Position numbers and translations under genes: made by a program. The notes beneath the pieces were generated by a model. The model had not been told where the DNA came from and did not search any database. It saw nothing but the letters and a program-made list of their open reading frames with translations. Below, in pieces: positions 1-64,000 of a DNA stretch of 64,000 nucleotides. The stretch spans positions 1 through 64,000 of the forward strand of contig PGYL01000004.1 of assembly GCA_002839645.1 (NCBI GenBank). Reading direction: 5' to 3'. The stretch is from Methanomicrobiales archaeon HGW-Methanomicrobiales-2 (GTDB lineage: Archaea > Halobacteriota > Methanomicrobia > Methanomicrobiales > Methanoculleaceae). Position 1 is the first letter of the stretch. Every line of letters starts with the position of its first letter.

Positions 1-50
1 TCCTCCGTTTGAGTGGTGTTCCGGCCTATACTCCCGGGAGGATAATATAG

Positions 51-353
51 TTGTTATGCTGTGTGCCGGGATATGAGAGTTGGTACCGGCGGAGCACTCG
101 GCCACGCGGCATGCCAGCCTCTTCCGCCTCGCCGAAGAGAACCGGGGGATCGATCGACGGGGAGCGGATGGTTGCAATCCCCGATGTGCTGATACAGGAC
201 GGAGGTGCGACCTTCCGGCACAGCATGCTCGAAGGTATGGTATACTCCTCGGATCACCAGGTGGTCTTTGCCCCGGCGACCCGCACCCTCTGGATGGAGG
301 TCGTGGACCACGACTGGCAGAGAGTGGAACTCGGGCAGTTGTTCTCGGTGTGA
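51..353 (+). pseudogene. Gene remnant, possible C45-type peptidase C terminus
   Basis: The last 60 or so codons read like a real protein end (FRHSMLEGMVYSSDHQVVFA, then TRTLWMEV) and resemble the C-terminal end of C45-type acyl-coenzyme A/penicillin acyltransferase-like peptidases. The same frame is closed by a stop at 48-50, and the 30 or so residues after it are arginine- and proline-rich and do not look coded. So this is either a 5'-truncated, decayed gene or the end of a gene that changed frame. It lies convergent to purQ with about 100 bases between them. The family guess is weak, based on the general look of the C terminus only. Confidence 0.3.
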
Positions 354-450
354 GGAGAGACCGGGACGGAGGAAACGGGCTCCCGCCGCAGTGGAGCCCA
401 CGATCTTTTAGAGGCTGCCGGTTCCCGGCACGCCCCCCTCTCGAAACGGG

Positions 451-1263
451 TTATTCCCCGAAGTACGCGACGATGTTCCGGAAGAGTTGCATGTTCATCG
501 ATTCGAGGGGCAATGGTTTTCCCTCGCGCCTCAAGCGCTCTTTCTGGGTCGGCCAGTCGTAGAGGTTCACGAACTCCATGGCCCGCTCGGGGTGCGGCAT
601 CAGCCCGAGAACCTTTCCGTCCGCCGACGTTATCCCGGCGATATCCGCGAGCGAGCCGTTGGGGTTGTAGGGATACTCCCCTCCCGCGGGGGAGAGGTCG
701 TCCCGGCAGTACCGGAACGCGACCATATTCTCGCGCTCGATGTGCTTTAAGGTCGCTTCCGAACAGGAGAAGTTCCCTTCGCCGTGGGATACCGGGCAGT
801 AGAGGTGCGAAATACCCTTCGTCCAGAGGTTCTCTGCCGCAGGCTTCAGCGTGACGAACCGGCACTCGAGCACACCTTTCTTGTTCGGCATCAGGGCGAT
901 GTCGCGGGGATAGTCCCGGTCGAATGCGGGAATGAGGCCGAGATTGGCGAGGATCTGGAACCCGTTGCAGATCCCGAGGACGAGATTATCGCCCGCGAGG
1001 AACTCTTTTACGTCGCTCCAGAGGTTGTTTCGGACGCGGTTTGCGTAGGCGTTGCCGGCGCCGGTATCGTCGCCGTAGGAGAATCCACCGGGAAACACCA
1101 TCAGCCGGTAGTCGGAGAGGGCTTTCTCCCCCGCGATGAGGTCGTTGATGTGGACGATATCGGATGCCATGCCGGCCCGCATCAGGGCCTCCTGCGTCTC
1201 CATCTCGGAGTTGATCCCGTAGCCGCTCATGATGAGGGCTCTGGCATTGTTTGCGCGAGCCAT
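451..1263 (-). CDS. purQ: Phosphoribosylformylglycinamidine synthase, glutaminase subunit PurQ
   Basis: This subunit hydrolyses glutamine and passes ammonia to PurL for the fourth step of purine synthesis (FGAR to FGAM, ATP-dependent, cytosolic). The 270-residue product is a class I glutamine amidotransferase. It has the nucleophile elbow LGICNGFQIL (Cys), an MVFPGGFSYGDD oxyanion segment and the catalytic His-Glu pair in LMPHPERAMEF. It is about 40 residues longer than the Bacillus enzyme. An upstream extension of the frame to 1542 is serine/arginine-rich and overlaps purL, so it is not coding. I use the ATG at 1263, which gives the N terminus MARANNARALIMSGYG and has GGAGGG a few bases upstream inside the purL end. 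One base separates it from purL, so the two are certainly cotranscribed and probably translationally coupled. Confidence 0.95.
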   Translation of the reverse strand: MARANNARALIMSGYGINSEMETQEALMRAGMASDIVHINDLIAGEKALSDYRLMVFPGGFSYGDDTGAGNAYANRVRNNLWSDVKEFLAGDNLVLGICNGFQILANLGLIPAFDRDYPRDIALMPNKKGVLECRFVTLKPAAENLWTKGISHLYCPVSHGEGNFSCSEATLKHIERENMVAFRYCRDDLSPAGGEYPYNPNGSLADIAGITSADGKVLGLMPHPERAMEFVNLYDWPTQKERLRREGKPLPLESMNMQLFRNIVAYFGE

Positions 1264-1264
1264 T

Positions 1265-4207
1265 TCAGTACCCTCCAAAAGGCGCTTTATATGCAGCTTC
1301 CATCGCTGTGACCGGCTGTTCGATGAGCGTTTTACCTGCCGATACCCGGAAGACCGTGCCGTCGACGCGGCCGAGGAGGTGCGCGTCGCGGCCGAAGATC
1401 TCCTCGAATGCCTCCCGATCGGCGGGGGCGACCGTGACGACGAACCGTCCGAGCGACTCCGAGAAGAGGTAGCGGTCCGGGGACATCTTATCGGGGATGG
1501 CGATCGCCATCCCGACGCCCCCGGCGATCGCGACCTTTGCAAGGGCGACGAGGAGCCCTCCGTGGGTCACCGGGAAGGCGGATGCCACGAGTTTTTTCTC
1601 AATCGCGTCGGTCATCCTGCCGTAGCGCACCTTTGCCGCCTCGATACCGAGGGCCGGGACCGCACCTCCCTCGATACCGAGGTGCGCGAGGTACTCCGAC
1701 CCGCCGAGTTCTTCCCCGGTCTCCCCCACGACGTAGATGAGGTCGCCGTCGAACTTCGCGTCCATCGATACCGCGGCCGTGACGTCGGGGTGGACGCCTA
1801 TCGAGGTGATGAGGAGCGTCGGGGGCACGGAGACCTTCACGGGGTTAGAGTCCGCGTCGAACCCGGAGAAGTCGTTATACATGCTGTCTTTCCCGGAGAT
1901 ATACGGCGTCCCGAAGTTGACCGCACCGTCATAGCACCCGAACGCGGCGCGCTTGAGCTGCCAGAGCCGTTCGGGGTCGTCAGAGGAGCACCAGCAGAAG
2001 TTGTCGAGGAGGGCGATAGCATCCATCGGGACGCCTATCGCAATCAGCCCCCGGACCGCCGCATCGATCGCGGCGATCGCCATCCGGTAGGGGTCGAGCT
2101 CGGAGTACATCGGGAAGAGGCCCTGCGAGAGCCCCACGCCCTTCATTGAGCCGGGGACGACCTTCGTGAGGGAGGCGGAGGCCTGGACCCGCCCGGCTCC
2201 CTGCACCGGCCCGAGGACGTGGCCGCCCTGGACGGTGTGGTCGTACCGGGTCGAGATGAACTCCTTTGAGCAGATGTTCTTCCTTCCGAGCATCGCGAGG
2301 AGGAGGTCGTCGAGCCGGTCGGGGCACCCGAACTCGGGTTCGGGGTAGGTCGTCTCCACGGGCTTCGTCACGAGATGCTTCTTCGGCAGGCCGTCATGGA
2401 GGAAGTCGAGGTCGACGTCCATGACTTTTTCTCCGCCGTACTCCACGACGCACCTGCCGGTATCGGTGAACGTCCCGATGACAGTGGCCTCGACCTCCCT
2501 CCTCTTCATCAGGTCCATGAACGTCTCGATCTTCTCCTCCGGGACGGCGAGGGTCATCCGCTCCTGCGACTCGGAGATCCAGATCTCCCACGGCGCCATG
2601 CCGGGGTACTTCAGCGGCACGCGGTCGAGGAGGACGCGGCACCCGCCCGACTCCTTCGCCATCTCTGCAACAGAGCAGGAGATCCCTCCCGCCCCGTTGT
2701 CGGTGATGCTCCGGTAGAGGTCGAGGTCGCGGGCCTCCTTGACGATGACGTCGGAGAATTTCTTCTGCGTGATCGGGTCGCCGATCTGGACCGCGGTCAC
2801 GGGGCTTGCCGGATCGAGAGCTTCCGAGGAGAAAGTGGCGCCGTGGATGCCGTCCTTGCCGACCCGCCCTCCGACCATGACGATGAGGTCGCCGGGGAGA
2901 GCCTGCTTCTCGTGGAGCGGTTTTCCGTTACGGAAGCGCGGCATCACGCCGACGGTGCCGGCGAAGACGAGCGGTTTACCGACGTAGCGGTCGTGGAAGT
3001 AGCACCACCCCTGCGGCGTCGGGATGCCCGAGCAGTTGCCGCCCACGTCCACGCCGCGGACGACGCCCTCGAAGATCCTCCGGGGAGGGAGGATGGGGTT
3101 TTCCCGGTTCTTGGCGCGGAAGAGGGCCGGTTCGGTATTGGGGTCGCCGACGCAGTAGCCGTAGATGTTGATACAGGGTTTGGCGCCGAGGCCGAACCCG
3201 ATCGTGTCCCGGTTCACCCCGACGATGCCGGTGAGGGCGCCGCCGAAGGGGTCGAGGGCCGAGGGAGAGTTGTGGGTCTCGACCTTGCAGGTCACGAGGT
3301 GCTCGTCGTCGAAGATGATTGCGCCGGAGTTGTCGGTGAAGACCGAGACGCAGATGTCGTCATCCCCTTTCTCCTTGCGGATCGTGTTGGTGGCTGCCTG
3401 GATGCAGGTCTTATAGAGCCCTCGCGGGACGTCGTCGTCCATGGCCGATGCAAAGATCGTGTGCTTGCAGTGCTCGCTCCAGGTCTGGGCGAGCGACTCG
3501 ATCTCGACGTCCGTCGGCCTCCGCCCGAGCCTCCGGAAGTAGTCCCGTATCGCGTGGAGCTGGGCGAGGTCGAGGGCAAGCGGCCCCCTCCGCTCCTCTG
3601 TCTCGGGGTCGACGATCCCCTCTTTCCCGATGCGTGCGAGGTCCGCATCGGAGAGGTCGAGGTCCACTGCCCCGGCCGCCTGCAGCTCGTGGAGGCTGAC
3701 AAAGGGCGCGATCGGGTCCATCCCCTTCTCGCCGTACTCCTCGCGGCTCCTGACGTGGACGCGGTTGACGAGCGGGTTTGCAAGAGCCGTTGTAAGCCTC
3801 TGCAGGGACTCGGGGGTCAGGTCGCCGCTCGCGAGGTAGAGCTGCGATGAGAAGACCGCCTCCCCCTCGCCGAACCGGAACCCGAAGTAGTCCTCGAGGG
3901 TCTGCTTTGCCGTCGTCCCGGCGTTGTCGGTGACCCCGGGGAGGAACCCGACCTCGATTGCATAATCAAAGGCGGCTTCCGTCGGCCGGTCTACGCAGTA
4001 TCGCTGGACAACGGGGTTGCTGAGCTGCGCACCGATCTGCGAGAGTTCTTCAGGGGAAAAGTCCCTCCTGGAGGTCGCTATGGTATAGACATCGACGAGG
4101 TGCAGCTCGCGCAGGGGGAAGCCCAGCGAGCGGAACCTCTCGGTACGCGTCTGTAGCCGTGGATCGCGGGAGTAGTGCACCTCTATCCGGTGGACGTGAG
4201 AGGCCAT
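1265..4207 (-). CDS. purL: Phosphoribosylformylglycinamidine synthase PurL with PurS-like N terminus
   Basis: This is the synthetase subunit that makes FGAM from FGAR, ATP and ammonia delivered by PurQ. The 980-residue length lies between the small bacterial PurL (about 740) and the large fused enzyme (about 1300). Residues 1-190 or so form two PurS-like halves (HVHRIEVHYSRDP and FDYAIEVGFLPGVTDNAG). A linker/FGAR-binding segment follows, then two AIR-synthase-type halves. The family signature KVETHNSPSALDPFGGALTG is intact, as are the metal/ATP loop residues in SITDNGAGGISC. No glutaminase domain is present; purQ supplies it 1 base downstream. The ATG at 4207 sits directly behind an AT-rich CATATTTATA segment. 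No clear ribosome binding site is seen, but the first beta strand needs this start. Confidence 0.95.
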   Translation of the reverse strand: MASHVHRIEVHYSRDPRLQTRTERFRSLGFPLRELHLVDVYTIATSRRDFSPEELSQIGAQLSNPVVQRYCVDRPTEAAFDYAIEVGFLPGVTDNAGTTAKQTLEDYFGFRFGEGEAVFSSQLYLASGDLTPESLQRLTTALANPLVNRVHVRSREEYGEKGMDPIAPFVSLHELQAAGAVDLDLSDADLARIGKEGIVDPETEERRGPLALDLAQLHAIRDYFRRLGRRPTDVEIESLAQTWSEHCKHTIFASAMDDDVPRGLYKTCIQAATNTIRKEKGDDDICVSVFTDNSGAIIFDDEHLVTCKVETHNSPSALDPFGGALTGIVGVNRDTIGFGLGAKPCINIYGYCVGDPNTEPALFRAKNRENPILPPRRIFEGVVRGVDVGGNCSGIPTPQGWCYFHDRYVGKPLVFAGTVGVMPRFRNGKPLHEKQALPGDLIVMVGGRVGKDGIHGATFSSEALDPASPVTAVQIGDPITQKKFSDVIVKEARDLDLYRSITDNGAGGISCSVAEMAKESGGCRVLLDRVPLKYPGMAPWEIWISESQERMTLAVPEEKIETFMDLMKRREVEATVIGTFTDTGRCVVEYGGEKVMDVDLDFLHDGLPKKHLVTKPVETTYPEPEFGCPDRLDDLLLAMLGRKNICSKEFISTRYDHTVQGGHVLGPVQGAGRVQASASLTKVVPGSMKGVGLSQGLFPMYSELDPYRMAIAAIDAAVRGLIAIGVPMDAIALLDNFCWCSSDDPERLWQLKRAAFGCYDGAVNFGTPYISGKDSMYNDFSGFDADSNPVKVSVPPTLLITSIGVHPDVTAAVSMDAKFDGDLIYVVGETGEELGGSEYLAHLGIEGGAVPALGIEAAKVRYGRMTDAIEKKLVASAFPVTHGGLLVALAKVAIAGGVGMAIAIPDKMSPDRYLFSESLGRFVVTVAPADREAFEEIFGRDAHLLGRVDGTVFRVSAGKTLIEQPVTAMEAAYKAPFGGY

Positions 4208-4251
4208 GTATAAATATGGGTCGGATCTGGTGAAAAGAGCTCCGACGAGGT

Positions 4252-4294
4252 GGGGGGGGGGGGGGTGTGGTGGGGTTGGAGGGATCTGGGGGGG
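4252..4294 (+). repeat. G-tract, possible G-quadruplex
   Basis: Upstream of purL the + strand has a run of 14 G, then GGGG, GGG and a run of seven G within 43 bases. Four G-runs of three or more with short loops fit a G-quadruplex. It lies in the purL 5' region, with C-runs on the purL coding strand. The rest of 4208-4520 shows no gene. A homopolymer this long is also a likely sequencing or assembly weak point. Confidence 0.5.
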
Positions 4295-4520
4295 TTGAGG
4301 ATGCCTCCGAAGTCCTTACCGAATAATCGCATTTGGGGGTCTTAACCTGCGGCCTGTGCCAAGAAGAAATGGAGATCCCAATCGACTAATCGCGCAACAC
4401 TTTGGAATCGATATGCAAGTCAGCAACCTCTTTCACACCGGTGGGTTCGGATGGTCAGATACTACACTTGACCGTATGCTGGTAGTGCGGTCATGTCTGG
4501 ACAACGAGAGTTAAACCTAT

Positions 4521-7136
4521 TCAATTCAGTTGCAATCTAGGGGGTACTGACACTTTTAAAAGCGCCTTTATTCGCTGTAAATCCGGATACTTAACAGGAT
4601 TTAAGGAGCAATATTCTACAATCATAAGTAACGTGACTTTCTTTGCTACCTCAGAAAAATCGTTTTTATTAATCCTTTTTGCAACAATCTCTGGCCATAC
4701 ATTCTTTTTATACCCCATTAAGATCCCCTGTTTGATCAGAAAAGAGGCCGGATTGTCAATTTTATCACAAACTTCATTGGTAATCGCGGTAAATTTGTCA
4801 GAACCTAGGGAACGAACAATCTTGGAAATTATCCCATATGTGAAGATGAAACTTAAATTCCAAAAGATGTTTGTTGCATATTCTCTCCTTTTTTCTTCGC
4901 TTAACCCATTATAGGGACTCTTTTCTGTTTCAAGGGTGCTCAATTTTTTTGATATAGCTTCAACAACTTCTTTTTGTTGATCATCACTCTGTATCGCTTC
5001 AAAGAATGAAGACAGTATCCTTAGATGAACATTCATGCCATCCGAGAATATCTTCCGTAGTTTTTCTTTCTCTAATGAACCCGCTCGGTTTCGAGTAATA
5101 CACCCCATAACTTCTACAGTTTTGATAGCCTTCCTCAAATCTTTCTCAGATGAATCATTTTCATCAATATACCCTTCATTTTCTTTATCTTCCAGGGATT
5201 GTTCCAGATCGTCTTGAAACTTTAGTCTTTCTGCCCTATTCATTTCAGGTGTTACATTTGCCGCAGGTAAAACCGCTTTCACGATAATGTGCGCTTGTTC
5301 ATCAAAAAACTTCATTTCACCTTTTGTCAGCGTTGCTGGCCCGTACTCATCAAATAAAGACGATGCAATCCTTTCGATTTCTTCGAGGATAATGTTGCTT
5401 TTTGAGTGATGCGTAAGAAATACTGCAATGTACGCGTTGTCATCTACATGAAGATTGTTTAATATGCTCCTAATTGCCCCCATCACGTCAGGTTCTTCAA
5501 TATGTTCAGAGAGATATTTCGCGACAAAATAGTAGTAGAAACATGAATATCTAAATGAGTAATTGTTGAAACTATCACATGCTACGATTTCGTTTAGGTT
5601 TGTAAGTAAGACATCTTCTTCTATTGGAAGATTATATTTAGTCGAATAAAATTGCATAAAGGAGGAAAAACTATCATAAGGCAATTCCTCCTGTTCTTCT
5701 TTATACATATAGGAAGCAAATTCCGTCAAGAAATTCATATAGGTATCAATCTCGTCATTCTTCACACCACGCTTTCTTAAGTAATAAACTATAAATGCTT
5801 GATAACAATAGCCCTGTGTGGTGATGTCTTGATTAAGTGACATCTCAAATGTTTCATATGTAACTAAGGTAGACAAAACAAAAAATGGATGTGCTGGCAT
5901 TAACCCTTTTCCCATATTCCTCCCTAGAGTGCTGTATATAAGATCAGTGTTTTTGTCAATGTCCATATAGTAACTTATAGCCTCTTTGTCTGTTAGATTC
6001 ACCCATTTTTTAATTAACTCATTAATTAATGAGGGTTTAAGTTCTTTCATCCTAAAGGTTGTAAATGAAGAAATAAGCGCTTCATCTTTAATATTTAAAC
6101 TAAAAATATCATCAACGACGACGACACAGTGGGAGTACTTTACTAAACTCTTTATGTGCTTTTCTTTATCTTTGGCACGGTGAAAATCATCAACTATTGG
6201 AATTATCTTCTCTATATCAACATCTTTTTCACTAATAGTGCAATATTGTTCACGAAGAGATTTTGAGATGATATTTTCCATCTTACCCAAAAAAGCATTT
6301 CTCTTATCGGATACATAGACCGGAATGAAGTTACGTCTTCTCAACTCAACAAATATTCTCTTACACAAGGTTGTTTTGCCTGATTGATTTTCTCCAGCAA
6401 GAATGATTTTTCCATCATTAAAGAGGCTGTCCAATAACTCATCAGAATCTATCGTACTGTGGTTTCTTTTTAAATTATCGTATTTTATCAGTTCGGTGCA
6501 GATATAGATATCATCTAAACAAACATTCTCTTTTTTGGGGTGTGCTTTTGCCAACAATTCTGCATCGTGTAAGAACTCCTCAAATTCCGTATTTATTTTT
6601 AATTGTCTTATTCTCTGTTCTTTTTCAATTAATTTGATCAATCCCTCGTAAACATCTTGCCATGCTTCCGTTTTATCGCAAAACCGTGAAACTGGCTTTC
6701 CATCTGTGGGTAAAGCCAACGACTCCCCAATATCTGGATCTTTTTGCCATCCGCAGTGAGACAAAACAATCGGAACAACTGCAACTCCCTTTTTATTTCT
6801 TAATTCAAATGCTTTCTCTTTTTCGCGCCTGCACTCCTCTGAAGCCAGAAAATTTGCTGAGACAAGCAAACAAATAATGTCAGCATCTTCTAATTTATAA
6901 TCAATTTTTCCGCGAAATTTTTCGCCAACTATTACTGAGTGATCATACCATATTTCGATTAAACCACTATTTTTAAGTGGAGCAATATGAGTTATAAACT
7001 CCTCAATATTTGGATTGTCAGGGGTATTGTCTTTATGCGAATAGCTGATGAAAAGATTTAATCTTGCATCCTTTTCCAAGACACTTGCTCCAAGAGTCGT
7101 TTCTTCTGATCGGTTCAATTTAAAATAGTCATCCAT
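4521..7136 (-). CDS. TIR domain STAND-like NTPase, probable immune protein
   Basis: The 871-residue product has a TIR domain at about residues 27-170, beginning LNLFISYSHKD. It contains the segment SANFLASEECRREKEKA, where the Glu after Cys-Arg-Arg matches the catalytic Glu of NAD-cleaving TIR domains. A P-loop NTPase follows, with Walker A GENQSGKTTLCKR near residue 252 and acidic strands IIPIVDDFH and CVVVVDDIF. The last 450 residues are helical with no named repeat. This TIR-plus-NTPase plan is typical of single-protein prokaryotic NLR-like defence, where the NTPase senses infection and TIR destroys NAD or makes a signal. The gene is far AT-richer than its neighbours, so acquired. The ATG at 7136 is preceded by GAGAGG six bases away; a TTG one codon earlier is possible. 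Confidence 0.85.
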   Translation of the reverse strand: MDDYFKLNRSEETTLGASVLEKDARLNLFISYSHKDNTPDNPNIEEFITHIAPLKNSGLIEIWYDHSVIVGEKFRGKIDYKLEDADIICLLVSANFLASEECRREKEKAFELRNKKGVAVVPIVLSHCGWQKDPDIGESLALPTDGKPVSRFCDKTEAWQDVYEGLIKLIEKEQRIRQLKINTEFEEFLHDAELLAKAHPKKENVCLDDIYICTELIKYDNLKRNHSTIDSDELLDSLFNDGKIILAGENQSGKTTLCKRIFVELRRRNFIPVYVSDKRNAFLGKMENIISKSLREQYCTISEKDVDIEKIIPIVDDFHRAKDKEKHIKSLVKYSHCVVVVDDIFSLNIKDEALISSFTTFRMKELKPSLINELIKKWVNLTDKEAISYYMDIDKNTDLIYSTLGRNMGKGLMPAHPFFVLSTLVTYETFEMSLNQDITTQGYCYQAFIVYYLRKRGVKNDEIDTYMNFLTEFASYMYKEEQEELPYDSFSSFMQFYSTKYNLPIEEDVLLTNLNEIVACDSFNNYSFRYSCFYYYFVAKYLSEHIEEPDVMGAIRSILNNLHVDDNAYIAVFLTHHSKSNIILEEIERIASSLFDEYGPATLTKGEMKFFDEQAHIIVKAVLPAANVTPEMNRAERLKFQDDLEQSLEDKENEGYIDENDSSEKDLRKAIKTVEVMGCITRNRAGSLEKEKLRKIFSDGMNVHLRILSSFFEAIQSDDQQKEVVEAISKKLSTLETEKSPYNGLSEEKRREYATNIFWNLSFIFTYGIISKIVRSLGSDKFTAITNEVCDKIDNPASFLIKQGILMGYKKNVWPEIVAKRINKNDFSEVAKKVTLLMIVEYCSLNPVKYPDLQRIKALLKVSVPPRLQLN

Positions 7137-7431
7137 CAATATCCTCTCTCAAAGCAGCCAGAAACGAATATGGTGCCTAGACGTATAAGAGAATTTCGAA
7201 AAGAAATTCGCTATAAGCCTTCGATCCCAACGAGAGATCAACCGATACGAGACAATAAACTTTGGAACAGTCCGTCAGTTAGGAGACCATCGCCTTCCTC
7301 AAGGCATCGGCGAGCACGACAACTTGGGTGATACTTATTAAAAGACATTGCCTGGGTTGATGGTGCATCAATTCTCACTAAAATCGAAAAATGATGCGCG
7401 CCTGATAACCTGACAAAGTGTGATTTGGAGA

Positions 7432-7557
7432 TCACCGTTTGAAGAGACTTAAGATGCCACAGAGGATAGCGAGGCCCGAATGCACCAGTAAAAGATCGCC
7501 ACGTCGGTCATAGATGATGCTGTATTCACTGTAATAACATAGCAGGGATCTCTTCAT
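7432..7557 (-). CDS. Possible 41-residue hydrophobic protein
   Basis: Within the 455-base gap between the TIR gene and the acetyltransferase there is one readable short frame, starting MKRSLLCYYSEYSIIYD and ending in a hydrophobic stretch (LAILCGILSLF). A TTTTTAAAA stretch lies about 24 bases upstream of the ATG, the distance expected for a leaderless archaeal transcript. No ribosome binding site is visible and I recognise no family. The remainder of 7137-7595 shows nothing else I can support. Confidence 0.27.
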   Translation of the reverse strand: MKRSLLCYYSEYSIIYDRRGDLLLVHSGLAILCGILSLFKR

Positions 7558-7595
7558 TTTAAGCGCATTTTAAAAATTAGATTCATAAATTACAT

Positions 7596-8150
7596 CTATA
7601 GACTCTTTCTCGCCCTGATAATATGTAAAATATCAAAGTAAAAAGGAATGATCTCCTTTGGTGGATCTTCTGAATTGACTAAAGCCCTTCGAAAATCTGA
7701 TTTTTCATAGAATTCTACAGAGGTCGGTTTGGAGTCAACCGTTAGAATTCTACAACCGACGTTTTCAGTGATGTCTCCGACGATAGAAAAGATTTCGATT
7801 AACATATTGGTTCCGACACCGCGATATCGGTAATCGTCGTGGACTGCCAGCCTTGCAATTTTTATTGCTGGATAAAATCGATATTTATAGCCCTTTATTC
7901 GATCCCGCCTAACCATTTCCTCTTTTTCGATGCAATCGGTTACAAGTGTAAAATAGCCCAAAAGAGTCCCCCTCCAGAAAACAACCCGGGTGACGGAAAA
8001 AAAGCTGTTCTGGCACCGCAATGCATCTTCTTTGAGAAATTCCTCTAAATCAACCTCTTCGGGCTTACTGCGACAAGAAAAAGAATTAACATCAATTCCT
8101 TCGTGGAGAGTGATGTACTCCAACTCTTCATCAGGAATTGGTTCTACCAT
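7596..8150 (-). CDS. GNAT family N-acetyltransferase, possible toxin
   Basis: The 184-residue product is a GCN5-related acetyltransferase that would move an acetyl group from acetyl-CoA to an amine. The acetyl-CoA loop is seen in IKIARLAVHDDYRYRGVGTN (the R-x-x-G-x-G pattern). It is followed by an alpha/beta segment with LTVDSKPTSVEFYEKSDF, the usual GNAT C-terminal strand, helix and Tyr. The ATG overlaps the stop codon of a 47-residue upstream gene by one base (TAATG), so they are coupled. Small GNAT proteins with a tiny upstream partner are often toxin-antitoxin pairs that acetylate charged tRNA, but the substrate here cannot be read from sequence. GC is lower than in core genes. Confidence 0.75.
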   Translation of the reverse strand: MVEPIPDEELEYITLHEGIDVNSFSCRSKPEEVDLEEFLKEDALRCQNSFFSVTRVVFWRGTLLGYFTLVTDCIEKEEMVRRDRIKGYKYRFYPAIKIARLAVHDDYRYRGVGTNMLIEIFSIVGDITENVGCRILTVDSKPTSVEFYEKSDFRRALVNSEDPPKEIIPFYFDILHIIRARKSL

Positions 8151-8293
8151 TAAGATCGCTTTTGAGAACGCAACGCGGCTTCCTTAACTAAAAGCTGACC
8201 GCGCGTACTTAGGACATTGTGCTCAAGGAATCTCTCGAACCTCCGAGCATCCTCACCCTTTAGTTTCAACCCTAACTCTATAGCCTTCGCCAT
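8150..8293 (-). CDS. 47-residue partner of the acetyltransferase, possible antitoxin
   Basis: This gene is short enough to be missed by length filters. It encodes MAKAIELGLKLKGEDARRFE, then a charged helical tail ending in KEAALRSQKRS. The first part (strand, then GEDARRF helix) resembles a family of tiny archaeal and bacterial proteins often encoded just before GNAT genes. Its stop TAA shares one A with the acetyltransferase start. A GGGGTGGGTG sequence lies directly before the ATG, and a TATA-like element sits about 33 bases upstream. The antitoxin role is inferred from position, size and coupling. Confidence 0.6.
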   Translation of the reverse strand: MAKAIELGLKLKGEDARRFERFLEHNVLSTRGQLLVKEAALRSQKRS

Positions 8294-8320
8294 GACACCC
8301 ACCCCGCACATGTGGCGTGT

Positions 8321-8330
8321 TTATAAGTAT
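8321..8330 (-). promoter_or_regulatory. TATA-like promoter of the 47-residue/GNAT pair
   Basis: Read on the minus strand this is ATACTTATAA, about 33 bases before the ATG at 8293. That would give a leader of only a few bases carrying the GGTG-type ribosome binding site. Nothing else codes in 8294-8517. Confidence 0.4.
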
Positions 8331-8517
8331 TACATATGCGATACGATGAGATATACACATCTGAAAAGCGTATATATTTTTCCATTCCTCTCGCCTGGAG
8401 CATTTCTCTCCAGTGTTCGTCGCCCCCCCACCGGTGAAATGATCAAGAATACACACTTCAATTTAGAAATAGACTAATAACTTGGCTTTTTTAAGCCCCA
8501 GCCGGGCTATACACAGA

Positions 8518-9786
8518 ATGTTCATATCTCCCTATAACATAGTTAGTGCCATGGGAAGCGCTGCCAACGTATTCCACGACCATGGGACCCCGGGCTACTA
8601 CGAGCATCTGATCACACTGGGCCTTTCTGAAGACCGAATCCAACGGGAGGACGCCGACCTGCTCCGGCGGCATATCAATCATTTACAGGCCACACGGGGC
8701 ATATCCCCACTACGCGCAACCAAAATCGCTCAGATTATGATCTCCTGGAGGCGGTTCTTTCCGGTCTCCTGGCGAGATGCCACCATAGATGATATCTTCG
8801 ATGCGAGGAACGCCTTGGAGACTGCCGAGAGTAAGAAGGGGAAGCCCTACAGCAAAAACACGAAGAACGATCACATCCGGATCCTGAAGAGCTTCTATGC
8901 GTGGATGATCAAGCGCAAGTTCTCAGACATCGACCGCGAAGACCTCAGGGAGATCCGGGCACCGGGTGCGGATACCAATACCACGGCCCCCGAGGATCTG
9001 CTAACGCTCGATGAGATCACCCGGATGATCGAGGCGTGTAAGACCCACCGGGATAAAGCAATTATCGCCGTCCTCTACGAATCCGGAGCCAGGATAGGCG
9101 AACTTGCCCGAATAAGATGGGGGGGTGTTCGGTTTGATGAGTACGGGATCAAAGTCTCCGTCCCGGACAGCAAGGAGGATCAAACCCGGTTCGCGCGGTT
9201 GCTGATGTCCACCGAATACCTGGCGGCCTGGAGAAACGGATACTACGCAGGGACCCCGACAGGGGATGCCCTGGTCTTCGTAAGTACCGATGGGCAACCC
9301 CTCAAATACCGAGCCATAGCCCAAGTGATCACCCGGGCCGGTGAGCGGGCAGGGATTAAAAAGCGAATACATCCACACCTTCACCGAAAGAGCCGGATTA
9401 CTGAGTTGGTGCGTCGGAATTACCAGGAGTCAGTGATCAAAGAGGCAATGTGGGGTAACCTGGATACGGCGATGTTCAAGACGTATGTTAAGCTCTCCGA
9501 GAAGGATATCGATGCTGAGTTTTTAGAGAGGGCTGGCATTGCAAAGAAGGAAGAGAAAGAAGAGAACAACCACCTACCCCGACAGTGCAAATACTGCTTT
9601 GCCATGAACGCCCCCACAAGCAAGTATTGCCACATGTGCACCAGGCCGCTCACTGGGGAAGCTGCCAACGCTGTAGACAATATTGAGGGGGCCCTCACAC
9701 TCCTTGCGGGGAGGGATGAGGCGGCATTAAGAAGTATCGTCCGGCGCCTGATAGCGGAGGAAACAGCAAACCCCTCCAAGGAATAG
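8518..9786 (+). CDS. Tyrosine recombinase (phage/plasmid-type integrase) with zinc ribbon
   Basis: The product catalyses site-specific strand exchange for integration and excision. It has an N-terminal SAM-like core-binding domain (about residues 25-150) and a catalytic domain. The first Arg is in ESGARIGELARIRW, a His-x-x-Arg type box lies in HPHLHRKSRITE, and the nucleophile is in FKTYVKLSEKD (Tyr near residue 323). A C-terminal zinc ribbon (CKYC and CHMC) follows, as in many archaeal integrases. I chose the ATG at 8518, with a T-rich TATA-like element 27 bases upstream (leaderless). A TTG at 8482 and an ATG at 8551 are alternatives. It opens a set of same-strand genes that look like one mobile element. 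Confidence 0.9.
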   Translation: MFISPYNIVSAMGSAANVFHDHGTPGYYEHLITLGLSEDRIQREDADLLRRHINHLQATRGISPLRATKIAQIMISWRRFFPVSWRDATIDDIFDARNALETAESKKGKPYSKNTKNDHIRILKSFYAWMIKRKFSDIDREDLREIRAPGADTNTTAPEDLLTLDEITRMIEACKTHRDKAIIAVLYESGARIGELARIRWGGVRFDEYGIKVSVPDSKEDQTRFARLLMSTEYLAAWRNGYYAGTPTGDALVFVSTDGQPLKYRAIAQVITRAGERAGIKKRIHPHLHRKSRITELVRRNYQESVIKEAMWGNLDTAMFKTYVKLSEKDIDAEFLERAGIAKKEEKEENNHLPRQCKYCFAMNAPTSKYCHMCTRPLTGEAANAVDNIEGALTLLAGRDEAALRSIVRRLIAEETANPSKE

Positions 9787-10201
9787 CCCCTATTAAAATT
9801 CTCTTAAATTTTAACCATGCCACAGCATGTACACATACATTGAGGCCAAACCGTCTGACGCCTTGAAATCTATGGCGCACCTCGGAGCGTCTACGAATAG
9901 ATCACAAAATATTGGTGTCTGACGTTGCCGATTTGTTAAATAATGCCTGATTAATTTTAGCACATTTAAATATAAAATTCCTCTAAAGACATTCGGCATT
10001 GTGCACTTTTAGGCTCTTATGACCTAAAAAATTCGACAATGGAGTGTGCAAAAATCTCTCGAAATTCCTGCATATGCAGGTCTCTTGTGACAGACAAAAG
10101 TCTGTTATTTTGTCGACCTAACGTGAATTGCGACCTGCACATGCAGTTTTTTCGCCAAAAGCCACCCATATCTTAATGACACATGTAAAACGACATATAT
10201 T
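9787..10201. promoter_or_regulatory. Integrase-excisionase intergenic region with paired palindromes
   Basis: No gene is supported here. The region holds several dyads: TTTTAGG/CCTAAAA at 10007-10029; a 14-base palindrome CCTGCATATGCAGG at 10067-10080; an ACAGAC-AAAA-GTCTGT hairpin at 10090-10105; and CTGCACATGCAG at 10135-10146. The first and last palindromic blocks share CTGCA-N-ATGCAG and are 67 bases apart, on either side of the hairpin. This looks like paired operators upstream of the HTH gene at 10202. A TATA-like CATATATT lies just before that gene. Confidence 0.55.
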
Positions 10202-10504
10202 ATGCGACAGAAACCGCAATTTGAGCCGCTTTTGAGCACCCACGACGTGGCCGTTATGCTATCGCTCACGCAACCGACTGTTCGTGACATGATCCGACGT
10301 GGTGAGATCCGAGCCGCTCGCATCGGGCGACAGACCCGCATAACCGTGGCGGCCCTAGAAACGTACCTGCATGATAGAGGAATTGACCTGTCCACCATAC
10401 GCCGGGGAGGGGCACCAGCCGCCACAGCCGCCCCCTCATCCGGCGCCGCCACACCCGAACAGACCGACGAACACGGGATCGCTCAGGGGGCGCCAGTACG
10501 TTGA
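10202..10504 (+). CDS. Excisionase-like helix-turn-helix protein
   Basis: This 100-residue protein has a MerR/excisionase-type DNA-binding helix-turn-helix in its first 60 residues. The pattern LLSTHDVAVMLSLTQPTVRD followed by an IRRGEIRAARIGRQTRI wing is the classic HTH_17 arrangement. The C-terminal 40 residues are Ala/Pro-rich and probably disordered. Such proteins either bend DNA for excision or act as plasmid/phage copy or lysogeny switches. It sits directly downstream of the paired palindromes and two genes after the integrase start, which fits a recombination directionality factor or repressor. Its stop overlaps the start of the next small gene. Confidence 0.8.
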   Translation: MRQKPQFEPLLSTHDVAVMLSLTQPTVRDMIRRGEIRAARIGRQTRITVAALETYLHDRGIDLSTIRRGGAPAATAAPSSGAATPEQTDEHGIAQGAPVR

Positions 10505-10683
10505 TCGCATCGACGGATAGCAATTTCGGTAATCGGGTTGCCAGCCTCCCTCTGCCAATCCGGATCACTAGGGAACAGTACGCGGCGCTTTCTCTTTTCC
10601 ACCGCGCCGTAGCCGCCCACTACCTCGAAAGAGGAACAGGAGAGGTGATTCTTGTTGATAGCGAGCAAAATGAGCCTCTTTGA
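10501..10683 (+). CDS. Hypothetical 60-residue element protein
   Basis: The start would be a TTG overlapping the previous stop (TTGA). The middle reads as a plausible helix-strand unit (ITREQYAALSLFHRAVAAHY then TGEVILVDSEQ). I recognise no family. It is retained because it is codirectional, coupled to the HTH gene, and followed after 16 bases by a gene with a strong ribosome binding site. Confidence 0.45.
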   Translation: MIASTDSNFGNRVASLPLPIRITREQYAALSLFHRAVAAHYLERGTGEVILVDSEQNEPL

Positions 10684-10699
10684 GTGAAGGAGGACCCTA

Positions 10700-11173
10700 A
10701 TGCGAAAATTGAATGAGCCTGCCCCCGCCCCGGGGCAGGCAAGAAATTATAGCATTCCCAGCCCCTCTACGGCACTGGTAACTACTACTAGCACCGTAAA
10801 CTGGATAATATTTTCCCCGCACGAGCCGTGCGGCACCGATGCACGGCTCCCAGGGGGCCGGTACGCCCGATACGTGACCGACCCCAAGTCAGGGCTCTGG
10901 AGGATCGGCGGGGATGGGGTTCGGGAACCAGTGTCCCCATTCGGGCTCGTCAGAATTGAGTTCGGGCGGTATGCCTGCGCTATCACCGTAGCTCTGCCCC
11001 GGACGGGGGAGGCCCGGACATTCGAGGGAGACTTGGACCGGATCGCCTCAGAAATTCACCGGGCTGGGGTCCGGCTCGGGTGCCGGGGCGACCGGCAGCC
11101 CGTCTACTGGGCGCTCGTTGAATTTTGCCAGGCTGCCCGGCGGCAGGCGGCGGCGCGGGGGGTGGCACAATGA
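10700..11173 (+). CDS. Hypothetical element protein, 157 residues
   Basis: A clear AAGGAGG lies a few bases before the ATG at 10700, so translation here is well supported. The product has a Pro/Ser/Thr-rich first 45 residues, then a mixed alpha/beta part (GGRYARYVTDPKSGLWRIG, VRIEFGRYACAITVALP) and an Arg/Ala-rich C terminus. No known family is recognised. Its stop overlaps the ATG of the large ATPase by four bases (ATGA), so it is translationally coupled to that gene. It may be a replication accessory protein, by position only. Confidence 0.65.
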   Translation: MRKLNEPAPAPGQARNYSIPSPSTALVTTTSTVNWIIFSPHEPCGTDARLPGGRYARYVTDPKSGLWRIGGDGVREPVSPFGLVRIEFGRYACAITVALPRTGEARTFEGDLDRIASEIHRAGVRLGCRGDRQPVYWALVEFCQAARRQAAARGVAQ

Positions 11174-13698
11174 GTCCCCCTTCGGCTGCGGCAGAGAGGG
11201 AGGAAACCTACACCCCCCTCCCCGAGGGTTCGGTTCGGACCTGCGTCCAGTGCGGGGCGCCGGCCAGATACGTCCAGACCCCTACGAGCGTCGAGGACGC
11301 CGAGCGAGACCGGCCGCGACTCTGCGAGCGGTGCTACCGGCAGCACACCGGGAGCGGGGGATCCTCGCCCCTGGACGACCCGGAGACTTGGAACCCGCCG
11401 GAGGGGGACGGAGCGGGGGACGACCCGCAGCCGATCCCGGCGGTCTACGTCGCGCCGCCCGAACCCGATCTGCCCGACCTCCCGCAGCCCGACGACGTTG
11501 CCGGACTGAACGACGAGCAGGTTGCGGCCTGGGTAGACCGCCTCTGCGCCGCCGAGGCCGTGCGGCAGCCGGGAACCCGGTACGCCGCGGGGACCCCCGC
11601 AGCGGTGCTCCGGGCAACCCTCCGGGACGACCTCGGGGACCCACGGGTCCAGCAGGCGTGGGAGCAGTACCGCGCCGCCCGGCGGCAGGCGTGGGAGAGG
11701 GAGTGTGAGACACCGCGGTACGAGGGGGAGCACCGGGAGGTAGCCATTCAGGCGGAGGCTCTGAGGTTGGCAGGCGAGGGGGACAATCCCCACACAATAT
11801 ACCTCGGGCTCCTCATGTTCAACCAGGACCGCTGCCTGCCGCCGATCTACGAGGTCCCCCCGGGATCGGATGGGGAGGTTCGGGATCTCCACGACTTAGC
11901 AGAGAGCACGTACCAGAGCCTCCCCCTGTCAGCTCTTCGGGTCGAAGAGATGCCGCAGCGTGTGGATGCGATGCTCGGGGACGGGAAGATTGCCCGGAAT
12001 GACAGACGGAGCCAAAAGTTGCTCCACGTCATTCAACTCACCAACAGGGAGGGACAAGTTAGGGACGTGATCGCAATCGTCGCCAACGTCGCGTTAGAAT
12101 CGGTTGCGGTGCGGGTGAGCCCCCGGGGTGGAGTCACACGCTACGAATGCACGTTCGCAGGACTCCCTCGGACCCAGATTCGGATCACGGGGACGTTCAG
12201 CGAGGTTGCTGCCCGCCTGGTCGAGGAAGGTTTTGTAACCGCCCCGCACCTCCTACAACCGACCCTCGCGGCGCTGATCCAGCATCTCCGAGAGCATCAG
12301 TGGTGCCTGCAGACGGCGGAGGAGCAGTTTCCCGGGTTTTATCCCGCCAAGTACTGTAACGTAGAAACCCTGGAGATGGACCTTGCAGACGGCCTTACTG
12401 CGGTTGACCTCAGATTACCGCCGCTGAACCGCGACGAGCTTCGGAGGGCACTCACAACGCTGGATTGGATAGTTCGGGAATGGAGCGACTATGCACCAGG
12501 AACAGCCGCACGGATGAGCCTTGCGCTTCGCTGGCATCTGGTAGCTCCGTTCTCGTTCGTCCGCCGCCACCTAAAATTGACACAGGATCTCCTGGTCTTA
12601 CACGGATCCAGTCAAACAGGTAAGTCGGTAGCGGGTCAGATAGGGTTATCAATCTGGAACCGGAACGATACCAACCACAGAATCTCAAACGGAGCGTTTA
12701 ACACAGAGGCGCGAGTAGGGGAGTCTCTGGCGAGGGGAACATTCCAGGTGGTCGTTGACGAAGCGGATCTAACGAACGAATCGATCCACGACATCCTGAA
12801 AAACGTCTGGGAAAGCCTGTTTTCCAGAACGCCACTCACAGTAACTCGGCAGCAGATCCGCCGTGAGGCCTATGCCGTACCGTGTCTGACAACAAACAAG
12901 GGCGCCCCTGTGGCGGACGCAATTAGGAACCGCTGTGCAGTGTTGGAATACAAGCTGTATGATAGAGATCAAACGCTCTCCAAAGGAGAGCGGTTTTCCC
13001 GCGAGGCCCTGCCCCGCCTTCCAGAGCTGCCAGCAATCGGAGCCTATGTGGCTGCGGTCGTAATGCGGACCCCGGCAGTTTTGGAGGAGCGAGATTGGGT
13101 TGAACTTGGAACTGCCATCCTCTCCCACGCCTACGCGTACGCGGGGCTTGCGGTTCCAGGATGGGTTGCGCTCCAGTACTCGTACCGTCAGGATACGGTA
13201 TCGGAGGCGGGTGTAGCAGTGGCGCTAGCACTCAGAGACCTGATCACTCGAGTGTTTTCTCAGGAGTTCTCTAAGTATCGAGCACTCTTTGCTGACCGGG
13301 CGGATAGGGGTTGGGAAACCGAAATCTGGGACCTACCGCAAAAACTGAATTTGCTCTTGGCGACAGGTTCAATTGGATCGTTCCATTCTGTCCGCCGCTC
13401 CGGGGTCGGTCGGCTTACATTAGAGGCCGAGATCGAACGTGCCAGCGAGGTCATCGAGGCGGTGAGAATTGACGCCGGGATCTTTAACGAACCCGAAATT
13501 AAAAACTCGCCCGAGGTTATCAGCAACCTCCATGGCGACCTTGGGAACCTAGCACGGATTCTTGGAGTTGAAAAGCCGAAGGTGCAAAACCTTGTAGGGC
13601 TTGATGGTAAGCGGACTAAGCGAGTATCCATCACCATTCCGAAAGCGGTTCTGATCTCGGTAATCGAGAACGCTACCGGATCGACTGACGACCTCTAA
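11170..13698 (+). CDS. Large P-loop ATPase, probable replicative helicase of the element
   Basis: The 842-residue product begins with a zinc-finger-like segment (CVQCGAPARY about 20 residues before CERC). It then has a poorly conserved N-terminal half and a P-loop ATPase core. Walker A is HGSSQTGKSVAG near residue 478 and Walker B is FQVVVDEAD near 525, followed by a polar strand ending in TTNKGAPV that resembles the sensor-1 region of SF3/AAA+ initiator helicases of plasmids and viruses. The C-terminal 250 residues are helical with a possible winged-helix end. The upstream frame extends to 11125, but the ATG at 11170 is preceded by GGGGGGTGG and overlaps the previous stop. The iteron-like array immediately downstream supports a replication role. 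No primase motif is obvious. Confidence 0.65.
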   Translation: MSPPSAAAEREETYTPLPEGSVRTCVQCGAPARYVQTPTSVEDAERDRPRLCERCYRQHTGSGGSSPLDDPETWNPPEGDGAGDDPQPIPAVYVAPPEPDLPDLPQPDDVAGLNDEQVAAWVDRLCAAEAVRQPGTRYAAGTPAAVLRATLRDDLGDPRVQQAWEQYRAARRQAWERECETPRYEGEHREVAIQAEALRLAGEGDNPHTIYLGLLMFNQDRCLPPIYEVPPGSDGEVRDLHDLAESTYQSLPLSALRVEEMPQRVDAMLGDGKIARNDRRSQKLLHVIQLTNREGQVRDVIAIVANVALESVAVRVSPRGGVTRYECTFAGLPRTQIRITGTFSEVAARLVEEGFVTAPHLLQPTLAALIQHLREHQWCLQTAEEQFPGFYPAKYCNVETLEMDLADGLTAVDLRLPPLNRDELRRALTTLDWIVREWSDYAPGTAARMSLALRWHLVAPFSFVRRHLKLTQDLLVLHGSSQTGKSVAGQIGLSIWNRNDTNHRISNGAFNTEARVGESLARGTFQVVVDEADLTNESIHDILKNVWESLFSRTPLTVTRQQIRREAYAVPCLTTNKGAPVADAIRNRCAVLEYKLYDRDQTLSKGERFSREALPRLPELPAIGAYVAAVVMRTPAVLEERDWVELGTAILSHAYAYAGLAVPGWVALQYSYRQDTVSEAGVAVALALRDLITRVFSQEFSKYRALFADRADRGWETEIWDLPQKLNLLLATGSIGSFHSVRRSGVGRLTLEAEIERASEVIEAVRIDAGIFNEPEIKNSPEVISNLHGDLGNLARILGVEKPKVQNLVGLDGKRTKRVSITIPKAVLISVIENATGSTDDL

Positions 13699-13714
13699 AT
13701 CTCCTTTTTTCCAG

Positions 13715-14095
13715 ACTCTCACCAATCTCTGTAATGGTGAGAGTACCTAAATCTACAAGCATGGAGTTTTAAACTCACATACTCCCATTTTAACCGCACT
13801 TTGTTATCAAGGTGAGAGAGGTGAGAGGGTGAGGTACTCTCACCTTACAGCCCCGTTCTGTCCTTTGATTGTTTATTCCTCTATTATTATTATTTGTACT
13901 AGGTGAGAGTACAAAGTACAGGGGTATATACTATAGACGTAATCTCTCCTACACATACGTTAGATCACACATGAGAGTGTATCCCAGGAAAAGTACTCTC
14001 ACCTTGGAAAATATCCATTTTAACCCATTATAGGCCACTATTTCACAATCTGAAAGCGCCAAGGTGAGGAAATTTGTACTCTCACCTTGGAAAAT
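13715..14095. repeat. Iteron-like GGTGAGAG(TAC) repeat cluster
   Basis: At least seven copies of GGTGAGAG or its complement lie in this non-coding stretch, several extended to GGTGAGAGTAC. An inverted pair ACTCTCACCA (13715-13724) / TGGTGAGAGT (13735-13744) follows the helicase stop. Tandem copies at 13811 and 13820 lead into the complement GTACTCTCACCTT at 13834-13846. A copy lies at 13902-13912. An identical 20-base block GTACTCTCACCTTGGAAAAT occurs at 13993-14012 and 14076-14095, the second preceded by CCAAGGTGAG. AT-rich DNA separates them. The array lies directly behind a replication-type ATPase, so an origin or Rep operator is likely. Confidence 0.7.
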
Positions 14096-14220
14096 TCCCC
14101 CGAACCCACCTCCCCCATGCCCCTCTGGCTGGCGATCTCTCCTCTACCCTATCCTGGAGGTCGTCTCGCCGGGATATCGGCCGTCCTATTTCTTCAGCGA
14201 GGCCGCCCCCTCGCCCACGT

Positions 14221-14253
14221 ACCTTGCACCTTGCACCTTGCACCTTGCACCTT
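14221..14253 (+). repeat. Short tandem repeat (ACCTTGC)n
   Basis: The 7-base unit ACCTTGC is repeated four times in a row plus a partial fifth copy. It contains CACCTT, the outer half of the nearby iteron complement. It lies in non-coding DNA. Confidence 0.8.
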
Positions 14254-14304
14254 CCACCCCCCTCCCCGGGTGCATTTCCGGCTCCCCCCAAAAAAGGCAA
14301 TTCT

Positions 14305-14336
14305 TGACCCCGACAAAGGGGTCACTATATAAAAAG
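14305..14336 (+). promoter_or_regulatory. Inverted repeat followed by TATA box
   Basis: TGACCCC (14305-14311) and GGGGTCA (14318-14324) form a perfect 7-bp dyad. It is immediately followed by CTATATAAAAAG, a good archaeal TATA box on the + strand. Only a 17-codon frame (14337-14390) lies downstream before the convergent DUF365 gene, so any transcript from here is short or non-coding. The remaining bases of 13699-14407 hold the repeats listed separately and no gene. Confidence 0.4.
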
Positions 14337-14407
14337 ATGCAATTTTTTGCCGGTTTGTCTCGCAAAGAGGCAATATTGAGCGTCGTCTAACTCGAAAAAT
14401 ATGAGAC

Positions 14408-14836
14408 TTATTCCCTCAGGTACCTTCCCCCGACCGCGACGAACTGCTCCGGCTTTTTCACCGTATCATACTTCCGGATACGCTCGAGTTCGAGCGCCAT
14501 CCAGGCCCTCTTTCTCGCCTCGCCCTTCCGGACCCTGATCCCCTGCCACCGCTCCTGGTTCTGCACGTAGGCTCTGGCCTCCTCCCTGGTGAGGAATACC
14601 GCGTCGCCGAAGGTCTCGAAGAACGCGAGGGGGTCTTCGCCGATGATGATTCGCTTGATCGTCGCTTCCCCGACGTAGCCGGTATCCTCGTGAGACTGGT
14701 AGAAGACGAGTTTCATGCCCGGCTTGAGTTCTTTGAAGACAGTGGCGGGTTTGATGAAGACGGCTTTTCCTTCCTCAAAGAAGCGCTTCATATAGTGTTT
14801 GGGAATGGGGAAGGTGACGCCGGTTATCTCGCTCAT
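14408..14836 (-). CDS. DUF365 family protein (PUA/ASCH-like fold)
   Basis: The 142-residue product starts MSEITGVTFPIPKHYMKRFF and contains FIKPATVFKELKPGMKLVFY and QSHEDTGYVGEATIKRI. This pattern is typical of DUF365 proteins of methanogens, which have a PUA/ASCH-like beta barrel expected to bind RNA or modified bases. It has no catalytic motif that I can point to. It lies 12 bases behind the EVE-domain gene on the same strand, so the two are cotranscribed. Together they form a pair of PUA-superfamily readers at the edge of the defence island. The exact ligand is unknown. Confidence 0.75.
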   Translation of the reverse strand: MSEITGVTFPIPKHYMKRFFEEGKAVFIKPATVFKELKPGMKLVFYQSHEDTGYVGEATIKRIIIGEDPLAFFETFGDAVFLTREEARAYVQNQERWQGIRVRKGEARKRAWMALELERIRKYDTVKKPEQFVAVGGRYLRE

Positions 14837-14848
14837 ACACTTCCTCCT

Positions 14849-15292
14849 TTACTTCTGACTCATTATCAACTGGTAGTCTTCTTCGGGGATGGTCCGCATC
14901 GCCTGACCCCTAATATGCCCGGACCACTGCGTCTTGTTGGTGATGAAGGCAAGTCTCGGGATGAGAGGCTTGAACTCGACCGGCGGATCAAAGATCCTGA
15001 TCGGGCGCAGTTTGATCCGTAGAGGGAAGGTCTCGTTCCCGAGCTTCGGAGGAGCGATGAAGACCTTTGATGAATCTTCATAGACCTCTGATACAATCTC
15101 GAAACACGCGGCGATTGCTGGTGGGAGAGTGGTATCCCTATCAACCACCTGCTGCCCGACATAGACAAGCAGGGTGTCGCCGGGCTGGGTCTTGCTGATC
15201 TGGTTGATGTATCTTTTCGGGACTCCCCAGATCTGTCTTTTGATCGTGATCTCCGAGTTTGCACGGTTGGATATTGCAAGCCAGTGCTCCAT
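14849..15292 (-). CDS. EVE domain protein
   Basis: The product (147 residues) opens MEHWLAISNRANSEITIKRQ and has IWGVPKRYINQISKTQPGDT followed by LLVYVGQQ. This is the EVE-domain layout (YTH/PUA-like fold that holds a modified base in an aromatic cage; Trp residues at the start and in IWGVP). EVE proteins frequently accompany restriction systems and recognise modified cytosine or other bases. It is divergent from the helicase-methylase operon, with about 110 bases between, and upstream of the DUF365 gene. A GTG at 15301 is an alternative start; I prefer the ATG because the domain begins there. Confidence 0.8.
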   Translation of the reverse strand: MEHWLAISNRANSEITIKRQIWGVPKRYINQISKTQPGDTLLVYVGQQVVDRDTTLPPAIAACFEIVSEVYEDSSKVFIAPPKLGNETFPLRIKLRPIRIFDPPVEFKPLIPRLAFITNKTQWSGHIRGQAMRTIPEEDYQLIMSQK

Positions 15293-15402
15293 GTGAGACA
15301 CTTGTTCTTCTGAGATAAAAAGAGAATTGCTTATGGTGTTTGGAAAAAGAACGTCTCTCTAATTCCAGTTACCTCTTTGGGGCAATTAAACCGGGTGGGC
15401 CT

Positions 15403-18306
15403 ATGGGATATCGTTCAGGAGACATTGTAGCGTTGAGAAGCCGCCTTTGGCGGCTTGATTCGGTCGAAGGAGACATCCTCTGTGCAACGTGTATCGATAG
15501 CGAGTCCGCAGAGCGGCACCGTTTTTTTACACCGTTCGAGAGGATTGAAAAAGGGCAGATTCGTTCCCCGGACCCGGAGAGGATAGGGGATGTTGCGACT
15601 AACCGTATGCTGGTTCAGGCATTCCGATATTCCATGGTCCATGGGACTGCGCCGCTGATGAGCCTGCGGAAAAGTGCCGTCATCCCGACCGAGTACCAAC
15701 TGGCTCCCGTGATTATGGCCCTGAACCAGGGGGCACGGGTTCGGATGCTGATTGCTGATGATGTCGGGCTTGGTAAGACGATCGAGGCCGGGCTTATCGC
15801 TTCTGAATTGAAGTCCCGGAACCTGGCATCCCGGATCCTCATCATCTGCCCGCAGAACCTTCGAGGGCAGTGGAAGGATGCACTCCAGTATTTCTTCCAG
15901 ATTGATGCAAAGATCTTCTCCTCAGTGCATCTCCGTGGCCTTGAAAGAGGTATTCCACCAGGCGCAAATCCCTGGGCTTACTATCCGTGTATCATCACCT
16001 CCATCGATTACATCAAATCCGAGCGGATCCGCCCCTTTGCGATCAGCGCAGACTGGGACCTTGTGATCGTCGATGAGGCACATCTCGTTGCAAAACCCCA
16101 CCAGAGTGCCGAGAAGGAGAGCACTGGCATGCTCCGGCACACCCTGGCAAAGGAGATCGCGAAAAAGACAAAACATCTCCTGCTGCTCACCGCAACGCCC
16201 CATAACGGTTATACCGATACCTTCGCGAGCCTCCTTGTCATGCTCGACTGCGGGATTGTAACTGGCCCACTGCATGAGCCGGTGATCAACCGGGCTCTAG
16301 CGAAAGACCATGTCTGCCAGCGGCGGCGAAAAGATGTGGTTGACTGGTTCCGTTCCCACGCTGCTGAAGATAATCCGTTCCCTGACCGCGACCAGAAGGA
16401 AGTTGCCGTCGATCTGGCGTTCCCTGAGGAACACACGATCATAAACGAACTCAGTAACTACGGAACCGGTCTGCTCGATCTCGCAAGGCAGGATGACCGC
16501 ACCGAGGTCAGAATGATGGCCCGGTGGGTGGTGCTGCACCTCCACCGCCGGGGGCTCTCCTCCCCACGTGCGCTACAGATATCACTTGAAAACCGGCTCA
16601 AGCGGATCGAGGAGAAGATCCGGGAGAAGGACGATAGGCAGGATCAGGCTATCTCGGAGGGGCATGCGAAGGCAGTCGCCCTTGATGAAGAAGGGGACGG
16701 CGATCTCTCTGATGAGGAGGCGTCCGAGCGTGTCGACCAGGTGATCTACGGGAGCCTGACAGTACTGGAAGCGGAAGCGGAGCGTCTCCGGGACCTGATG
16801 AAGATGGCACGGGACGTGACCCCGGCAAAGGACAGCAAACTCCGAGAACTCACCCGGAGAAATGGCTACCTGGACCTGGCGATGCGAGGACAGTATGGCC
16901 CGCGTAAGGTCCTGATCTTCACCCGGTACAAGGATACGCTGGACTATCTCGTGGCGGAGATGCCGAAGCGGCTGAAGAGCATCAATCCTGCGCACGTGTT
17001 TGCCGTGTACGGCGACCTGAACGAGAAAAACCGGCACGAGGTGATGGATGCGTTCATCGAGGCGGAGTATGGGGTTCTGGTCGCGACCGACTGCATCAGC
17101 GAGGGGGTGAACCTCCAGCATATGGCAAATCAGGTCATCCACTACGAACTGCCATGGAACCCGAACCGGCTTGAACAGCGGAACGGCCGGCTGGACCGGT
17201 ACGGGCAGCCCGAGCGCGAGGTTCATATACGGACGCTTGTGATGCGGGATACGCTCGATGCAAAGATTCTCCGGGTGCTGTATGAGAAGGCCCAGCAGAT
17301 CCGGGAGGATTATGGGTTCTCTCCGCCGTTCTTCGGCGACGATGCAGACGTGATCTCCCTTATTGGGGAGATGGGGTTGGACGTCGACCTGCCGCCGGCG
17401 CAGCGGACGCTGTTTGATTCGTACCAGGATGGGCCCGGTTCGAGGCAGCTGGTCGATCCGTTTAGCGAGGAGACTATCGAGAAGATCAAGAGCGAGAGTT
17501 TCTACGGGCAGACCGGTGTCGATCTCGAGGATGTTCGGGCCCGGATGGCGCTCTCGGAGCAGGTTATCGGGACGGAGAAGGACTTCGAGCACTTCGTGAG
17601 ATACGGGCTTACCCGCTTCGGCTGCACGATCACGGAGAACTGTGACCGCAACCGGACGGTGCGGGTTCTGCTCTCCGATGCTCTGGTGGTCCCGGGCCTT
17701 CCTGAGGTGATCGAGAAGGCTACGTTTGAGAAGCGAATCGCCCTTCAGGAGATCGGTATCGAGCAACTGAATACGGGACATCCGGTGGTGCGCCGCCTGA
17801 TCGAGCTCGTCAAGCGCGATGTCTTCTCACCGGAGACGGAGATGTACGGCAGGGTCTGTGTGGTGGCGACCCCGGATGCGGCGCACGTGACGGCATTATA
17901 CCACTTCCTCGTGCGCTATAGCATCGGCGGGGCACCCCCCTCGCTGGTGGGGGAGATCGTGCCGGTAGCCTGCGATCTGGTCACGGGGTCTTTCCCGGGC
18001 GAGGAGGAGGCCACCGGTCTCGACCGTGTGGAGATGGTGCCGTTGCCCCCCGGGCGCGAGGCGAGTGTGAAGAAACACCTTGTCCGGGCGCTTGCCGAGG
18101 AGACGTGGTCCCTGGTCTTTACCGAGCGGATCGAGGCTCGGCGTCAGGAACTGGTGGCTGAACGGGAGGCATTGAGGCAGCAGCTCGCGGCGGTCTATCC
18201 CGATCCCGAGTGGCTTGGAGGTGCCGCCGAGGTCTCAGTTGCCTCCCACGATCTGATATCGCTGCGGTTGCTTGAGCCGGTGCCGGCGGCGGGGGTGCGG
18301 CGATGA
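15403..18306 (+). CDS. SNF2-family helicase, DISARM DrmD-like
   Basis: The 967-residue product is a superfamily 2 SNF2-type DNA translocase. It has motif I LIADDVGLGKTIEAGL (near residue 120), motif II DLVIVDEAHLV (near 222), motif III LLLTATPHNG, and the C-terminal lobe motifs LVATDCISEGVNLQ and RLEQRNGRLDRYGQ. The N terminus (GYRSGDIVALRSRLWRLDSV) is a small beta domain seen in the helicases of DISARM class 1 and related restriction systems. It overlaps the methylase gene by four bases (ATGA). A frame from TTG 15340 exists, but GGTGGGCC lies just before the ATG at 15403. Inferred role: ATP-driven partner of the methylase in recognising or processing foreign DNA. Confidence 0.8.
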   Translation: MGYRSGDIVALRSRLWRLDSVEGDILCATCIDSESAERHRFFTPFERIEKGQIRSPDPERIGDVATNRMLVQAFRYSMVHGTAPLMSLRKSAVIPTEYQLAPVIMALNQGARVRMLIADDVGLGKTIEAGLIASELKSRNLASRILIICPQNLRGQWKDALQYFFQIDAKIFSSVHLRGLERGIPPGANPWAYYPCIITSIDYIKSERIRPFAISADWDLVIVDEAHLVAKPHQSAEKESTGMLRHTLAKEIAKKTKHLLLLTATPHNGYTDTFASLLVMLDCGIVTGPLHEPVINRALAKDHVCQRRRKDVVDWFRSHAAEDNPFPDRDQKEVAVDLAFPEEHTIINELSNYGTGLLDLARQDDRTEVRMMARWVVLHLHRRGLSSPRALQISLENRLKRIEEKIREKDDRQDQAISEGHAKAVALDEEGDGDLSDEEASERVDQVIYGSLTVLEAEAERLRDLMKMARDVTPAKDSKLRELTRRNGYLDLAMRGQYGPRKVLIFTRYKDTLDYLVAEMPKRLKSINPAHVFAVYGDLNEKNRHEVMDAFIEAEYGVLVATDCISEGVNLQHMANQVIHYELPWNPNRLEQRNGRLDRYGQPEREVHIRTLVMRDTLDAKILRVLYEKAQQIREDYGFSPPFFGDDADVISLIGEMGLDVDLPPAQRTLFDSYQDGPGSRQLVDPFSEETIEKIKSESFYGQTGVDLEDVRARMALSEQVIGTEKDFEHFVRYGLTRFGCTITENCDRNRTVRVLLSDALVVPGLPEVIEKATFEKRIALQEIGIEQLNTGHPVVRRLIELVKRDVFSPETEMYGRVCVVATPDAAHVTALYHFLVRYSIGGAPPSLVGEIVPVACDLVTGSFPGEEEATGLDRVEMVPLPPGREASVKKHLVRALAEETWSLVFTERIEARRQELVAEREALRQQLAAVYPDPEWLGGAAEVSVASHDLISLRLLEPVPAAGVRR

Positions 18307-21300
18307 GAGGCAGAGAGCAGTCCTTTGTCCGCGTCTCGGGCGGGATCGTCACGGAGCATTTTGCTTCCCTGCTGCAGGACGAAAAGCACGGGTTTGAGTA
18401 TGCCCGGCCGATGACGTTCGTGCGGCCCTGGCGGGAGGAGGACCTTCCGCCACAGGATGAGGCGCAGTTCCTTGCGCAGGTCAGGGATGTATGGGAGCGG
18501 CTCCTTCGCCGGTTTGACGAGAAGTTCCGGGATATCTGGTCCGGAAAAATGAGCGCGGAGGAGGTCAGGCGCCTCTGGCAGCGGCCGGTGCTGGACGCGC
18601 TTGGGTTCGAGCCGACGTCCACGACGAAGCAGATTGTGATCAGTGATCGGCTGAAATACCGGTTCTCCCATCGGGGATGGTTTGCCCGCGAGGGTATTCT
18701 GAAACCGCCGGTGATCCATATCCTTCCGCCGGGGACGGACCCCGGTGCCCGCCCCTCCCGCGGGGAGCCTTCACCGCACGACGCCCTGCAGGACTGCCTG
18801 AACCGGCACGACGCGACCTGGGCTGTGCTGATGAACGAGACGGTGATCCGGATCCTGCGCGACTACCATCATACGACGGTCCCCGGATACATCGAGTTCG
18901 ACCTCGAAGGGATATTCCTGAACCGGAGCTTCACTGAGTTCCTTGCGCTCTACCGGTTCTGCCATGCAAGCCGGTTCGCCCGCGATCCTGCGACCGGCAA
19001 GGAGCCACTGGAGAATTATTATGAAGTTAGCCGGCAGGCGGGGGAGAAGGTCGGTGAGAGTCTCCGGGCGAATGTGGTCCGGGCGATCGAGGAGTTCGGG
19101 AACGGGTCCCTGGACGGGTCGCTGATCGAGCGGCTGCGGGGCGATGATGAGGCGTGCCGGGCGTACTACCAGGAGATCCTGACGGTGGTGTACCGGATCA
19201 TCTTCATGCTCTTTGCGGAGCAGCGGGGGATGCTTGGCGGCGGGGACCACGGGGACCTCTTCCTTGAGGAGTATTCGATCACATCGCTCAGGGAGCGGGT
19301 GGATGCGTTCGAGGGCCGGGATGACCGGAACACCGACCTCTGGGAAGGGCTCTCTGTGACGTTTAGGATGCTCGAAGAGGGGGTGCCCGAACTCGGGGTG
19401 AACGCGTTTGATGGGATGCTCTTTTCAAACGACGGGGTCCGGTTCCTGAAGGACACGAAGTGCCGGAACACTGCGCTGATGAACGCTATCCGGTCGCTGA
19501 CCTGGACGGTGCCGGAGACCGGAAGGGGGCAGAGAGGTCACGGGCGGCAGCGGATCAGTTACGCCGACCTTTCGGTCGAGGAGATCGGGGCGATCTACGA
19601 GAGCCTGCTCGATTACACGCCGCGGATCACCACGGGGTTTGAAGAGGTCGAAGGGCGGGAGTACCGGCCCGGCCAGTTCATGCTGGACCCCCGGGGATCG
19701 GAGCGGAAGACCACGGGGTCGTACTACACGAACCCGGACCTGATCGCGGAGCTGATCAAGAGCGCTCTTGACCCAGTGATGGCCAACCGGCTCTCCCGGG
19801 CAGGGCCGGACCCCGCAGCCCGGGAGAAGGCACTGCTCTCGATCCGGGTATGTGATCCGGCATGCGGGAGCGGGGCATTTTTGATCGCGGCGTCGAACCG
19901 GCTCGGCCGGGAACTGGCGAAGATCCGCACCGGGACGGAGCTGCCTTCGGCTCAGGAGGTGCAGGCAGCCCGGCGGGACGTGCTCTCCCACTGCATCTAC
20001 GGCGTGGACTTGAACCCGATGGCGGTGGAACTCGCGAGGGTCTCACTCTGGATCAACGCGCTGGTAGGCGATAAGCCGCTCTCCTTCCTTGACCACCATA
20101 TCAAGTGCGGGAACTCGCTCGTCGGGGCGACGCCGGAGTTGATCGCGGGAGGCATCCCGGACGAGGCCTACACACCGGTGGAGGGAGACTCAAAAGAGGT
20201 CGCGAACAGGATTAAAAAGGCAAACCGGGAGCAGCGGCAGACCCGGACGTTTGAGGAGTTCTCCGCCCGGTCGAGGGTGCTGGAGGCCTGTGCCGGACGG
20301 TTTGCGGCGCTCGCGGAGGCCTCTGAAGACGACCCCGACAGCGTCGAGGCGAAGAAGACCGAGTACAAGCGGCTCATCGCCTCGTCCGAGTATGCAAAGG
20401 AGCGCCTGGCCGCGGACTGCTGGTGCGCCGCGTTCTTCTGGCCGCTGGATGCGGAGTACGCGAGAACGGCCCCGACGACCGCGACGGCGCGGATGGTGCA
20501 GGCGAGCGGGGGAGGGATGCTCGTTGAGGATACGCTGGACGAGGTACGGCGTATTGCAAACGAGCACCGGTTCTTCCACTGGCACCTCGAGTTCCCGGAG
20601 GTCTTTGCGGACGGGGGGTTCGACTGCGTGCTCGGGAACCCACCGTGGGAAGTTATGAACCTCAATGAGAAGGAGTTCTTTGCATTCAGGGCACCGGCGA
20701 TCGCAGAGGCCCCGGGTGCAAAACGCAAAAGACTGATTGAAAACCTGAAAAAATCAGATCCTCCGCTCTATAATGAGTATATATCTGCCTTACGGGACGA
20801 GCAAAGGTCAACATTATTTATCCGAGGATCGGGACGCTTCCCGCTGACGGCGGTCGGGAAGACCAATACTTACAGTATTTTTTCCGAACTAGCCCGGAAG
20901 ATTATCTCATCGAGGGGCCGGGCGGGGATCATCGTGCCAACCGGGATCGCGACCGATGCAACGACGGCTCCGTTCTTCGGTGACATGGTGGAGTCAGGGT
21001 CGCTTGTGAGCCTCTATGACTTTGAGAACAAGGAAGTGATCTTCCCGATTCACCGCAGTTTCAAGTTCTGCCTCCTTACGATGGCTGGGAGCGAGGCGGC
21101 CACCGGGGCCTTCGACCTCGCCTTCTTCGTTCACCGGATCGGCGACCTTCACGACGATGACCGGCACTTCACCCTCACGCCGGAGGAGATCCTGCTCATC
21201 AACCCGAACACGAAGAACTGCCCGATCTTCCGGTCGAAGCGGGACGCCGAGATCACGAAGGCGGTCTACCGGCGGGTGCCGGTGCTCGTGAACGAGGGAA

Positions 21301-22844
21301 AAGGCGAGGCGGGGAACCCCTGGGGGGTCTCGTTTAAACAGGGATTGTTCAACATGACCAGTGATTCCCACCTCTTCCGCACGCGGGACGAGATGGAGGC
21401 GGCGGGGTTTTTGCTCGGTGGGAACCAGTTTGTGAAGGGGGAAGAGGTCTGGTTGCCGTTATATGAGGGTAGAATGATTAATCATTACGATCATAGAACT
21501 GCATCCGTTGGAGTGAATCCAGATAATCTATATCGCTCCGCAACAACAATTCAGACAAACGGCTCTGAACACGGCGATCCTACTTTTTGTGTACTGCCAA
21601 GATATTGGGTTAGCAAGAAAACATTTCAGGAGTCAGTGAGATCTCAGCATCCTAATTCGTATTTTATTGGATTTAAGGACGTTAGTAGCCCCACTAACGA
21701 AAGAACATTTATCAATGCTATCATTCCCTTTACCCCAGCGGGGAACAAAGTACCATTACTTCTAACAAATTGTGCCAAAGTGACCGCGATCCAGTTTAAT
21801 TCAAATCTTAGTTCACATATTTTTGATTTTACCGCTCGACAGAAAATGGGGGGAGTCTCATTGAATTTTTATATTGTTGAGCAACTCCCCGTCCTCCCCC
21901 CCTCCGCCTATACCCCCACCCTCACCAACTTCATCGCCCCCCGCGTCATTGAGCTCACCTACACCGCCTGGGACCTCGAAGCCTTCGCCCGCGACGTCCT
22001 CGCCGAGGTGGGCGTGACGCAGTGGAACGCCTGGTTCCCGCAGAACCCCGTAGGCGATGACGGCACGCCCCGGCCGTTCGCCTGGGACGAGGAGCGGCGG
22101 TTCGACCTCCGGTGCGATCTCGACGCCCTCTACTTCCACCTCTACGAGATCTCGCGGGACGACGTCGACTACATCATGGAGACCTTCCCCATCGTGAAGC
22201 GCAGGGACGAGGCGGCGTATGGGAGGTACCGCACGAAGGAGGTCATCCTCCGGAAGTACGACGACCTTGCCCGGGAGTTTGTGCGCGTGATGCGGGCCGA
22301 TCTTCCGGAGAAGGACGGGAAGCCTGACTGGACCGCGCTCATCGCCGGCGGCGAGAGCGAGCGGGTCGAGTTCAAGGAGTCGATGTCATGGGACCGGGGG
22401 CAAAAGCAGCGCAACAAAGCGCTCGAGCACACCATCGCGAGAACCCTTGCGTCCTTCATGAACACCCACGGCGGGGTGCTCTTCGTCGGTGTCGACGACG
22501 CCGGGACGATCGTCGGACTCGACGGCGACCTGAAACTCTCCCAGCGGAAGAACGAAGACGGCCTGCGGCTCCGGTTCGACGACCTGGTGAAGCAGTACCT
22601 CGGCAACCGGTTCCTCCCCGGGATCATGATCCACCCGCTCGAAGATGGCGGGAAGGCATTCTGGGCGGTTGAGGTCAGGGCTTCTAACGAGCCGGTGTTT
22701 GTGAAGAACAACGGCGACGACGAGTTCTGGATCAGGGGGACGTCGTCGTCGCGGAAGCTCTCGCTGAGCCAGGCCGTAGAATATATAAAGACTCACTTCG
22801 GTACCTCTTCTCAAGGAACGAATCCGGATTCCAAAGGATACTAA
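18303..22844 (+). CDS. Eco57I-type adenine-N6 DNA methylase with C-terminal AlbA_2 domain
   Basis: The 1513-residue product carries the adenine-N6 methyltransferase motifs VCDPACGSGAFLIAASNRLG (SAM binding, near residue 516) and CVLGNPPWEVMNL (catalytic NPPW, near 777). A long target-recognition region follows. The last 170 residues form an AlbA_2/Schlafen-type domain, beginning near GGESERVEFKESMSWD and including THGGVLFVGVDDAGTIVGLD. No PD-(D/E)XK nuclease motif is obvious. The size and pairing with a SNF2 helicase match DrmMI of DISARM class 1 and similar helicase-methylase systems. The stretch 21460-21870 is locally AT-rich, perhaps a swapped specificity segment. The start overlaps the helicase stop, and a ComF-like gene follows 12 bases on. 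Confidence 0.85.
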   Translation: MRGREQSFVRVSGGIVTEHFASLLQDEKHGFEYARPMTFVRPWREEDLPPQDEAQFLAQVRDVWERLLRRFDEKFRDIWSGKMSAEEVRRLWQRPVLDALGFEPTSTTKQIVISDRLKYRFSHRGWFAREGILKPPVIHILPPGTDPGARPSRGEPSPHDALQDCLNRHDATWAVLMNETVIRILRDYHHTTVPGYIEFDLEGIFLNRSFTEFLALYRFCHASRFARDPATGKEPLENYYEVSRQAGEKVGESLRANVVRAIEEFGNGSLDGSLIERLRGDDEACRAYYQEILTVVYRIIFMLFAEQRGMLGGGDHGDLFLEEYSITSLRERVDAFEGRDDRNTDLWEGLSVTFRMLEEGVPELGVNAFDGMLFSNDGVRFLKDTKCRNTALMNAIRSLTWTVPETGRGQRGHGRQRISYADLSVEEIGAIYESLLDYTPRITTGFEEVEGREYRPGQFMLDPRGSERKTTGSYYTNPDLIAELIKSALDPVMANRLSRAGPDPAAREKALLSIRVCDPACGSGAFLIAASNRLGRELAKIRTGTELPSAQEVQAARRDVLSHCIYGVDLNPMAVELARVSLWINALVGDKPLSFLDHHIKCGNSLVGATPELIAGGIPDEAYTPVEGDSKEVANRIKKANREQRQTRTFEEFSARSRVLEACAGRFAALAEASEDDPDSVEAKKTEYKRLIASSEYAKERLAADCWCAAFFWPLDAEYARTAPTTATARMVQASGGGMLVEDTLDEVRRIANEHRFFHWHLEFPEVFADGGFDCVLGNPPWEVMNLNEKEFFAFRAPAIAEAPGAKRKRLIENLKKSDPPLYNEYISALRDEQRSTLFIRGSGRFPLTAVGKTNTYSIFSELARKIISSRGRAGIIVPTGIATDATTAPFFGDMVESGSLVSLYDFENKEVIFPIHRSFKFCLLTMAGSEAATGAFDLAFFVHRIGDLHDDDRHFTLTPEEILLINPNTKNCPIFRSKRDAEITKAVYRRVPVLVNEGKGEAGNPWGVSFKQGLFNMTSDSHLFRTRDEMEAAGFLLGGNQFVKGEEVWLPLYEGRMINHYDHRTASVGVNPDNLYRSATTIQTNGSEHGDPTFCVLPRYWVSKKTFQESVRSQHPNSYFIGFKDVSSPTNERTFINAIIPFTPAGNKVPLLLTNCAKVTAIQFNSNLSSHIFDFTARQKMGGVSLNFYIVEQLPVLPPSAYTPTLTNFIAPRVIELTYTAWDLEAFARDVLAEVGVTQWNAWFPQNPVGDDGTPRPFAWDEERRFDLRCDLDALYFHLYEISRDDVDYIMETFPIVKRRDEAAYGRYRTKEVILRKYDDLAREFVRVMRADLPEKDGKPDWTALIAGGESERVEFKESMSWDRGQKQRNKALEHTIARTLASFMNTHGGVLFVGVDDAGTIVGLDGDLKLSQRKNEDGLRLRFDDLVKQYLGNRFLPGIMIHPLEDGGKAFWAVEVRASNEPVFVKNNGDDEFWIRGTSSSRKLSLSQAVEYIKTHFGTSSQGTNPDSKGY

Positions 22845-22856
22845 GGAGCGAAAAAT

Positions 22857-23549
22857 ATGGTGGAGGTTTTTGTAAGATCTGATGGGGTAAAACTTGAAAT
22901 TCTCTATCCGCCGTACTGTGTGGTGTGCGGCAATCCGATCCCGGACAGTTTTGCGAAGGCTCCTTACTGTGGAGTATGCAAAGATAGTCCGGAGAAGTAC
23001 GATCCGCCCTTCCGTGTCCGGGCATTCGGGAAGTATCTCTTTGAAGGCGAGTATCCTAATGACAGACTGAGTAAGGATATCCGCAGAATGAAGACAGATT
23101 CAACCATTATCCCGCTTCTTCAGGAGTGCTTGTATTACTCTATGGATCACCAGTATCCCGAACTGCGGGAGCTTGATGTCGTAGTCCCGGTAATGGGCGG
23201 GTCCAGTGGTAGAGGTTACAATCAGGCAGCACTCCTTGCCCAGGGTATTGCCTCCCGATATAATCTCCCGTGCAGGGATGTGATCTATACGAAGGCGCCT
23301 TATCGGCCAATGCACGAAATACATAACCTGGCAGAGAAAGAGAGAGAAATCGCGGGAAAAATTGGATGTAATTACCAATTTGAAGGTGAGTCCATCCTCC
23401 TCATCGACGATACATGCATTGATATGGTGACAAAACGTGAGTGTACTCAGGTGCTGCAAGCTCATGGAGCTGGGGATGTCTGGGCACTTGTTCTGGGGCG
23501 GATGGTTAACAGGAGACATTTGGGCTTCTTGAGGAGATACAATGGATAA
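22857..23549 (+). CDS. ComF-like zinc-ribbon phosphoribosyltransferase
   Basis: The 230-residue protein has a zinc ribbon (CVVCGNPIPD, then CGVCKD) followed by a type I phosphoribosyltransferase domain. It shows a VVVPVMGGSSGRGYNQAALL segment and a PRPP-loop-like strand ESILLIDDTCIDMVTKREC with two adjacent Asp residues. This is the ComF architecture. In bacteria ComF acts in DNA uptake; in archaeal defence islands such proteins are better viewed as nucleotide-binding or nucleotide-handling partners. AAGGAGCG precedes the ATG. It follows the methylase by 12 bases and overlaps the DprA-like gene by 8, so the four genes 15403-24495 form one operon. Confidence 0.75.
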   Translation: MVEVFVRSDGVKLEILYPPYCVVCGNPIPDSFAKAPYCGVCKDSPEKYDPPFRVRAFGKYLFEGEYPNDRLSKDIRRMKTDSTIIPLLQECLYYSMDHQYPELRELDVVVPVMGGSSGRGYNQAALLAQGIASRYNLPCRDVIYTKAPYRPMHEIHNLAEKEREIAGKIGCNYQFEGESILLIDDTCIDMVTKRECTQVLQAHGAGDVWALVLGRMVNRRHLGFLRRYNG

Positions 23550-24495
23550 TTTCTTCAGACAAGAGACCGCACTGCTCGCCTGCCTCAACGACAACCAATC
23601 CTTGAAAAAAAGGGAGAATATTGATTACTTCCGCGATCCGGCATCTATTCGCAACATATTCACCGATATCTTTGAAAATTACTCAAGCGCGCACAGAGAC
23701 TATCCGGAAGTAATCTTGCCCGTTATTGAAAAAGCTGAAGTTGCCCGGGAAAAGCAGCTCCTCGATCACTATATTGACGTCATCAAGCGATATCGACAGA
23801 AAAGCATCCATATTCTGCAAGTGACTGATAGGGATTACCCGCTGAAACTCGCGAGAATCCCTGATCCACCCTTTATGATCTATATAAAGGGCAGGATGGA
23901 AAGCCTTTCAAGACCTGCGGTTGCAATTGTCGGTACACGGGATATCAGTCCAGATGGTGCTGAGAAAGTCCAAGAGATTGTCGGATTCTTTGTACAACTC
24001 GGATATACAATTGTCAGTGGACTGGCGCTTGGAACGGACGCATGTGCTCATAAAGCCGCACTGGATCTTGGCGGTGAAACCATTGCGGTGCTTCCTGGAG
24101 ATATTGAAAACGTTGTTCCAAAAGAGAACCAGGAGCTCGCCGAGAGGATATCCAAATCAGGAGCGCTCATTAGCGAGATTACCCTTCTCACGAAAATGCA
24201 CAGAGGCCGATATATAGAGAGAAACCGTATCACGAGTGCCTTGTCCAAAGCCGTGATCGTGATCGAAACTGGAGAGTCCGGTGGCTCAATCCGGCAGGCT
24301 GAAACTGCTTTCAAGCAGGGGACGCCCGTATATGTGGTAAGGCCCGATAACACGAATGAAAGGGCAGTCGCCGGGTTTGATAAATTAGTCTCGGAAGGAG
24401 CAACTCCTATCAATAATCTGTATGACTTGTCCGCACACTTCGGAAAAGCGCAGAATACTACTTCACGAATGACAACACTCGCAGATTTTTCATAA
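23542..24495 (+). CDS. DprA/Smf-like Rossmann (SLOG) protein
   Basis: The 317-residue product has an N-terminal helical part (about 95 residues) and a DprA-type Rossmann domain. It contains DRDYPLKLARIPDPP, VAIVGTRDISPDG, IVSGLALGTDACAHKAAL, IAVLPGDIENVVPKENQELA and RNRITSALSKAVIVIE, all matching the DprA signature order. Bacterial DprA loads RecA on incoming single-stranded DNA. Related SLOG proteins in conflict systems bind nucleotides or cyclic nucleotides. No C-terminal winged helix is seen. GAGGAG precedes the ATG, and the gene overlaps the ComF-like gene. A DprA-ComF pair inside a helicase-methylase operon of a methanogen is unusual. Confidence 0.85.
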   Translation: MDNFFRQETALLACLNDNQSLKKRENIDYFRDPASIRNIFTDIFENYSSAHRDYPEVILPVIEKAEVAREKQLLDHYIDVIKRYRQKSIHILQVTDRDYPLKLARIPDPPFMIYIKGRMESLSRPAVAIVGTRDISPDGAEKVQEIVGFFVQLGYTIVSGLALGTDACAHKAALDLGGETIAVLPGDIENVVPKENQELAERISKSGALISEITLLTKMHRGRYIERNRITSALSKAVIVIETGESGGSIRQAETAFKQGTPVYVVRPDNTNERAVAGFDKLVSEGATPINNLYDLSAHFGKAQNTTSRMTTLADFS

Positions 24496-24635
24496 TTTAG
24501 CCCACACCTCCTATTTCAGAGTCCTTTTCTCTCGAAACCCCCCTCACTCACCATATTCCAAAAATCCCTATCCTAATTGGAGTATTTGCGGGTAAAACTG
24601 ATGAGTGGGGAATCAGGTGGTGCTGGATTTGGATA

Positions 24636-26381
24636 TTAAGGCTTTTCATGCATTATCTTCTGCAGCATCTGATTTACTTCCTGTATCGGGATTAACCCTT
24701 TCGAGGTGATATCAAAGGTCAGGAACCCGACCGGAACAATCTGCTGATCGCGGAATGCTTCCTCAAGCCAGAGCAGATCGCTCATATGTCTAATTGCGGC
24801 GACATTATCGATGACAATGTAAACTCTTGCAGAATCGCGATTAGATCTGTACTTCGCTATAGTCTCCGACAAATGGGCGATGAGCTCTCTCCCATTTCTA
24901 TCTCCAGCAAACAGCGTCTCTATCTCGTAATACCCATTGCCTTTCTTATCAAAAACGTCTGGAATGAAGTGTTCGGCACTGAAACTCGAATCTTGGGGTT
25001 TTTCAGTAAATATGGCTTCCTCTATCTCCGTAATATTCTTCAACTGATATTTTTCAGAGAGGTATCGGACAACATAGCACTTCATCCGATAGTGTTCATC
25101 GGACTCTTTGGATCTCTTTTTTGTTACTATCTGGTATAGCCTATTTTCTGCTTTGGTGAATGAGGAGAATTCTTTCTCATATTCCCCTCTACATATTTTG
25201 TTGAAGACTGCGTCTAAGTCATGTGAGGAGATATTCGTCTCTCTTCTTCCCTTATTTCGATTATACTGAATGACTACTCGAGGTTCTTCCTGACCTTGCC
25301 TACAATTTCCCCAGAAAACTGATGAAATCCATCTCTTTTCATCTATTGAATGGGAATTGGGCTTAACAACAAGAATGTCCAGGGGATGGCCGTTCTCGTG
25401 CGCGAGTTGCTCTTGAATCACTCGCCGGTAAGCCTCAAAATGATCCTCTCTCCGGGACTTGAAAATAATGAACCCATAATCTGCAGCAATTGCTCTCCCT
25501 ATGAAGTCACGCAGGTTTTTGGGTTTCAACCAATTCTCTACATCCGCCTGATTAAAGTAATCAAAATCCAGCGTGATAAGGTGACGGCCTGGATCTGCCC
25601 ACTTGTCTAAATAGATCACAATGGTTTCGTCCAGCCTGCTGACAGGCTGTAATCTCGGATCACCGCCTACCTGTTCCCGGTAGATACGTAGACAGCAGGT
25701 CTCAAAACTGGCCAGGGTATTATCCTCAGGTCGCTCTTTGTAGAGAATGATCTTTGGCCGCCGGGTCGATAGATCGTCGTTTTTGATCCCAAACAGGTAC
25801 TGCATGACCTCTGGAGGCTCCTCAGGTATGCCGGTGCCCCCTCCGGGGGGTGAATCTGGCAGGGTTGTTTCCGGGGTTTCCTCTATGTCTTCTCGATTAA
25901 CTGAAGTCTGCTCACGGAGTGTTGCGTATGTAGTGACCCAGCGCTCCTGAACATCGCTAACACATTCAGTCCAGGTACTATGGAGAACTGGAGCTGACTG
26001 TTGAAGACTCACCACAGGGACGTAAAAGCGGACATCTTCTTTTGGTATTGAGGGAATGTGATCGTCCAGCACAACTCTGTTCATGGTGATACTCCCCGGC
26101 CGTAAGCGGAGTATCGGCACGCTCAGGTCCAGACTGCTATGCCGGTGGATTTCAGAAATGGTGCAGTCAAATTCAATCTTGGAGAAGTATTCTTTTGCTT
26201 GTCCCGGTAACTTGACAATTGGGACGCTAACCGCAATATGTTCGCCTTCAAAATTAGAGAAATCTAATTCCAGCCCGTCATTCCTACCAGATTCTGGTTC
26301 CCGCCCGATATCTGCACTTATGCCCGGGGGGTGTCCATCGGGCATCTGCCCGCTGTTCTCTTTATTCACTTCCATGGACAT
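24636..26381 (-). CDS. Unknown 581-residue protein with PD-(D/E)XK-like C terminus
   Basis: I do not recognise this family. The first 40 residues are polar. Three short related segments follow: IAVSVPIVKLPG, LDLSVPILRLRPG and VRFYVPVVSLQQ. A Pro/Gly-rich linker (PPGGGTGIPEEPPE) joins to a 360-residue alpha/beta part. Near the end, SDEHYRMKCYVVRYLSEKY is followed after a loop by HFIPDVFDKKGNGYYEIETL. That is the helix-strand-strand order of PD-(D/E)XK nucleases, with PD and E-I-E but Thr where Lys is usual. Activity is therefore uncertain. GGGTGG lies before the ATG. It is last in the leftward run behind viperin, 36 bases after the previous gene. The 140 bases between it and the DprA-like gene show no gene. 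Confidence 0.6.
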   Translation of the reverse strand: MSMEVNKENSGQMPDGHPPGISADIGREPESGRNDGLELDFSNFEGEHIAVSVPIVKLPGQAKEYFSKIEFDCTISEIHRHSSLDLSVPILRLRPGSITMNRVVLDDHIPSIPKEDVRFYVPVVSLQQSAPVLHSTWTECVSDVQERWVTTYATLREQTSVNREDIEETPETTLPDSPPGGGTGIPEEPPEVMQYLFGIKNDDLSTRRPKIILYKERPEDNTLASFETCCLRIYREQVGGDPRLQPVSRLDETIVIYLDKWADPGRHLITLDFDYFNQADVENWLKPKNLRDFIGRAIAADYGFIIFKSRREDHFEAYRRVIQEQLAHENGHPLDILVVKPNSHSIDEKRWISSVFWGNCRQGQEEPRVVIQYNRNKGRRETNISSHDLDAVFNKICRGEYEKEFSSFTKAENRLYQIVTKKRSKESDEHYRMKCYVVRYLSEKYQLKNITEIEEAIFTEKPQDSSFSAEHFIPDVFDKKGNGYYEIETLFAGDRNGRELIAHLSETIAKYRSNRDSARVYIVIDNVAAIRHMSDLLWLEEAFRDQQIVPVGFLTFDITSKGLIPIQEVNQMLQKIMHEKP

Positions 26382-26417
26382 GTAAGAACCACCCTTTACG
26401 ATTCTTCGGACCTCTCA

Positions 26418-27539
26418 TTAGTCATAATGGGTGAAACAAACGTACAGCGTTGACCGATATCCAACCTCATTTCTCTCGTATATTGTGTGTGGCTGATGAC
26501 TTATCCCCAGACTCACCAGACCTATGAAGAGATAAGGAGCAGCGATACGGAGGAAATGCTGAAGGCTCATTTCACATGCACGGTAAAAGTTTCTCGAATT
26601 TCCGGCATACCCCAGAACATTGAGACCGTTATCAGTGAGGTAGTAACCCCGTGCTTCAAACGCCTCATTCATTGGTTTCAGACCGGGATTACTCGTTTGG
26701 ACGCTTTTGATGAACTCATCCCGAAGAGATGGAACTTGACCGTCGAATAATGCAAAGGTGGATAACTTATCCCAGCCAATCTGACTCAACTTATAAAGGC
26801 TGTCAGCGAATCCCTCTGGTGTATGTCCGATCAAAACCATATCGCCCTGATACGCTGTTTTGTCAACCTCGGGGATATCGGCCACTACTAGCCCTAATAC
26901 ATCTGCCACCGCGTCGAAATGTGTTCTTAACCGCGGATAGGCTTCAAGAAGGAAAAATTTTGGCGTTAGGCGAGTACTCATGGCAAAGAACGTATGATAG
27001 TTGTATGTCGCTGAGATCTTGATCAATTGAGAATATATCGTCTCGAATTCGTCTATAATACTCTCTGGTTCCTGAATGAAACCGCTGAGAACATCCTCAT
27101 CAATTTCAGGAAGATCATGGCCTACCGCTCTGAGCATGTTACCGCTTAAACTGAGAACCTTGCTCAACCCATCAGGGATCAGCGGTTGAGAGAAGTGAAC
27201 CTCGATATGGTAGAGGGTTTCAGTACCGGGCTCCTTACATAACGAAACCCAGAGATGTGGATCGATGTAGACCCCAATACGTTCTTTATACAACCTGGCT
27301 AGGCTATTCTCAGCATATTCACCATCTGGGGTTATTCCCCCGAGAAGTATCTTCTGGATACCCTTATTCTCTAAAAACGCGTCTGTAAAAGAACTCTCCA
27401 ATTTCCCCTTTAAATATTGAGAGAACTTAGTAATCTTAAGCGCTGCAGTGTGGAGGGGGAGAATCTCCGAGGTGGCAAATTCTTTCCAAGCGCCCTTATC
27501 GGTATAATCGAAACCAAGCACTTCATCATACGTGGTCAT
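26418..27539 (-). CDS. Unknown 373-residue protein of the viperin gene run
   Basis: No family is recognised. The sequence is a mixed alpha/beta, soluble protein without a signal peptide. It has a central acidic part (GHDLPEIDEDVLSGFIQEPE) and a C-terminal half with hydrophobic strands (YLFIGLVSLGISHQPHTIYE). I see no P-loop, HEPN or nuclease motif. The start is either the ATG at 27539 (MTTYDEVLGFDY) or a GTG three codons earlier; GGTG lies about 8 bases before the ATG. It sits 258 bases after the TPR-HEPN gene and 36 bases before the nuclease-like gene on the same strand. Confidence 0.6.
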   Translation of the reverse strand: MTTYDEVLGFDYTDKGAWKEFATSEILPLHTAALKITKFSQYLKGKLESSFTDAFLENKGIQKILLGGITPDGEYAENSLARLYKERIGVYIDPHLWVSLCKEPGTETLYHIEVHFSQPLIPDGLSKVLSLSGNMLRAVGHDLPEIDEDVLSGFIQEPESIIDEFETIYSQLIKISATYNYHTFFAMSTRLTPKFFLLEAYPRLRTHFDAVADVLGLVVADIPEVDKTAYQGDMVLIGHTPEGFADSLYKLSQIGWDKLSTFALFDGQVPSLRDEFIKSVQTSNPGLKPMNEAFEARGYYLTDNGLNVLGYAGNSRNFYRACEMSLQHFLRIAAPYLFIGLVSLGISHQPHTIYERNEVGYRSTLYVCFTHYD

Positions 27540-27797
27540 ATCCAGCACCAGACAACCGAGTGGTTGGTGAATAAGGCGATATAACTTCCGTTTACATCTT
27601 AAAATACGAATGCGATGTCTTACCTACCTAGGCAACCGGAAAACTGGAGAAAATTCCACCATCACTAAAAATAGTTCCAATATGGAGATTTTCGTTGTGC
27701 TGGCCGATTTATTGAGAGGGCGATCGTTCGGACGTCCGGCTGTCCATTTTTTCCTTCAGATCAATATCCGCCCTCCCAACCCAGATGTATCCCGCAA

Positions 27798-30755
27798 TCA
27801 CGCAGATTGGGAATCACCGCCTGATCTGGAGACTATGCCGATGATATCGTTGATGATCTTCACCATCTCGCCCCTCTTCTCCATCACTTCATCCCTGCTG
27901 TAGAACGAGATGTGCGCCGCCCCATTCCGCTCAAGAGAAAGGTCCCGGCACAGTTTACCGAGCTCATTGAGAGTATTCATAGAGAACCCTCTCTCCTGTA
28001 GCATATCAGAGAACGCTAGGGTAACCGGGTTTGCCCGGGTCTTCCTGATGTCGTTGCTGAGGTATCCCCACTGACCAAGGGCAAGCGACTTTTCATCGTT
28101 ACCAAGCACAGTCTTCAGGGTGAACGGGAGGCGAGGAATCTTCTTTTCATCAAACCCCTTCCAGAACATTGCCCGGACTCCATCATGCGGGTCACTGCAG
28201 AACATGTTGTCCGACCGGATCCGTTCACGGATGGGAAGAAGAAGGCTCTCATGAAGCAGTTTCTCAACGCCCTTCCCGTACTGAATAACAACCGGTCCGA
28301 GATCGTAGATCCCCCTCTCAGGCCCCTTATACACGCTGAAGAGCAGCCAGTCCCCGGTCCTGAAGATAGAGCGGATCTCCTCCGAACTGATGCGTGGTAA
28401 GCCGATGACGTGGGCTGAGAGCATATCGATCTCCCCTTTAAGATCTCGATACGCCTCATTATCAGGATCCAGCTCACATGCCTTGCTGATATCGGCGCTG
28501 GCGCGGTCATATTCCATCAGACAGGTGTGGCAGCGTGCCATGCCGACATACACATCAGGAAGTTCCGGGTCGTTCTCCTGTGCGTGCTTGAACCACTCAA
28601 CCGCGGCTCTGTGATCGCCTTCCATGAAGAACGACTCAGCGATCATACAGAGTATCCGAGTTCGTTCAGATGGAGTTTCAGTCCTCTCAAGAGCTGCCTG
28701 GAACCATTGCCGTCCCTCACTGCTCATACTGTGCCCGAGAAACGCATCTCCTATAAGGAGAGCCGGGTTGCCGGGAAGACCTATCGAGATGAATTCACCT
28801 ATAAATGCCTGTATAAATTGGGTCGAAAGAGTGGGATTATGCCACGTTGCCGTCTCATACACTACCGGTTTAAGGACAACGTCATATGCCTGCTCACCTT
28901 CCTCACAATGTCTGCCGCCCCAACAGTGGAAGGCGGTGCGGATCGACTCGATCGCCTCCGGGACTACCTCCCCACTGGCCCACGTGCTGAGCAGTGCAAT
29001 AGACATCCAGCGGAACGTATCCTCTTCGGGTTCATCTCCATACTCCACAGCACGCCGATAGAGTTCGATTGCCTGACCGATCTGTCCCTTATGCCTGTAT
29101 AGAGCCGCCTTCTCCTGATACAGTGCTGAAGTTGGGCGTAATAAAATGAGTCGCTCAATCCACCGGGAGGCATCTGCATGTTGAAATGATCGAACCGCAT
29201 TTACATAGCGCCGCCCATAGACCTCTGCCCGCTCGCGGGCTTCGATATCTCTGATCCCGTGGAAGTCGGTGTCGTCGAGATTTATATTGAATAACTCCAA
29301 TCTTTCAAGCGATGGGCCGAGTTTGGGATTGTCCAGATCAGCCAGCGATGTAAACTCGATGAGATAGGTATATTCCAGATCATGGTGTCCAGTTCGGCGG
29401 CAGGCCTCAGCGAGATTGTATATAACGGATGCGCGAATCTCCGATGGACGTTGTTTCGCATCCATCTCAATCCTAGCGATCTCCTTTCGAAAGACCTCGC
29501 TTCCGCTCATATAATACCGCATCTCGGCGCAGTTCTTCCGCTCAATAAGCTCCTTATAGATGCGATTCGCGAGATCGAGTTTCTTTGTCAGCTTCAGGGC
29601 GATCTCATACCACTTAAGGGCGGCTTTGTAGTCCTCGAATTCGCGATAGCAGGTTGCAACGGCACTGGCAATGAAATATTTTTTGTCCCCGATCTTCTCG
29701 CGCGAGTATGCATACTCCCCTATCTTTGCGGCATGCTCATAGAGGGTTGCATAGAACAACTGATTCTGTTTGTTCAGAAAATACCATGACAGATCCAGAC
29801 CCAGATTGGCAAGTGGAGACAGCATATCCTCCCTTATCGTGAAGGGATAATCTCCGTTCAGGACCGCCACCTTTTCTTCACGGGACAGGGTTAAAAACCA
29901 CTCATATCCTGCGATGGTAGTCAGGTCAACCTCAAACTTCCAGAGGGCCGCAGGGTCCTTGTGCTCGGCATACAAGTCAATTATACTCTCCCCAAATATC
30001 GCCTTTTCAAGCGTATGCTGGAATGGGAGCATCCATACAATGCACTCATGAAGGGACATCTCAGGGAGGGCCTGATCACTTGTGGCAAAGTACCTCCCCC
30101 GGAACTTGAGGTTCTGGAAGAGGTATCTCTGGGAGGCGAGAAGAATATCTCCGGTGAAGCCAGCCGCTGGAAAAAGAGGGTCATCAGAGCCCATCTGGTG
30201 ACCATAGTAGCGACCGGTCTTCAGGTCGAGCATCAGGCGGCGTATCGCTATAATCTCCAGGTCATTGTCAACCCTGCTCTCTGCGTCCTCCAGGCGTCCC
30301 TGGAGGTATCGCATCTTACTCTCGCGTTCCCGTTCAGTACGGTCCTTGTTGTATTGGTCTATCTCTGCCGGGTCCTTCAAGTAGAGTGCGGCCTCTTCAA
30401 ACGGGTTTTTACCCTCCCTGATCGCCTTCTGCATGATCTCGGTCGAGCCCTTGGGACCAAGAGGTTCATCATCAGAGTATGAAATCCGGGCAGTCTCTCC
30501 GAAGAGAAGGAGAACAATCTCCCGTATTCTCTGCTGAACGGCAGCGTTGCCGTTTACAGCACCCATAACATGTAAAACAAATCCAGGGTCCCTTTTGTAG
30601 CGGACCAGCAGCCAGTTATCTAGTGCATGGTCGATAAACCGATCACGCTTCTCTTCATGTGAAATGTCCTGAACTGACCGGAGAAACTCACGATCAGAAT
30701 AAACGGAGTATGACTCCCAGAGAAAGTCCCTGACTATAGTTGTATTCAGCTCCAT
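27798..30755 (-). CDS. TPR-repeat protein with C-terminal HEPN-like RNase motif
   Basis: The 985-residue product has about 310 residues of helical N terminus, then multiple tetratricopeptide-like repeats. Clear units are IASAVATCYREFEDYKAALK, AALYRHKGQIGQAIELYRRA, FFMEGDHRAAVEWFKHAQEN and GMARCHTCLMEYDRASADIS. The last 130 residues contain VEKLLHESLLLPIRERI and end with LSLERNGAAHISFYSRDEV. The R-N-x3-H spacing (Rx4H, Arg near 943 and His near 948) with a polar residue after Arg is the catalytic signature of HEPN RNases. TPR arrays usually bind a trigger or partner. GAGGGG lies six bases before the ATG. A GTGA overlap at the stop opens a 30-codon frame whose reality is uncertain. The HEPN call is a motif-level inference. 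Confidence 0.7.
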   Translation of the reverse strand: MELNTTIVRDFLWESYSVYSDREFLRSVQDISHEEKRDRFIDHALDNWLLVRYKRDPGFVLHVMGAVNGNAAVQQRIREIVLLLFGETARISYSDDEPLGPKGSTEIMQKAIREGKNPFEEAALYLKDPAEIDQYNKDRTERERESKMRYLQGRLEDAESRVDNDLEIIAIRRLMLDLKTGRYYGHQMGSDDPLFPAAGFTGDILLASQRYLFQNLKFRGRYFATSDQALPEMSLHECIVWMLPFQHTLEKAIFGESIIDLYAEHKDPAALWKFEVDLTTIAGYEWFLTLSREEKVAVLNGDYPFTIREDMLSPLANLGLDLSWYFLNKQNQLFYATLYEHAAKIGEYAYSREKIGDKKYFIASAVATCYREFEDYKAALKWYEIALKLTKKLDLANRIYKELIERKNCAEMRYYMSGSEVFRKEIARIEMDAKQRPSEIRASVIYNLAEACRRTGHHDLEYTYLIEFTSLADLDNPKLGPSLERLELFNINLDDTDFHGIRDIEARERAEVYGRRYVNAVRSFQHADASRWIERLILLRPTSALYQEKAALYRHKGQIGQAIELYRRAVEYGDEPEEDTFRWMSIALLSTWASGEVVPEAIESIRTAFHCWGGRHCEEGEQAYDVVLKPVVYETATWHNPTLSTQFIQAFIGEFISIGLPGNPALLIGDAFLGHSMSSEGRQWFQAALERTETPSERTRILCMIAESFFMEGDHRAAVEWFKHAQENDPELPDVYVGMARCHTCLMEYDRASADISKACELDPDNEAYRDLKGEIDMLSAHVIGLPRISSEEIRSIFRTGDWLLFSVYKGPERGIYDLGPVVIQYGKGVEKLLHESLLLPIRERIRSDNMFCSDPHDGVRAMFWKGFDEKKIPRLPFTLKTVLGNDEKSLALGQWGYLSNDIRKTRANPVTLAFSDMLQERGFSMNTLNELGKLCRDLSLERNGAAHISFYSRDEVMEKRGEMVKIINDIIGIVSRSGGDSQSA

Positions 30756-30873
30756 TGCAATCCCCTCAGTGTTTTTGACGGGCCGGGAACCACCTCAGTC
30801 CTCGATCGCGATTGAAAATGGGGGTACGGGAGATATAAACCCCTACATTCGTGTTCCAGTAAAAGAACCCCCA

Positions 30874-31707
30874 TCACCACGCGTACACTCCCCCTCTGTT
30901 AAGATACAGCATCTCACTGATATACTCCGCAATCCCCACCTGCAAAACGTCTTCAAGGGGATATTTCCGGACCACCCGCCCGGTATCAGTCTTTACACAC
31001 CCGCCGGGGGTGATCATGAAATATGATCCCTCGATCATGGTGGCTGACTCAAACACCGGCTCGACACCTCTGCGAAGTACAATACCCGCATGACGGTCGT
31101 AGAACGCCTGGAACTGCTCATCGGTTACTGCAAGGTCGGCTACCGCATCATCATTTTCGCCCTGTATGTGGAGCATCTGGAGGACCTTCCAGCGATCAGG
31201 AGATGTTCTACTGATGAAGTCTGCCATATCCTCCTCCCACGTAAGCCTGGTGACCGTTGTATTGATCTTCAGTCGGATCCCGGCTTCCCTGACGGCATCC
31301 GACAGATCAATACAGTGCTGGACATGCTCTCCATAACCGCGCCCGAGGTGTTTCTCGGTAGACTCGGATGCCGAGTCCACTGATAGCGCGATCCAGTCAA
31401 TACAACTCATATGGTCCTCGATCATCTTCTCTGTGAGCAGTGAGCCGTTTGTGGTGATTGAAACGACCATTCCGGCATCATGGCCCGCACGGCAGTAATC
31501 AAAGAGTCGAGGGTGCAGCAGGGGTTCACCGCCCGCAAAGTTGATCTTCTCCATTCCCGCGTCAGCAAGATGTGAGAGGATTGCCAGACCTTCGGAGAAA
31601 GATACTGGTTTTTCACCAAGATTTCGGGCAAAACAGAAGCGGCAGGAGTAGTTGCAGGCAGAGATCAGGTGCCAGTTGACGGACCGGATAGCGGAGTGCG
31701 CAGGCAT
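30874..31707 (-). CDS. Prokaryotic viperin (radical SAM ddhNTP synthase)
   Basis: The 277-residue product has the radical SAM cluster Cys-x3-Cys-x2-Cys at residues 18-25 (ISACNYSCRFCFARN) and viperin-type signatures throughout. These are SVNWHLISACNYSC, GMEKINFAGGEPLLHPRLF, IALSVDSASE, RLKINTTVTRLTWEEDM, DRWKVLQMLHIQGEND and a C-terminal EGSYFMITPGGCVKTDTGR. They match human viperin block for block (KINFSGGEP, KINSV, RWKVFQ, GEN). Viperins turn CTP, GTP or UTP into 3'-deoxy-3',4'-didehydro nucleotides that terminate viral RNA chains. The nucleotide preference cannot be read here. It is first in a leftward run with the TPR-HEPN gene 118 bases on, and divergent from a CARF regulator. No nucleotide kinase gene is adjacent. 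Confidence 0.9.
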   Translation of the reverse strand: MPAHSAIRSVNWHLISACNYSCRFCFARNLGEKPVSFSEGLAILSHLADAGMEKINFAGGEPLLHPRLFDYCRAGHDAGMVVSITTNGSLLTEKMIEDHMSCIDWIALSVDSASESTEKHLGRGYGEHVQHCIDLSDAVREAGIRLKINTTVTRLTWEEDMADFISRTSPDRWKVLQMLHIQGENDDAVADLAVTDEQFQAFYDRHAGIVLRRGVEPVFESATMIEGSYFMITPGGCVKTDTGRVVRKYPLEDVLQVGIAEYISEMLYLNRGGVYAW

Positions 31708-31743
31708 GTATTACGACTCTAAAAGGAAAAACTATCACCCTTC

Positions 31744-31762
31744 TTTGAAATTGTTTTTCAAA
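31744..31762. promoter_or_regulatory. Inverted repeat between viperin and CARF regulator genes
   Basis: TTTGAAA (31744-31750) and TTTCAAA (31756-31762) form a perfect 7-bp dyad with a 5-base spacer. It is in the 94-base region between the two divergent start codons. It overlaps or flanks the expected basal promoter of viperin and lies 10 bases before the TATA box of the CARF gene, so it is a candidate operator for the CARF-wHTH protein. Confidence 0.45.
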
Positions 31763-31771
31763 TAGGAAACA

Positions 31772-31780
31772 AAATATACA
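31772..31780 (+). promoter_or_regulatory. TATA box of the CARF regulator
   Basis: AAATATACA is centred about 26 bases before the ATG at 31802, the distance expected for a leaderless archaeal transcript. No ribosome binding site precedes that ATG, which agrees. Confidence 0.5.
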
Positions 31781-31801
31781 ACTCCGATACATCTTCTCCG
31801 T

Positions 31802-32584
31802 ATGAGCCGTCCGCACCTTCTCTTCATGAGTGCAGGAGAGCGTATCAACCAGACCTTCCCTATCTGTGTGAAAAGACTCGAAGGAATCACCCATACGTTC
31901 ATTGTGGTCGAAGAGGGGGTCTATCGCGACCTGCCGGACGACCCTGAACACCTGAGGTCGGTAAAACCACAGATCCGCCAGGCCATCGACAATGTACGAG
32001 CAATCTGCGAGCCGATGGCGATCTCATTTGCCGTAATCCGGACACCCGATACAACGATCCATTCCATCCGTGACGCTATCCTCACCACTTCCCGCTATTA
32101 CCCTGAGGCGCGCTACTCGTTCAATCTGAGTGGAGGGACAAAGATGCTCTCCCTCTCCCTCTTCATCATGGCCCTCTGGCTCGATGCCCAAATCTACCTG
32201 ACCCCATCAGGCGATCGCATCGAACAGGTTCTCATACCGAGAATGCACCTTGATGATGTGAGAAGAAACCCAAACTACGTAACTGCCCTCTCAATCCTTT
32301 CACGATGGGACATGGGCAGCTGGACAACACGGCAGGAATTTGGCAGAGAAATGGAGAAACAGTATCGACCTTCAAGACTCGCAGACGACCCCGGAGTTAC
32401 CCGCAGTCCCAACCGCGGGACAGTCACAAAGATCCTGCAACAACTCATTGAGTGGAGCCTCATTGAGGAGTCGTTCTGCCACAATAGTAGAAAAGCAAAA
32501 CAATACCGGTTGACGCAACATGGTGAGTTTGCCTGGAAGGTGTTACAAGCGGAGGATAGGGATATTGTACGCGAAGAAGGATAG
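31802..32584 (+). CDS. CARF domain transcriptional regulator with winged helix
   Basis: The 260-residue product has an N-terminal Rossmann-like CARF domain. The opening strand LLFMSAGERINQTF and the signature RYSFNLSGGTKMLSLSLFIM correspond to the ligand-binding loops of Csa3/Csx1-type CARF proteins. The C-terminal 90 residues form a winged helix (SPNRGTVTKILQQLIEWSLI, then KQYRLTQHGEFAWKV). CARF domains bind cyclic oligoadenylates in type III CRISPR signalling, and the wHTH would couple binding to transcription. It is divergent from viperin and is probably its regulator. No cas10 or CRISPR array is in the window, so the signal source is unseen. The ATG at 31802 fits a leaderless promoter. 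Confidence 0.8.
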   Translation: MSRPHLLFMSAGERINQTFPICVKRLEGITHTFIVVEEGVYRDLPDDPEHLRSVKPQIRQAIDNVRAICEPMAISFAVIRTPDTTIHSIRDAILTTSRYYPEARYSFNLSGGTKMLSLSLFIMALWLDAQIYLTPSGDRIEQVLIPRMHLDDVRRNPNYVTALSILSRWDMGSWTTRQEFGREMEKQYRPSRLADDPGVTRSPNRGTVTKILQQLIEWSLIEESFCHNSRKAKQYRLTQHGEFAWKVLQAEDRDIVREEG

Positions 32585-32658
32585 TTGCACAGCCCGGAAA
32601 CAGTTCCCGGACACTCTCAAGAGGTTTCCATCGAACTCATATGATGGAGGTGAGAGAT

Positions 32659-32787
32659 GTGGGTAAGCAAGGATCGATGAAACCCGGTGCAGCAAGCCGA
32701 ATCCAGGCATCTGCCGACCGAAGCGGCACCAACCAGGGATTCAAGTCTCGGGCAATGTCCGCCGCCTCAAAGAACTCAAAAAAATAA
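32659..32787 (+). CDS. 42-residue SMP (seed maturation protein)-like small protein
   Basis: A strong GGAGGTGA lies four bases before a GTG start; ATGs at 32641 and 32644 in the same frame are alternatives. The product is basic, Ser/Ala-rich and disordered: MGKQGSMKPGAASRIQASAD, then a middle with GFKSRAMSAASKNSKK. The spacing of AASRIQ-A-A and KSRAMSAASKN matches the SMP motif of LEA-like stress proteins (A-RIQSA ... FAARAQSAAAKN). It is too short for most gene finders. It lies between the CARF gene and the big helicase and is followed by a T-rich stretch (TTTTT at 32791-32795) that could end transcription. A desiccation or stress role is inferred from the motif only. Confidence 0.6.
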   Translation: MGKQGSMKPGAASRIQASADRSGTNQGFKSRAMSAASKNSKK

Positions 32788-32878
32788 CTCTTTTTCTCTG
32801 AAAGGCTCTCCAAGCATTATCCCGTAAGCACTTTTCATAATACTTATTGTCTACAACAGAGATGATCCATTACGTTCC

Positions 32879-35800
32879 ATGACAAATACCAGTTTTGACC
32901 CGGTAACGGCCCTCGATACAGTTGCCGGCGCATATCGAACCTTCGTCAGTTCTTTCCAGAAATTCAAGAACCCTGTCATCAAAGAATGGATCGACAGAAA
33001 GATTGAGGAAGGAACGCTCCTCTACAAAGGCCCGTACATCGAGCTTGCCCGCCGGTACGCCGATGGAGACTCCTTTGACAACCTCATTGGAGCGGGTATC
33101 CTCCATCCAGAAACCTCGCAGTACTTCACCAGGGACCCGGAAGACCGGTCATCCTCTCCGGTCCGCCTCTACCAGCACCAGAGCGATGCAATACGATCGA
33201 TAGTATCGGGAAAAAACACTGTCGTCACATCAGGAACCGGCTCCGGGAAATCCTTCTGCTTTGCAATACCCGTCGTCTCCACATGTCTTGAGATGCAGGA
33301 CCGGGGCCTCCGGGGCATCAAGGCAATCCTCGTCTACCCGATGAATGCGCTCGCAAACTCCCAGTATGACGACCTCTCGGCCCGCCTGGACGGCTCGGGT
33401 TTGAAGATCGCCATCTACACCGGCGATACTCCGCACACCTACAACGAAGCGCTCATCACATACCGGGCGCGGACCGCGCGAGATGCTCCCTATGATAGCG
33501 AGCTCATCTCACGGGAAGAAATCCAGCGAACTCCTCCGGACATCCTGATCACCAACTATGTAATGCTCGAGTACATCCTCACCCGATTTGAGGACAAGAT
33601 CCTCTTCCCGCCGGAGAACCTCGGCATTCTCAAATACCTCGTCCTCGACGAGATCCACACCTACACCGGGAAGAAGGGGGCCGACACTGCGTACCTCATC
33701 CGGAGGCTGAAACAGCACACTGGAACCACCGGGGCGCTCCGGTGCATCGGGACCAGTGCGACCGTGAGAGAGGGAGAGGGTGAGGAGGCAGGAGAGGCCA
33801 TCGCAAGGTTCGCCGCAAAACTCTTTGGTGAACCCTTTGACAGTACATCGGTCATCGGAGAGACATTCCTCCTCCCGCCCCGCGGCACGGAGAGCAAGCT
33901 TCCCAACAGGGTTCTCGTCGGCGACGACCTGCTCAAAGTAAGGGATCCCGGCAGGGAGTACCTGAAGGAACTCACCGAACAACTCATCGGCGAGCCGCTT
34001 GGGATCCAGGATCCCTCTGCTGCCTACCTCGGGGAAACCCTCGGGTCGCAGAAGACCGTCCAGTTCATCGAGGACCAGCTTGCTGATGAACCAAAGAGCA
34101 TTCCCGACCTGATCCGCATATATCGCGCGACCGTCAGGCAAGATGCCACGTATGAAGAGGCAGCCCGGGAGATCGAGGCTGCATTCATTGCAGGCATGCT
34201 CAGCGAGGTGCCTGTTGGGGATACCCTCCAGAAACGGTTCATCCCCAAGATGCACATGTACTTCTCGCAAGGGAGGGAGATCAAGTGTTGCCTCTCTCAC
34301 GACGGCCCTCACCTTCACGATGCCGGCGAAGTCACCTGCCCCGTCTGCGCAGAGAGAGGACGAACACGGATCACCTTCCCCATGGTCTTTTGCCGGGCAT
34401 GTGGTCAGGAATATTACAGCATCGAGCTCCTGGCCGATGGGACAGTCAGGCCACGTGATCTGGATGCTCCCGCGCAAGAGGGCGAGGCCCTGTACCTCTA
34501 CCTGGGGGAGTTTCGTGAGGGAAGGGCATCCCCGCCGGAGTGGTGGTGTACCGATTCCGGAGCAGTCAAAGAGAAGTATCGCACCATAGTCACTCCGCGG
34601 ACTGGCACTTACTGCCCGGACTGCAACAGGTTGCTTGTTGACGGAGAAGAGGGAGAGATATGCCTGTGCCCGGAGAAGATCCGTGTCACCCTCATCGAAA
34701 TGCCGTTCCGGTTCTGCCCAAGTGAAGGCTGCGGCGTATCCTATGACCTGAGAACGCGGAGGGAGTTCAACAAACTATTCTCCTTTGGCACCGTGGGGAG
34801 ATCTACCGCTACCGATATTTTGGTCTCGAATATGCTCACCACCCTCCCTGAAAACGAGCAGAAAGTCATCGCATTCTCTGACAACCGGCAGGATACAGCC
34901 CTACAAGCAGCCCACATGAACAACATTCAGAAGCGGATCCACTTCAGGCGGGGCCTGTATCATGCCTTGGCTCAGGCAGAGGGCTCTCTCCCCCTCACCG
35001 ACGTAGGGGACGCCATCTTTGACACTTTTATAGAATGTCGTGCAGACGGCGCTCTCCCTCAATACGAGAAAGATCCCGGTCGGGGCAGAATGCGGAGGGG
35101 CTCACAGGCCGAACCAGTGTATAGGAAATACCTCCTGATGAATGCCATCCTCGAGATGGGCTCAACACGTCAGAAGAACCAGCCGAACCTTGAGGATGTT
35201 GGCCTGTTGAAGGTCACCTATATTGGGCTTGCAAATCTCGCTGAGGATAATAATCTCTGGGAGGGCATCCCCAATCTCTCACTGGCAGGTCCCCGCAGGC
35301 GGGAGGATTACCTGAAGGGGTTCCTGGACATTATGCGCCATAATCTTGCTATCTCCTCTGACTTCTTCATGCATCCCTTTGAGTTTGCCGAAAAGATTGA
35401 GCGGTTCCTGAACCCCGATATCATATTCCACAACGAACTGCTCTCCACGCGGCCAACCGGGTACAGCGACAACGCGCGGAGAGAAACCTATCGGGCTACG
35501 GTCTACCGTCTCACTCACCCGAACGGATCGCTGGTTCGCTGGACAAAGAAGTCCCTGGGGACAGAGACTGCTGAAGAAGCGCAACAGATCGTCGAACATG
35601 TAGAAGCAGTGCTTGCCGCTGAAGGTGGGCTGAAGCAGGAGCGTATCGACCGGGTTGGAACCCTCTCCATGATCAACCCCGATATCATCGAACTCTCGCT
35701 CGCTCCTCCCGGAGAGGTGCAGGTCTGCAGGAAATGTGGGCAGGTGACCCACTTCCATGAACTCAATCTCTGCATCAACCCGAACTGCACCGACCTTATC

Positions 35801-38239
35801 ACGCTCGACCTCTCCAACAACTACTTCCGGCAGGAGTATACAAGGTCGTTCCGGGAAGCGGTCCAGCTCCATGCGGAGGAGCACAGCGGACAGATCGACG
35901 GGGAGACCCGGAAACTGCTTGAAACCCGGTTCAGGGATTCGCAGGATAACCTGAACGTAATCGTATGTACCCCTACGATGGAGCTGGGTATCGATATCGG
36001 AACCCTTTCGGCTGTCTATTTGAGGAATGTCCCTCCATCGCCCTCCAACTATGCTCAACGTGCTGGACGAGCAGGACGAAAGTCGCAGGCCTCGATGATC
36101 CTCACATTCTGTGGTGTCGGCTCACGCCGCGGTCCCCATGACCAGTACTTCTACCGGTATCCGGCAAAGATGATCTCCGGAAAGATCGCCTCCCCCCGGT
36201 TCCTGATGGATAATCGGATGCTTATCCGTGCGCATATCCATTCCCTCATTCTTGAGATCATCACTCTTAAAATCCCGCAGAAGATCGATGGCATACTCGA
36301 CTTCGAGAAGGAAAACCTCCCGATGTTCACGGAGAACATCCCGGGTGTGGAGGAAGGCCTCAGCAGAACCCGCCTTAGTGAGATGATCGGGGAGCACCGG
36401 GTGCAGATCCTGAATGCAATCAACGAGGTGCTTGCGGAAGAGAAGCAGTCCCTCGGCTGGCTTGACGACACCTTCATCGTACAGACTGTCGGTTCGTTTG
36501 TCACCTCGTTTGATGGCGCGTTCAACCTCTTCAGGGGTGAATTTTCAGCCCTCCTCAAAGAACTGGACGAGATTAACATCTTCCTGCAGAGGGGCCGGAT
36601 CTCTGAGCGACAGAGGGGCGCCTACAAGCGAAGGCGGGACTCGATCGAAAAGAAACTGAACGATATGCGGAACGGCGGCGGGGACTTTACGACCTATCGG
36701 TATCTTGGCTCACAGGGGTTCCTCCCCAACTATGGCTTCCCCACACAGGTTACATCTCTTGCAATCAACTACAAGGGGGTCTTTGGGTCAGAAGAAGCAG
36801 AGCTGAAGCGGGATCGCAACATCGCGCTGGTAGAGTACGCCCCCGGCAACAGTGTGTACTTCAGCGGGAATCGGTACTCGGTCAGGACTCCCCGGCTCAG
36901 GACCGAGAACAACCAGCCTGCAATGAGCACTGTTCTTACTTGCCCGTACTGTGAGGCGGTCTATCTGGATGAGAAGGAGATCTCAATGACCGGTGGTGCC
37001 TGCAGGAGTTGTGGCGCATCCTTGGAGAGTGCAGTAGTGATTCACCACTCAATTGAGATGCCCGACCAGCTGGCGGAGTCTAGATCGACGATCACGAGTG
37101 ATGAGGAGGAACGGCAACGTCTCGGCTATGAGGTCACCCGCCACTATACCCCCTCAGGCACACGGCAATTTTACGTGGTGGGAGACCCCGGCGAACCGCT
37201 GCTCACCATCTCCTACGACCATTCGGGAAAGATCGTCAGCATCAATCACGGCCCAATACCGTCTGATAAAGATGAACCACAGTCGGGTTTCACGCTCTGC
37301 ACGGCATGTAACCGCTGGATTTTCGGGAAGGATGGAGTGAAAGACCATCTGGACCCAAAAAACGAGATGAAACGGTGCTGGAGGAATGGGACAGAGGAGA
37401 ATATTATCAGGAATATTGTCCTCTACACTAACACCCGACATGATGTTGTCAAGATTGATGTGCCCACTCTGCTTGATAGTGAGGGAAATCCGCTAGATGA
37501 AGAGTTGTATCGATCGTTCTTTACAACACTTGCTCAGGCGATCATCGAGGGTGTACAGATCAGCATGAATGTCGGTGTAGATGAGATCCGATACTTCCTG
37601 ATGCCGGATCCCCAGAATAGGAAGAAGTCAAGCATCATCCTCTACGAGACTTCAGAAGGGGGTGCTGGAATACTGGAGTCGATTGCTGATCATTCCACGT
37701 TCCACGAGGTTATCAGACAGGCGCTGACTATCCTTCACGAATACGATGAGAAAAAGTGTGACCGGGCGTGCTACGAATGCCTATGTAACTACTACAACCA
37801 GTTCGACCATGATCTCCTCGACCGGAAACTTGCACTCCCTCTCCTCCGGGATCTCCTCACACCAGGGATTCAGACAGTCCCTGATTCCTCTCCTTCAGCT
37901 AAGAAAATGCTTGAGGATCTACTAAAAACGTGTGAATCATCGTTAGAACAAACAGTTCTTGAGAGCATTTACTTAGCGGGTCTGCCTCTCCCGGACAGCG
38001 GGCAGAAGGTCATTACAGAGGGAGGGGAGTTGATTGCCCGCCCTGATTTTGCCTACCAGGAGAATGGACACTCAATTGTGATATTTGTTGATGGTCCTGA
38101 CCATGATAACGAATCACAGAAGAGAGATGATGAGATGAAGAGAGACAGACTCGATTTAATGGGGTATACTGTATTCACAATACACTACCGGGATGACCTT
38201 CAGGTAAAGATAAATGATCTAGCAGAACTATTGCTATAA
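32879..38239 (+). CDS. DUF1998 superfamily 2 helicase with C-terminal nuclease-like domain
   Basis: The 1786-residue product has a DEAD/DEAH helicase core split over a long insertion. Motif I is VVTSGTGSGKSFCFAI (near residue 118), the DEIH box is YLVLDEIHTYTG (near 257), and motif VI is YAQRAGRAGRKSQA (near 1058). Zinc-binding Cys pairs appear in the insertion and near 1354 (CPYCEAVY, CRSCGAS). A DUF1998 domain follows (CDRACYECLCNYYNQF near 1625). The last 95 residues (ARPDFAYQENGHSIVIFVDG, then PDHD and MGYTVFTIHY) look like a Vsr/DUF559-type endonuclease fold. Size and DUF1998 resemble DruE of Druantia and relatives of MrfA/DrmB, but no Druantia partner is present. A TATA-like TAATACTTATT lies about 35 bases before the ATG. 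Confidence 0.8.
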   Translation: MTNTSFDPVTALDTVAGAYRTFVSSFQKFKNPVIKEWIDRKIEEGTLLYKGPYIELARRYADGDSFDNLIGAGILHPETSQYFTRDPEDRSSSPVRLYQHQSDAIRSIVSGKNTVVTSGTGSGKSFCFAIPVVSTCLEMQDRGLRGIKAILVYPMNALANSQYDDLSARLDGSGLKIAIYTGDTPHTYNEALITYRARTARDAPYDSELISREEIQRTPPDILITNYVMLEYILTRFEDKILFPPENLGILKYLVLDEIHTYTGKKGADTAYLIRRLKQHTGTTGALRCIGTSATVREGEGEEAGEAIARFAAKLFGEPFDSTSVIGETFLLPPRGTESKLPNRVLVGDDLLKVRDPGREYLKELTEQLIGEPLGIQDPSAAYLGETLGSQKTVQFIEDQLADEPKSIPDLIRIYRATVRQDATYEEAAREIEAAFIAGMLSEVPVGDTLQKRFIPKMHMYFSQGREIKCCLSHDGPHLHDAGEVTCPVCAERGRTRITFPMVFCRACGQEYYSIELLADGTVRPRDLDAPAQEGEALYLYLGEFREGRASPPEWWCTDSGAVKEKYRTIVTPRTGTYCPDCNRLLVDGEEGEICLCPEKIRVTLIEMPFRFCPSEGCGVSYDLRTRREFNKLFSFGTVGRSTATDILVSNMLTTLPENEQKVIAFSDNRQDTALQAAHMNNIQKRIHFRRGLYHALAQAEGSLPLTDVGDAIFDTFIECRADGALPQYEKDPGRGRMRRGSQAEPVYRKYLLMNAILEMGSTRQKNQPNLEDVGLLKVTYIGLANLAEDNNLWEGIPNLSLAGPRRREDYLKGFLDIMRHNLAISSDFFMHPFEFAEKIERFLNPDIIFHNELLSTRPTGYSDNARRETYRATVYRLTHPNGSLVRWTKKSLGTETAEEAQQIVEHVEAVLAAEGGLKQERIDRVGTLSMINPDIIELSLAPPGEVQVCRKCGQVTHFHELNLCINPNCTDLITLDLSNNYFRQEYTRSFREAVQLHAEEHSGQIDGETRKLLETRFRDSQDNLNVIVCTPTMELGIDIGTLSAVYLRNVPPSPSNYAQRAGRAGRKSQASMILTFCGVGSRRGPHDQYFYRYPAKMISGKIASPRFLMDNRMLIRAHIHSLILEIITLKIPQKIDGILDFEKENLPMFTENIPGVEEGLSRTRLSEMIGEHRVQILNAINEVLAEEKQSLGWLDDTFIVQTVGSFVTSFDGAFNLFRGEFSALLKELDEINIFLQRGRISERQRGAYKRRRDSIEKKLNDMRNGGGDFTTYRYLGSQGFLPNYGFPTQVTSLAINYKGVFGSEEAELKRDRNIALVEYAPGNSVYFSGNRYSVRTPRLRTENNQPAMSTVLTCPYCEAVYLDEKEISMTGGACRSCGASLESAVVIHHSIEMPDQLAESRSTITSDEEERQRLGYEVTRHYTPSGTRQFYVVGDPGEPLLTISYDHSGKIVSINHGPIPSDKDEPQSGFTLCTACNRWIFGKDGVKDHLDPKNEMKRCWRNGTEENIIRNIVLYTNTRHDVVKIDVPTLLDSEGNPLDEELYRSFFTTLAQAIIEGVQISMNVGVDEIRYFLMPDPQNRKKSSIILYETSEGGAGILESIADHSTFHEVIRQALTILHEYDEKKCDRACYECLCNYYNQFDHDLLDRKLALPLLRDLLTPGIQTVPDSSPSAKKMLEDLLKTCESSLEQTVLESIYLAGLPLPDSGQKVITEGGELIARPDFAYQENGHSIVIFVDGPDHDNESQKRDDEMKRDRLDLMGYTVFTIHYRDDLQVKINDLAELLL

Positions 38240-39684
38240 ATTCCTTTTTACAAACCTTCGGGAACTCCAACAGGGGTTGACAGTTAGCGGATGATCTCAA
38301 CGCGCATTCTTCAACCCGTTTAATAAAAGACGCCAGCCCAATTCCTCTTCTACCTATACACGCACATGCGCATTAGAGTAGAGAGCCAAAATTTGAGCGA
38401 CCAAGGCGCGCACGCGGGCCTCATGATGACGAGCGCGTTCTTTAAGATCATCCACACAGCACCTACGCTCCTACACACGTGAGGTGCCGGAGAATAAGCC
38501 CGACCCGATTCACTATAAAGTAGTTGTAGCCGTTGATTTCTAGTGATTGGTTTGCCCATGTAAGTGACCCAATTGTAGTGCCTAGAACCCTTATGACTAT
38601 AGACATAGGGGTCTCCCTATAGGGTATCCTTAAGCAGCGAATTTTCCTGTGAAATGAGGCTAATTGAAACCCGCAAACTGCCTATTCGGGCGTGTAAGCG
38701 CTGTCGGACCATACCGATACGCTCCGGTTGAAAGGGTACCAAGAACAGGACAGAGATGGTTTGGCCCCCTCTTAGTGCCGGCAGGGGCTCCAGAACACCA
38801 CCGAGGCCGGGGTCGAGCAGGGGACGGCTGAAGGTCGGGGAGTTTTACTACCTCACAGACGTCAATCCCGACGAGGTACACCACTTGGCCCTCGTCTCGA
38901 ATGCCCACGGGCACCGTCGCGGACGCGGCCCGGGTCCACGACCCTCACCCCGCTCACGACCGTCCTCTTCTTCCTCGCGATTGAAGTGCTCCTGGCCCTC
39001 TTCGTGATCCTCACCCTCTACAACTAACTGTCAAGAAGCGTTGACCTGGGGGTGAGGACGGGAAGCCCTACCATGCACACTCACTGTGGCTCTGTAGCGG
39101 GCGATCTCATCGTAGGTAGTATCCCAAATCCTCCTCGAAAATACCCTGCCTTAAATCGCTAATATGTCTATACTGAGAATTGAGATATAAGGCTATAACC
39201 GCCTTAATGCCGGACTTTTAGTTCTAAGTAGTTTTCTGGAGGTTTTGCGCCGCTTCGCCCTGATCTTCTTTTACTCCGCCATATTTTCTGCATATGCAAC
39301 TTTTCTGGTAGAAGGACTTTCGGGACCAGCACTCGGGCGCCCACCAAAGATGATAGAGGGGAGACTGATCATCAACCTCCCAAATGCAAGGGAGGGGGCG
39401 CTGAAGATCAGTCCCCCCCTCTCGGCAAGTCCAGGGGCCAGGCTGAGCCCCCAATGATCCTTCAGTATCTGTCTCTTCCACCTCTTCCGCACTTTGAGGG
39501 GAATATGTGTAATCTACGGAAGGTGGGTGATGAAGAACTGCATGTGCAACTGGTTAATCCCCACCTGTCACACCATGCACCACGACAGGTGATCCTCCAC
39601 TTGATTTGAGGATCGGTGTAGAAATCTCCCCTGTTCTGGCTCCCCTTCGGGCGTCTGCCTGTCGCCTTATAATTACCGCAAGAG
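38240..39684. other. Sparse region with possible decayed membrane gene
   Basis: I find no confident gene. TTTTT directly after the helicase stop may end its transcript. A 38-codon frame at 38366-38482 (MRIRVESQNLSDQ...) is weakly protein-like. At 38820-39030 one frame reads GRLKVGEFYYLTDVNPDEVH and then another reads a hydrophobic segment LTTVLFFLAIEVLLALFVIL ending at a stop near 39027. This looks like a small membrane protein gene broken by a frameshift. A 34-codon frame at 39505-39609 has GAGGGGA before its ATG but no recognisable product. Confidence 0.35.
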
Positions 39685-39840
39685 ATGATGAAGGCCGTAG
39701 AGGAAATATGCGAAGAGGATCGGCCAGTCTTTGAGGCGCCGGAGAGCGAGCGGAATGGCTTATCATCGAGGGCGCGGAAACTGATGGAAGAGATATGTAG
39801 AGAAGACGCTGCCGTCCTTGATGCTCTCTCAAAAAAGTAA
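39685..39840 (+). CDS. 51-residue acidic protein with internal duplication
   Basis: The frame encodes MMKAVEEICEEDRPVFEAPE and later LMEEICREDAAVLDALSKK. The two halves share EEIC-ED with the same downstream spacing, so a short helix is duplicated. Codon use fits the host. A CCTTATAATT element lies about 15 bases before the start, and T5 follows the stop. No family is recognised. It may be a complete small gene or a fragment. Confidence 0.45.
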   Translation: MMKAVEEICEEDRPVFEAPESERNGLSSRARKLMEEICREDAAVLDALSKK

Positions 39841-39843
39841 TTT

Positions 39844-39996
39844 TTACCTAGGCATCCTTAGCAGTATCACCACTGCAAGAACCATGCAGACGATAATAAG
39901 AATATCCGGCGGGATCCATGACAGATCGGGCATTGGCAGTTCCCAAATTGGGATCCCACTCGCCACAAGGATTGCGAGCAGCACCAGACCGCGCAA
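39844..39996 (-). CDS. 50-residue membrane protein with two hydrophobic segments
   Basis: Read on the minus strand from a TTG start this gives MRGLVLLAILVASGIPIWEL, a Pro/Trp-rich turn (PMPDLSWIPPD) and a second hydrophobic helix ILIIVCMVLAVVILL ending in RMPR. Two clean membrane spans with a positive end are unlikely by chance. The GGGATGG sequence upstream is a distant ribosome binding site at best. It converges on the 51-residue acidic gene, with 3 bases between the stops. Confidence 0.4.
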   Translation of the reverse strand: MRGLVLLAILVASGIPIWELPMPDLSWIPPDILIIVCMVLAVVILLRMPR

Positions 39997-40407
39997 CTGT
40001 CAGGTTATCCATCCCGGCGTTTTCAGCCATTTTTGATCCCTTTAAACAGACACAATTATCGTATAAAATAGTTGCTGATAACAAGCCATTTCGCCTTAGT
40101 ATAGAACGACAGGGGCAAAAATCGAGCGAGGCGTGGGGCGAATTTAATGCAAGCGTACTCGCGTTTACTTAATGGAAACCTTGAGCCCCACTCACAACAC
40201 AGGGCCCAAGGAAGACAAGAACTTACTTCGAGGCGTATCCTGCTGCCCAAGTGATCTCAAATGAACAATTCCCGACTCACACAGAACATTGCTTCATTTC
40301 GAGACATGGATGCGAACACTACTCGTGAGTGCAATTTAGTATTACTCACCACTTTTACTTAAAATATTCGGTCTAATTTCCTTTGACCGCTATAAAAACG
40401 ACATGCA

Positions 40408-40416
40408 TATATAAAC
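40408..40416 (+). promoter_or_regulatory. TATA box upstream of small peptide gene
   Basis: ATATATAAA lies about 50 bases before the first ATG of the 37-residue gene, giving an expected leader of about 25 bases. Confidence 0.45.
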
Positions 40417-40462
40417 CTCCCCATAATACAAAACACTGTTCCGAGGATTCTCACAAAATCCG

Positions 40463-40576
40463 ATGATGAACAAAGACAAGGACTTAAAAGGAGGTGGTAT
40501 TATGGCTCCCATAGTGGTCAAAATTTGTTTCGGCAATACGAAAGGGGTTACTGTCAGTATTGACGTACCTCCGTAA
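40463..40576 (+). CDS. 37-residue peptide with GGG segment (or 24 residues from inner start)
   Basis: From the first ATG the product is MMNKDKDLKGGGIMAPIVVK followed by ICFGNTKGVTVSIDVPP. The codons for KGGG contain AAAAGGAGGTGG, a very strong ribosome binding site for the inner ATG at 40502, which would give a 24-residue peptide in the same frame. A good TATA box lies upstream and a G6/C6 hairpin lies about 40 bases downstream. So it looks like a complete small transcription unit. The charged leader, GG-type break and hydrophobic tail recall precursor peptides, but no modifying enzyme or transporter is near. I recognise no family. Confidence 0.5.
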   Translation: MMNKDKDLKGGGIMAPIVVKICFGNTKGVTVSIDVPP

Positions 40577-40615
40577 AGTCCGAAATACAGTTCCCGGTAT
40601 AGCCAAATGAACACC

Positions 40616-40633
40616 GGGGGGAATCCACCCCCC
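40616..40633 (+). terminator. GC hairpin after small peptide gene
   Basis: GGGGGG and CCCCCC are separated by AATCCA, forming a 6-bp stem with a 6-base loop. It lies 40 bases after the stop at 40576 and no long U tract follows, so a processing or stability element is as likely as a terminator. Confidence 0.4.
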
Positions 40634-40791
40634 TGATTATGAGTTCATGATATCCAATTGGTATTATTTTAGGCGTCTTACCTTAAGCAAGACACCGTTG
40701 TGTGTTTCCAAATCTTATTGCAGGCAACACTAAGGTTCGCTCTCCCCTGCTTGTCTGGTGTTCCTCCTCGCCCCTCAACGTGCGAATCCGA

Positions 40792-40935
40792 TTATCGCAA
40801 AGGTTTTCCACACAATGGACAGGATGATCCCTGGTTATAAATACAGACTTTGCATATGAAATGTCCATTTGCGCAGACCTTTGCTCCATGCACTTCTCTT
40901 TCCTTTCCGCATGAATCACACACCCTTTTCGGCAT
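40792..40935 (-). CDS. 47-residue zinc-binding protein
   Basis: The product MPKRVCDSCGKEREVHGAKV continues with three more Cys groups (CANGHFICKVCIYNQGSSC, then PLCGKPLR). The Cys/His spacing (C-x2-C, C-x3-H-x2-C-x2-C, C-x2-C) is a RING/treble-clef-like double zinc site. The frame extends to 40974, but GAGAGG lies eight bases before the ATG at 40935, which decides the start. It stands alone. Such mini zinc proteins in archaea are mostly uncharacterised and probably bind nucleic acid or protein. Confidence 0.6.
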   Translation of the reverse strand: MPKRVCDSCGKEREVHGAKVCANGHFICKVCIYNQGSSCPLCGKPLR

Positions 40936-41325
40936 AGTCAATACCTCTCGTAATTGGCTTTTACACATGAGCATTAATACAAGTTTGCATACAGTTGCTG
41001 TGACGAGAGAAATGCATGTAAGTCCTTATGGCTTAGATGAACCAGACTGGCTATATTAGTTCATTGTCGGTGAATCAAAGGATGCCTATCTACAAGAGCA
41101 TGTTGCCCTCAGACTGCCCTTTTGCGAACAATGAACACTCGTACTTGCTGAGCGGACTGAAGGTGGTGCCCTCCTCCAATGCCAGGGTTGTCAGACCGGC
41201 ACGGGCATGTCTAGGGAGCAGTGGGACGACCCACGAATCCACCTGATGTCGCTTGCAATGGCAACGTGGATGAAATCACATAAACACGAATCAAGGCTAC
41301 TTCCGATTTGGAGATTGACGACACA

Positions 41326-41490
41326 TCAGCGTTCTTCAGCCCGGTCGTCCACGAACCGACCGCATCGGGTACAGTACCAGCCAATGGGATCAAGCACCTG
41401 CGCGCCACCGATCACCGGCCGTATGTATGCCCGGTTCATTGCAGTGCCACATCTGGAGTTAGGGCACCGGAGAGATTGAGCGCGACCCAT
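41326..41490 (-). CDS. 54-residue zinc-ribbon protein
   Basis: The product starts MGRAQSLRCPNSRCGTAMNR and ends GWYCTRCGRFVDDRAEER, with two Cys pairs (C-x4-C and C-x2-C) 25 residues apart, a simple zinc ribbon. A TATA box on the same strand (41518-41526) lies about 32 bases before the ATG. It is just 88 bases downstream of the tRNA-Thr gene on the same strand. The 41041-41325 stretch shows nothing else I can support. Confidence 0.5.
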   Translation of the reverse strand: MGRAQSLRCPNSRCGTAMNRAYIRPVIGGAQVLDPIGWYCTRCGRFVDDRAEER

Positions 41491-41517
41491 AATAGTACAC
41501 TATTTTTGCAGGCGAAG

Positions 41518-41526
41518 CATATAAAC
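41518..41526 (-). promoter_or_regulatory. TATA box of the zinc-ribbon gene
   Basis: GTTTATATG on the minus strand is centred about 32 bases before the ATG at 41490, which suggests a nearly leaderless mRNA. Confidence 0.45.
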
Positions 41527-41578
41527 AACACTCAAATTGCACCCTGATCCGTAAAAGGGCTTTGCACAAAAGGAATAG

Positions 41579-41651
41579 AGCCCCAGCCGAGATTTGAACT
41601 CGGGACCTGCTGATTACAAGTCAGCCGCTCTGCCAGCTAAGCCACTGAGGC
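41579..41651 (-). tRNA. tRNA-Thr (TGT)
   Basis: The minus strand folds as a standard 73-base tRNA. The seven-bp acceptor stem is GCCTCAG with CTGGGGC, the discriminator is U, the D arm includes GGCTTAGCTGGCAGAGC, the anticodon arm is CTGA-CTTGTAA-TCAG and the T arm is CCGAGTTCAAATCTCGG. The anticodon TGT reads threonine codon ACA. No CCA is encoded and no intron is seen. Confidence 0.96.
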
Positions 41652-41701
41652 ATACCTTATAATGTGGATCGTCCGCGGTAAAAAAGATGGCGCCTGAATT
41701 C

Positions 41702-41977
41702 TCATGTCTCTCCGGCATCCCCGTGCTTCTCAGGTTCCACCGGCCACACAACCTCACCATCATACAGAATCCGCCGGACCCGGTGATACGGAATGCAGGC
41801 AACATGGGTCCCGGCGTCCACCTCCAGGTACTGCGCATCGAGCGCGAGGACCCTCTCGCCCTGCAGCGTCGAGCGGTCGCCGGGTGCTCCGCGGTCGACA
41901 TACTCGACCTCGACCTTTGAGAAGTCGTAGCCGGGATCGTGATAGAGCCGGAGCAGCAGCCGGTGGCTTGTCCGCAT
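41702..41977 (-). CDS. DUF504 family protein
   Basis: The 91-residue product contains FSKVEVEYVDRGAPGDRSTL, then LDAQYLEVDAGTHVACIPYH and RVRRILYDGEVVWPVE. These are the hallmarks of the DUF504/UPF0248 family (MJ1316-type RNA cyclic-group end recognition domain), small archaeal and eukaryotic proteins associated with RNA end processing. GGGGTGAG directly precedes the ATG at 41977; a GTG two codons earlier is possible. It is close downstream of no other gene on its strand and is divergent from mmp10. Confidence 0.8.
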   Translation of the reverse strand: MRTSHRLLLRLYHDPGYDFSKVEVEYVDRGAPGDRSTLQGERVLALDAQYLEVDAGTHVACIPYHRVRRILYDGEVVWPVEPEKHGDAGET

Positions 41978-42140
41978 ACTCACCCCAGGCTACCTCTCCC
42001 CACCGGACCATAATGGTGCCGCCGCCGGTCCCGGTAGGCCTCGCCGCAACGCCCGAACGGCCGGCGAACCGGCGCCGCGGGACGACGGCAGGGACGAGTC
42101 TGCAACGTTCATAACAAAGGAGCACAGATGTACCAACAGG

Positions 42141-43367
42141 ATGTCGCATCTCACCGTCGATCTCGGGGGCCGGCCCGGCCTCGACTGCCGGGGATTCTGT
42201 TCGTACTGCTACTTCAAACACGTCCAGGGGACGACGTCGTTTGGCTGCAAATACTGCCTCCCCTTCCAGAAAGGCTGCGACTATTGCACCCGGGGCGTGC
42301 GGGAAGGGTACGCGGGGTTCAAGGACCTCCGGACCGTCGCAGACGAGACGCTGGCAAACCTCCAGATGACGGGCGACGACATCGACCGGATCACCATCAG
42401 CGGCGGCGGGGACCCGAGCTGCTACCCGGAGTTCCGCGACCTCATCGAACTGCTCGGCAGCATGGAGGCGCCGCTCCATATCGGCTACACCAGCGGCAAG
42501 GGATTTGACTACCCGGCCATCGCCGACCACCTCATCGAGAACGGCCTCTCCGAGGTCTCCTACACCATCTTCGCCGCCGACCCCGACCTCCGGCGGCAGT
42601 GGATGCACGACCCGACGCCGGAAGCCTCGCTTGCGGTCCTCGAACGGCTCTGCGGCGCAATCGATGTCTATGCCGCCGCGGTCGTCATGCCGGGCGTCAA
42701 CGACGGCGAAACCCTGGAGCAGACCTGCGCGTGGCTGGAGGAGCGGGGTGCAAAAGGGCTGATCCTGATGCGGTTTGCGAACCGGACCGATCAGGGGCTC
42801 ATCCTCGGCAACGCGCCGCTCATCGAGGGGCAGCAGGTCCACACCGTCGATGAGTTCCGCGATATCGTCACCGACTTAAACAAACAGTTCTCGATGAAGA
42901 TCAGCGGGACCCCGCTTGGCGACCCCTCGATCGGGTCGCCGTTCGCGATCCTCCACGAGCCCGACCTCTTGAAGAAGCTCCCCCGGGTCCGGAAACGCGC
43001 GACGGTGATCACCGGGAGCGTCGCGGCCCCGTTCATCCAGCGGATCCTCTCGATCCGCGGCCTGACCCCGAGGGTTGTTCGAGTCCGAAAGGAGATCGCC
43101 TGTCTCATCACCGCCGAGGATCTCGCCGAAGTGAACCTAAAGAGGCTCGAGGATGTCGTGATCATTCCCGGCCGGGCGTTCGTCCATGACGCCGAGGCAG
43201 AAAAGATCCTCTCCGCCGACGGCGTCGACCGCGAGGTGGTGCGCGGCCCCGAGATGCTGACGGCCGATGCGGAGATGAGCATGGGGATGACCCAAACAGA
43301 AGTGCTCCAGAAGGAGATGGAAGGGTTCGCGGCCCTGATCAACACGATCAACCGCTACGGCCGCTGA
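42141..43367 (+). CDS. mmp10: Methanogenesis marker 10, radical SAM methylase of McrA arginine
   Basis: The 408-residue product opens LTVDLGGRPGLDCRGFCSYC, giving a C-x3-C-x2-C radical SAM cluster. Extra Cys follow in FGCKYCLPFQKGCDYC, typical of Mmp10, which has a cobalamin and additional metal site. DRITISGGGDPSCYPEF is the SAM-binding segment. Mmp10 installs the 5-C-methyl group on an arginine of methyl-coenzyme M reductase alpha subunit, near the active site. The gene is a marker of methanogenic archaea. The ATG at 42141 gives the conserved N terminus; the AAAGGAG at 42116-42122 is far from it and precedes another frame. It stands alone here, away from the mcr operon. Confidence 0.9.
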   Translation: MSHLTVDLGGRPGLDCRGFCSYCYFKHVQGTTSFGCKYCLPFQKGCDYCTRGVREGYAGFKDLRTVADETLANLQMTGDDIDRITISGGGDPSCYPEFRDLIELLGSMEAPLHIGYTSGKGFDYPAIADHLIENGLSEVSYTIFAADPDLRRQWMHDPTPEASLAVLERLCGAIDVYAAAVVMPGVNDGETLEQTCAWLEERGAKGLILMRFANRTDQGLILGNAPLIEGQQVHTVDEFRDIVTDLNKQFSMKISGTPLGDPSIGSPFAILHEPDLLKKLPRVRKRATVITGSVAAPFIQRILSIRGLTPRVVRVRKEIACLITAEDLAEVNLKRLEDVVIIPGRAFVHDAEAEKILSADGVDREVVRGPEMLTADAEMSMGMTQTEVLQKEMEGFAALINTINRYGR

Positions 43368-43517
43368 TCGCTCCATGCCGTGAACCAGAAGGCGGCGCCG
43401 CGTTCGGGATGCCACCCCTGTAACACTCGATCGGGGATGCAGAGACCAGGTCCCTCTCAAAGACCCCGGGTGGCTCAGCGCACCTTTCTCTTTTGCCCGG
43501 GACCCCGGCACTAAGTG

Positions 43518-44084
43518 TTACCGGGCGGCCTCCAACAACTGGAGGAACCGCTCGACGATCCACTCGTTCCTGACCTCCGGGTGGAAGAGGAGGCCGTAGA
43601 GGGGGAGCGAGCGGTGCCGGATCGCCTGGATGCACCGGTCCGAGGCGGCGAGGGATACGAACGTATCCGGGACCTGCACGGCGAACTCATGCACCCCGTA
43701 TGCAGAAAAGCCCTCCCTCCCGGCGAAGAGGGGATCGGGCGCGAGCACCCGGACGTCGGTCATGCCGATCTCGCAGCACGGTTCGGTGCCGCCGCCGAAG
43801 GCCGCCGCGAGGACCCGCATGCCGGAGGATATGCCGAGCACCGGGCGCCCGAATGCAGGAAGCCACCTGAACAGTTCAGGATGCTCTGCAAACCCGGTGT
43901 CCCGGAGCGCCGTCCCGCAGAGGATCACCCCATCCGCGGCCTCGATCTCCGGTGCGCCGACGGCGGTGTAGTGGCGGGTGAAAAACGGAGTTTTGGCCTC
44001 CCGGAGAAGCCGTTCGATTGGCCCGACGAACTCGTCCCGGGAGAGCGAGCCGGCCCGGTAGCAGAGGTCGACGATCAGGATCAT
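43518..44084 (-). CDS. Class I glutamine amidotransferase-like protein lacking catalytic Cys
   Basis: The 188-residue product MILIVDLCYRAGSLSRDEF has the class I amidotransferase fold. It shows ADGVILCGTALRD as the oxyanion region, VLGISSGMRVLAAAFGG where VLGICxGxQ is expected, and YGLLFHPEVRNEWIVE with the His and Glu of the triad. The nucleophilic Cys is replaced by Ser and the following Gln by Arg, so classical glutaminase activity is unlikely. Its ATG overlaps the dph6 stop by four bases. Position suggests a partner of the diphthamide ligase, perhaps structural or binding free ammonia, but this is inference. Confidence 0.8.
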   Translation of the reverse strand: MILIVDLCYRAGSLSRDEFVGPIERLLREAKTPFFTRHYTAVGAPEIEAADGVILCGTALRDTGFAEHPELFRWLPAFGRPVLGISSGMRVLAAAFGGGTEPCCEIGMTDVRVLAPDPLFAGREGFSAYGVHEFAVQVPDTFVSLAASDRCIQAIRHRSLPLYGLLFHPEVRNEWIVERFLQLLEAAR

Positions 44085-44761
44085 TTTGCCACCAGCCCTG
44101 CCCGCTCGATACGGAGGACACCGTTGTAGTTCCGGTAGACCCTTGAAACTTCTTCGATCGCGATCCGCCGGGAGAAGAAGGGGGCGTCGATGACAAACGT
44201 CTCGAATTCCCCTCCTTCGCCGATGAGGGTGATCCGGTGCTTCCGGGCGATCTCCCGGAGTTCGTCGAGGGTGCGTCGGTCGATCTCCCTCCCGAGCCAG
44301 GATTCGTCGAAGGGGGAGGAGAAGACGCCTGCGATGATGACGCGGAATCCCGCGTCGATAATCTCCTCCATGTAGGCCTCCTGGTCCGCGTTCCAGAGCG
44401 GGTTGAAGCACCAGAGGTCCAGTTCGCGGCAGACCCGCTGGACCCGTGCCGCCTGGTAGACCGAGAGGACCGCCCCGGTGACGACTCCTTCGATCCCGAA
44501 CTGCTCCCTGGCAGCGAGGAGAGCCCGCGCGAGATCCAGGAGTTCTTCCTCTTTCTCTCCCGCCGTCTCCACCTCCACGAGGGGGAGACCCGCCGCCTCG
44601 GCCTGCAGTGCGGCGAGGTGGATGTTTGGAGTGTGGAACATGTAACTTTCCGGGTTCCCGGAGATGACCGTGATCAGGCAGACCACCTCTTCCTGCTGCA
44701 TCGCCTTCCAGCAGGCGAAGGTGGAGTCTTTCCCGCCGGAGAAGAGTACGCCGAGTTTCAT
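44081..44761 (-). CDS. dph6: Diphthine-ammonia ligase family ATP pyrophosphatase
   Basis: The 226-residue product MKLGVLFSGGKDSTFACWKA carries the N-type ATP pyrophosphatase P-loop SGGKDS. It then has GVVTGAVLSVYQAARVQRVC, WCFNPLW and a C-terminal LIGEGGEFETFVIDAPFF block. This is the Dph6 (MJ0570-type) signature of the enzyme that converts diphthine on elongation factor 2 to diphthamide using ATP and ammonium. The frame extends upstream to 45040, but that part is not protein-like and overlaps another promoter, so I use the ATG at 44761. The downstream amidotransferase-like gene is coupled to it. Confidence 0.88.
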   Translation of the reverse strand: MKLGVLFSGGKDSTFACWKAMQQEEVVCLITVISGNPESYMFHTPNIHLAALQAEAAGLPLVEVETAGEKEEELLDLARALLAAREQFGIEGVVTGAVLSVYQAARVQRVCRELDLWCFNPLWNADQEAYMEEIIDAGFRVIIAGVFSSPFDESWLGREIDRRTLDELREIARKHRITLIGEGGEFETFVIDAPFFSRRIAIEEVSRVYRNYNGVLRIERAGLVAK

Positions 44762-44984
44762 GATTGTTCCCGTAACTCTTCGGCAGGGAGCCGGATAAAA
44801 CCCTGCAACGGCGGTGCCGGCACGCGGCCGGGGAGCGGACTGGAGGCAAAAGACGGGGCGTAACGTCTCGTTTCGGGAAACCGAGAGATCCCCGGACACC
44901 GCCGCCAGAGGATGATCAGGATTATAAGGTGTCGGATCTTCACCCGATATGGGCACCGGGGGCACACAACAGAAGGTATGCAGT

Positions 44985-45176
44985 ATGATGACGAACAATG
45001 CAAATTCGGAAGAACAGATCGATGTAGTGGTTGATTGCATCCTGGTAAACTACCGGGGAGACCCCGAGTCGCGGGGTCGGATAGTCCATGCGATCCTGGA
45101 GTGGGCGGAGGAGCACCCGGAAGAGTGGGATGAACTGCAGGCACGCTGCCAGCAGCGTCACGAAGCTCTGGCATAA
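44985..45176 (+). CDS. Small acidic hypothetical protein, 63 residues
   Basis: The product starts MMTNNANSEEQIDVVVDCIL and continues with an acidic helical part (EWAEEHPEEWDELQARCQQR). GAAGGT precedes the ATG by seven bases, and a TATA-like GGATTATAAGG lies at 44919-44929. The in-frame extension to 44949 is less likely. It is divergent from dph6. No family recognised. The helix pattern suggests a small all-alpha protein. Confidence 0.55.
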   Translation: MMTNNANSEEQIDVVVDCILVNYRGDPESRGRIVHAILEWAEEHPEEWDELQARCQQRHEALA

Positions 45177-45496
45177 GCCCTCCGGACCGGGCACGTCATC
45201 GCTTCTTTCCTCCCGGAGATGGGGGGAAGCCGTCGCGCCCGGACAAGATCGTCGACGATATCCCGGCCCTGATCTCCGGCAACAAGATCTCTAAAGTTCT
45301 CTCCCCCGGACACAGCATCGTCCGGCAGATCCACGTCGTTTTGCTATACTTCCAGCGTAAACCGGGCTGAAGCGCCGATCAGCCTGCATAACGGGGTACA
45401 ATCCAGACCGGGCAGGTATACCTATGAGGCAAGCCGGAGCTGGAGATAAGGGAACTCCTTAATAGGGAACTAAAGACACGAATTCTGGAAAATGAG
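45177..45496. other. Intergenic stretch with a possible gene remnant
   Basis: An open frame without a start codon runs to a stop at 45368-45370 and reads PDKIVDDIPALISGNKISKV, then SPGHSIVRQIHVVLLYFQRK. It looks like a real protein end and may be a decayed gene; I do not recognise it. Nothing else is seen before the tRNA-Leu. Confidence 0.3.
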
Positions 45497-45581
45497 TGCG
45501 AGGGGAGCGATTCGAACGCTCGAACTCCTTCGAGACAAGGCCCTCAACCTTGCGCCTTTGACCTGGCTTGGCAACCCTCGC
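45497..45581 (-). tRNA. tRNA-Leu (GAG)
   Basis: The minus strand folds as an 85-base class II tRNA. The acceptor is GCGAGGG with CCCTCGC plus discriminator A, the D arm includes AAGCCAGGTCAAAGGC, the anticodon arm is CAAGG-TTGAGGG-CCTTG, there is a long variable arm (TCTCGAAGGAGTTCGAG region) and the T loop is GTTCGAATC. The anticodon GAG reads leucine codons CTC/CTT. No intron and no encoded CCA. Confidence 0.96.
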
Positions 45582-45942
45582 CCGGATATGAGGAAATAAC
45601 ATGCTCTGCGCATGAACGGAGACCGAAGATGCATCGGTTGCGTGTTCGCACCCCGTTTACCTCATTTAATCTGTTGTCATACATGAAAAACCTTTGTGCG
45701 GGGCTGCGATATGGGAGGGGGCGGGCAGTTGCATGGGGTGTCATTTATGCAGGACTCCTGCTTGTGGGTTTGTCCGGTCGATCTTCTACTGCCCGGGGCG
45801 AACACGAAAGCGCTCCCGTCCATCCCGGAGTATAACCATAAATACTCGAAGCGAAGAAGGGTTGTTTCGCCTGAAAGGGTCTCCTGAACCAGGATCAGGG
45901 GTTTTGTTCAGGCAGCGGGATCGCGCATCCGGAGTCATCGAT

Positions 45943-47373
45943 ATGGATGGATCGTTCACCGTGAGCATCATCTATATTCTCAACATTTTCTTTGCTATCG
46001 TTGTCATCTTTTTTGAGCGGAGAAATCCCACGACGACCCTGGGCTGGTTAACGGTGCTCTTCTTCCTGCCGTTGATCGGATTTGTGCTGTACCTGTTCCT
46101 CGGGCAGAACTACACCCGGCAGCGATTGTTCACCCTCAAGGAGAAGGACGACGCCATCCTCAAATCGATCTTCGAGGAGCAGCACCGGGGACTTCTCGAA
46201 GGGCAGTACCGGCTCTCCAATCCGGAAGCGGAACAGTACCGCGATGTAATCCTCGCACTTCTCCAGAATAGCCATGCGTTCCTGACGGGAGACAACCAGG
46301 TCGAGCTCTACACCGATGGAAAAGAGAAGTTCGAGGCCCTGTTCGCCGCAATCCGGAACGCCCGCCACCATATCCACCTGGAATACTTCATCGTCAACAA
46401 CGATGAACTCGGGCGGGAGGTCGTACACGCACTTGCCGTAAGGGCAAAAGAAGGTCTTAGAGTCCGGCTGCTCTTCGACGCCCTGGGAACCCGTGCAGGC
46501 AAAGGATCGAGGGGAGCCTTCCATGAACTGACGGATGCAGGCGGTCAGATCGGCGTTTTCTCCCCCTCGATCTACCGGGTCAACTACCGCAACCACCGAA
46601 AGATCGCGGTCATCGACGGAAAGATCGGCTTCATCGGGGGATTCAACATCGGGGACGAGTACCTGGGCAGCGGCCCCCTCGGCTACTGGCGGGATACTGC
46701 CGTGAAGATCACCGGACAGGCGGTGAAAATGCTGCAACTCCGGTTCTTCCTTGACTGGAACTTCACGACCCATGAATACCTGGGAGCCGACCCGGTCTAC
46801 TTTCCCGAACCGGCCGGTGACGGCGCCACCGCAGTCCAGATAGTCTCCGGCGGCCCGGACACGCGGCGGAGCCCGATCAAAGAGGGCTATATCAAGTTGA
46901 TCAACGCCGCACGGGACTCCGTCTACCTTCAGACCCCCTACTTCATCCCCGATGACAGCATCTCGGACGCCCTGCGCCTGGCGGCCCTCTCCGGTGTCGA
47001 TGTCCGCCTGATGATCCCCTGCAAGCCGGACCATCCCTTCGTCTACTGGGCGACCCTCTCCTTCGCCGCCGACCTGCTCGATAGCGGCGTGCGGGTCTAC
47101 ACCTATGACAACGGCTTCATCCACGCCAAGACCATCGTCGTGGACGGGAAAGCGGGCTCCGTCGGGAGTGCGAACTGGGACGTGCGAAGTTTCCGGCTGA
47201 ACTTCGAGGCAAACGCCTTCTTCTACGATGCGACCGTCGGGGCGGAGATGAAGAAGCGCTTTCTGCAGGATCTTGCCCTGAGCACCGAGATCACACAGGA
47301 GCAGTATGACGAGCGGTCCCACTGGATCCGGATCAAGGAGTCGATATCGCGGCTCTTTTCGCCCCTCGGATGA
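45943..47373 (+). CDS. cls: Cardiolipin synthase-type phospholipase D protein
   Basis: The 476-residue product has two N-terminal membrane segments (VSIIYILNIFFAIVVIFFE and LGWLTVLFFLPLIGFVLYLF) separated by ERRNPTTT, then two phospholipase D domains. Their HKD motifs are NYRNHRKIAVIDG (near residue 220) and NGFIHAKTIVVDGKAGSVGS (near 400), followed by ANWDVRS. Bacterial-type Cls joins two phospholipids to make cardiolipin; archaeal homologues make glycerol-bridged archaeal cardiolipins at the membrane. The frame extends upstream to 45694, but the ATG at 45943 matches the usual N terminus. A GAGTAT/ATACTC dyad with a TATA-like centre lies at 45821-45841. Confidence 0.9.
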   Translation: MDGSFTVSIIYILNIFFAIVVIFFERRNPTTTLGWLTVLFFLPLIGFVLYLFLGQNYTRQRLFTLKEKDDAILKSIFEEQHRGLLEGQYRLSNPEAEQYRDVILALLQNSHAFLTGDNQVELYTDGKEKFEALFAAIRNARHHIHLEYFIVNNDELGREVVHALAVRAKEGLRVRLLFDALGTRAGKGSRGAFHELTDAGGQIGVFSPSIYRVNYRNHRKIAVIDGKIGFIGGFNIGDEYLGSGPLGYWRDTAVKITGQAVKMLQLRFFLDWNFTTHEYLGADPVYFPEPAGDGATAVQIVSGGPDTRRSPIKEGYIKLINAARDSVYLQTPYFIPDDSISDALRLAALSGVDVRLMIPCKPDHPFVYWATLSFAADLLDSGVRVYTYDNGFIHAKTIVVDGKAGSVGSANWDVRSFRLNFEANAFFYDATVGAEMKKRFLQDLALSTEITQEQYDERSHWIRIKESISRLFSPLG

Positions 47374-47457
47374 GGATGCGCGGACGCGATACGCACGGAT
47401 GCCGTGCAGCAAATTGAGTTATATAGTTGAACCGGCATCCTGCTCTCGAGGTGCGCT

Positions 47458-47907
47458 ATGTCTCTTGGTCCGGTGGAATATATGGTCATCGAGTTTCCGG
47501 GAAACCAGTTCAAAGGTGAGATCATCCCGGCGTTGCGTGAGGTGGTCGACGCGGGCGTCATCCGAATCATCGACCTGGTCTTTGTGAGGAAGGACGATCG
47601 GGGCAGCGTCAGCGTGATGGAGCTCAAGGACCTCCAGAAGGATGCAGCGGACGCGTTCGCCCCGCTCGCACGGGATGCCAGCACGCTCTTCGCTGAAGAT
47701 GATCTAGAGAAGGTCAGCGAGATCATGGAGAGCAACAGTTCCGTGGCGCTGCTCCTCTTCGAGCACGTATGGGCGACGAGGTTCCGCGACGCCGTCCTGA
47801 ACGCCAACGGGAGGGTGATCGCGGGCGAACGCATCCCAAAAGAGAGGGTGGATGCCGCGCTGGCATGGAAGCCCGAAGAGCAGGAAGCACTGGAGGTGGC
47901 ACCATGA
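47458..47907 (+). CDS. DUF6325-type small alpha/beta protein
   Basis: The 149-residue product starts MSLGPVEYMVIEFPGNQFKG and contains VRIIDLVFVRKDD-like segments (VIRIIDLVFVRKDDRGSVSV), an acidic middle and SVALLLFEHVWATRFRDAVL. This pattern belongs to the DUF6325/DUF1269-like ferredoxin-fold family of unknown function, usually encoded with a SHOCT-domain protein, as here. GAGGTG lies before the ATG. Its stop overlaps the next ATG by four bases (ATGA). A TATA-like GTTATATAG lies at about 47417-47425. Confidence 0.75.
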   Translation: MSLGPVEYMVIEFPGNQFKGEIIPALREVVDAGVIRIIDLVFVRKDDRGSVSVMELKDLQKDAADAFAPLARDASTLFAEDDLEKVSEIMESNSSVALLLFEHVWATRFRDAVLNANGRVIAGERIPKERVDAALAWKPEEQEALEVAP

Positions 47908-48200
47908 GAGGCGGCCGGCCGGGCCTTATCGGTACCGTGGCTCGTACAGCAGTGGTCGCTGGAACGGCCACCGCTACTTCCCACGCTGTCAATAAGCGGA
48001 TACAGCAGAAAGAGATGCAGAAAGCAACGCAAGCGCAACAGACGGTGCCACCCGAGGAGCAGGTGCAGGCGCCTGCCGGAACAGGCATAACCCAGGAGGA
48101 GAAGATGGCTCAACTCAGGGAACTCGCGGAGTTAAAGCAGATGGGCGCCCTGACGGAGGAAGAATTCCAGCAGGAGAAACAGAAGATCCTTGCCCAGTAG
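47904..48200 (+). CDS. SHOCT domain protein
   Basis: The 98-residue product starts MRGGRPGLIGTVARTAVVAG (a glycine/alanine-rich, probably membrane-touching segment). A Gln-rich linker follows, then a C-terminal SHOCT motif in LRELAELKQMGALTEEEFQQ followed by EKQKIL. SHOCT is a short oligomerisation helix pair. The gene is translationally coupled to the DUF6325 gene. The function of the pair is not known. Confidence 0.8.
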   Translation: MRGGRPGLIGTVARTAVVAGTATATSHAVNKRIQQKEMQKATQAQQTVPPEEQVQAPAGTGITQEEKMAQLRELAELKQMGALTEEEFQQEKQKILAQ

Positions 48201-48460
48201 GATCCCCGGTTTCTCCTCTTTTCAGGCAGCCACGGCACCCGGGCTGCCCGGCGGAATGCGAGGGGCTGTCTATCGGCAGGAATCCAGAGTCGAGGCCAAC
48301 GGCAGCATCAGGGTTGAACGATCCCGCGCGGCGATTGTCGGATCATCAAGCCGTAAGCATGCAAAACCCAGTCTATGGTTATCCACCGGAGTATCGAAGC
48401 CCTGCAGAACGGATCGTGCTTGGGAAACTACATTATTCTCAAAACCAAGCATGTGTCTGT

Positions 48461-48808
48461 ATGTCTTTGACAGACATAGGCTGCTGTGGCGCGTATTGCG
48501 GGACATGCCGGGCATTGAAGGAACAGGCGTGCAAAGGGTGTAAAATAGGCTACGATACCGGAGAGCGGGATCTCGGCAAGGCCAGGTGCAGGATCAAGAT
48601 CTGCTGCGTACATAGAGGGTATATCTCCTGTGCTGACTGTCCGGATCTCCGGACCTGTGGGATCCTCGGCGAATTTTACGGCAAAAACGGGTATAAATAC
48701 AAAAAGTATCAGCAGGCCGTCGAGTTCATCGCGCAGAACGGGTATCCGGCGTTTCTGGAGGTAGCCGATACCTGGACGAATGTCTATGGCAGGTACGGGA
48801 ACAGGTGA
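48461..48808 (+). CDS. DUF3795 Cys-rich protein
   Basis: The 115-residue product MSLTDIGCCGAYCGTCRALK has clustered Cys (CCGAYCGTC, CKGCKIG, ICCVHRGYISCADC, CGILGEFYG). This is the DUF3795 pattern common in methanogens, presumably a metal- or FeS-binding protein of unknown role. The same frame opens at 48314, but the residues before 48461 are not conserved-looking. An alternative ATG is at 48359. A TATA-like ACATTATTC is about 26 bases before 48461, fitting a leaderless start. The gap 48201-48460 shows no other gene. Confidence 0.75.
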   Translation: MSLTDIGCCGAYCGTCRALKEQACKGCKIGYDTGERDLGKARCRIKICCVHRGYISCADCPDLRTCGILGEFYGKNGYKYKKYQQAVEFIAQNGYPAFLEVADTWTNVYGRYGNR

Positions 48809-48900
48809 CCTGGAGGTGACCTCTAGAGAGTATCTGAACGGGGACTCCGGCGGGATTTTGGGCATATCAGGACCCGCCGCTGAAAAAGAGAGCGATGGTT

Positions 48901-49410
48901 TCAGCCCGCACCGGGATCGATCATCGCGTTGATCGCGGCACCCGGGGGGACCATGGGAAAGACATTCTCCTCCCGCTCGATCCTGAAATCGACAAGATAA
49001 GGGCCGGCATGCTCGAGTGCGTTCGATAACGCGCTCCTCACGTCCCCGCCGGCCTCGACCGTCTCGCCCTCGATACCGTAGGCCCGGGCAATTCCGACAA
49101 AATCCATGGGAAGATCGGTGAAGGCGTACCGCCGGTCATAGAAGAGCTCCTGCCACTGGCGGACCATGCCGAGGTAGCGGTTGTTCAGGACCAGGATCCT
49201 GACGGGGATGTCGTACTGGGCGATCGTCCCGAACTCCCGGATGTTCATCTGGAGGCTGCCGTCCCCCGCGACGACACAGACCGGTTCGTCCGGGCGGGCG
49301 AAATGCGCACCCATCGCCGCGGGAAGGCCGTAGCCCATCGTCTCGAGCCCGCCCGACGATATCCACGTCCGGGGCCGCCTGAAGCAGTAGTGCTGCGCCG
49401 TCAAGCAGGA
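48901..49410 (-). pseudogene. ilvB: ilvB pseudogene, C-terminal fragment (acetolactate synthase large subunit)
   Basis: About 165 residues of the thiamine-diphosphate-binding third of acetolactate synthase remain. They include FRRPRTWISSGGLETMGYGL, CVVAGDGSLQMNIREFGTIA (the GDGS-N motif), VLVLNNRYLGMVRQWQELFY-like text and the usual C-terminal end. The fragment begins abruptly near 49400 without a plausible start. Another piece of the same gene, covering the family's residues about 65-115, lies at 51268-51503 on the same strand. The middle 280 residues or so are missing and 1.8 kb of other DNA lies between, so the gene is dead at this locus. Confidence 0.85.
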
Positions 49411-49748
49411 TGTCCGCACCGGATCGGTTCATGCGATCACCCCGGGACGGGCCGGCGAGAGGGTTCCCTGCCGGGGCCGTACGGAGAGTCAGAGAATAGT
49501 CGGATGAGCGTTCGCGTTTCAGCGGAACAGAGTCCGGCCGGTTACAAATTCTTTCCGCTGCAATGCAGCGGCTGTACAAAACGATCCGTCATGGTTGTCC
49601 ACCACGCCGGAGTATTTGCTCTCAGGGGGTATGAATCAATGTCAACTGCCCCCGACCCAATGACCGGGACTGATTGTGCTCGCGTCCATGGTTAGTCGTC
49701 ACAGATCCCGGGTACTGCATGATATGCGTGGTCGCATATAATCCCTTT

Positions 49749-49772
49749 GGCAAAAAAGGTGGCAAAAAAGGC
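49749..49772 (+). repeat. 12-base tandem duplication
   Basis: GGCAAAAAAGGT is followed directly by GGCAAAAAAGGC. It lies in the 49411-49826 gap, which otherwise holds only short frames I cannot support. Confidence 0.6.
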
Positions 49773-49826
49773 CTCTCCGAAGGGAGATACGGATTAAGCA
49801 AGCAAAACATCGGGATCGCTTCGGGA

Positions 49827-50921
49827 CTATCTCTCATCCTTCCTCACGGAAAACTGTTCCCGTGACAGATGCACCGCAGCCTTCAGTTTCTGCTCCAGCA
49901 GCTCGCGGGGCGGAAGCTCGGTAAGATATTCGGCAACGTGGATGCCCGACCGGTCGAGTTCGAGGAGGCTCACCTGCTCCTGATTCGCACCGGCACAGAG
50001 GATCAGCCCGAGCGGTCGTTCTTCTCCGTTTTCTCTCTCATATTTCTCAAGCCATCGCAGGTACAGTTCCATCTGTCCTTTATACTCGGCCTTGAAATGC
50101 CCAATCTTGAGTTCTACGGCGATGAGGCGGCGAAGTTTCCGGTGGAAGAAGAGCAGATCGAGATAAAAGTCCTCATTTCCGATCACCATCCGCTTCTGTC
50201 GTGCAACGAAGGTAAATCCGGCGCCAAGTTCGAGCAGGAACTGCTCAATCTCCCGGAGAATAGCCGCTTCGAGATCGTTCTCGCTGTACGTATCCTCAAG
50301 CTGCAGGAAATCGAGGATGTAAGGGTCGCGGAAGACCAGATCCGGTGTCATCCGGTCTTCCTCACGTAGAGCCGAGAGTTCCTGTTGTGCAAGGACCTCG
50401 GGCTTCCGGGACAGGGCAGTCCGCTCAAAGAGCATCGAGTCGATCTTCTTCTGCAGAGTCCGGGTGCTCCATCGCTCGACCCGGCACATTTCCGCGTAGA
50501 AATCACGTTTCAGGGGATCGTCGATGTAGATAATCTGCCGCATGTGCGTCCAGCTCAGGTAGGGTGCGAAGGATCTCACGATCTGTTCATCGGGGAACAC
50601 TTCGGCAAATCGAATCATATTAAAGAGGTTGCGTCTGCCGAAACCCTCCCCGAACTCACTCTTCAATTGTGCACTCAGTGCGTGCACAATCTTCTCGCCG
50701 TATTCTGCCCTCTCATTGCCGAGCACCTCCCTGCGAATCCGTCTTCCGACCCGCCAGTATAGTAGTGTCAGTCCCGCATTGATGGTGGCGGCAACTGCGG
50801 ATCGGGCTTCGGTGACGAGGTGTCTGAGGTCGGTGATCAGTTCATCCGGAACAGGTTCAAGCCCGGATTGGGTACTCTCGCCTTTGCCGGACGGATCTCT
50901 TTTGTGGCGCATATTCCCCAT
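49827..50921 (-). CDS. DUF1016 (YhcG-like) PD-(D/E)XK nuclease domain protein
   Basis: The 364-residue product has a DUF1016 N-terminal helical domain (VAATINAGLTLLYWRVGRRI, GFGRRNLFNMIRFAEVFPDE, SWTHMRQIIYIDDPLKRDFY). Its C-terminal nuclease domain contains FYLDLLFFHRKLRRLIAVEL followed by KIGHFKAEYKGQMELYLRWL, giving the D...E-x-K catalytic pattern. These proteins often accompany restriction systems or mobile elements. The frame continues to 51086, but GAGGAG lies six bases before the ATG at 50921. The gene sits exactly in the gap between the two ilvB fragments, so it probably arrived with the DNA that broke ilvB. Confidence 0.88.
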   Translation of the reverse strand: MGNMRHKRDPSGKGESTQSGLEPVPDELITDLRHLVTEARSAVAATINAGLTLLYWRVGRRIRREVLGNERAEYGEKIVHALSAQLKSEFGEGFGRRNLFNMIRFAEVFPDEQIVRSFAPYLSWTHMRQIIYIDDPLKRDFYAEMCRVERWSTRTLQKKIDSMLFERTALSRKPEVLAQQELSALREEDRMTPDLVFRDPYILDFLQLEDTYSENDLEAAILREIEQFLLELGAGFTFVARQKRMVIGNEDFYLDLLFFHRKLRRLIAVELKIGHFKAEYKGQMELYLRWLEKYERENGEERPLGLILCAGANQEQVSLLELDRSGIHVAEYLTELPPRELLEQKLKAAVHLSREQFSVRKDER

Positions 50922-51267
50922 AGGTCTCCTCAAACGGCTTATTCTCTTCCTGATCGACAATATCCGCACCGATACAACAGCCTGATGCGGAATGTTCGGG
51001 CAATCCGAAAGATTTACCCACCGGTCGGCGCCGGTTATAGCCATCGAGTCTCCGCAGTTACGAATATTACCATTTTGAGGGTGCATACAAAAGGGTTGTC
51101 AATTTGATCTCCGGGCCGTAATGCGATGCGATCCGGTACATTTTTTCCCATGAAAATCCCATCGAAATCGGAAACAGAGTTCAGATAGCCGTGCTCCCAA
51201 ACACGACATACCTGCGGTTGTCGCCCTTCGGGATTTTCATCGGTTGCGCCTGTGGCCGAACGCGGCC

Positions 51268-51503
51268 TCATGAGCGTTTGACGAGGTAGTTCTGCCTGGT
51301 GACGGGAGCGGTGATATCCGCCTTCTGGAAGGCGTCGTTCCCGATGGACGTCGTCGGGACCAGGCCGGTCAGCGCGACCATGGGCACCGAGTCCATGTAG
51401 GCGGTCGCGATCCCCGTGACGAGGTTGCAGGCGCCCGGGCCGGACGTCGCGAGGCAGACCCCGGTCTTTCCGCTCGCACGTGCGCCGCCGCCTGCTCGTG
51501 CCG
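51268..51503 (-). pseudogene. ilvB: ilvB pseudogene, N-terminal fragment
   Basis: The sequence [20 protein letters not shown] and [20 protein letters not shown] is diagnostic of the N-terminal domain of acetolactate synthase. Just upstream in a different frame is RHEQAAAH, which normally precedes it by about ten residues, so a small deletion has shifted the frame. After TRQNYLVK the frame ends at once. The C-terminal fragment is at 48901-49410. Confidence 0.8.
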
Positions 51504-51614
51504 GAGCGGGCGGGAGCGCCGAACCTCCCCGACGTGCAAGGGGAAGAGCGTAGAGCATTCTCGACGCCGTTTGGAGCGGCCGATCCCCTCGCCGAAGGCC
51601 CTGCTCCGCCCCTT

Positions 51615-54059
51615 TCAACCCCGCAGGTTAACGACCGGCTCAACACCGGACAGAGGAGACGGAATATCCCCCTCTTCTGATGAGAGTGGACGCAAGACCA
51701 GATACAGGGCGGGTTTCCGGTCATATCGAACCATTCTACCCCATGCCTCTACATCACATAGGCTTTTGCTAGAAGATCGCAGGCGTAAACGGCAGGATTG
51801 ATCACTGCTCTCATAGGAGACCAGGCACCGTAACAACCCGGGAGGAAGATCTGCTCCACTCTCCATATACTCGCAAAACGACCTCCCGGCAAGTTCTGCC
51901 GCGTCGCGGCACCCGACAAGGGTTGCAGCGAATTTGTTCGCATCAAGGATGCACCCGTCCCGGTCGAGAATAACGATGGGATATGGCATCTGCTCTACAA
52001 TCAGCCGGAAGAACTCTCTGCCTTCGCGGTTGCGCTCCCTTGCAAATCGCCGTAACAGAGCAACTGAAGCCTGGTTGGCAAATGCCTCGACGGTCTCCCC
52101 GTTTGTAACATCGCCCGGTCGAAACAACTCAATCAGGATACTACCAAAAATCTCGCCCTTACAGGCAAAACCCATGCAAAAACCCCGGCCAAGTCTTAAC
52201 TTCTCTTGAGCCTGTACACAACGCTCCTGTGGGATCCGGTGGAAACAGAGATCGTACGGCGATAAAACTTCAATGAGTGCACCTTTATGGAAGTCCGTCT
52301 CGGACAGGGGCAACTCACTGATAGGAAACGATACCCCGAGTGGATTGACAATCCCGAGAGCCTTCCAGAGCGCATTGGTCTGCTCTTCTTCTCCCGCAAC
52401 AGCACGGAGTGTAAACTCCCTCTGCTCCGGATCGAACGAGTTGATGCCGATGACACTCTCCGGAACGAGATCGTAGAGGCGATCCGCAATGTAGTGGTAG
52501 AGATCTACCGAGTCCTCCATCTCGATGAAGTCCATTGCGGCCCGGGAGAGGAACTGCAGGTTTTGGACCTGCACTTTTTCGCGTGCCAGGCTCTCCTTGA
52601 GGGTGTCGTTGGCAACCCTCCTATCAATTGCAATCGCGGCCTGCCGGATGAGCGCCTCGATGAGATCCTTATTCGGCAGCAAGGAGCCACGTTTCTGGCT
52701 TACCCCGATATTGCCGATGAGTCTTCCCTTGGAAACAAGCCCCATCAGATAGATGTCAAGTCCTCCTGTTGTTTCCACAATCTGTCTATGCAGAAGCCGG
52801 GAACGTGGAGGCACCTTTACAAGACTCCTGCACTGGATAAGTTCCGTCATGCCGACCTTGTTAATAGGAAAGAGCATCCCTGTGGGGCGTGTTCCCGGTG
52901 GTTGCTCCGTTATCCCCGGTACAGTCGAATCCCCGACAATACTTTTGAGAACGAGGTTTTGCGTAGGTTCATCGAGGATGTCGATCCAGACCAGAGGTAG
53001 CGGGGCGAGCGAGTAGACCTGCCGCACAACGTAATCGTAGATGTCATCATCTTCGCCCATGTCCATAAAGGCCATACCGGTCTGCGAGAGGAACTCCATC
53101 CCTCTGATATACTCGTTGATCTTCGCTGCAGCCTCGCGTTTCTCGGTGATATCCCTGCCCATGCCCTGACATTCGGAGAGGTGGCCGGAGTTATCAAAAA
53201 ACGCGCGCATTGTCCACGTATTCCAGCGGATCTGCCCTGAAGAATGATGTATCCGGCATTCGAACGTGGAGACCGGATGATCACGGCTCAGTGACTGAAA
53301 TGCCTGATCCCTCGCATGGACATCCTCGTTACGGATGCCGGGAATAAAGGGCTTCCCGATGAGATGCTCCACGCGCTCCTCAAGATACCGGGCATACGCA
53401 GCATTCACAAACGTGGTGGTGCCGTCCGGCATGCACCGGACGATAAACTCGGTCTGATCCTCGATGATACCCCGGTATCGGGCCTCACTCACCCTCAGCC
53501 TTTCCTGATAGGCGACCTGATCGGTGATATCCTCAATGATCAGCGTGATACCCCGGGCTCCATCCTCAAATACTGTCGGCATCCGTTTTACGCGGAAATG
53601 ACGCTCTTTTTCCTGCAGAACGCAGCGCATCTCGATGATCCGGTCTGGTGCGTCGCGTGACTCCGGTGACGACAGATTATTCTTCAGTGCAATGAAAATG
53701 GGGTTTTGTGAAATATGTATACCCGTGCCGACGACCGATTCCCGATCTTCATTGAGCGCTGCCAGCATCGGCTCGTTGACCTTCAGGATCCTGTTCTCAT
53801 CATCGAGAACAACGACCATATCAGAAGAGAAGTCAAGCATCGCAGATATGGGGACGCGATGGGAGAGGAAGTATACCTTTGCAGCTCCAATCTCCTGCAT
53901 ATCGACCTGCCCGGAGATGAGGAGCATATCGAGATATTTCGATACAAGATTCCGGTTCACGTGCAGTTTAGAAGAGACATCCGAGATGGTCATCCCCCGC
54001 GGGTTCCATTTCAGATATTGTTTGATTCGATCCATCCTCTCCTGATCGAGCACGCTCAT
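51615..54059 (-). CDS. HTH-PAS-GAF sensory regulator
   Basis: The 814-residue soluble protein begins with a winged helix-turn-helix ([20 protein letters not shown], residues about 20-60). It then has two PAS domains (the first near [20 protein letters not shown], the second near [20 protein letters not shown], which ends [15 protein letters not shown]), two GAF-like domains (about 315-480 and 500-670) and a third PAS ([20 protein letters not shown]). No histidine kinase or phosphoacceptor domain follows. Such kinase-free HTH-PAS proteins are typical of Methanomicrobia and probably act as one-component sensors that bind DNA. Its 3' end lies about 110 bases from the ilvB N-terminal fragment. 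Confidence 0.85.
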
Positions 54060-54134
54060 ACAAGGGAATTGGGTGCTGGCATAGTAAATTTTTTTATCTT
54101 GTGGGGGTGAAGGGGGCGGAGCGGGACGCGCCGT

Positions 54135-54207
54135 TGAGCCTGTGGACTTGCCTCAGTAGAGGAAGGATGAAGCAGGAAGCCCCGCCCGAGAGCGCGGGGT
54201 AGTTCAC
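54135..54207 (+). ncRNA. Orphan TnpB/IS605-type right end with omega-RNA-like hairpin
   Basis: GACTTGCCTCAGTAGAGGAA, then GGATGAAGCAGGAAGCCCCG with the stem CCCCGC/GCGGGG (54180-54185 and 54194-54199) and the end GTAGTTCAC, is the conserved 3' end of IS1341-type TnpB elements. In those elements it forms the 3' part of the omega RNA, with the guide starting right after TTCAC. No tnpB frame is found within several kb, so this is either a leftover transposon end or an orphan guide RNA. The rest of 54060-54687 has no gene I can support. Confidence 0.6.
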
Positions 54208-54687
54208 TGCAGGCCCTGAACTGAGCATCGGAAGTTCCAACGGATGCCCTTTATCCGGGCACGTTGTTCATTAGCCTGCCGTACCCGTAACTGCGACGGC
54301 ATCTGGTGGACCACTGCATCTAAAATTTCACACAACGCTGCCTCACGCAAAGAGCGTGAAGACTATTGAGTGCTACCCCAATCCTCCTTCCGCGTCCTTC
54401 GCGGCTCGCACCTAAATAAGGTGCTCAAGCTCCGCTTGCGCTCGCACTTCGCGTGAGATGGCAATCCTCCATGCACCAGGACCAACAAAATAAGGTGAAA
54501 CGGTCCACCAGGGGTGCGGGATCACAGCAAAGTGCATATAAAAATTTGCATGGCACACCATGGTGCATAGATTCATTGCAGACTAATATGGCGGAATTAG
54601 TGTGCAAATTCATAATAAAGGGCCGATTGAATCTTATTTTGGCACAGGACAGCTGATGATGCACCATGTGACCACAGGAAGGATAAA

Positions 54688-55023
54688 GTGGAGATGCAGA
54701 CATTTAACTTCAACACGGAATACCTGATCCGACAGGCACAGGAAAAGTCGATGCGAGGAGATCACGCCGCTGCAGTGGAATGCCTGAAGAAGGCAGTTGA
54801 CATGGAACCGCAGCATCCGGGGGCGTTTGCCCTGATGGGAGATTGCTGCGACTACCTCGGTCAGCACGAGCAGGCAATCGCAAGTTACGATCAGGCAATC
54901 AGGATCGATCCCTATCATGCAGATGCATGGTTTAACAAGGGAATGAGTTTGAAATCGGTTGGGAGGAACACAGAAGCAACGCAGTGTATTGCGAAATCAA
55001 TCGAACTATATTGCGGCCGTTGA
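54688..55023 (+). CDS. Small TPR protein
   Basis: The 111-residue product holds two and a half tetratricopeptide repeats (YLIRQAQEKSMRGDHAAAVE, PGAFALMGDCCDYLGQHEQA and ADAWFNKGMSLKSVGRNTEA). AGGAAGG lies five bases before the GTG at 54688; an ATG two codons later is an alternative. The role is protein binding, partner unknown. Confidence 0.75.
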   Translation: MEMQTFNFNTEYLIRQAQEKSMRGDHAAAVECLKKAVDMEPQHPGAFALMGDCCDYLGQHEQAIASYDQAIRIDPYHADAWFNKGMSLKSVGRNTEATQCIAKSIELYCGR

Positions 55024-55341
55024 GGCAGCATTAAGTTACCACACAACACAACTTTCGACGTTACCACACAACGCAGAACGGGTAATTACGAGAGAAAGGA
55101 CGAATACTTTTTTACGGCATAATAAAGGGCAAAGGAATGGGTGAACATTTCTGCTGGCAGATCGCCGTTTTCTGATGCGTGGTTCTTCTTCCATCTATCT
55201 CTCGAATCAATGCGCCCTCATACCATCCGAGATGCTGAAGGTGCTGGGCGAAGCGAATATCTTTCTCAAGCAGATCCCCCTCCCGGGGATGACTCCTGCA
55301 TCCCTATGAACATGGGGTTGACCTGACCCCCATACCGCGCA
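55024..55341. other. Gap between TPR and beta-solenoid genes
   Basis: No confident gene. GTTACCACACAAC occurs twice (near 55034 and 55059). A 44-codon frame at 55175-55309 (MRGSSSIYLSNQCALIPSEM...) is weakly protein-like but has no ribosome binding site. Confidence 0.3.
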
Positions 55342-57933
55342 TCACGATGCATCAGGGACACGTTCCGTATAGGCATGGAGGAATCGCTGGCCGGAATAAA
55401 CCTCATCTGTCGCGGTTTTCCCTGATTTTCCTGCCAGAACAACGACTCCTGCATCATTCCAGGGTCCTCGCTCCGTGAGAACAACAGCCCCCTCTGTCTT
55501 CCCGTACGCAGTAAGAGATGCCTCCTTGATAGTCAGTGATTTCCCCGTGATGCCGGCCCGGAAACCGTAAGCCTCAATTTTACCGGTCATCATGGATATC
55601 TCCCCACACGGCACGGATATCCCGCAATTCTCGCTTTCAATCATTACAAGGCCCCCTAATTCGAGATCTCCCTTCTCAACAACAATACCACAGCCCACAG
55701 AATCCCTCATCCGTGAATTGGTAATCCTGACAATCCCGTAAGGGATCTTTGCTGATCCTGACGGGATGAGCACCCCGTAATCATCCGCTGTAATCTCCAC
55801 TCTACCGTGGGAAATAATCAGATTGCCTTTCTCGGATACAATTCCGCCGAACCTGCCGGTAACAATGACGGTCGCTCCATGGATGCCGATATCCTTTGTC
55901 GTATAAATCCCCACATTACCATTTACATTCATATTTACCACGGTACCAAGGATCAGGTTGCCCTCTTTCACCGAAAGACCGATCTCCACACCAGTAACTT
56001 TCAGACGACCACGTTCAATTTTCAGCGATTTTCCCACAGAAAATCCGATATTACCAGAAGCCAAGAGATAAATACTTTCAATTACCGCAGATCCTGCCAC
56101 AACCAGTCCGTTTTTACGGCCGGATACGGTGATGGATCCAAAGGTCGAGGTCATCTTTTTCCCGGAAATCCGCATGCCATCTTCAGCCTCCCCGGAGACA
56201 GATACATCCCCGCCGGACATGGTATAGGAGCCGTTCACCACAATTCCGTTGATCTTGCCAATCCCCATAATCCGGCCACCAGAGATTTCTGCATTACCTG
56301 CAATCTGCATTGCCGTATCTCCTGTAAGCATCAGACCTCCCCCGACATAGTTCAGGTCACCCCCAACAGATATTCCGGTCTCCCCGGATGCAGTGATATT
56401 TCCGTTTTGTATCTGCAGATTTCCTCCAACCGCGATGGCAGTTTTTCCGGAGATTTCGTAGTTCCCGGAAAGATCCATATTCCGGGAAACAAAACACCCA
56501 TAATCCTCTCCCGACAGAGTACCACTCGACCGGAGAATATTGCACGAACCGTTTACCTGCACACAGGATGTTGCATTCAGATCAAATGTCGAAATGTCAA
56601 CGGTGAGACTGCCCTCCTCCAGGCGAATACCTATATCGCCGCAGAAGGCGTCAAAAACAGCAGAAGATAGATCTATAGAGCCGTGGTGAATCAGAATTCC
56701 GCATCCCTCGGGGCTCTCGATCTTCAGGCCCCCTACGGAGAAATTCATATCTCCCGCAAGGTCAATTCCTGCACGATTTCCATAGATTGTCAGGGAACAC
56801 ATACCGGTTATGGTTAAGCCCCCGAATACCGATCTGATTGCTGTCGTTTCAGAACTGATGTCGAGTACGCTGCCGTTTGTGACGGAGATGTTCCCTGACG
56901 CATAGATTCCATACTCGTTTGTCCGGATGGTGAGGACGGTTTGTACAATTTGCAGGGAGCCGGACTCGACAAAAATCCCTCCGTCATCTCCCATTATGGA
57001 CAACCCTGCAATACCCGTAAGTTTCAGGTTTCCGTTGTGAATGCGGATTCCCGGCCCATGAGGGCTGAAGATCTGGTTGTCAAGCTGTTCCACCCGGATG
57101 GTGAGGTCTCCGGATGCTTCAATTGACGAGCCATGATAGTTGGAAAGGACAAGGGTGCGTGTTTCTGCAACCCAGTTCCATCCCTTGCCATGACAGTCGT
57201 CTTCGCCGGAGTAGGATTTCCCGCCGATGACAAACTCCTCGTTGGCCTCCGGAGCTCCTGACCTGTATTGATTGCTGTTTGCGGCATCAAGATTGGTATG
57301 CGGTTCACCGTCATGTTGTCTTGCACAAAAGAGTTCGTAATCCAGTCCCTGCTTTAGTGTTGGGCCTGCAATAGCCAGAAGACTGGTACAGTACGTGATT
57401 ACGCTGTCGAAATCCCCACACCGCCGCATGGTATCAAGGACCGGAACCCATTTGTTTGAAGGGATGTCGGCGAGTGTTTTGTTGCCTGCAAATATCAGGG
57501 ACAGGGCTTTTCTACGGCAGGAGACGGCTATCTCACGGTGGGACATGGTGTCAGCGGACCATGCGGCCGAGAGATAATAGTCTATGGCTTTTTCCGGATC
57601 GTTCTCCTCCAGCTGGATACGTGCAGCACGTATATACCGTGAAGCTAACGGGGGGATATCCGGATTCTGGAGATCGCAGTAATTGGGAGACTGCAGGAAG
57701 TCTTTGGTGATTACTGTTTTCTCCCCGATGTCTTCCGCAATGTATCCGCAATGTGGACATACTTCAAGCTGGTTTTTAAGAATGTCCGTTGTCAGTTCCT
57801 TTGGACGACCCTCAAGCTCCACTATTCCCGATGTCCCTGCCGTAACGGGATGCGTAGAGGGTGCACTGTTTATCTGTTTCGATGATTTATGGCAGACAAA
57901 ACAGATTTTGGGGACGGTCTTAATCTGCGGCAT
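55342..57933 (-). CDS. Zinc ribbon-TPR-beta-solenoid repeat protein, no signal peptide
   Basis: The 863-residue product starts with paired zinc-binding Cys (KICFVCHKS, then VCPHCGYIAED) and a helical TPR-like part to about residue 230. Next comes GWNWVAETRTLVLSNYHGSS, the start of a long right-handed beta-solenoid with more than twenty units of roughly 21-24 residues (pattern G-x-I-x-V-x-G-N-L-x-I, for example GISVGGDLNYVGGG, GIYTTKDIGIHGAT, GVLIPSGSAKIPYG). Solenoids of this kind are normally on secreted or surface proteins, yet this one has a cytosolic-type zinc/TPR head and no signal peptide or anchor. The function is unknown. AT/GC use is uniform along the gene. Confidence 0.7.
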   Translation of the reverse strand: MPQIKTVPKICFVCHKSSKQINSAPSTHPVTAGTSGIVELEGRPKELTTDILKNQLEVCPHCGYIAEDIGEKTVITKDFLQSPNYCDLQNPDIPPLASRYIRAARIQLEENDPEKAIDYYLSAAWSADTMSHREIAVSCRRKALSLIFAGNKTLADIPSNKWVPVLDTMRRCGDFDSVITYCTSLLAIAGPTLKQGLDYELFCARQHDGEPHTNLDAANSNQYRSGAPEANEEFVIGGKSYSGEDDCHGKGWNWVAETRTLVLSNYHGSSIEASGDLTIRVEQLDNQIFSPHGPGIRIHNGNLKLTGIAGLSIMGDDGGIFVESGSLQIVQTVLTIRTNEYGIYASGNISVTNGSVLDISSETTAIRSVFGGLTITGMCSLTIYGNRAGIDLAGDMNFSVGGLKIESPEGCGILIHHGSIDLSSAVFDAFCGDIGIRLEEGSLTVDISTFDLNATSCVQVNGSCNILRSSGTLSGEDYGCFVSRNMDLSGNYEISGKTAIAVGGNLQIQNGNITASGETGISVGGDLNYVGGGLMLTGDTAMQIAGNAEISGGRIMGIGKINGIVVNGSYTMSGGDVSVSGEAEDGMRISGKKMTSTFGSITVSGRKNGLVVAGSAVIESIYLLASGNIGFSVGKSLKIERGRLKVTGVEIGLSVKEGNLILGTVVNMNVNGNVGIYTTKDIGIHGATVIVTGRFGGIVSEKGNLIISHGRVEITADDYGVLIPSGSAKIPYGIVRITNSRMRDSVGCGIVVEKGDLELGGLVMIESENCGISVPCGEISMMTGKIEAYGFRAGITGKSLTIKEASLTAYGKTEGAVVLTERGPWNDAGVVVLAGKSGKTATDEVYSGQRFLHAYTERVPDAS

Positions 57934-58750
57934 GGCAACTTAAACTTTGGTGATTACTCAGTATACGCCACGCAACTATATATCCAGTTAACACTTGGAT
58001 ATGATCATCAAGATCCTGGTCGCAATGCTCATACCGAAACTGCAACTCCTGGAGGAAGAGGGGAAATTTCTGGGCATTAACTCCAGGATAGTTCAGTAAT
58101 CGCTGCATTTCAAGGGACCCGGACATTTCGGGGTACCATTAAATATAAACATTCCCATATGTTACCGGTTAATATAAAGAGTACCACCGGCTAACCCGCT
58201 TCCTTCCTCTTCATCGTTCTCCCCCATGCAGGATCCTGCCCGGCACCGTACCCCCCGGCAGGTCATCCGGCATCATCCCGACCCACCCTGCATTCAGCGC
58301 ATGGTCACCCCGGGGCACATCCCGGAAATCATTCGATAGTCACAGATCGAGCAGCAGGCGAATCCTGCTCTGCTCAGCCCTACAGGTACCACTGAGAGGT
58401 GTGTGTCAGTCGGGTAACGTGGGCAGAAATCGATCCGGTTACTACCTACGGAAAGACAAGGGGAGCTGTTGTTCTCAGCGGGTCTTGAGGTGATCCCCTG
58501 CCGGTTGTATCTCGTCCGATCGAAAACCCCCGGAGCATCCGCGGCTTTGACGGCATACATACCGCAGCCGGACAACCAGAAGGCGCGGGACGACTTCGGA
58601 CAATTCTTTGTGATGCCCGTTCCGTTTCTTCGACACAGACAGGGGGACGTGTCTGACAACCGCGATATGCCCACGCCCAGTCCTGATGACGTAGAATACT
58701 CATAGTTTAAAAGGGTAACGTCACAAAACAATACAATGGATAGGTAAAAT
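57934..58750. other. Gap with one possible tiny gene
   Basis: A 32-codon frame at 58001-58099 on the + strand (MIIKILVAMLIPKLQLLEEE...) has a TATATAT element about 24 bases before its ATG, so it may be a leaderless mini-gene. Two AT-rich TATA-like stretches lie at 58139-58180. From 58290 to 58700 the + strand reads partly like protein across stops, and I cannot assign it. TAGTTTAAAAGGG at 58704-58716 is the likely promoter of the next gene. Confidence 0.3.
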
Positions 58751-59953
58751 ATGAAAATTTTAGAAGAGACGGGCATCTCCCTGGAAGTGATTCATCTCCT
58801 GGCCATTGGCCTGATAATGCTTGCCCTCAGTACCGTGCTGTTTTCGGTGGCTGCAGGGGCACTGCCCTACTATGAGGATGGCGTGTACGGTCTCCTTCTG
58901 ATTATGTTCGGCCTGCAGCTGCAAACGATAGGAAAAAACCCGATCGGATCTGTGAAGAGATCGTGGCCGGGACTCATTTCAGGAGTCATCATCACCGCAA
59001 TTGGTTTTGCCACCTGTTTTATTCCGGGAGTTCTTGGCGACATTCCAAAGGTTCTGGTGATGATCATCTTCGGAGCCGGCAGTACTCTGCTGCTTTTACA
59101 ACTGCTTTCTGCAGATGAGATGCGTCGGTTCAGGAAAACACTCGATGACGGAGTAGTTACACGCCTTACCGTCAGCGGTGCAGCAGTCTATATCCTGGAG
59201 ATTCTGATTGCAGTCTTGATTGCAGCGCAGATTTACCGGCCTTTCCTCATTTCAACAGAGATTCTGGCGGTTGTCGCTCTGCTCTTCGGCATTGCCCTGT
59301 TCTACCTTGCCTCTATGCTACAGAAGGTGCATCGACTTCACGCCGAGTCCGAAATCCCCACAAACACTCCGGGCGCATCCCTTTACACCATCATGGGAAT
59401 GCAGTTTGGTCTCTACATGCTGGTTCTCGGCTGCCTGCTGGTTCCGGTGAATCTCGGGTTATTGCCGTATGCTACAAGCGCCATGCATGGCGCCCTGATA
59501 GTGCTGCTTGGTGTTCAGGCGCTGGTCTGCGGCACTATGATGACATTCGCGTTCAAACGTAACTGGATCTTCTTCCTTGTGGGGATGGTGCTCGTTGCGG
59601 TCGGCGCATTTGCTATCATTGTTCCTGACACGATTGTCGAGTTTCTGATTATCTTTATAGGAGTTTTCGTCATTCTCGGAGGGCTTCATCTTCTCTACAT
59701 CCTCTTTTGGCCAAAACCAAAGCCAGCGGAGCCCGCCCCGAAACCGAAAGGAAAAGATCTCCTGCTGATGATTTCGCTGCTTGCTCTGGCACTGCTTACG
59801 GTCGCCATGATGATCACCTTCGGTCTATCGATGCTTTTCAAAAACCTGATTCAAGGCCTTACAATTGCCGGTGTTCTCGTATGCTTCGGACTGTCACAGT
59901 TCGCTCTGTTTTATGTCCAGTCACTCGCGGAGAAGAAACACCTTATCGGATGA
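58751..59953 (+). CDS. Polytopic membrane protein, DUF308/HdeD-like
   Basis: The 400-residue product has about ten to twelve hydrophobic segments (for example LLAIGLIMLALSTVLFSVAA, IIVPDTIVEFLIIFIGVFVI, LLLMISLLALALLTVAMMIT), with a Pro/Lys-rich cytosolic loop (WPKPKPAEPAPKPKGKD) before the last helices. Paired short helices with small residues resemble the HdeD/DUF308 family, of which another member is at 61284-62186. AGGT lies near the ATG. The function is unknown; HdeD is linked to acid stress in bacteria. Confidence 0.65.
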   Translation: MKILEETGISLEVIHLLAIGLIMLALSTVLFSVAAGALPYYEDGVYGLLLIMFGLQLQTIGKNPIGSVKRSWPGLISGVIITAIGFATCFIPGVLGDIPKVLVMIIFGAGSTLLLLQLLSADEMRRFRKTLDDGVVTRLTVSGAAVYILEILIAVLIAAQIYRPFLISTEILAVVALLFGIALFYLASMLQKVHRLHAESEIPTNTPGASLYTIMGMQFGLYMLVLGCLLVPVNLGLLPYATSAMHGALIVLLGVQALVCGTMMTFAFKRNWIFFLVGMVLVAVGAFAIIVPDTIVEFLIIFIGVFVILGGLHLLYILFWPKPKPAEPAPKPKGKDLLLMISLLALALLTVAMMITFGLSMLFKNLIQGLTIAGVLVCFGLSQFALFYVQSLAEKKHLIG

Positions 59954-60150
59954 CCCTAAGGCGGACGGCGGTGAACTCGCCTATCCCCTTGAAAATATCC
60001 ACCAGCGCTTTTTTCCCGATTTGATAGCCGGCAAAAGGCCGGTTCTCCGACAGCATCCATCTCATCGACACTCATTGGCGGCTGCAGTGCAGCCCCTTTC
60101 GCCGCTGCCTTCTCTGCCGGGTAGTCCACGAAGACAATGGTTTCAATTTA
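59943..60150 (-). pseudogene. Remnant of an unidentified gene
   Basis: On the minus strand one frame reads ETIVFVDYPAEKAAAKGAAL and QPPMSVDEMDA. After a frame change near 60050 another reads SENRPFAGYQIGKKALVDIF and KGIGEFTAVRLRVIR to a stop at 59943. Both halves look like real protein, so this is a frameshifted remnant. I do not recognise the family. The remainder of 59954-60396 is AT-rich from 60200 on, with several TATA-like stretches, and contains no gene. Confidence 0.4.
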
Positions 60151-60396
60151 GCCGGCGATACGTACGAAACCCGGAACGACATGCTGGTTCCCGTCGGACG
60201 TTGCACAATGTATATAAGATATAACTTATCCACAAACGATACATATAAATACAATATAATGGCCCCCGAGATTCAGGGGCAACAAAAAAGATAAATTATA
60301 TATAATACCAGTATTTAACATAGGTAAAATTTAAATATAATTACCGCATAAGTTCAGGATCATACGTTGAACGCTCAAACACGGAGTCTGAAAAAC

Positions 60397-61089
60397 ATGC
60401 GTACAATCAACAAAGAGGACGGTTTAGCCCCCCGGGTGCCTTACATGAACGCTGCTGCAGATGGGGGTCGAACCGATAATAATACTCTCTCGATTGTCCT
60501 GGTGTTTTTCGATGTCCGTGAAAGATCCATAACGGTCGCAATCAGAAGATCTATAGAAGGGCTCCTCTCATCTCTTCAGAACGAACTTCCGCAGCCTCTC
60601 AATCTTTCGATAATCTATCGTGACAATCCACCTATAGCCCAACCCGAGCATAGAAGGGATGAGTTTCACCGGATTATGCACGGGATCGACGGCTCCATCA
60701 AAATTGGTATTACGGAAGTCGGCCTCTGTGATCCGGTTCCACCTTCACGATACCTGTACGCCATTGATTGCGATAACCACGCCTCCCTTCTGTCACTCCA
60801 TCGTTTCAGGCAAGAAAGCACAGGGACAGAACAGTTACTGCAACGTCTGGGAAAGGGGATTGTCAAAGCCTTCGGGATGGCTTGCGGCCTATACCACTGT
60901 AATGATCAGGGGTGTTTCCTGACGTACCACATGGGGGAATTGGACTTTGATACGAATATGTATGTCTGCAAAAGATGTAGAGCGGACTTTGTCCATGCGT
61001 TGCAATCTCCAGGTACGGCATCGGGCGAAACGGCGCATAGAGAGCCCCGCCGATTCGGTGAGGTCATCCCGATACTCGCCCGATCATGA
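60397..61089 (+). CDS. Archaemetzincin homologue with lost HExxH motif
   Basis: The 230-residue product matches the archaemetzincin layout. IKIGITEVGLCDPV corresponds to the strand with GITDVDL. LGKGIVKAFGMACGLYHCND lies where active enzymes have KEVVHELGHTLGLxHC. FLTYHMGELDFDTNMYVCKR continues the C-terminal zinc site (HC, GC, CKRC). The catalytic His-Glu-x-x-His is replaced by Lys-Ala-x-x-Met, so peptidase activity should be lost, while the structural Cys4 zinc site is kept. TTTAAATATAATT at about 60328-60340 is a promoter candidate. A TTG at 60367 would add ten residues. The role may be substrate binding or regulation, which is inference. Confidence 0.75.
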   Translation: MRTINKEDGLAPRVPYMNAAADGGRTDNNTLSIVLVFFDVRERSITVAIRRSIEGLLSSLQNELPQPLNLSIIYRDNPPIAQPEHRRDEFHRIMHGIDGSIKIGITEVGLCDPVPPSRYLYAIDCDNHASLLSLHRFRQESTGTEQLLQRLGKGIVKAFGMACGLYHCNDQGCFLTYHMGELDFDTNMYVCKRCRADFVHALQSPGTASGETAHREPRRFGEVIPILARS

Positions 61090-61283
61090 TGCCGCATGCC
61101 GGGTGAACCAGTCACGTGAACGAATGCTCATATCGCTCGGTTTCACTGCGGTGCGCTTATTAGCCGGAGTTCTTCGTTGAACGTTGTCCGACTGTGATTC
61201 CGGCCCGTTCACGCCGGCAACCGGGGTTCAACCCCCACAGCAGCATACGCTCCCGCGACCAGGAACCCCGGGCGAATGGACGA

Positions 61284-62186
61284 TCACCGGGAAACGCCGT
61301 CCGCTTCCATCAGACGGGCGGCATTTCTCAACCCATACGCATCGAGGACCGTAAATGCACCCGCCATGAGCACGAGTCCTGCGAGGAGGAAGATGAGCAA
61401 CTCGACCAGTTCCTCAGGCAGAGTAATGGCGAGAATCCCGAGAACCAGCGAACTTACGCCCAGTCCGAGCGTATACCAGAAGCCCTTCGTTAAATTCCTT
61501 CTCTCCCGAACCACCCGGAGCAGCGTGACAACGGCACTGGAAAAGAACCAGATCGCAAGGATCAGCAGAATGAGGAGGAGGTAGAGTTCCCAGAGGATGA
61601 ACAGAACGACTCCTGCACCAGCCATCATACTCCCCTGGATGACGTTCTTGACTGCATCCTCTCTCCGGTCACTCTGCTGGATGCCCTTAATAATCGCGAG
61701 GAGACCGATGAGGAGAACCAGGGAGGGCAGGATTACGGTGAAGAAGATCACCGTCTCATAAAATGCTAAGATGAGGAGGACGGCGCCCATCGCCAGCAGG
61801 ACCACGCCGAGGCCCATCCGGAGTTTCCAGCTCACGCGTTGATCTTCAAGGCGCTGCAGGGGATCGCTTCGTGTTGCATCTTTGCCCGTTACAAAGATGG
61901 TCTCCATGGTCTCATGAAGCATGAGAACCAGAGGGGCGTCGTCGATCAGGTGCATGAGGGGGTTCTTCTCGGGGTCGTACCGGTCCATGTGGACACGGTA
62001 CTCCGACACCGTCTCGTGGGCATGATACTGTCCCTTCCGGTAACTGGCAATCGTATCGGGGCTGGGCACATTGATGGCCGACCGTTTCCAGTCCGGCTCA
62101 AGCGGTTCGGTCACCACAGCCTTCGGGACGACGACCTGAAAGACCCCCTGGTGCAGTGCACCGAGATACGACTCAAGCGTGCTCAA
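61284..62186 (-). CDS. HdeD/DUF308-type membrane protein with cytosolic N-terminal domain
   Basis: The 300-residue product has about 125 soluble residues (including PLMHLIDDAPLVLMLHETME). Six hydrophobic segments in three hairpin pairs follow (LGVVLLAMGAVLLILAFYET, LLLILLILAIWFFSSAVVTL, LLIFLLAGLVLMAGAFTVLD), the DUF308/HdeD pattern. The start is a TTG at 62186, supported by GGAGAG four bases before it; no ATG is near. It may act in membrane or pH stress, by family only. Confidence 0.7.
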   Translation of the reverse strand: MSTLESYLGALHQGVFQVVVPKAVVTEPLEPDWKRSAINVPSPDTIASYRKGQYHAHETVSEYRVHMDRYDPEKNPLMHLIDDAPLVLMLHETMETIFVTGKDATRSDPLQRLEDQRVSWKLRMGLGVVLLAMGAVLLILAFYETVIFFTVILPSLVLLIGLLAIIKGIQQSDRREDAVKNVIQGSMMAGAGVVLFILWELYLLLILLILAIWFFSSAVVTLLRVVRERRNLTKGFWYTLGLGVSSLVLGILAITLPEELVELLIFLLAGLVLMAGAFTVLDAYGLRNAARLMEADGVSR

Positions 62187-62525
62187 CTTCTCTCCTCACC
62201 ATCTGATTCCATCCTCAAGATTCGCCGATATCATTGGCGTTGTCCCTCTCCAGGATTGACGTTATCTCTTTCCAGACACCTGCAGATGCATCGACTTGCC
62301 GGTGACCGGATAAATAACACTATCTCTGGACGTTGAGGATTATAGTTCTCGTCATCGTTCATGGAACTCTTGCGTTCAATAGGTGGTGCAGGAACAGAGG
62401 ATCGCAAGGATGCCCGAAACAGGCCTGCAGTTCCGGCGTCCCACACTGCAATGGTTAACGTCCCACATAAGCAACAGAACCCGTTGGAACATCTATTTAT
62501 ATCCAGTCACAGCATCGAAGGGTCC

Positions 62526-62993
62526 ATGCCCTTAAAGGAGTATTTCGGAGACGATGATTGGAGGAACCTTGAGAGCCTGCCGTACGCGGTCTCCATAACA
62601 GTAATGGCCGCAGCGCCATCTCTCCTGGGTGCATGGGGCGAGACCAGAACCATGATAGAGGAACCGCCCCGGCTGGCAGCGACGAGCGGAAGCGAACTGG
62701 TCGACCTCGTCTCTGCGGGTATGCAACCCAGGGCCAGGGAACTGATCAAAGAGCAGCAGAATCTGCTGAAGCAGGATCAGATGGGCTATAGAAGCAGAAC
62801 CATTGAAGCATGCAAATCCGCCGCCACCGCTCTCGCTACGGTACCGCCGAACGAGGCTGAGGCCTATAAGAAGTGGTTATTGCAGATAGGTGAGAAGGTC
62901 GCCCTGGCAGCCAAAGAGCATGGCGTTGCGTTCAGCGATCCGGAAAAGGCCGCCCTTGGTGAGATTGCTGTTGCCCTTGGCCTCCAGGCATAG
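62526..62993 (+). CDS. Hypothetical helical protein, 155 residues
   Basis: The product starts MPLKEYFGDDDWRNLESLPY and continues with an all-helical, Ala/Glu-rich sequence (RELIKEQQNLLKQDQMGYRS, EAYKKWLLQIGEKVALAAKE) ending AALGEIAVALGLQA. AAGGGT precedes the ATG at 62526, and a TATTTATAT element about 28 bases upstream fits a promoter. The frame extends to 62361, but that part is poor. I recognise the look of a small tellurite-resistance/oligomerising helical protein but cannot name the family. The gap 62187-62525 shows nothing else. Confidence 0.65.
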   Translation: MPLKEYFGDDDWRNLESLPYAVSITVMAAAPSLLGAWGETRTMIEEPPRLAATSGSELVDLVSAGMQPRARELIKEQQNLLKQDQMGYRSRTIEACKSAATALATVPPNEAEAYKKWLLQIGEKVALAAKEHGVAFSDPEKAALGEIAVALGLQA

Positions 62994-63093
62994 AGATCAG
63001 ATTGGGCCGAAGGGCCGCCGACCGGACAGTGCATATTCCGGCATGTGGTGCGGAGATATAGGGGTTTTAACCCGTAGCCCCGGGAGGCCGCTG

Positions 63094-64000
63094 CTACATG
63101 AAGAGCGCCACAATGAGAATGAGCGCCGCCAGGTACGCCATCGGGTAGAACCAGACCATGAACAGGTCGATATGCTCGGCAATCTCCTTCTGCCTCGCCG
63201 TTGCCAGCCATTTGAGATAGAGATTATAGGCAACCGTCGCACCGGTGATCACGAAGATGGTGACCAGAATGGCGTCCAGGAACGTGAGGTAGCCGAGACG
63301 CGGCAGGTCGCCGGCGATGGTGAAGTTGAACGCGATGAAGAGGAGCAGGTTGGCGCTGGCGACCTCGGCCCGCTTGCCGTAATCCTTGAGGAGGAACGTG
63401 ACGTAGGTCAGCAGGATGATGATCAGGATCGGGACCAGGATACGGAAGATATAGAACGTCAGGTGGCGGGCCGCCTCGAAATGGAAGGAGTAGCGGGAGT
63501 TCTGGGTGGTGATCTGGATGCTGCTCACGTTGGTGTCGTAGGAGGTGATGTACCACTCCTCTTCACCGAGCTGCCCGCCGACGGCGGTCTTCTCCTCCCA
63601 GGGCGTATAGATGTAGAACTCCTCGGGGTAGAGCAGGTCGACCCTCACGTAGAAGTTCTGGGTATCGAACGGGTACTGCCTGAAGTCGAAATCCGGGGCC
63701 TGCAGGAGTGTCCAGAACCGCTCATAGTAGGTCACCTCGCCGCCGGGGCGGACCACGATGATCTGGTTCTGCGTCCAGCGCCGTTCCTGCTGGTTGAAGA
63801 GGGTGAACTCGGGCCACCGTTGCCCTTCGGCACTTACGAACCCCTCGAGGCTCCGGTAGACCTTGAACTGGCAGGTGCATTCGTCGGGACTGAACGCCAT
63901 CGCCGGGTCGGTCCACCGCATCCAGAGGTTGCCGACGACCCCGAAGTTCTCGGCCTGCTGGTCGACCGTCGTGATCTGATCGAGCTCGAACCCGACCAGA
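63094..64000 (-). CDS. Pentameric ligand-gated ion channel homologue (partial)
   Basis: The gene runs off the right edge, so the N terminus is missing. The visible 302 residues hold the beta-sandwich ligand-binding domain (NFGVVGNLWMRWTDPA, FDFRQYPFDTQNFYVRVDLL) and four membrane helices. M1 is HLTFYIFRILVPILIIILLT, M2 is near VASANLLLFIAFNFTIAGDL, M3 is LDAILVTIFVITGATVAYNL, and M4 ends in LAALILIVALFM. The Tyr-Pro-Phe-Asp motif and the Pro in M1 are hallmarks of the Cys-loop receptor superfamily; like other prokaryotic members it lacks the disulfide Cys pair. The ligand and ion selectivity are unknown. Confidence 0.85.
   Translation of the reverse strand, partial: LVGFELDQITTVDQQAENFGVVGNLWMRWTDPAMAFSPDECTCQFKVYRSLEGFVSAEGQRWPEFTLFNQQERRWTQNQIIVVRPGGEVTYYERFWTLLQAPDFDFRQYPFDTQNFYVRVDLLYPEEFYIYTPWEEKTAVGGQLGEEEWYITSYDTNVSSIQITTQNSRYSFHFEAARHLTFYIFRILVPILIIILLTYVTFLLKDYGKRAEVASANLLLFIAFNFTIAGDLPRLGYLTFLDAILVTIFVITGATVAYNLYLKWLATARQKEIAEHIDLFMVWFYPMAYLAALILIVALFM

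What the first reader, a model, noticed from the sequence alone, without database searches (positions are those of the whole stretch)
22857..24495. ComF-DprA pair embedded in a helicase-methylase operon of a methanogen
A ComF-like phosphoribosyltransferase and a DprA-like SLOG protein overlap by 8 bases and follow an adenine methylase by 12. Bacterial homologues serve natural transformation, but this archaeal context points to defence: handling of incoming single-stranded DNA or nucleotide signalling.
Basis: partly seen in the sequence, partly recalled or inferred. Interest (0 to 1): 0.65.

Follow-up and report, generated by a model that had tools for sequence, protein, structure and literature searches.

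The report
Archaeal PRTase–DprA toxin–antitoxin-like defence pair
Two overlapping genes in a methane-producing archaeon look like an anti-virus "poison and antidote" pair of a kind known from bacteria (ShosTA/PsyrTA), carried as swappable cargo behind a helicase–methylase defence system, with an antidote whose tail resembles a docking peptide for the DNA-replication clamp.

Summary
In detail: a ComF-like phosphoribosyltransferase (PRTase, 22857-23549) and a DprA-like protein (23542-24495) overlap by 8 bp and start 12 bp after an adenine methylase. They are best read as an archaeal relative of the DprA-PRTase defence/toxin-antitoxin modules ShosTA and PsyrTA (RqlHI), not as competence genes. 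The DprA matches the PADLOC ShosA model (234 bits). The PRTase matches the PRTase end of PsyrT but not the ShosT model, so this is a divergent variant. In its class 14 of 232 genomes carry the PRTase, always with the DprA; all 19 strong DprA loci there sit beside a PRTase, as do 29 of 32 assessable loci across the phylum; 0 of 6 ordinary bacterial DprA do. The helicase-methylase link is rare (2 of 14 pairs, 2 of 10 methylases). Sister genomes show that the pair is a ~1.85-kb cassette swapped into a variable slot at the methylase 3' end, in a defence island. New lead: the DprA ends in a conserved TTLADF tail resembling the C-terminal PCNA-binding peptides of PolB and PolD in the same genome, suggesting clamp-tethered sensing of replication. 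Toxicity and clamp binding are untested.

The parts
22857..23549 (+). comF-like gene: PRTase with N-terminal C4 zinc-ribbon-like region; putative toxin/effector
22917..22979 (+). four invariant cysteines C21, C24, C38, C41 (zinc ribbon, as in H. pylori ComFC)
   Evidence: invariant in 8 of 8 rows; DZR_2 below cut-off; HpComFC Zn finger
23403..23441 (+). PRPP loop, residues 183-195 IDDTCIDMVTKRE; D184, D185 and T192 invariant, canonical TG replaced by DM
   Evidence: T192 lines up with HpComFC T165
23542..24495 (+). dprA-like gene (ShosA-like), putative antitoxin/sensor; overlaps comF by 8 bp
23932..23940 (+). G131-T132-R133, aligned with G-S-R115 of S. pneumoniae DprA (ssDNA site)
   Evidence: G131 and R133 invariant in 8 of 8; that R115 binds ssDNA is recalled
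24463..24492 (+). C-terminal tail SRMTTLADFS, PIP-box-like
22792..24637 (+). exchangeable cassette (47.6% G+C) in the place of other cargo present in sister genomes
   Evidence: DNA identity to G046/G050 stops at 22791; identity to G046 resumes at 24638; G+C
18303..22844 (+). DrmMI-like adenine methylase with C-terminal AlbA_2 domain; its last ~18 codons change with the cassette
15340..18306 (+). DrmD-like SNF2 helicase, overlaps the methylase by 4 bp
32879..38239 (+). DruE-like DEAD/MZB helicase, present beside DrmD/DrmMI in related loci

Best explanation
A chromosomal DprA-PRTase defence module of the toxin-antitoxin kind. The PRTase is the toxin/effector and probably acts on purine nucleotides or PRPP (inferred from ShosT). 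The translationally coupled DprA is the antitoxin and sensor: it binds DNA through its Rossmann core, keeps the PRTase in check, and releases it when virus replication disturbs its DNA or clamp association, so the infected cell stops growing (inferred). The conserved PIP-box-like tail probably tethers the DprA to PCNA (inferred, the least certain step). The pair moves as a cassette; here it occupies a variable slot behind a DrmD-DrmMI-DruE-like defence core and need not work with that core. Shown here: gene coupling, family assignment, swap of the slot, conservation of active-site residues and tail. Inferred: toxicity, neutralisation, trigger and clamp binding.
For: DprA matches ShosA PDLC03961 at 7e-70 (234 bits) and PsyrA at 4e-35; PRTase matches the PsyrT PRTase domain at 2.4e-10; the PRTase model matches H. 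pylori ComF (Z 9.5) and ShosT (Z 7.6) in the PDB; solved ShosA is among the DprA matches. Pairing: 14 of 14 PRTase loci in 232 class genomes have the DprA; 19 of 19 class DprA loci over 60 bits are beside a PRTase; 29 of 32 assessable phylum DprA loci; 0 of 6 ordinary bacterial DprA. Six of those class loci are other DprA-PRTase types: two PRTase-DprA pairs and four PsyrTA-type loci; the G158 pair scanned has PsyrT 948 bits and PsyrA 414 bits. Both damaged loci have a broken PRTase and an intact DprA (G093 frameshift/deletion; G120 insertion with a TnpB-like ORF), as expected if the PRTase is the harmful half. Published relatives protect against T7 and lambda, and RqlH toxicity maps to its PRTase domain and is curbed by the DprA-like RqlI.
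Against: No experiment. The PRTase does not reach the ShosT model (12.5 bits, E 0.025) and lacks a HAD domain. Its PRPP loop has lost the TG pair, which could mean loss of PRPP binding, although archaeal PsyrT loops also lack it. Two damaged loci out of 14 are too few to prove which half is toxic (both hits in the PRTase would happen by chance about 1 time in 4). Three archaeal DprA loci have no clear PRTase. No plasmid or viral relative of the pair was found. The PIP-like tail lacks the leading Q, and the relaxed motif was chosen after seeing the tails.
Confidence: 0.72

Rival explanations
1. The pair serves natural transformation or DNA uptake, as ComF and DprA do in bacteria.
For: The families are those of competence; HpComFC has the same zinc-finger plus PRT architecture; Methanoculleus thermophilus is naturally transformable.
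Against: Patchy (14 of 232 genomes); no ComEC in the host genome while it is found in 10 of 14 control genomes, though ComEC homologues are also unknown in competent archaea, so that absence is weak evidence; the transposon screen paper for archaeal transformation genes mentions neither DprA nor ComF (term counts and passages only); DprA-PRTase coupling is absent from 6 of 6 ordinary bacterial DprA.
Confidence: 0.08
2. The pair is a functional subunit of the DrmD-DrmMI system, e.g. an effector or signalling arm that needs the methylase.
For: Co-directional, 12 bp after the methylase here and 5 bp in Methanofollis G095, whose methylase is 74% identical.
Against: 12 of 14 pairs are elsewhere or, in contigs too short to tell, not seen beside it; 8 of 10 methylase genomes do not have the pair behind the methylase (two of those ten matches are on contigs that end at or near the gene: G076, G138); the same slot holds unrelated cargo in G046 (3 genes), G050 (2 genes, opposite strand) and G105 (1 gene), and nothing in G209.
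Confidence: 0.1
3. A decayed or repurposed module: the PRTase with loop DMVT has lost catalysis and the pair is now only a DNA-binding regulator or a relic.
For: TGAT in Methanoculleus-type rows versus DMVT/NMVT in the window, G095 and G158; regulators such as PurR and PyrR are PRTases (named).
Against: ORFs intact and 65-67% identical across families in the DMVT type; D184, D185, T192 and the cysteines invariant in 8 of 8; archaeal PsyrT loops also lack TG (DDMVDSRWT), and mutation of the predicted PRPP pocket of RqlH abolishes toxicity.
Confidence: 0.1

Closest known systems
ShosTA (DprA-PRTase defence/toxin-antitoxin system)
   Same: DprA-like protein matching the ShosA model (234 bits); adjacent PRTase; PRTase model resembles ShosT structures 8zvd/8zvc.
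   Different: PRTase is ComF-type with a zinc ribbon, no HAD domain, does not match the ShosT models; DprA clade separate from phage ShosA rows; archaeal.
PsyrTA / RqlHI
   Same: PRTase best PADLOC match is the PsyrT PRTase domain; PRPP loop equally long and without TG.
   Different: No RecQ helicase fused to the PRTase; DprA scores far better with ShosA than PsyrA.
ComFC and DprA of natural transformation
   Same: Folds: H. pylori ComF (Z 9.5) and S. pneumoniae DprA; zinc-finger cysteines.
   Different: Genetically coupled, patchy, in defence surroundings; DprA is shorter (317 vs 362-404 aa in six bacterial DprA).
DISARM class 1
   Same: Upstream helicase and methylase match DrmD and DrmMI models.
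   Different: DrmD below the NCBIfam cut-off; no DrmA, DrmB or DrmC recognised as best match in the island genes scanned; a DruE-like helicase instead.

Membership tests
ShosTA | DprA-like ShosA component | tested here: met
   PDLC03961 233.7 bits, E 6.9e-70
ShosTA | ShosT component recognised by its model | tested here: not met
   PDLC03962 12.5 bits, E 0.025, while phage Mana PRTase scores 141 and P24C9 ShosT 180
ShosTA | PRTase and DprA genes adjacent and coupled | tested here: met
   8-bp overlap in 12 of 12 undamaged pairs
ShosTA | N-terminal HAD domain of the toxin | tested here: not met
   No HAD match; the feature may not be universal, as the Mana PRTase (225 aa) is too short for it yet matches ShosT
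ShosTA | toxin alone harms, antitoxin rescues, phage protection | not testable with these tools
   needs expression tests
PsyrTA/RqlHI | RecQ-like helicase fused to the PRTase | tested here: not met
   PRTase is 230 aa; an archaeal PsyrT is 699 aa
PsyrTA/RqlHI | PRTase domain related to PsyrT | tested here: met
   PDLC03928 positions 564-684, E 2.4e-10
Natural-transformation ComF/DprA | ComEC DNA channel in the same genome | tested here: not met
   PF03772: 0 matches in a 99.5% complete genome; 10 of 14 controls ring. ComEC homologues are unknown in competent archaea in any case
Natural-transformation ComF/DprA | canonical PRPP loop DDxxTTGTT | tested here: not met
   window DDTCIDMVT versus HpComFC DDIITTGTT
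DISARM class 1 (for the neighbouring helicase-methylase) | DrmD over curated cut-off | tested here: not met
   NF038317 420.7 bits, cut-off 610
DISARM class 1 (for the neighbouring helicase-methylase) | DrmA, DrmB, DrmC present | tested here: inconclusive
   none recognised as best match in the genes scanned; whole genome not searched for them; the 1786-aa helicase matches DruE (442 bits) over DrmA (62 bits)

The most novel reading that the evidence does not exclude
Archaeal DprA-family proteins of this phylum are antitoxin-sensors of PRTase toxins that ride on the replication clamp: a C-terminal PIP-box-like tail ties the DprA to PCNA, so a virus that hijacks, replaces or overloads the clamp removes the antitoxin from its post and releases the PRTase. 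E. coli phage ShosA (P24C9) may do the same with a beta-clamp-like QQLSLL tail.
Probability: 0.33. Interest if true: 0.78.

Novelty: new variant of a known kind. Interest (0 to 1): 0.58.

Why it matters
It turns an odd 'competence gene' annotation in methanogens into a testable defence module, and suggests that most DprA homologues of the archaeal phylum sampled belong to PRTase-linked modules, not transformation. The slot behind the methylase gives a natural series (pair, other cargo, nothing) in near-identical surroundings. If the clamp-docking tail is real, it would supply a missing link for ShosTA/PsyrTA-like systems: how the DprA half senses viral replication.

Tried and rejected
Competence role: rejected as main reading; the transposon screen paper was seen in passages only. 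Membership in ShosTA proper or PsyrTA: a defining feature not met in each. Functional unity with the helicase-methylase: rejected by distribution and by the slot comparison. Direct repeats at the cassette ends: only a 6-bp match of the kind chance gives. Relatives on plasmids (none) and in viral contigs (none of 14 and none of 68 pattern stretches confirmed). Strict PIP box (Q..h..a): only 2 of 45 archaeal DprA rows, so the claim rests on a relaxed core; 23 of 45 rows have it against 47 of 370 other ORFs of the same loci, but with one member per 50%-identity cluster (11 clusters) shuffled tails reach the observed count in 3.9% of draws (1.1% with one fixed set of representatives), and the core was defined after seeing the tails. 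One row (L162, a second copy of L116) was dropped before these counts. Several DprA clusters have no such tail. P24C9 ShosA ends QQLSLLGDE, phages Mana and PfAC02a do not, so the bacterial parallel is one instance; four IMG/VR relatives were 91-100% identical and add nothing. AlphaFold models rest on 8-row alignments (pLDDT 71 and 80). In the tree five near-duplicate rows were left out beforehand. ShosTA's own mechanism paper (Pu et al. 2025) did not appear in the listings; its content is taken from a review passage. No paper on archaeal DprA-PRTase pairs, or on DprA with PCNA or a clamp tail, was seen in the listings; listings only, so this is weak evidence.

Full report
Observation. The two ORFs, their 8-bp overlap and the 12-bp gap to the methylase are as described. 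The first is a ComF-type phosphoribosyltransferase (TIGR00201, 43 bits, under its cut-off), the second a DprA (PF02481 203 bits, TIGR00732 over its cut-off). An 8-row alignment of the PRTase keeps four cysteines, the acidic pair D184-D185 and T192 in every row; T192 lines up with T165 of H. pylori ComFC, whose mutation abolishes nucleotide binding (passages). The canonical TG of the PRPP loop is replaced by DM in the window and in the G158 row, and by NM in Methanofollis G095, while five other rows keep TG or SG. In the DprA, G131 and R133, which align with the GSR motif of S. pneumoniae DprA (R115), are invariant in 8 of 8; K194, aligned with K175 of that protein, is not conserved (that R115 and K175 bind ssDNA is recalled).

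Distribution. Of 232 class genomes 14 encode the PRTase. All 14 are followed by the DprA, two of them truncated by contig ends. The 8-bp overlap is exact in 12 of 12 undamaged pairs. In the two remaining loci the PRTase gene is broken and the DprA intact: G093 by a frameshift/deletion, G120 by a 1.57-kb insertion carrying a TnpB-like ORF with hairpin ends. The genome collection gave 19 loci, close relatives only in records named Methanoculleus, Methanofollis, Methanoregula, Methanomicrobiales or Euryarchaeota; plasmids and viral contigs gave none.

A DprA-PRTase rule in these archaea. All 19 DprA matches over 60 bits in the class lie beside a PRTase: 13 of the window type, two with another PRTase (G184, G186) and four PsyrTA-type loci (G128, G158, G185, G186); the G158 locus scanned gave PsyrT 948 bits and PsyrA 414 bits. 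Many class genomes also have weak partial matches (under 33 bits), which I did not count or examine. Across the phylum 34 of 392 genomes have a DprA at E 1e-20 or better. Two loci (G346, G339) are cut off on the side where the PRTase lies in their sisters; of the other 32, 29 have an adjacent PRTase (some truncated, at a contig end or interrupted, as G464, G302 and G120) and three (G282, G307, G315) have none or only a remnant. Some are PRTase-DprA-HAD gene trios, or DprA beside a HAD-PRTase fusion, recalling ShosT. Six ordinary bacterial DprA have no PRTase within 1.5 kb. In a 50-row tree the window clade stands apart (7 rows 99/95; 9 rows with G258 100/95), separate from the P24C9 and PfAC02a ShosA and from the PsyrA group (several long branches).

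Known relatives. PADLOC names the DprA ShosA (234 bits) and puts the PRTase nearest to the PRTase part of PsyrT (E 2.4e-10), with ShosT only at 0.025. Rousset et al. 2022 (PMC9122126) report that DprA plus PRTase protects E. coli against T7 and lambda (passage). Russell and Mulvey 2015 (PMC4670107) show that RqlH toxicity needs its PRTase domain and is curbed by the DprA-like RqlI, which binds it (passages). A 2025 review (PMC12593503) says ShosT disturbs purine metabolism and ShosA binds DNA (passage, citing Pu et al. 2025). ShosT and ShosA structures are in the PDB. ShosTA is reported as more frequent in Asgard archaea than in other prokaryotes (PMC11291487, passage), so DprA-PRTase defence in archaea is not new as such.

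The slot. The methylase is found in 10 of 232 class genomes; the pair follows it in the window and in Methanofollis G095 only (in G076 and G138 the contig or match ends too early to tell). DNA similarity to sister genomes G046 and G050 (87-94% identity in the long pieces) ends at 22791, 53 bp before the methylase stop, and identity to G046 resumes at 24638, at the stop of the next gene. The same place holds three genes in G046, two in G050 on the opposite strand, one in G105 and none in G209, where the DruE-like helicase follows directly. The cassette has 47.6% G+C against 60.5% in the methylase, though the genes behind it are also low, 46.1%. So the pair is cargo at a variable slot, not part of the core. 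Nearby are a viperin, a TPR protein, a Csa3-like CARF protein, a TIR-STAND protein, an integrase and the DruE-like helicase. Ten neighbour proteins from six other pair loci were scanned; four of the six loci have a neighbour with a PADLOC match (HerA, PbeA-like, SngC/BrxH-like, PDC-M11A), though helicase matches are unspecific.

The tail. In the seven closest DprA rows T-L-A-D-F is fixed (mean pairwise identity 0.83 for residues 310-316 against 0.41 for 291-309) in a tail of very low model confidence. In the same genome PolB ends SRTTLFDFGL, the PolD large subunit RQLGLADFM and FEN1 TQKTLDAWF, which look like archaeal PCNA-binding peptides by position and pattern: Qxxhxxaa, and in the archaeal proteins compared always at the very C-terminus (PMC4858679, PMC6881253, passages). 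Other archaeal DprA rows end in, for example, QKTLDRWI, KTTFADFL, VTLDYFA, VSLDTWIEN. The relaxed core is in 23 of 45 archaeal DprA rows against 47 of 370 other ORFs of the same loci, but rows are related and the core was chosen afterwards; on 11 broad clusters the excess is modest. Against: no leading Q in the window type, strict matches only 2 of 45, and EndoQ of Methanomicrobiales is reported to lack a PIP box.

Mechanism. Most likely the DprA holds the PRTase inactive and ties it to DNA, perhaps to the clamp; interference with host replication or with the DprA frees the PRTase, which drains or alters purine nucleotides and stops the cell. Only gene structure, families, slot exchange and residue conservation are shown here; the rest is inferred from bacterial relatives.

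Verdict. A real, conserved module; a new archaeal variant of a known kind, misread in its link to the helicase-methylase operon. The clamp tail is the part that could make it more than that.

Noticed in passing
window 15340-22844 and 32879-38239; L101-L106: A recurring core of DrmD-like helicase, DrmMI-like methylase with AlbA_2 tail and a DruE-like DEAD/MZB helicase (in G133 and G152 in the order DruE-like, DrmD, methylase) looks like a composite of DISARM and Druantia parts; it may be a system of its own.
   Followed up: partly
window 21470-21880: About 400 bp inside the methylase lose DNA similarity to otherwise 87-94% identical sister genes, as expected of an exchanged target-recognition domain.
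   Followed up: no
L104:6360-7388 and L101:6241-7179: Other cargo in the same slot also carries strict PIP-like motifs near the C-terminus (QKNLFDF at the very end in G105; QRSLSSF about 20 residues from the end in G050).
   Followed up: partly
window 27798-32584: Prokaryotic viperin beside a TPR protein (1048 bits to a PADLOC TPR model) and a Csa3-like CARF protein; the trio is also present in Methanofollis G095 (L018).
   Followed up: partly
window 4521-7139 and 8482-9786: TIR-STAND protein (ThsB-like TIR domain) and a phage-type integrase in the left part of the window, in DNA of 34-51% G+C.
   Followed up: no
L027:2-775: In G158 the pair lies in the same 20-kb region as an ORF ending QQQLGLADFM, like the end of the host's PolD large subunit.
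   Followed up: no
L083:6676-10100, L085, L086, L084: PsyrTA-type loci (RecQ-PRTase plus DprA) occur in Methanomicrobiales; in G128 the PRTase appears separate from the RecQ-like part.
   Followed up: partly

Follow-up and report, generated by a model that had tools for sequence, protein, structure and literature searches.

Within the window, the 64,000-nucleotide stretch of DNA from Methanomicrobiales archaeon HGW-Methanomicrobiales-2 that was analysed, a gene for a 260-aa Csa3-like CARF-wHTH transcription regulator (31802..32584, plus strand) and a gene for a 277-aa prokaryotic viperin, a radical-SAM enzyme (30874..31707, minus strand), diverge from starts 94 bp apart (31708-31801). Downstream of viperin on the minus strand, after a gap of 118 bp, is the gene for a 985-aa TPR-repeat protein with a C-terminal HEPN-type motif (27798..30755). 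A gap of 249 bp separates it from genes for a 376-aa protein (26418..27548; the start codon is GTG, and an internal ATG would give 373 aa) and for a 581-aa protein with a PD-(D/E)XK-like C-terminal region (24636..26381), both also on the minus strand. An earlier note on this DNA had located all five genes and the divergent spacing correctly. It read the five as a candidate new antiviral module, with a cyclase to be sought elsewhere in the genome. That interpretation survives in part. A CARF regulator transcribed divergently from viperin, which is partnered by TPR-HEPN, is an arrangement that recurs in many genera; the novelty, the five-gene module, and the cyclase did not hold up.

The surrounding restriction-type island encodes a DrmD-like SNF2 helicase (15340..18306, plus strand; PADLOC DrmD 388.6 bits) and a DrmMI/type IIG-like DNA methyltransferase (18303..22844, plus strand; PADLOC DrmMI 292.8 bits), the latter also present in genomes G046, G095, and G105. 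On the other side, a 1786-aa DruE-like DEAD helicase with an MZB domain (32879..38239, plus strand; Pfam DEAD and MZB, PADLOC DruE 442 bits) adjoins the CARF gene, as it does in G046, G095, G105, and G122. These genes recall DISARM and Druantia, but they are neighbors that fall outside the viperin core and are known here as single genes rather than full sets.

Viperins make chain-terminating ddhNTPs. The viperin assignment is supported by scores of 266.2 bits against NCBIfam NF038283 (curated cut-off 180) and 258.7 bits against the pVip model PDLC02903, by matches to the PDB viperins 6b4c and 5vsl, and by an intact CxxxCxxC iron-sulfur motif (CNYSCRFC). The TPR protein matches the PADLOC model PDLC02907 ("TPR") at 1047.8 bits over positions 1-864 of 864, along with TPR Pfam models, and adjoins viperin in all 13 type-A loci. 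Given the gap of only 118 bp, co-transcription is likely, and the two genes likely form one transcription unit. As the earlier note had noticed, the TPR protein carries a HEPN-type motif near its C-terminus: R943, N944, and H948 (R-N-x3-H, 27912..27929, minus strand) are invariant in the family alignment and fit the pattern R-x4-6-H. A PDB profile search with the C-terminus returned chance-like matches only and no HEPN structure. HEPN domains are RNases, and the protein may cleave RNA.

The composition of the locus is not new, as had been supposed. PADLOC-DB has full-length models for viperin, TPR, and CARF (PDLC02903, PDLC02907, and PDLC02909, the last labelled "Csa3"), and all three proteins of the locus match these models end to end. 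Viperin-TPR has been described as an archaea-only type (NAR 2026 PMC12988326, citing Bernheim et al. 2021). Judged by sequence, the locus thus falls within an archaeal antiviral type that has already been catalogued and that combines viperin with a TPR/RNase-like protein. The accessible literature on viperin-TPR gives no account of a role for the CARF regulator, an operator, the absence of a cyclase, or the swapping of cassettes.

The CARF protein matches PDLC02909 over its full length at 323 bits, against 17 bits for the CRISPR Csa3 model; this difference, together with the accession number, suggests that PDLC02909 belongs to the PADLOC viperin definition. Against TIGR01884 (Csa3) it scores 15.2 bits, under the cut-off of 60.2. 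A PDB profile search with the family found MarR-like wHTH matches only, and the CARF fold was seen via the predicted structure: the AlphaFold (AF2) model has a pLDDT of 89.9, and its top PDB match by Foldseek is 6w11, Csa3 bound to cA4 (E 2.3e-7). The CARF motif is kept across 18 homologues, so both the model and the family are consistent with the CARF pocket that the earlier note had presumed. Like Csa3 (2wte, 6w11; PMC8699464, PMC8844856), the protein combines a CARF and a wHTH fold and has a candidate operator that is palindromic; its nearest solved structure holds cA4. Unlike Csa3, the viperin-locus regulator has no cas genes next to it in the window and falls below the TIGR01884 cut-off, its candidate operator differs in sequence, and searches for Cas10 and RAMP genes revealed no type III system in the source genome.

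CARF domains sense cyclic oligonucleotides, and almost all that is understood of them, to our knowledge, concerns their reception of cyclic oligoadenylates from type III CRISPR systems. One explanation is that the regulator reads cyclic oligoadenylate from a type III complex acting in trans, as does Csa3 of Sulfolobales, coupling CRISPR sensing to viperin. The cA4-bound Csa3 structure favors it, as do three of the 18 genomes with the CARF-viperin pair (G087, G118, and G194), which carry both Cas10 and RAMP genes. However, neither marker was found in the other 15, which include the 99.5% complete source genome (G000) and several single-contig genomes, and Cas10 is not enriched with the pair (3/18 versus 18/214, Fisher p 0.21). 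We consider this explanation unlikely.

No mCpol or SMODS CD-NTase scored over cut-off in the 18 CARF-viperin genomes. The sole weak mCpol match is the Cas10 of G194. Weak SMODS matches of 20-25 bits occur in open reading frames of mostly about 460-490 aa, which we take to be the length of archaeal CCA-adding enzymes; for this reason, and because they fall below cut-off, they were not counted. Thus, the cyclase that the earlier note had suggested looking for elsewhere in the genome did not emerge from searches for Cas10, RAMP, mCpol, and CD-NTase genes, and a ligand for the regulator is not expected to come from a type III Cas10, mCpol, or SMODS-type CD-NTase of the source genome.

The divergent promoter contains an operator-like near-palindrome, GAAAYWGTTT-N9/10-GAAACWATTT (31747..31775). 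This site ranks first in the locus with a leave-group-out PWM, is the only match in the genome at one mismatch or fewer, and, in most homologous loci, sits at a constant offset from the CARF start (about -54). It is also the top site in G422 and G472, which are from another class and outside the training set. The site is absent or weak in G062, G066, G118a, and 5/7 other-class viperin loci, and the link to the CARF family is therefore partial. A weaker second copy may be present at the CARF stop codon (32579..32607); we regard it as tentative. In 11/20 loci, a similar site ranked 2-12 falls between -16 and +22 relative to the CARF stop (rank 6 here).

Conservation of the viperin neighborhood was surveyed at the class level (232 genomes), and that of the 376/581-aa pair at the phylum level (393 genomes). 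In the class, the CARF gene adjoins 20 of 25 viperins, far above the chance estimate, and the CARF family adjoins viperin in 7/8 sampled loci of another class. Co-occurrence of the two genes, which the earlier note had proposed as a check, is thus strong. The cassette downstream of the CARF-viperin core is exchangeable: it encodes TPR-HEPN in 13 loci and a helicase plus a PLD protein in six, and the viperin tree shows several exchanges between the two, with the core retained. The helicase/PLD cassette, which is not in the window, resembles Mokosh (MkoA helicase and MkoB PLD protein) in its MkoA-like helicase and PLD protein but differs in having an extra unknown gene and CARF proteins. Other-class loci join CARF, viperin, the viperin-associated kinase VakA (PDLC02911), TPR, and sometimes a second viperin; VakA is missing from the locus in the window.

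Radical-SAM enzymes and CARF domains both act on nucleotides, so the locus could serve housekeeping nucleotide metabolism rather than antiviral defense. We find this highly improbable: the distribution is patchy (22/232 genomes), partners swap, and the locus is set beside the DrmD-, DrmMI-, and DruE-like genes. In addition, Asgard viperins expressed in E. coli were reported to counter phage T7 (PMC11291487).

The genes for the 376- and 581-aa proteins constitute an unclassified two-gene family of their own, which neighbors the viperin unit. The 376-aa protein has no Pfam, PADLOC, or NCBIfam match and no relative among the viral contigs searched, and its family has no match in a PDB profile search. 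Homologues occur in 22 of the 393 phylum genomes, with the second gene directly after in nearly all intact loci. No member of the 581-aa family has a Pfam match above chance level, and a structure model was set aside (pLDDT 35). The PD-(D/E)XK-like end that had been ascribed to this protein is borne out in part: K434, D475, E486, and E488 are invariant in a 13-member alignment, but the arrangement is D...E-x-E with the upstream K434, and the canonical ExK is missing.

Strand and gene order are the same here and in G046, as might be expected if all five genes made up one five-part antiviral module with RNase and DNase effectors. Against this, the pair is missing from the other 11 type-A loci, has no viperin with it at the remaining loci that were examined from the 22 genomes, and persists in G056 and G018 beside TPR remnants, where no viperin was detected; here it also stands behind the 249-bp gap. 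A five-part module is improbable, and because the pair is separate we reject the five-gene grouping.

The most likely reading is a dedicated CARF switch controlling viperin and a swappable effector. In the form proposed for this locus, to which we assign a probability of about 0.68, the switch would act through the operator at 31747-31775 and a nucleotide ligand on viperin and the TPR-HEPN effector; the 376/581-aa pair would be separate, and the ligand would not derive from a genome-encoded Cas10, mCpol, or CD-NTase. Specifically, the CARF-wHTH protein probably binds the palindrome as a dimer and would thereby control both its own gene and the viperin-TPR transcription unit. During infection, a small nucleotide in the CARF pocket would switch the regulator. 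Viperin would then produce ddhNTPs that terminate chains, with the TPR-HEPN protein as a second, RNA-cleaving effector.

As to the nature of the ligand, the regulator might sense a nucleotide that requires no dedicated cyclase. Candidates are the product of viperin, through feedback by ddhNTP, some other change in the nucleotide pool, and a nucleotide that the invader supplies. The CARF pocket motif is kept in the family, yet the known cyclases searched for were not found in the genome; CARF stays paired with viperin while effector cassettes change, and some loci are linked to VakA. A novel or undetected cyclase would fit equally well, and we consider this explanation rather unlikely. More broadly, and with a similarly low probability, archaeal viperin-locus CARF-wHTH proteins could be cyclase-independent sensors, for example of ddhNTP or an infection-altered nucleotide, that drive a viperin core with interchangeable cassettes, extending CARF signalling outside CRISPR.

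Overall, many archaea in whose genomes the known cyclic oligoadenylate synthases were not found keep a CARF regulator in close association with viperin, and the predicted operator makes the question of its ligand directly testable. Identifying that ligand would bring to light either a novel signal or a novel synthase, and would account for the activation of archaeal viperins.

The CARF-wHTH gene (31802-32584, plus strand) and the viperin gene (30874-31707, minus strand) diverge from starts separated by a 94-bp gap. On the minus strand, viperin is followed by genes for a TPR protein of 985 aa and then for proteins of 376 and 581 aa, all five genes lying where the earlier note placed them. The viperin scores 266 bits against a curated cut-off of 180, retains an intact CxxxCxxC motif, and matches solved viperin structures. 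A HEPN-type motif had been proposed in the TPR protein; it lies at the end of the protein and is borne out by the family alignment, in which R943-N944-x3-H948 is invariant. The G019 genome (locus L112, 10774-11517 and 11528-12658) also carries an additional, degenerate viperin-like gene that lacks CxxxCxxC and adjoins a gene for a HEPN-domain protein (PF05168).

Structure prediction also upheld the CARF identity of the regulator. The assignment of a CARF fold is based on a high-confidence model (pLDDT 89.9), for which the closest solved match is cA4-bound Csa3 of Sulfolobus, the other top matches being mostly further CARF proteins, and on a sequence motif (SAG near the N-terminus; N-x-[ST]-[GA]-G-T) kept in 18 homologues. 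Genomes of one genus (g34, loci L120-L125) can each encode as many as six members of this CARF-wHTH family, most without nearby viperin; one adjoins a PAS histidine kinase and an H+-pyrophosphatase gene. In G305 (L202, 8923-9666), a CARF-wHTH gene of the family is divergent from a type I restriction-modification cluster rather than viperin.

The composition, previously taken to be undescribed, is not new at the catalogue level. The viperin, TPR, and CARF proteins match PADLOC-DB models over their full length (pVip PDLC02903, 258.7 bits; TPR PDLC02907, 1047.8 bits; Csa3 PDLC02909, 323 bits). Because the CARF protein reaches just 17 bits with the CRISPR Csa3 model and PDLC02909 is numbered among the PADLOC viperin models, PDLC02909 is probably PADLOC's viperin-associated CARF. 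A viperin type with a TPR protein, restricted to archaea, is noted in a 2026 survey of archaeal immunity citing Bernheim et al. 2021 (PMC12988326). No description of a CARF partner of viperin was found in the accessible literature, the Bernheim and Shomar papers lying outside that search.

Across the 232 genomes of the class, we identified 25 viperin loci in 22 genomes, and a CARF gene adjoins viperin in 20 of these loci, supporting the association originally proposed. Thirteen of the 20 include the TPR protein, six have an MkoA-like helicase, an unknown protein, and a PLD protein in its place, and one (G019) has another arrangement. The viperin tree implies several cassette swaps (four changes for the TPR group, three for the helicase group) and contains sister pairs with unlike cassettes, such as G062/G093. 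In another class, viperin adjoins CARF in seven of eight sampled CARF loci; the kinase VakA is added in several, and three loci (L196, L199, and L201) have two viperin genes with a VakA-type kinase between them, then a TPR gene. CARF and viperin are a stable unit, and the effector cassette is exchangeable. A small CARF-only protein (~160-175 aa) often lies in the helicase cassette, between viperin and helicase (L114 3605-4090, L115 10045-10575, L116 8438-8923, L118 6990-7508). The five viperins without CARF are all divergent from a different protein of ~560 aa (L126 9922-11589, L127 10103-11770, L128 7568-9343, L129 7536-9236, L130 7318-8991). The member tested has no Pfam or PADLOC match, and the N-terminus resembles a wHTH, so this protein may take the regulator's place.

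Only in the window and G046 do the 376-aa and 581-aa genes come after an intact TPR gene. In G056 and G018 they lie beside TPR remnants, in loci that gave no hit in the viperin search. Of 393 genomes of the phylum, 22 encode relatives of the 376-aa protein, with a 581-type gene next in nearly every intact locus and no viperin adjoining in the loci examined; an AAA+ ATPase comes next in G123. Neither family could be placed convincingly in Pfam or PADLOC, and the 581-aa family, with an invariant D...ExE and upstream K in its alignment, is a candidate PD-(D/E)XK variant. The two genes are best read as a separate two-gene system beside the viperin locus. The earlier interpretation holds up in part: we retain the association and the parts, and set aside both the five-gene grouping and the claim that the composition is undescribed.

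Upstream of the restriction-type island around the locus are genes for a protein combining TIR and ATPase domains and for an integrase of phage type (4521-7139 and 8482-9786), which suggests a mobile or defence-rich region. ComF-like and DprA-like genes (22857-24495) lie between the island's methyltransferase gene and the 581-aa gene, and G095 has a DprA homologue at the matching position.

Between the CARF and viperin starts is an operator-like near-palindrome, GAAAYWGTTT-N9/10-GAAACWATTT (31747-31775). Scored with leave-group-out matrices against about 17-30 kb per locus, it is the top-ranked site in nine loci, the runner-up in four, and third in one, and in most loci begins ~54 bases upstream of the CARF start. 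Across the 2.78 Mb of the genome it is the sole match at ≤1 mismatch, two further sites carrying three mismatches; 0.02 chance matches are expected in the window. In G422 and G472, from another class and outside the training set, it is the top site with the same placement; in G062, G066, G118a, and five of the seven other-class viperin loci it scores weakly or is missing. Eleven of 20 loci have a weaker copy close to the CARF stop codon, tentatively a second operator-like site.

The earlier note had suggested seeking a cyclase or type III signal source elsewhere in the genome; profile searches of this genome detected no Cas10, RAMP, mCpol, or SMODS CD-NTase. Among the 18 CARF-viperin genomes, Cas10 (PF22335) and RAMP proteins (PF03787) occur only in the same three (G087, G118, and G194), Cas10 shows no enrichment in genomes that have the pair (Fisher p 0.21), and neither mCpol nor SMODS CD-NTase was found above cut-off. 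The weak SMODS matches sit in ORFs that are mostly of a length we take to be that of CCA-adding enzymes. A cyclase of an unrecognized kind is a possible signal source. In the best supported reading, the CARF protein would switch the divergent promoter locally under the control of a ligand, viperin would make chain terminators, and the TPR-HEPN protein would act as a second effector, together presumably conferring protection.
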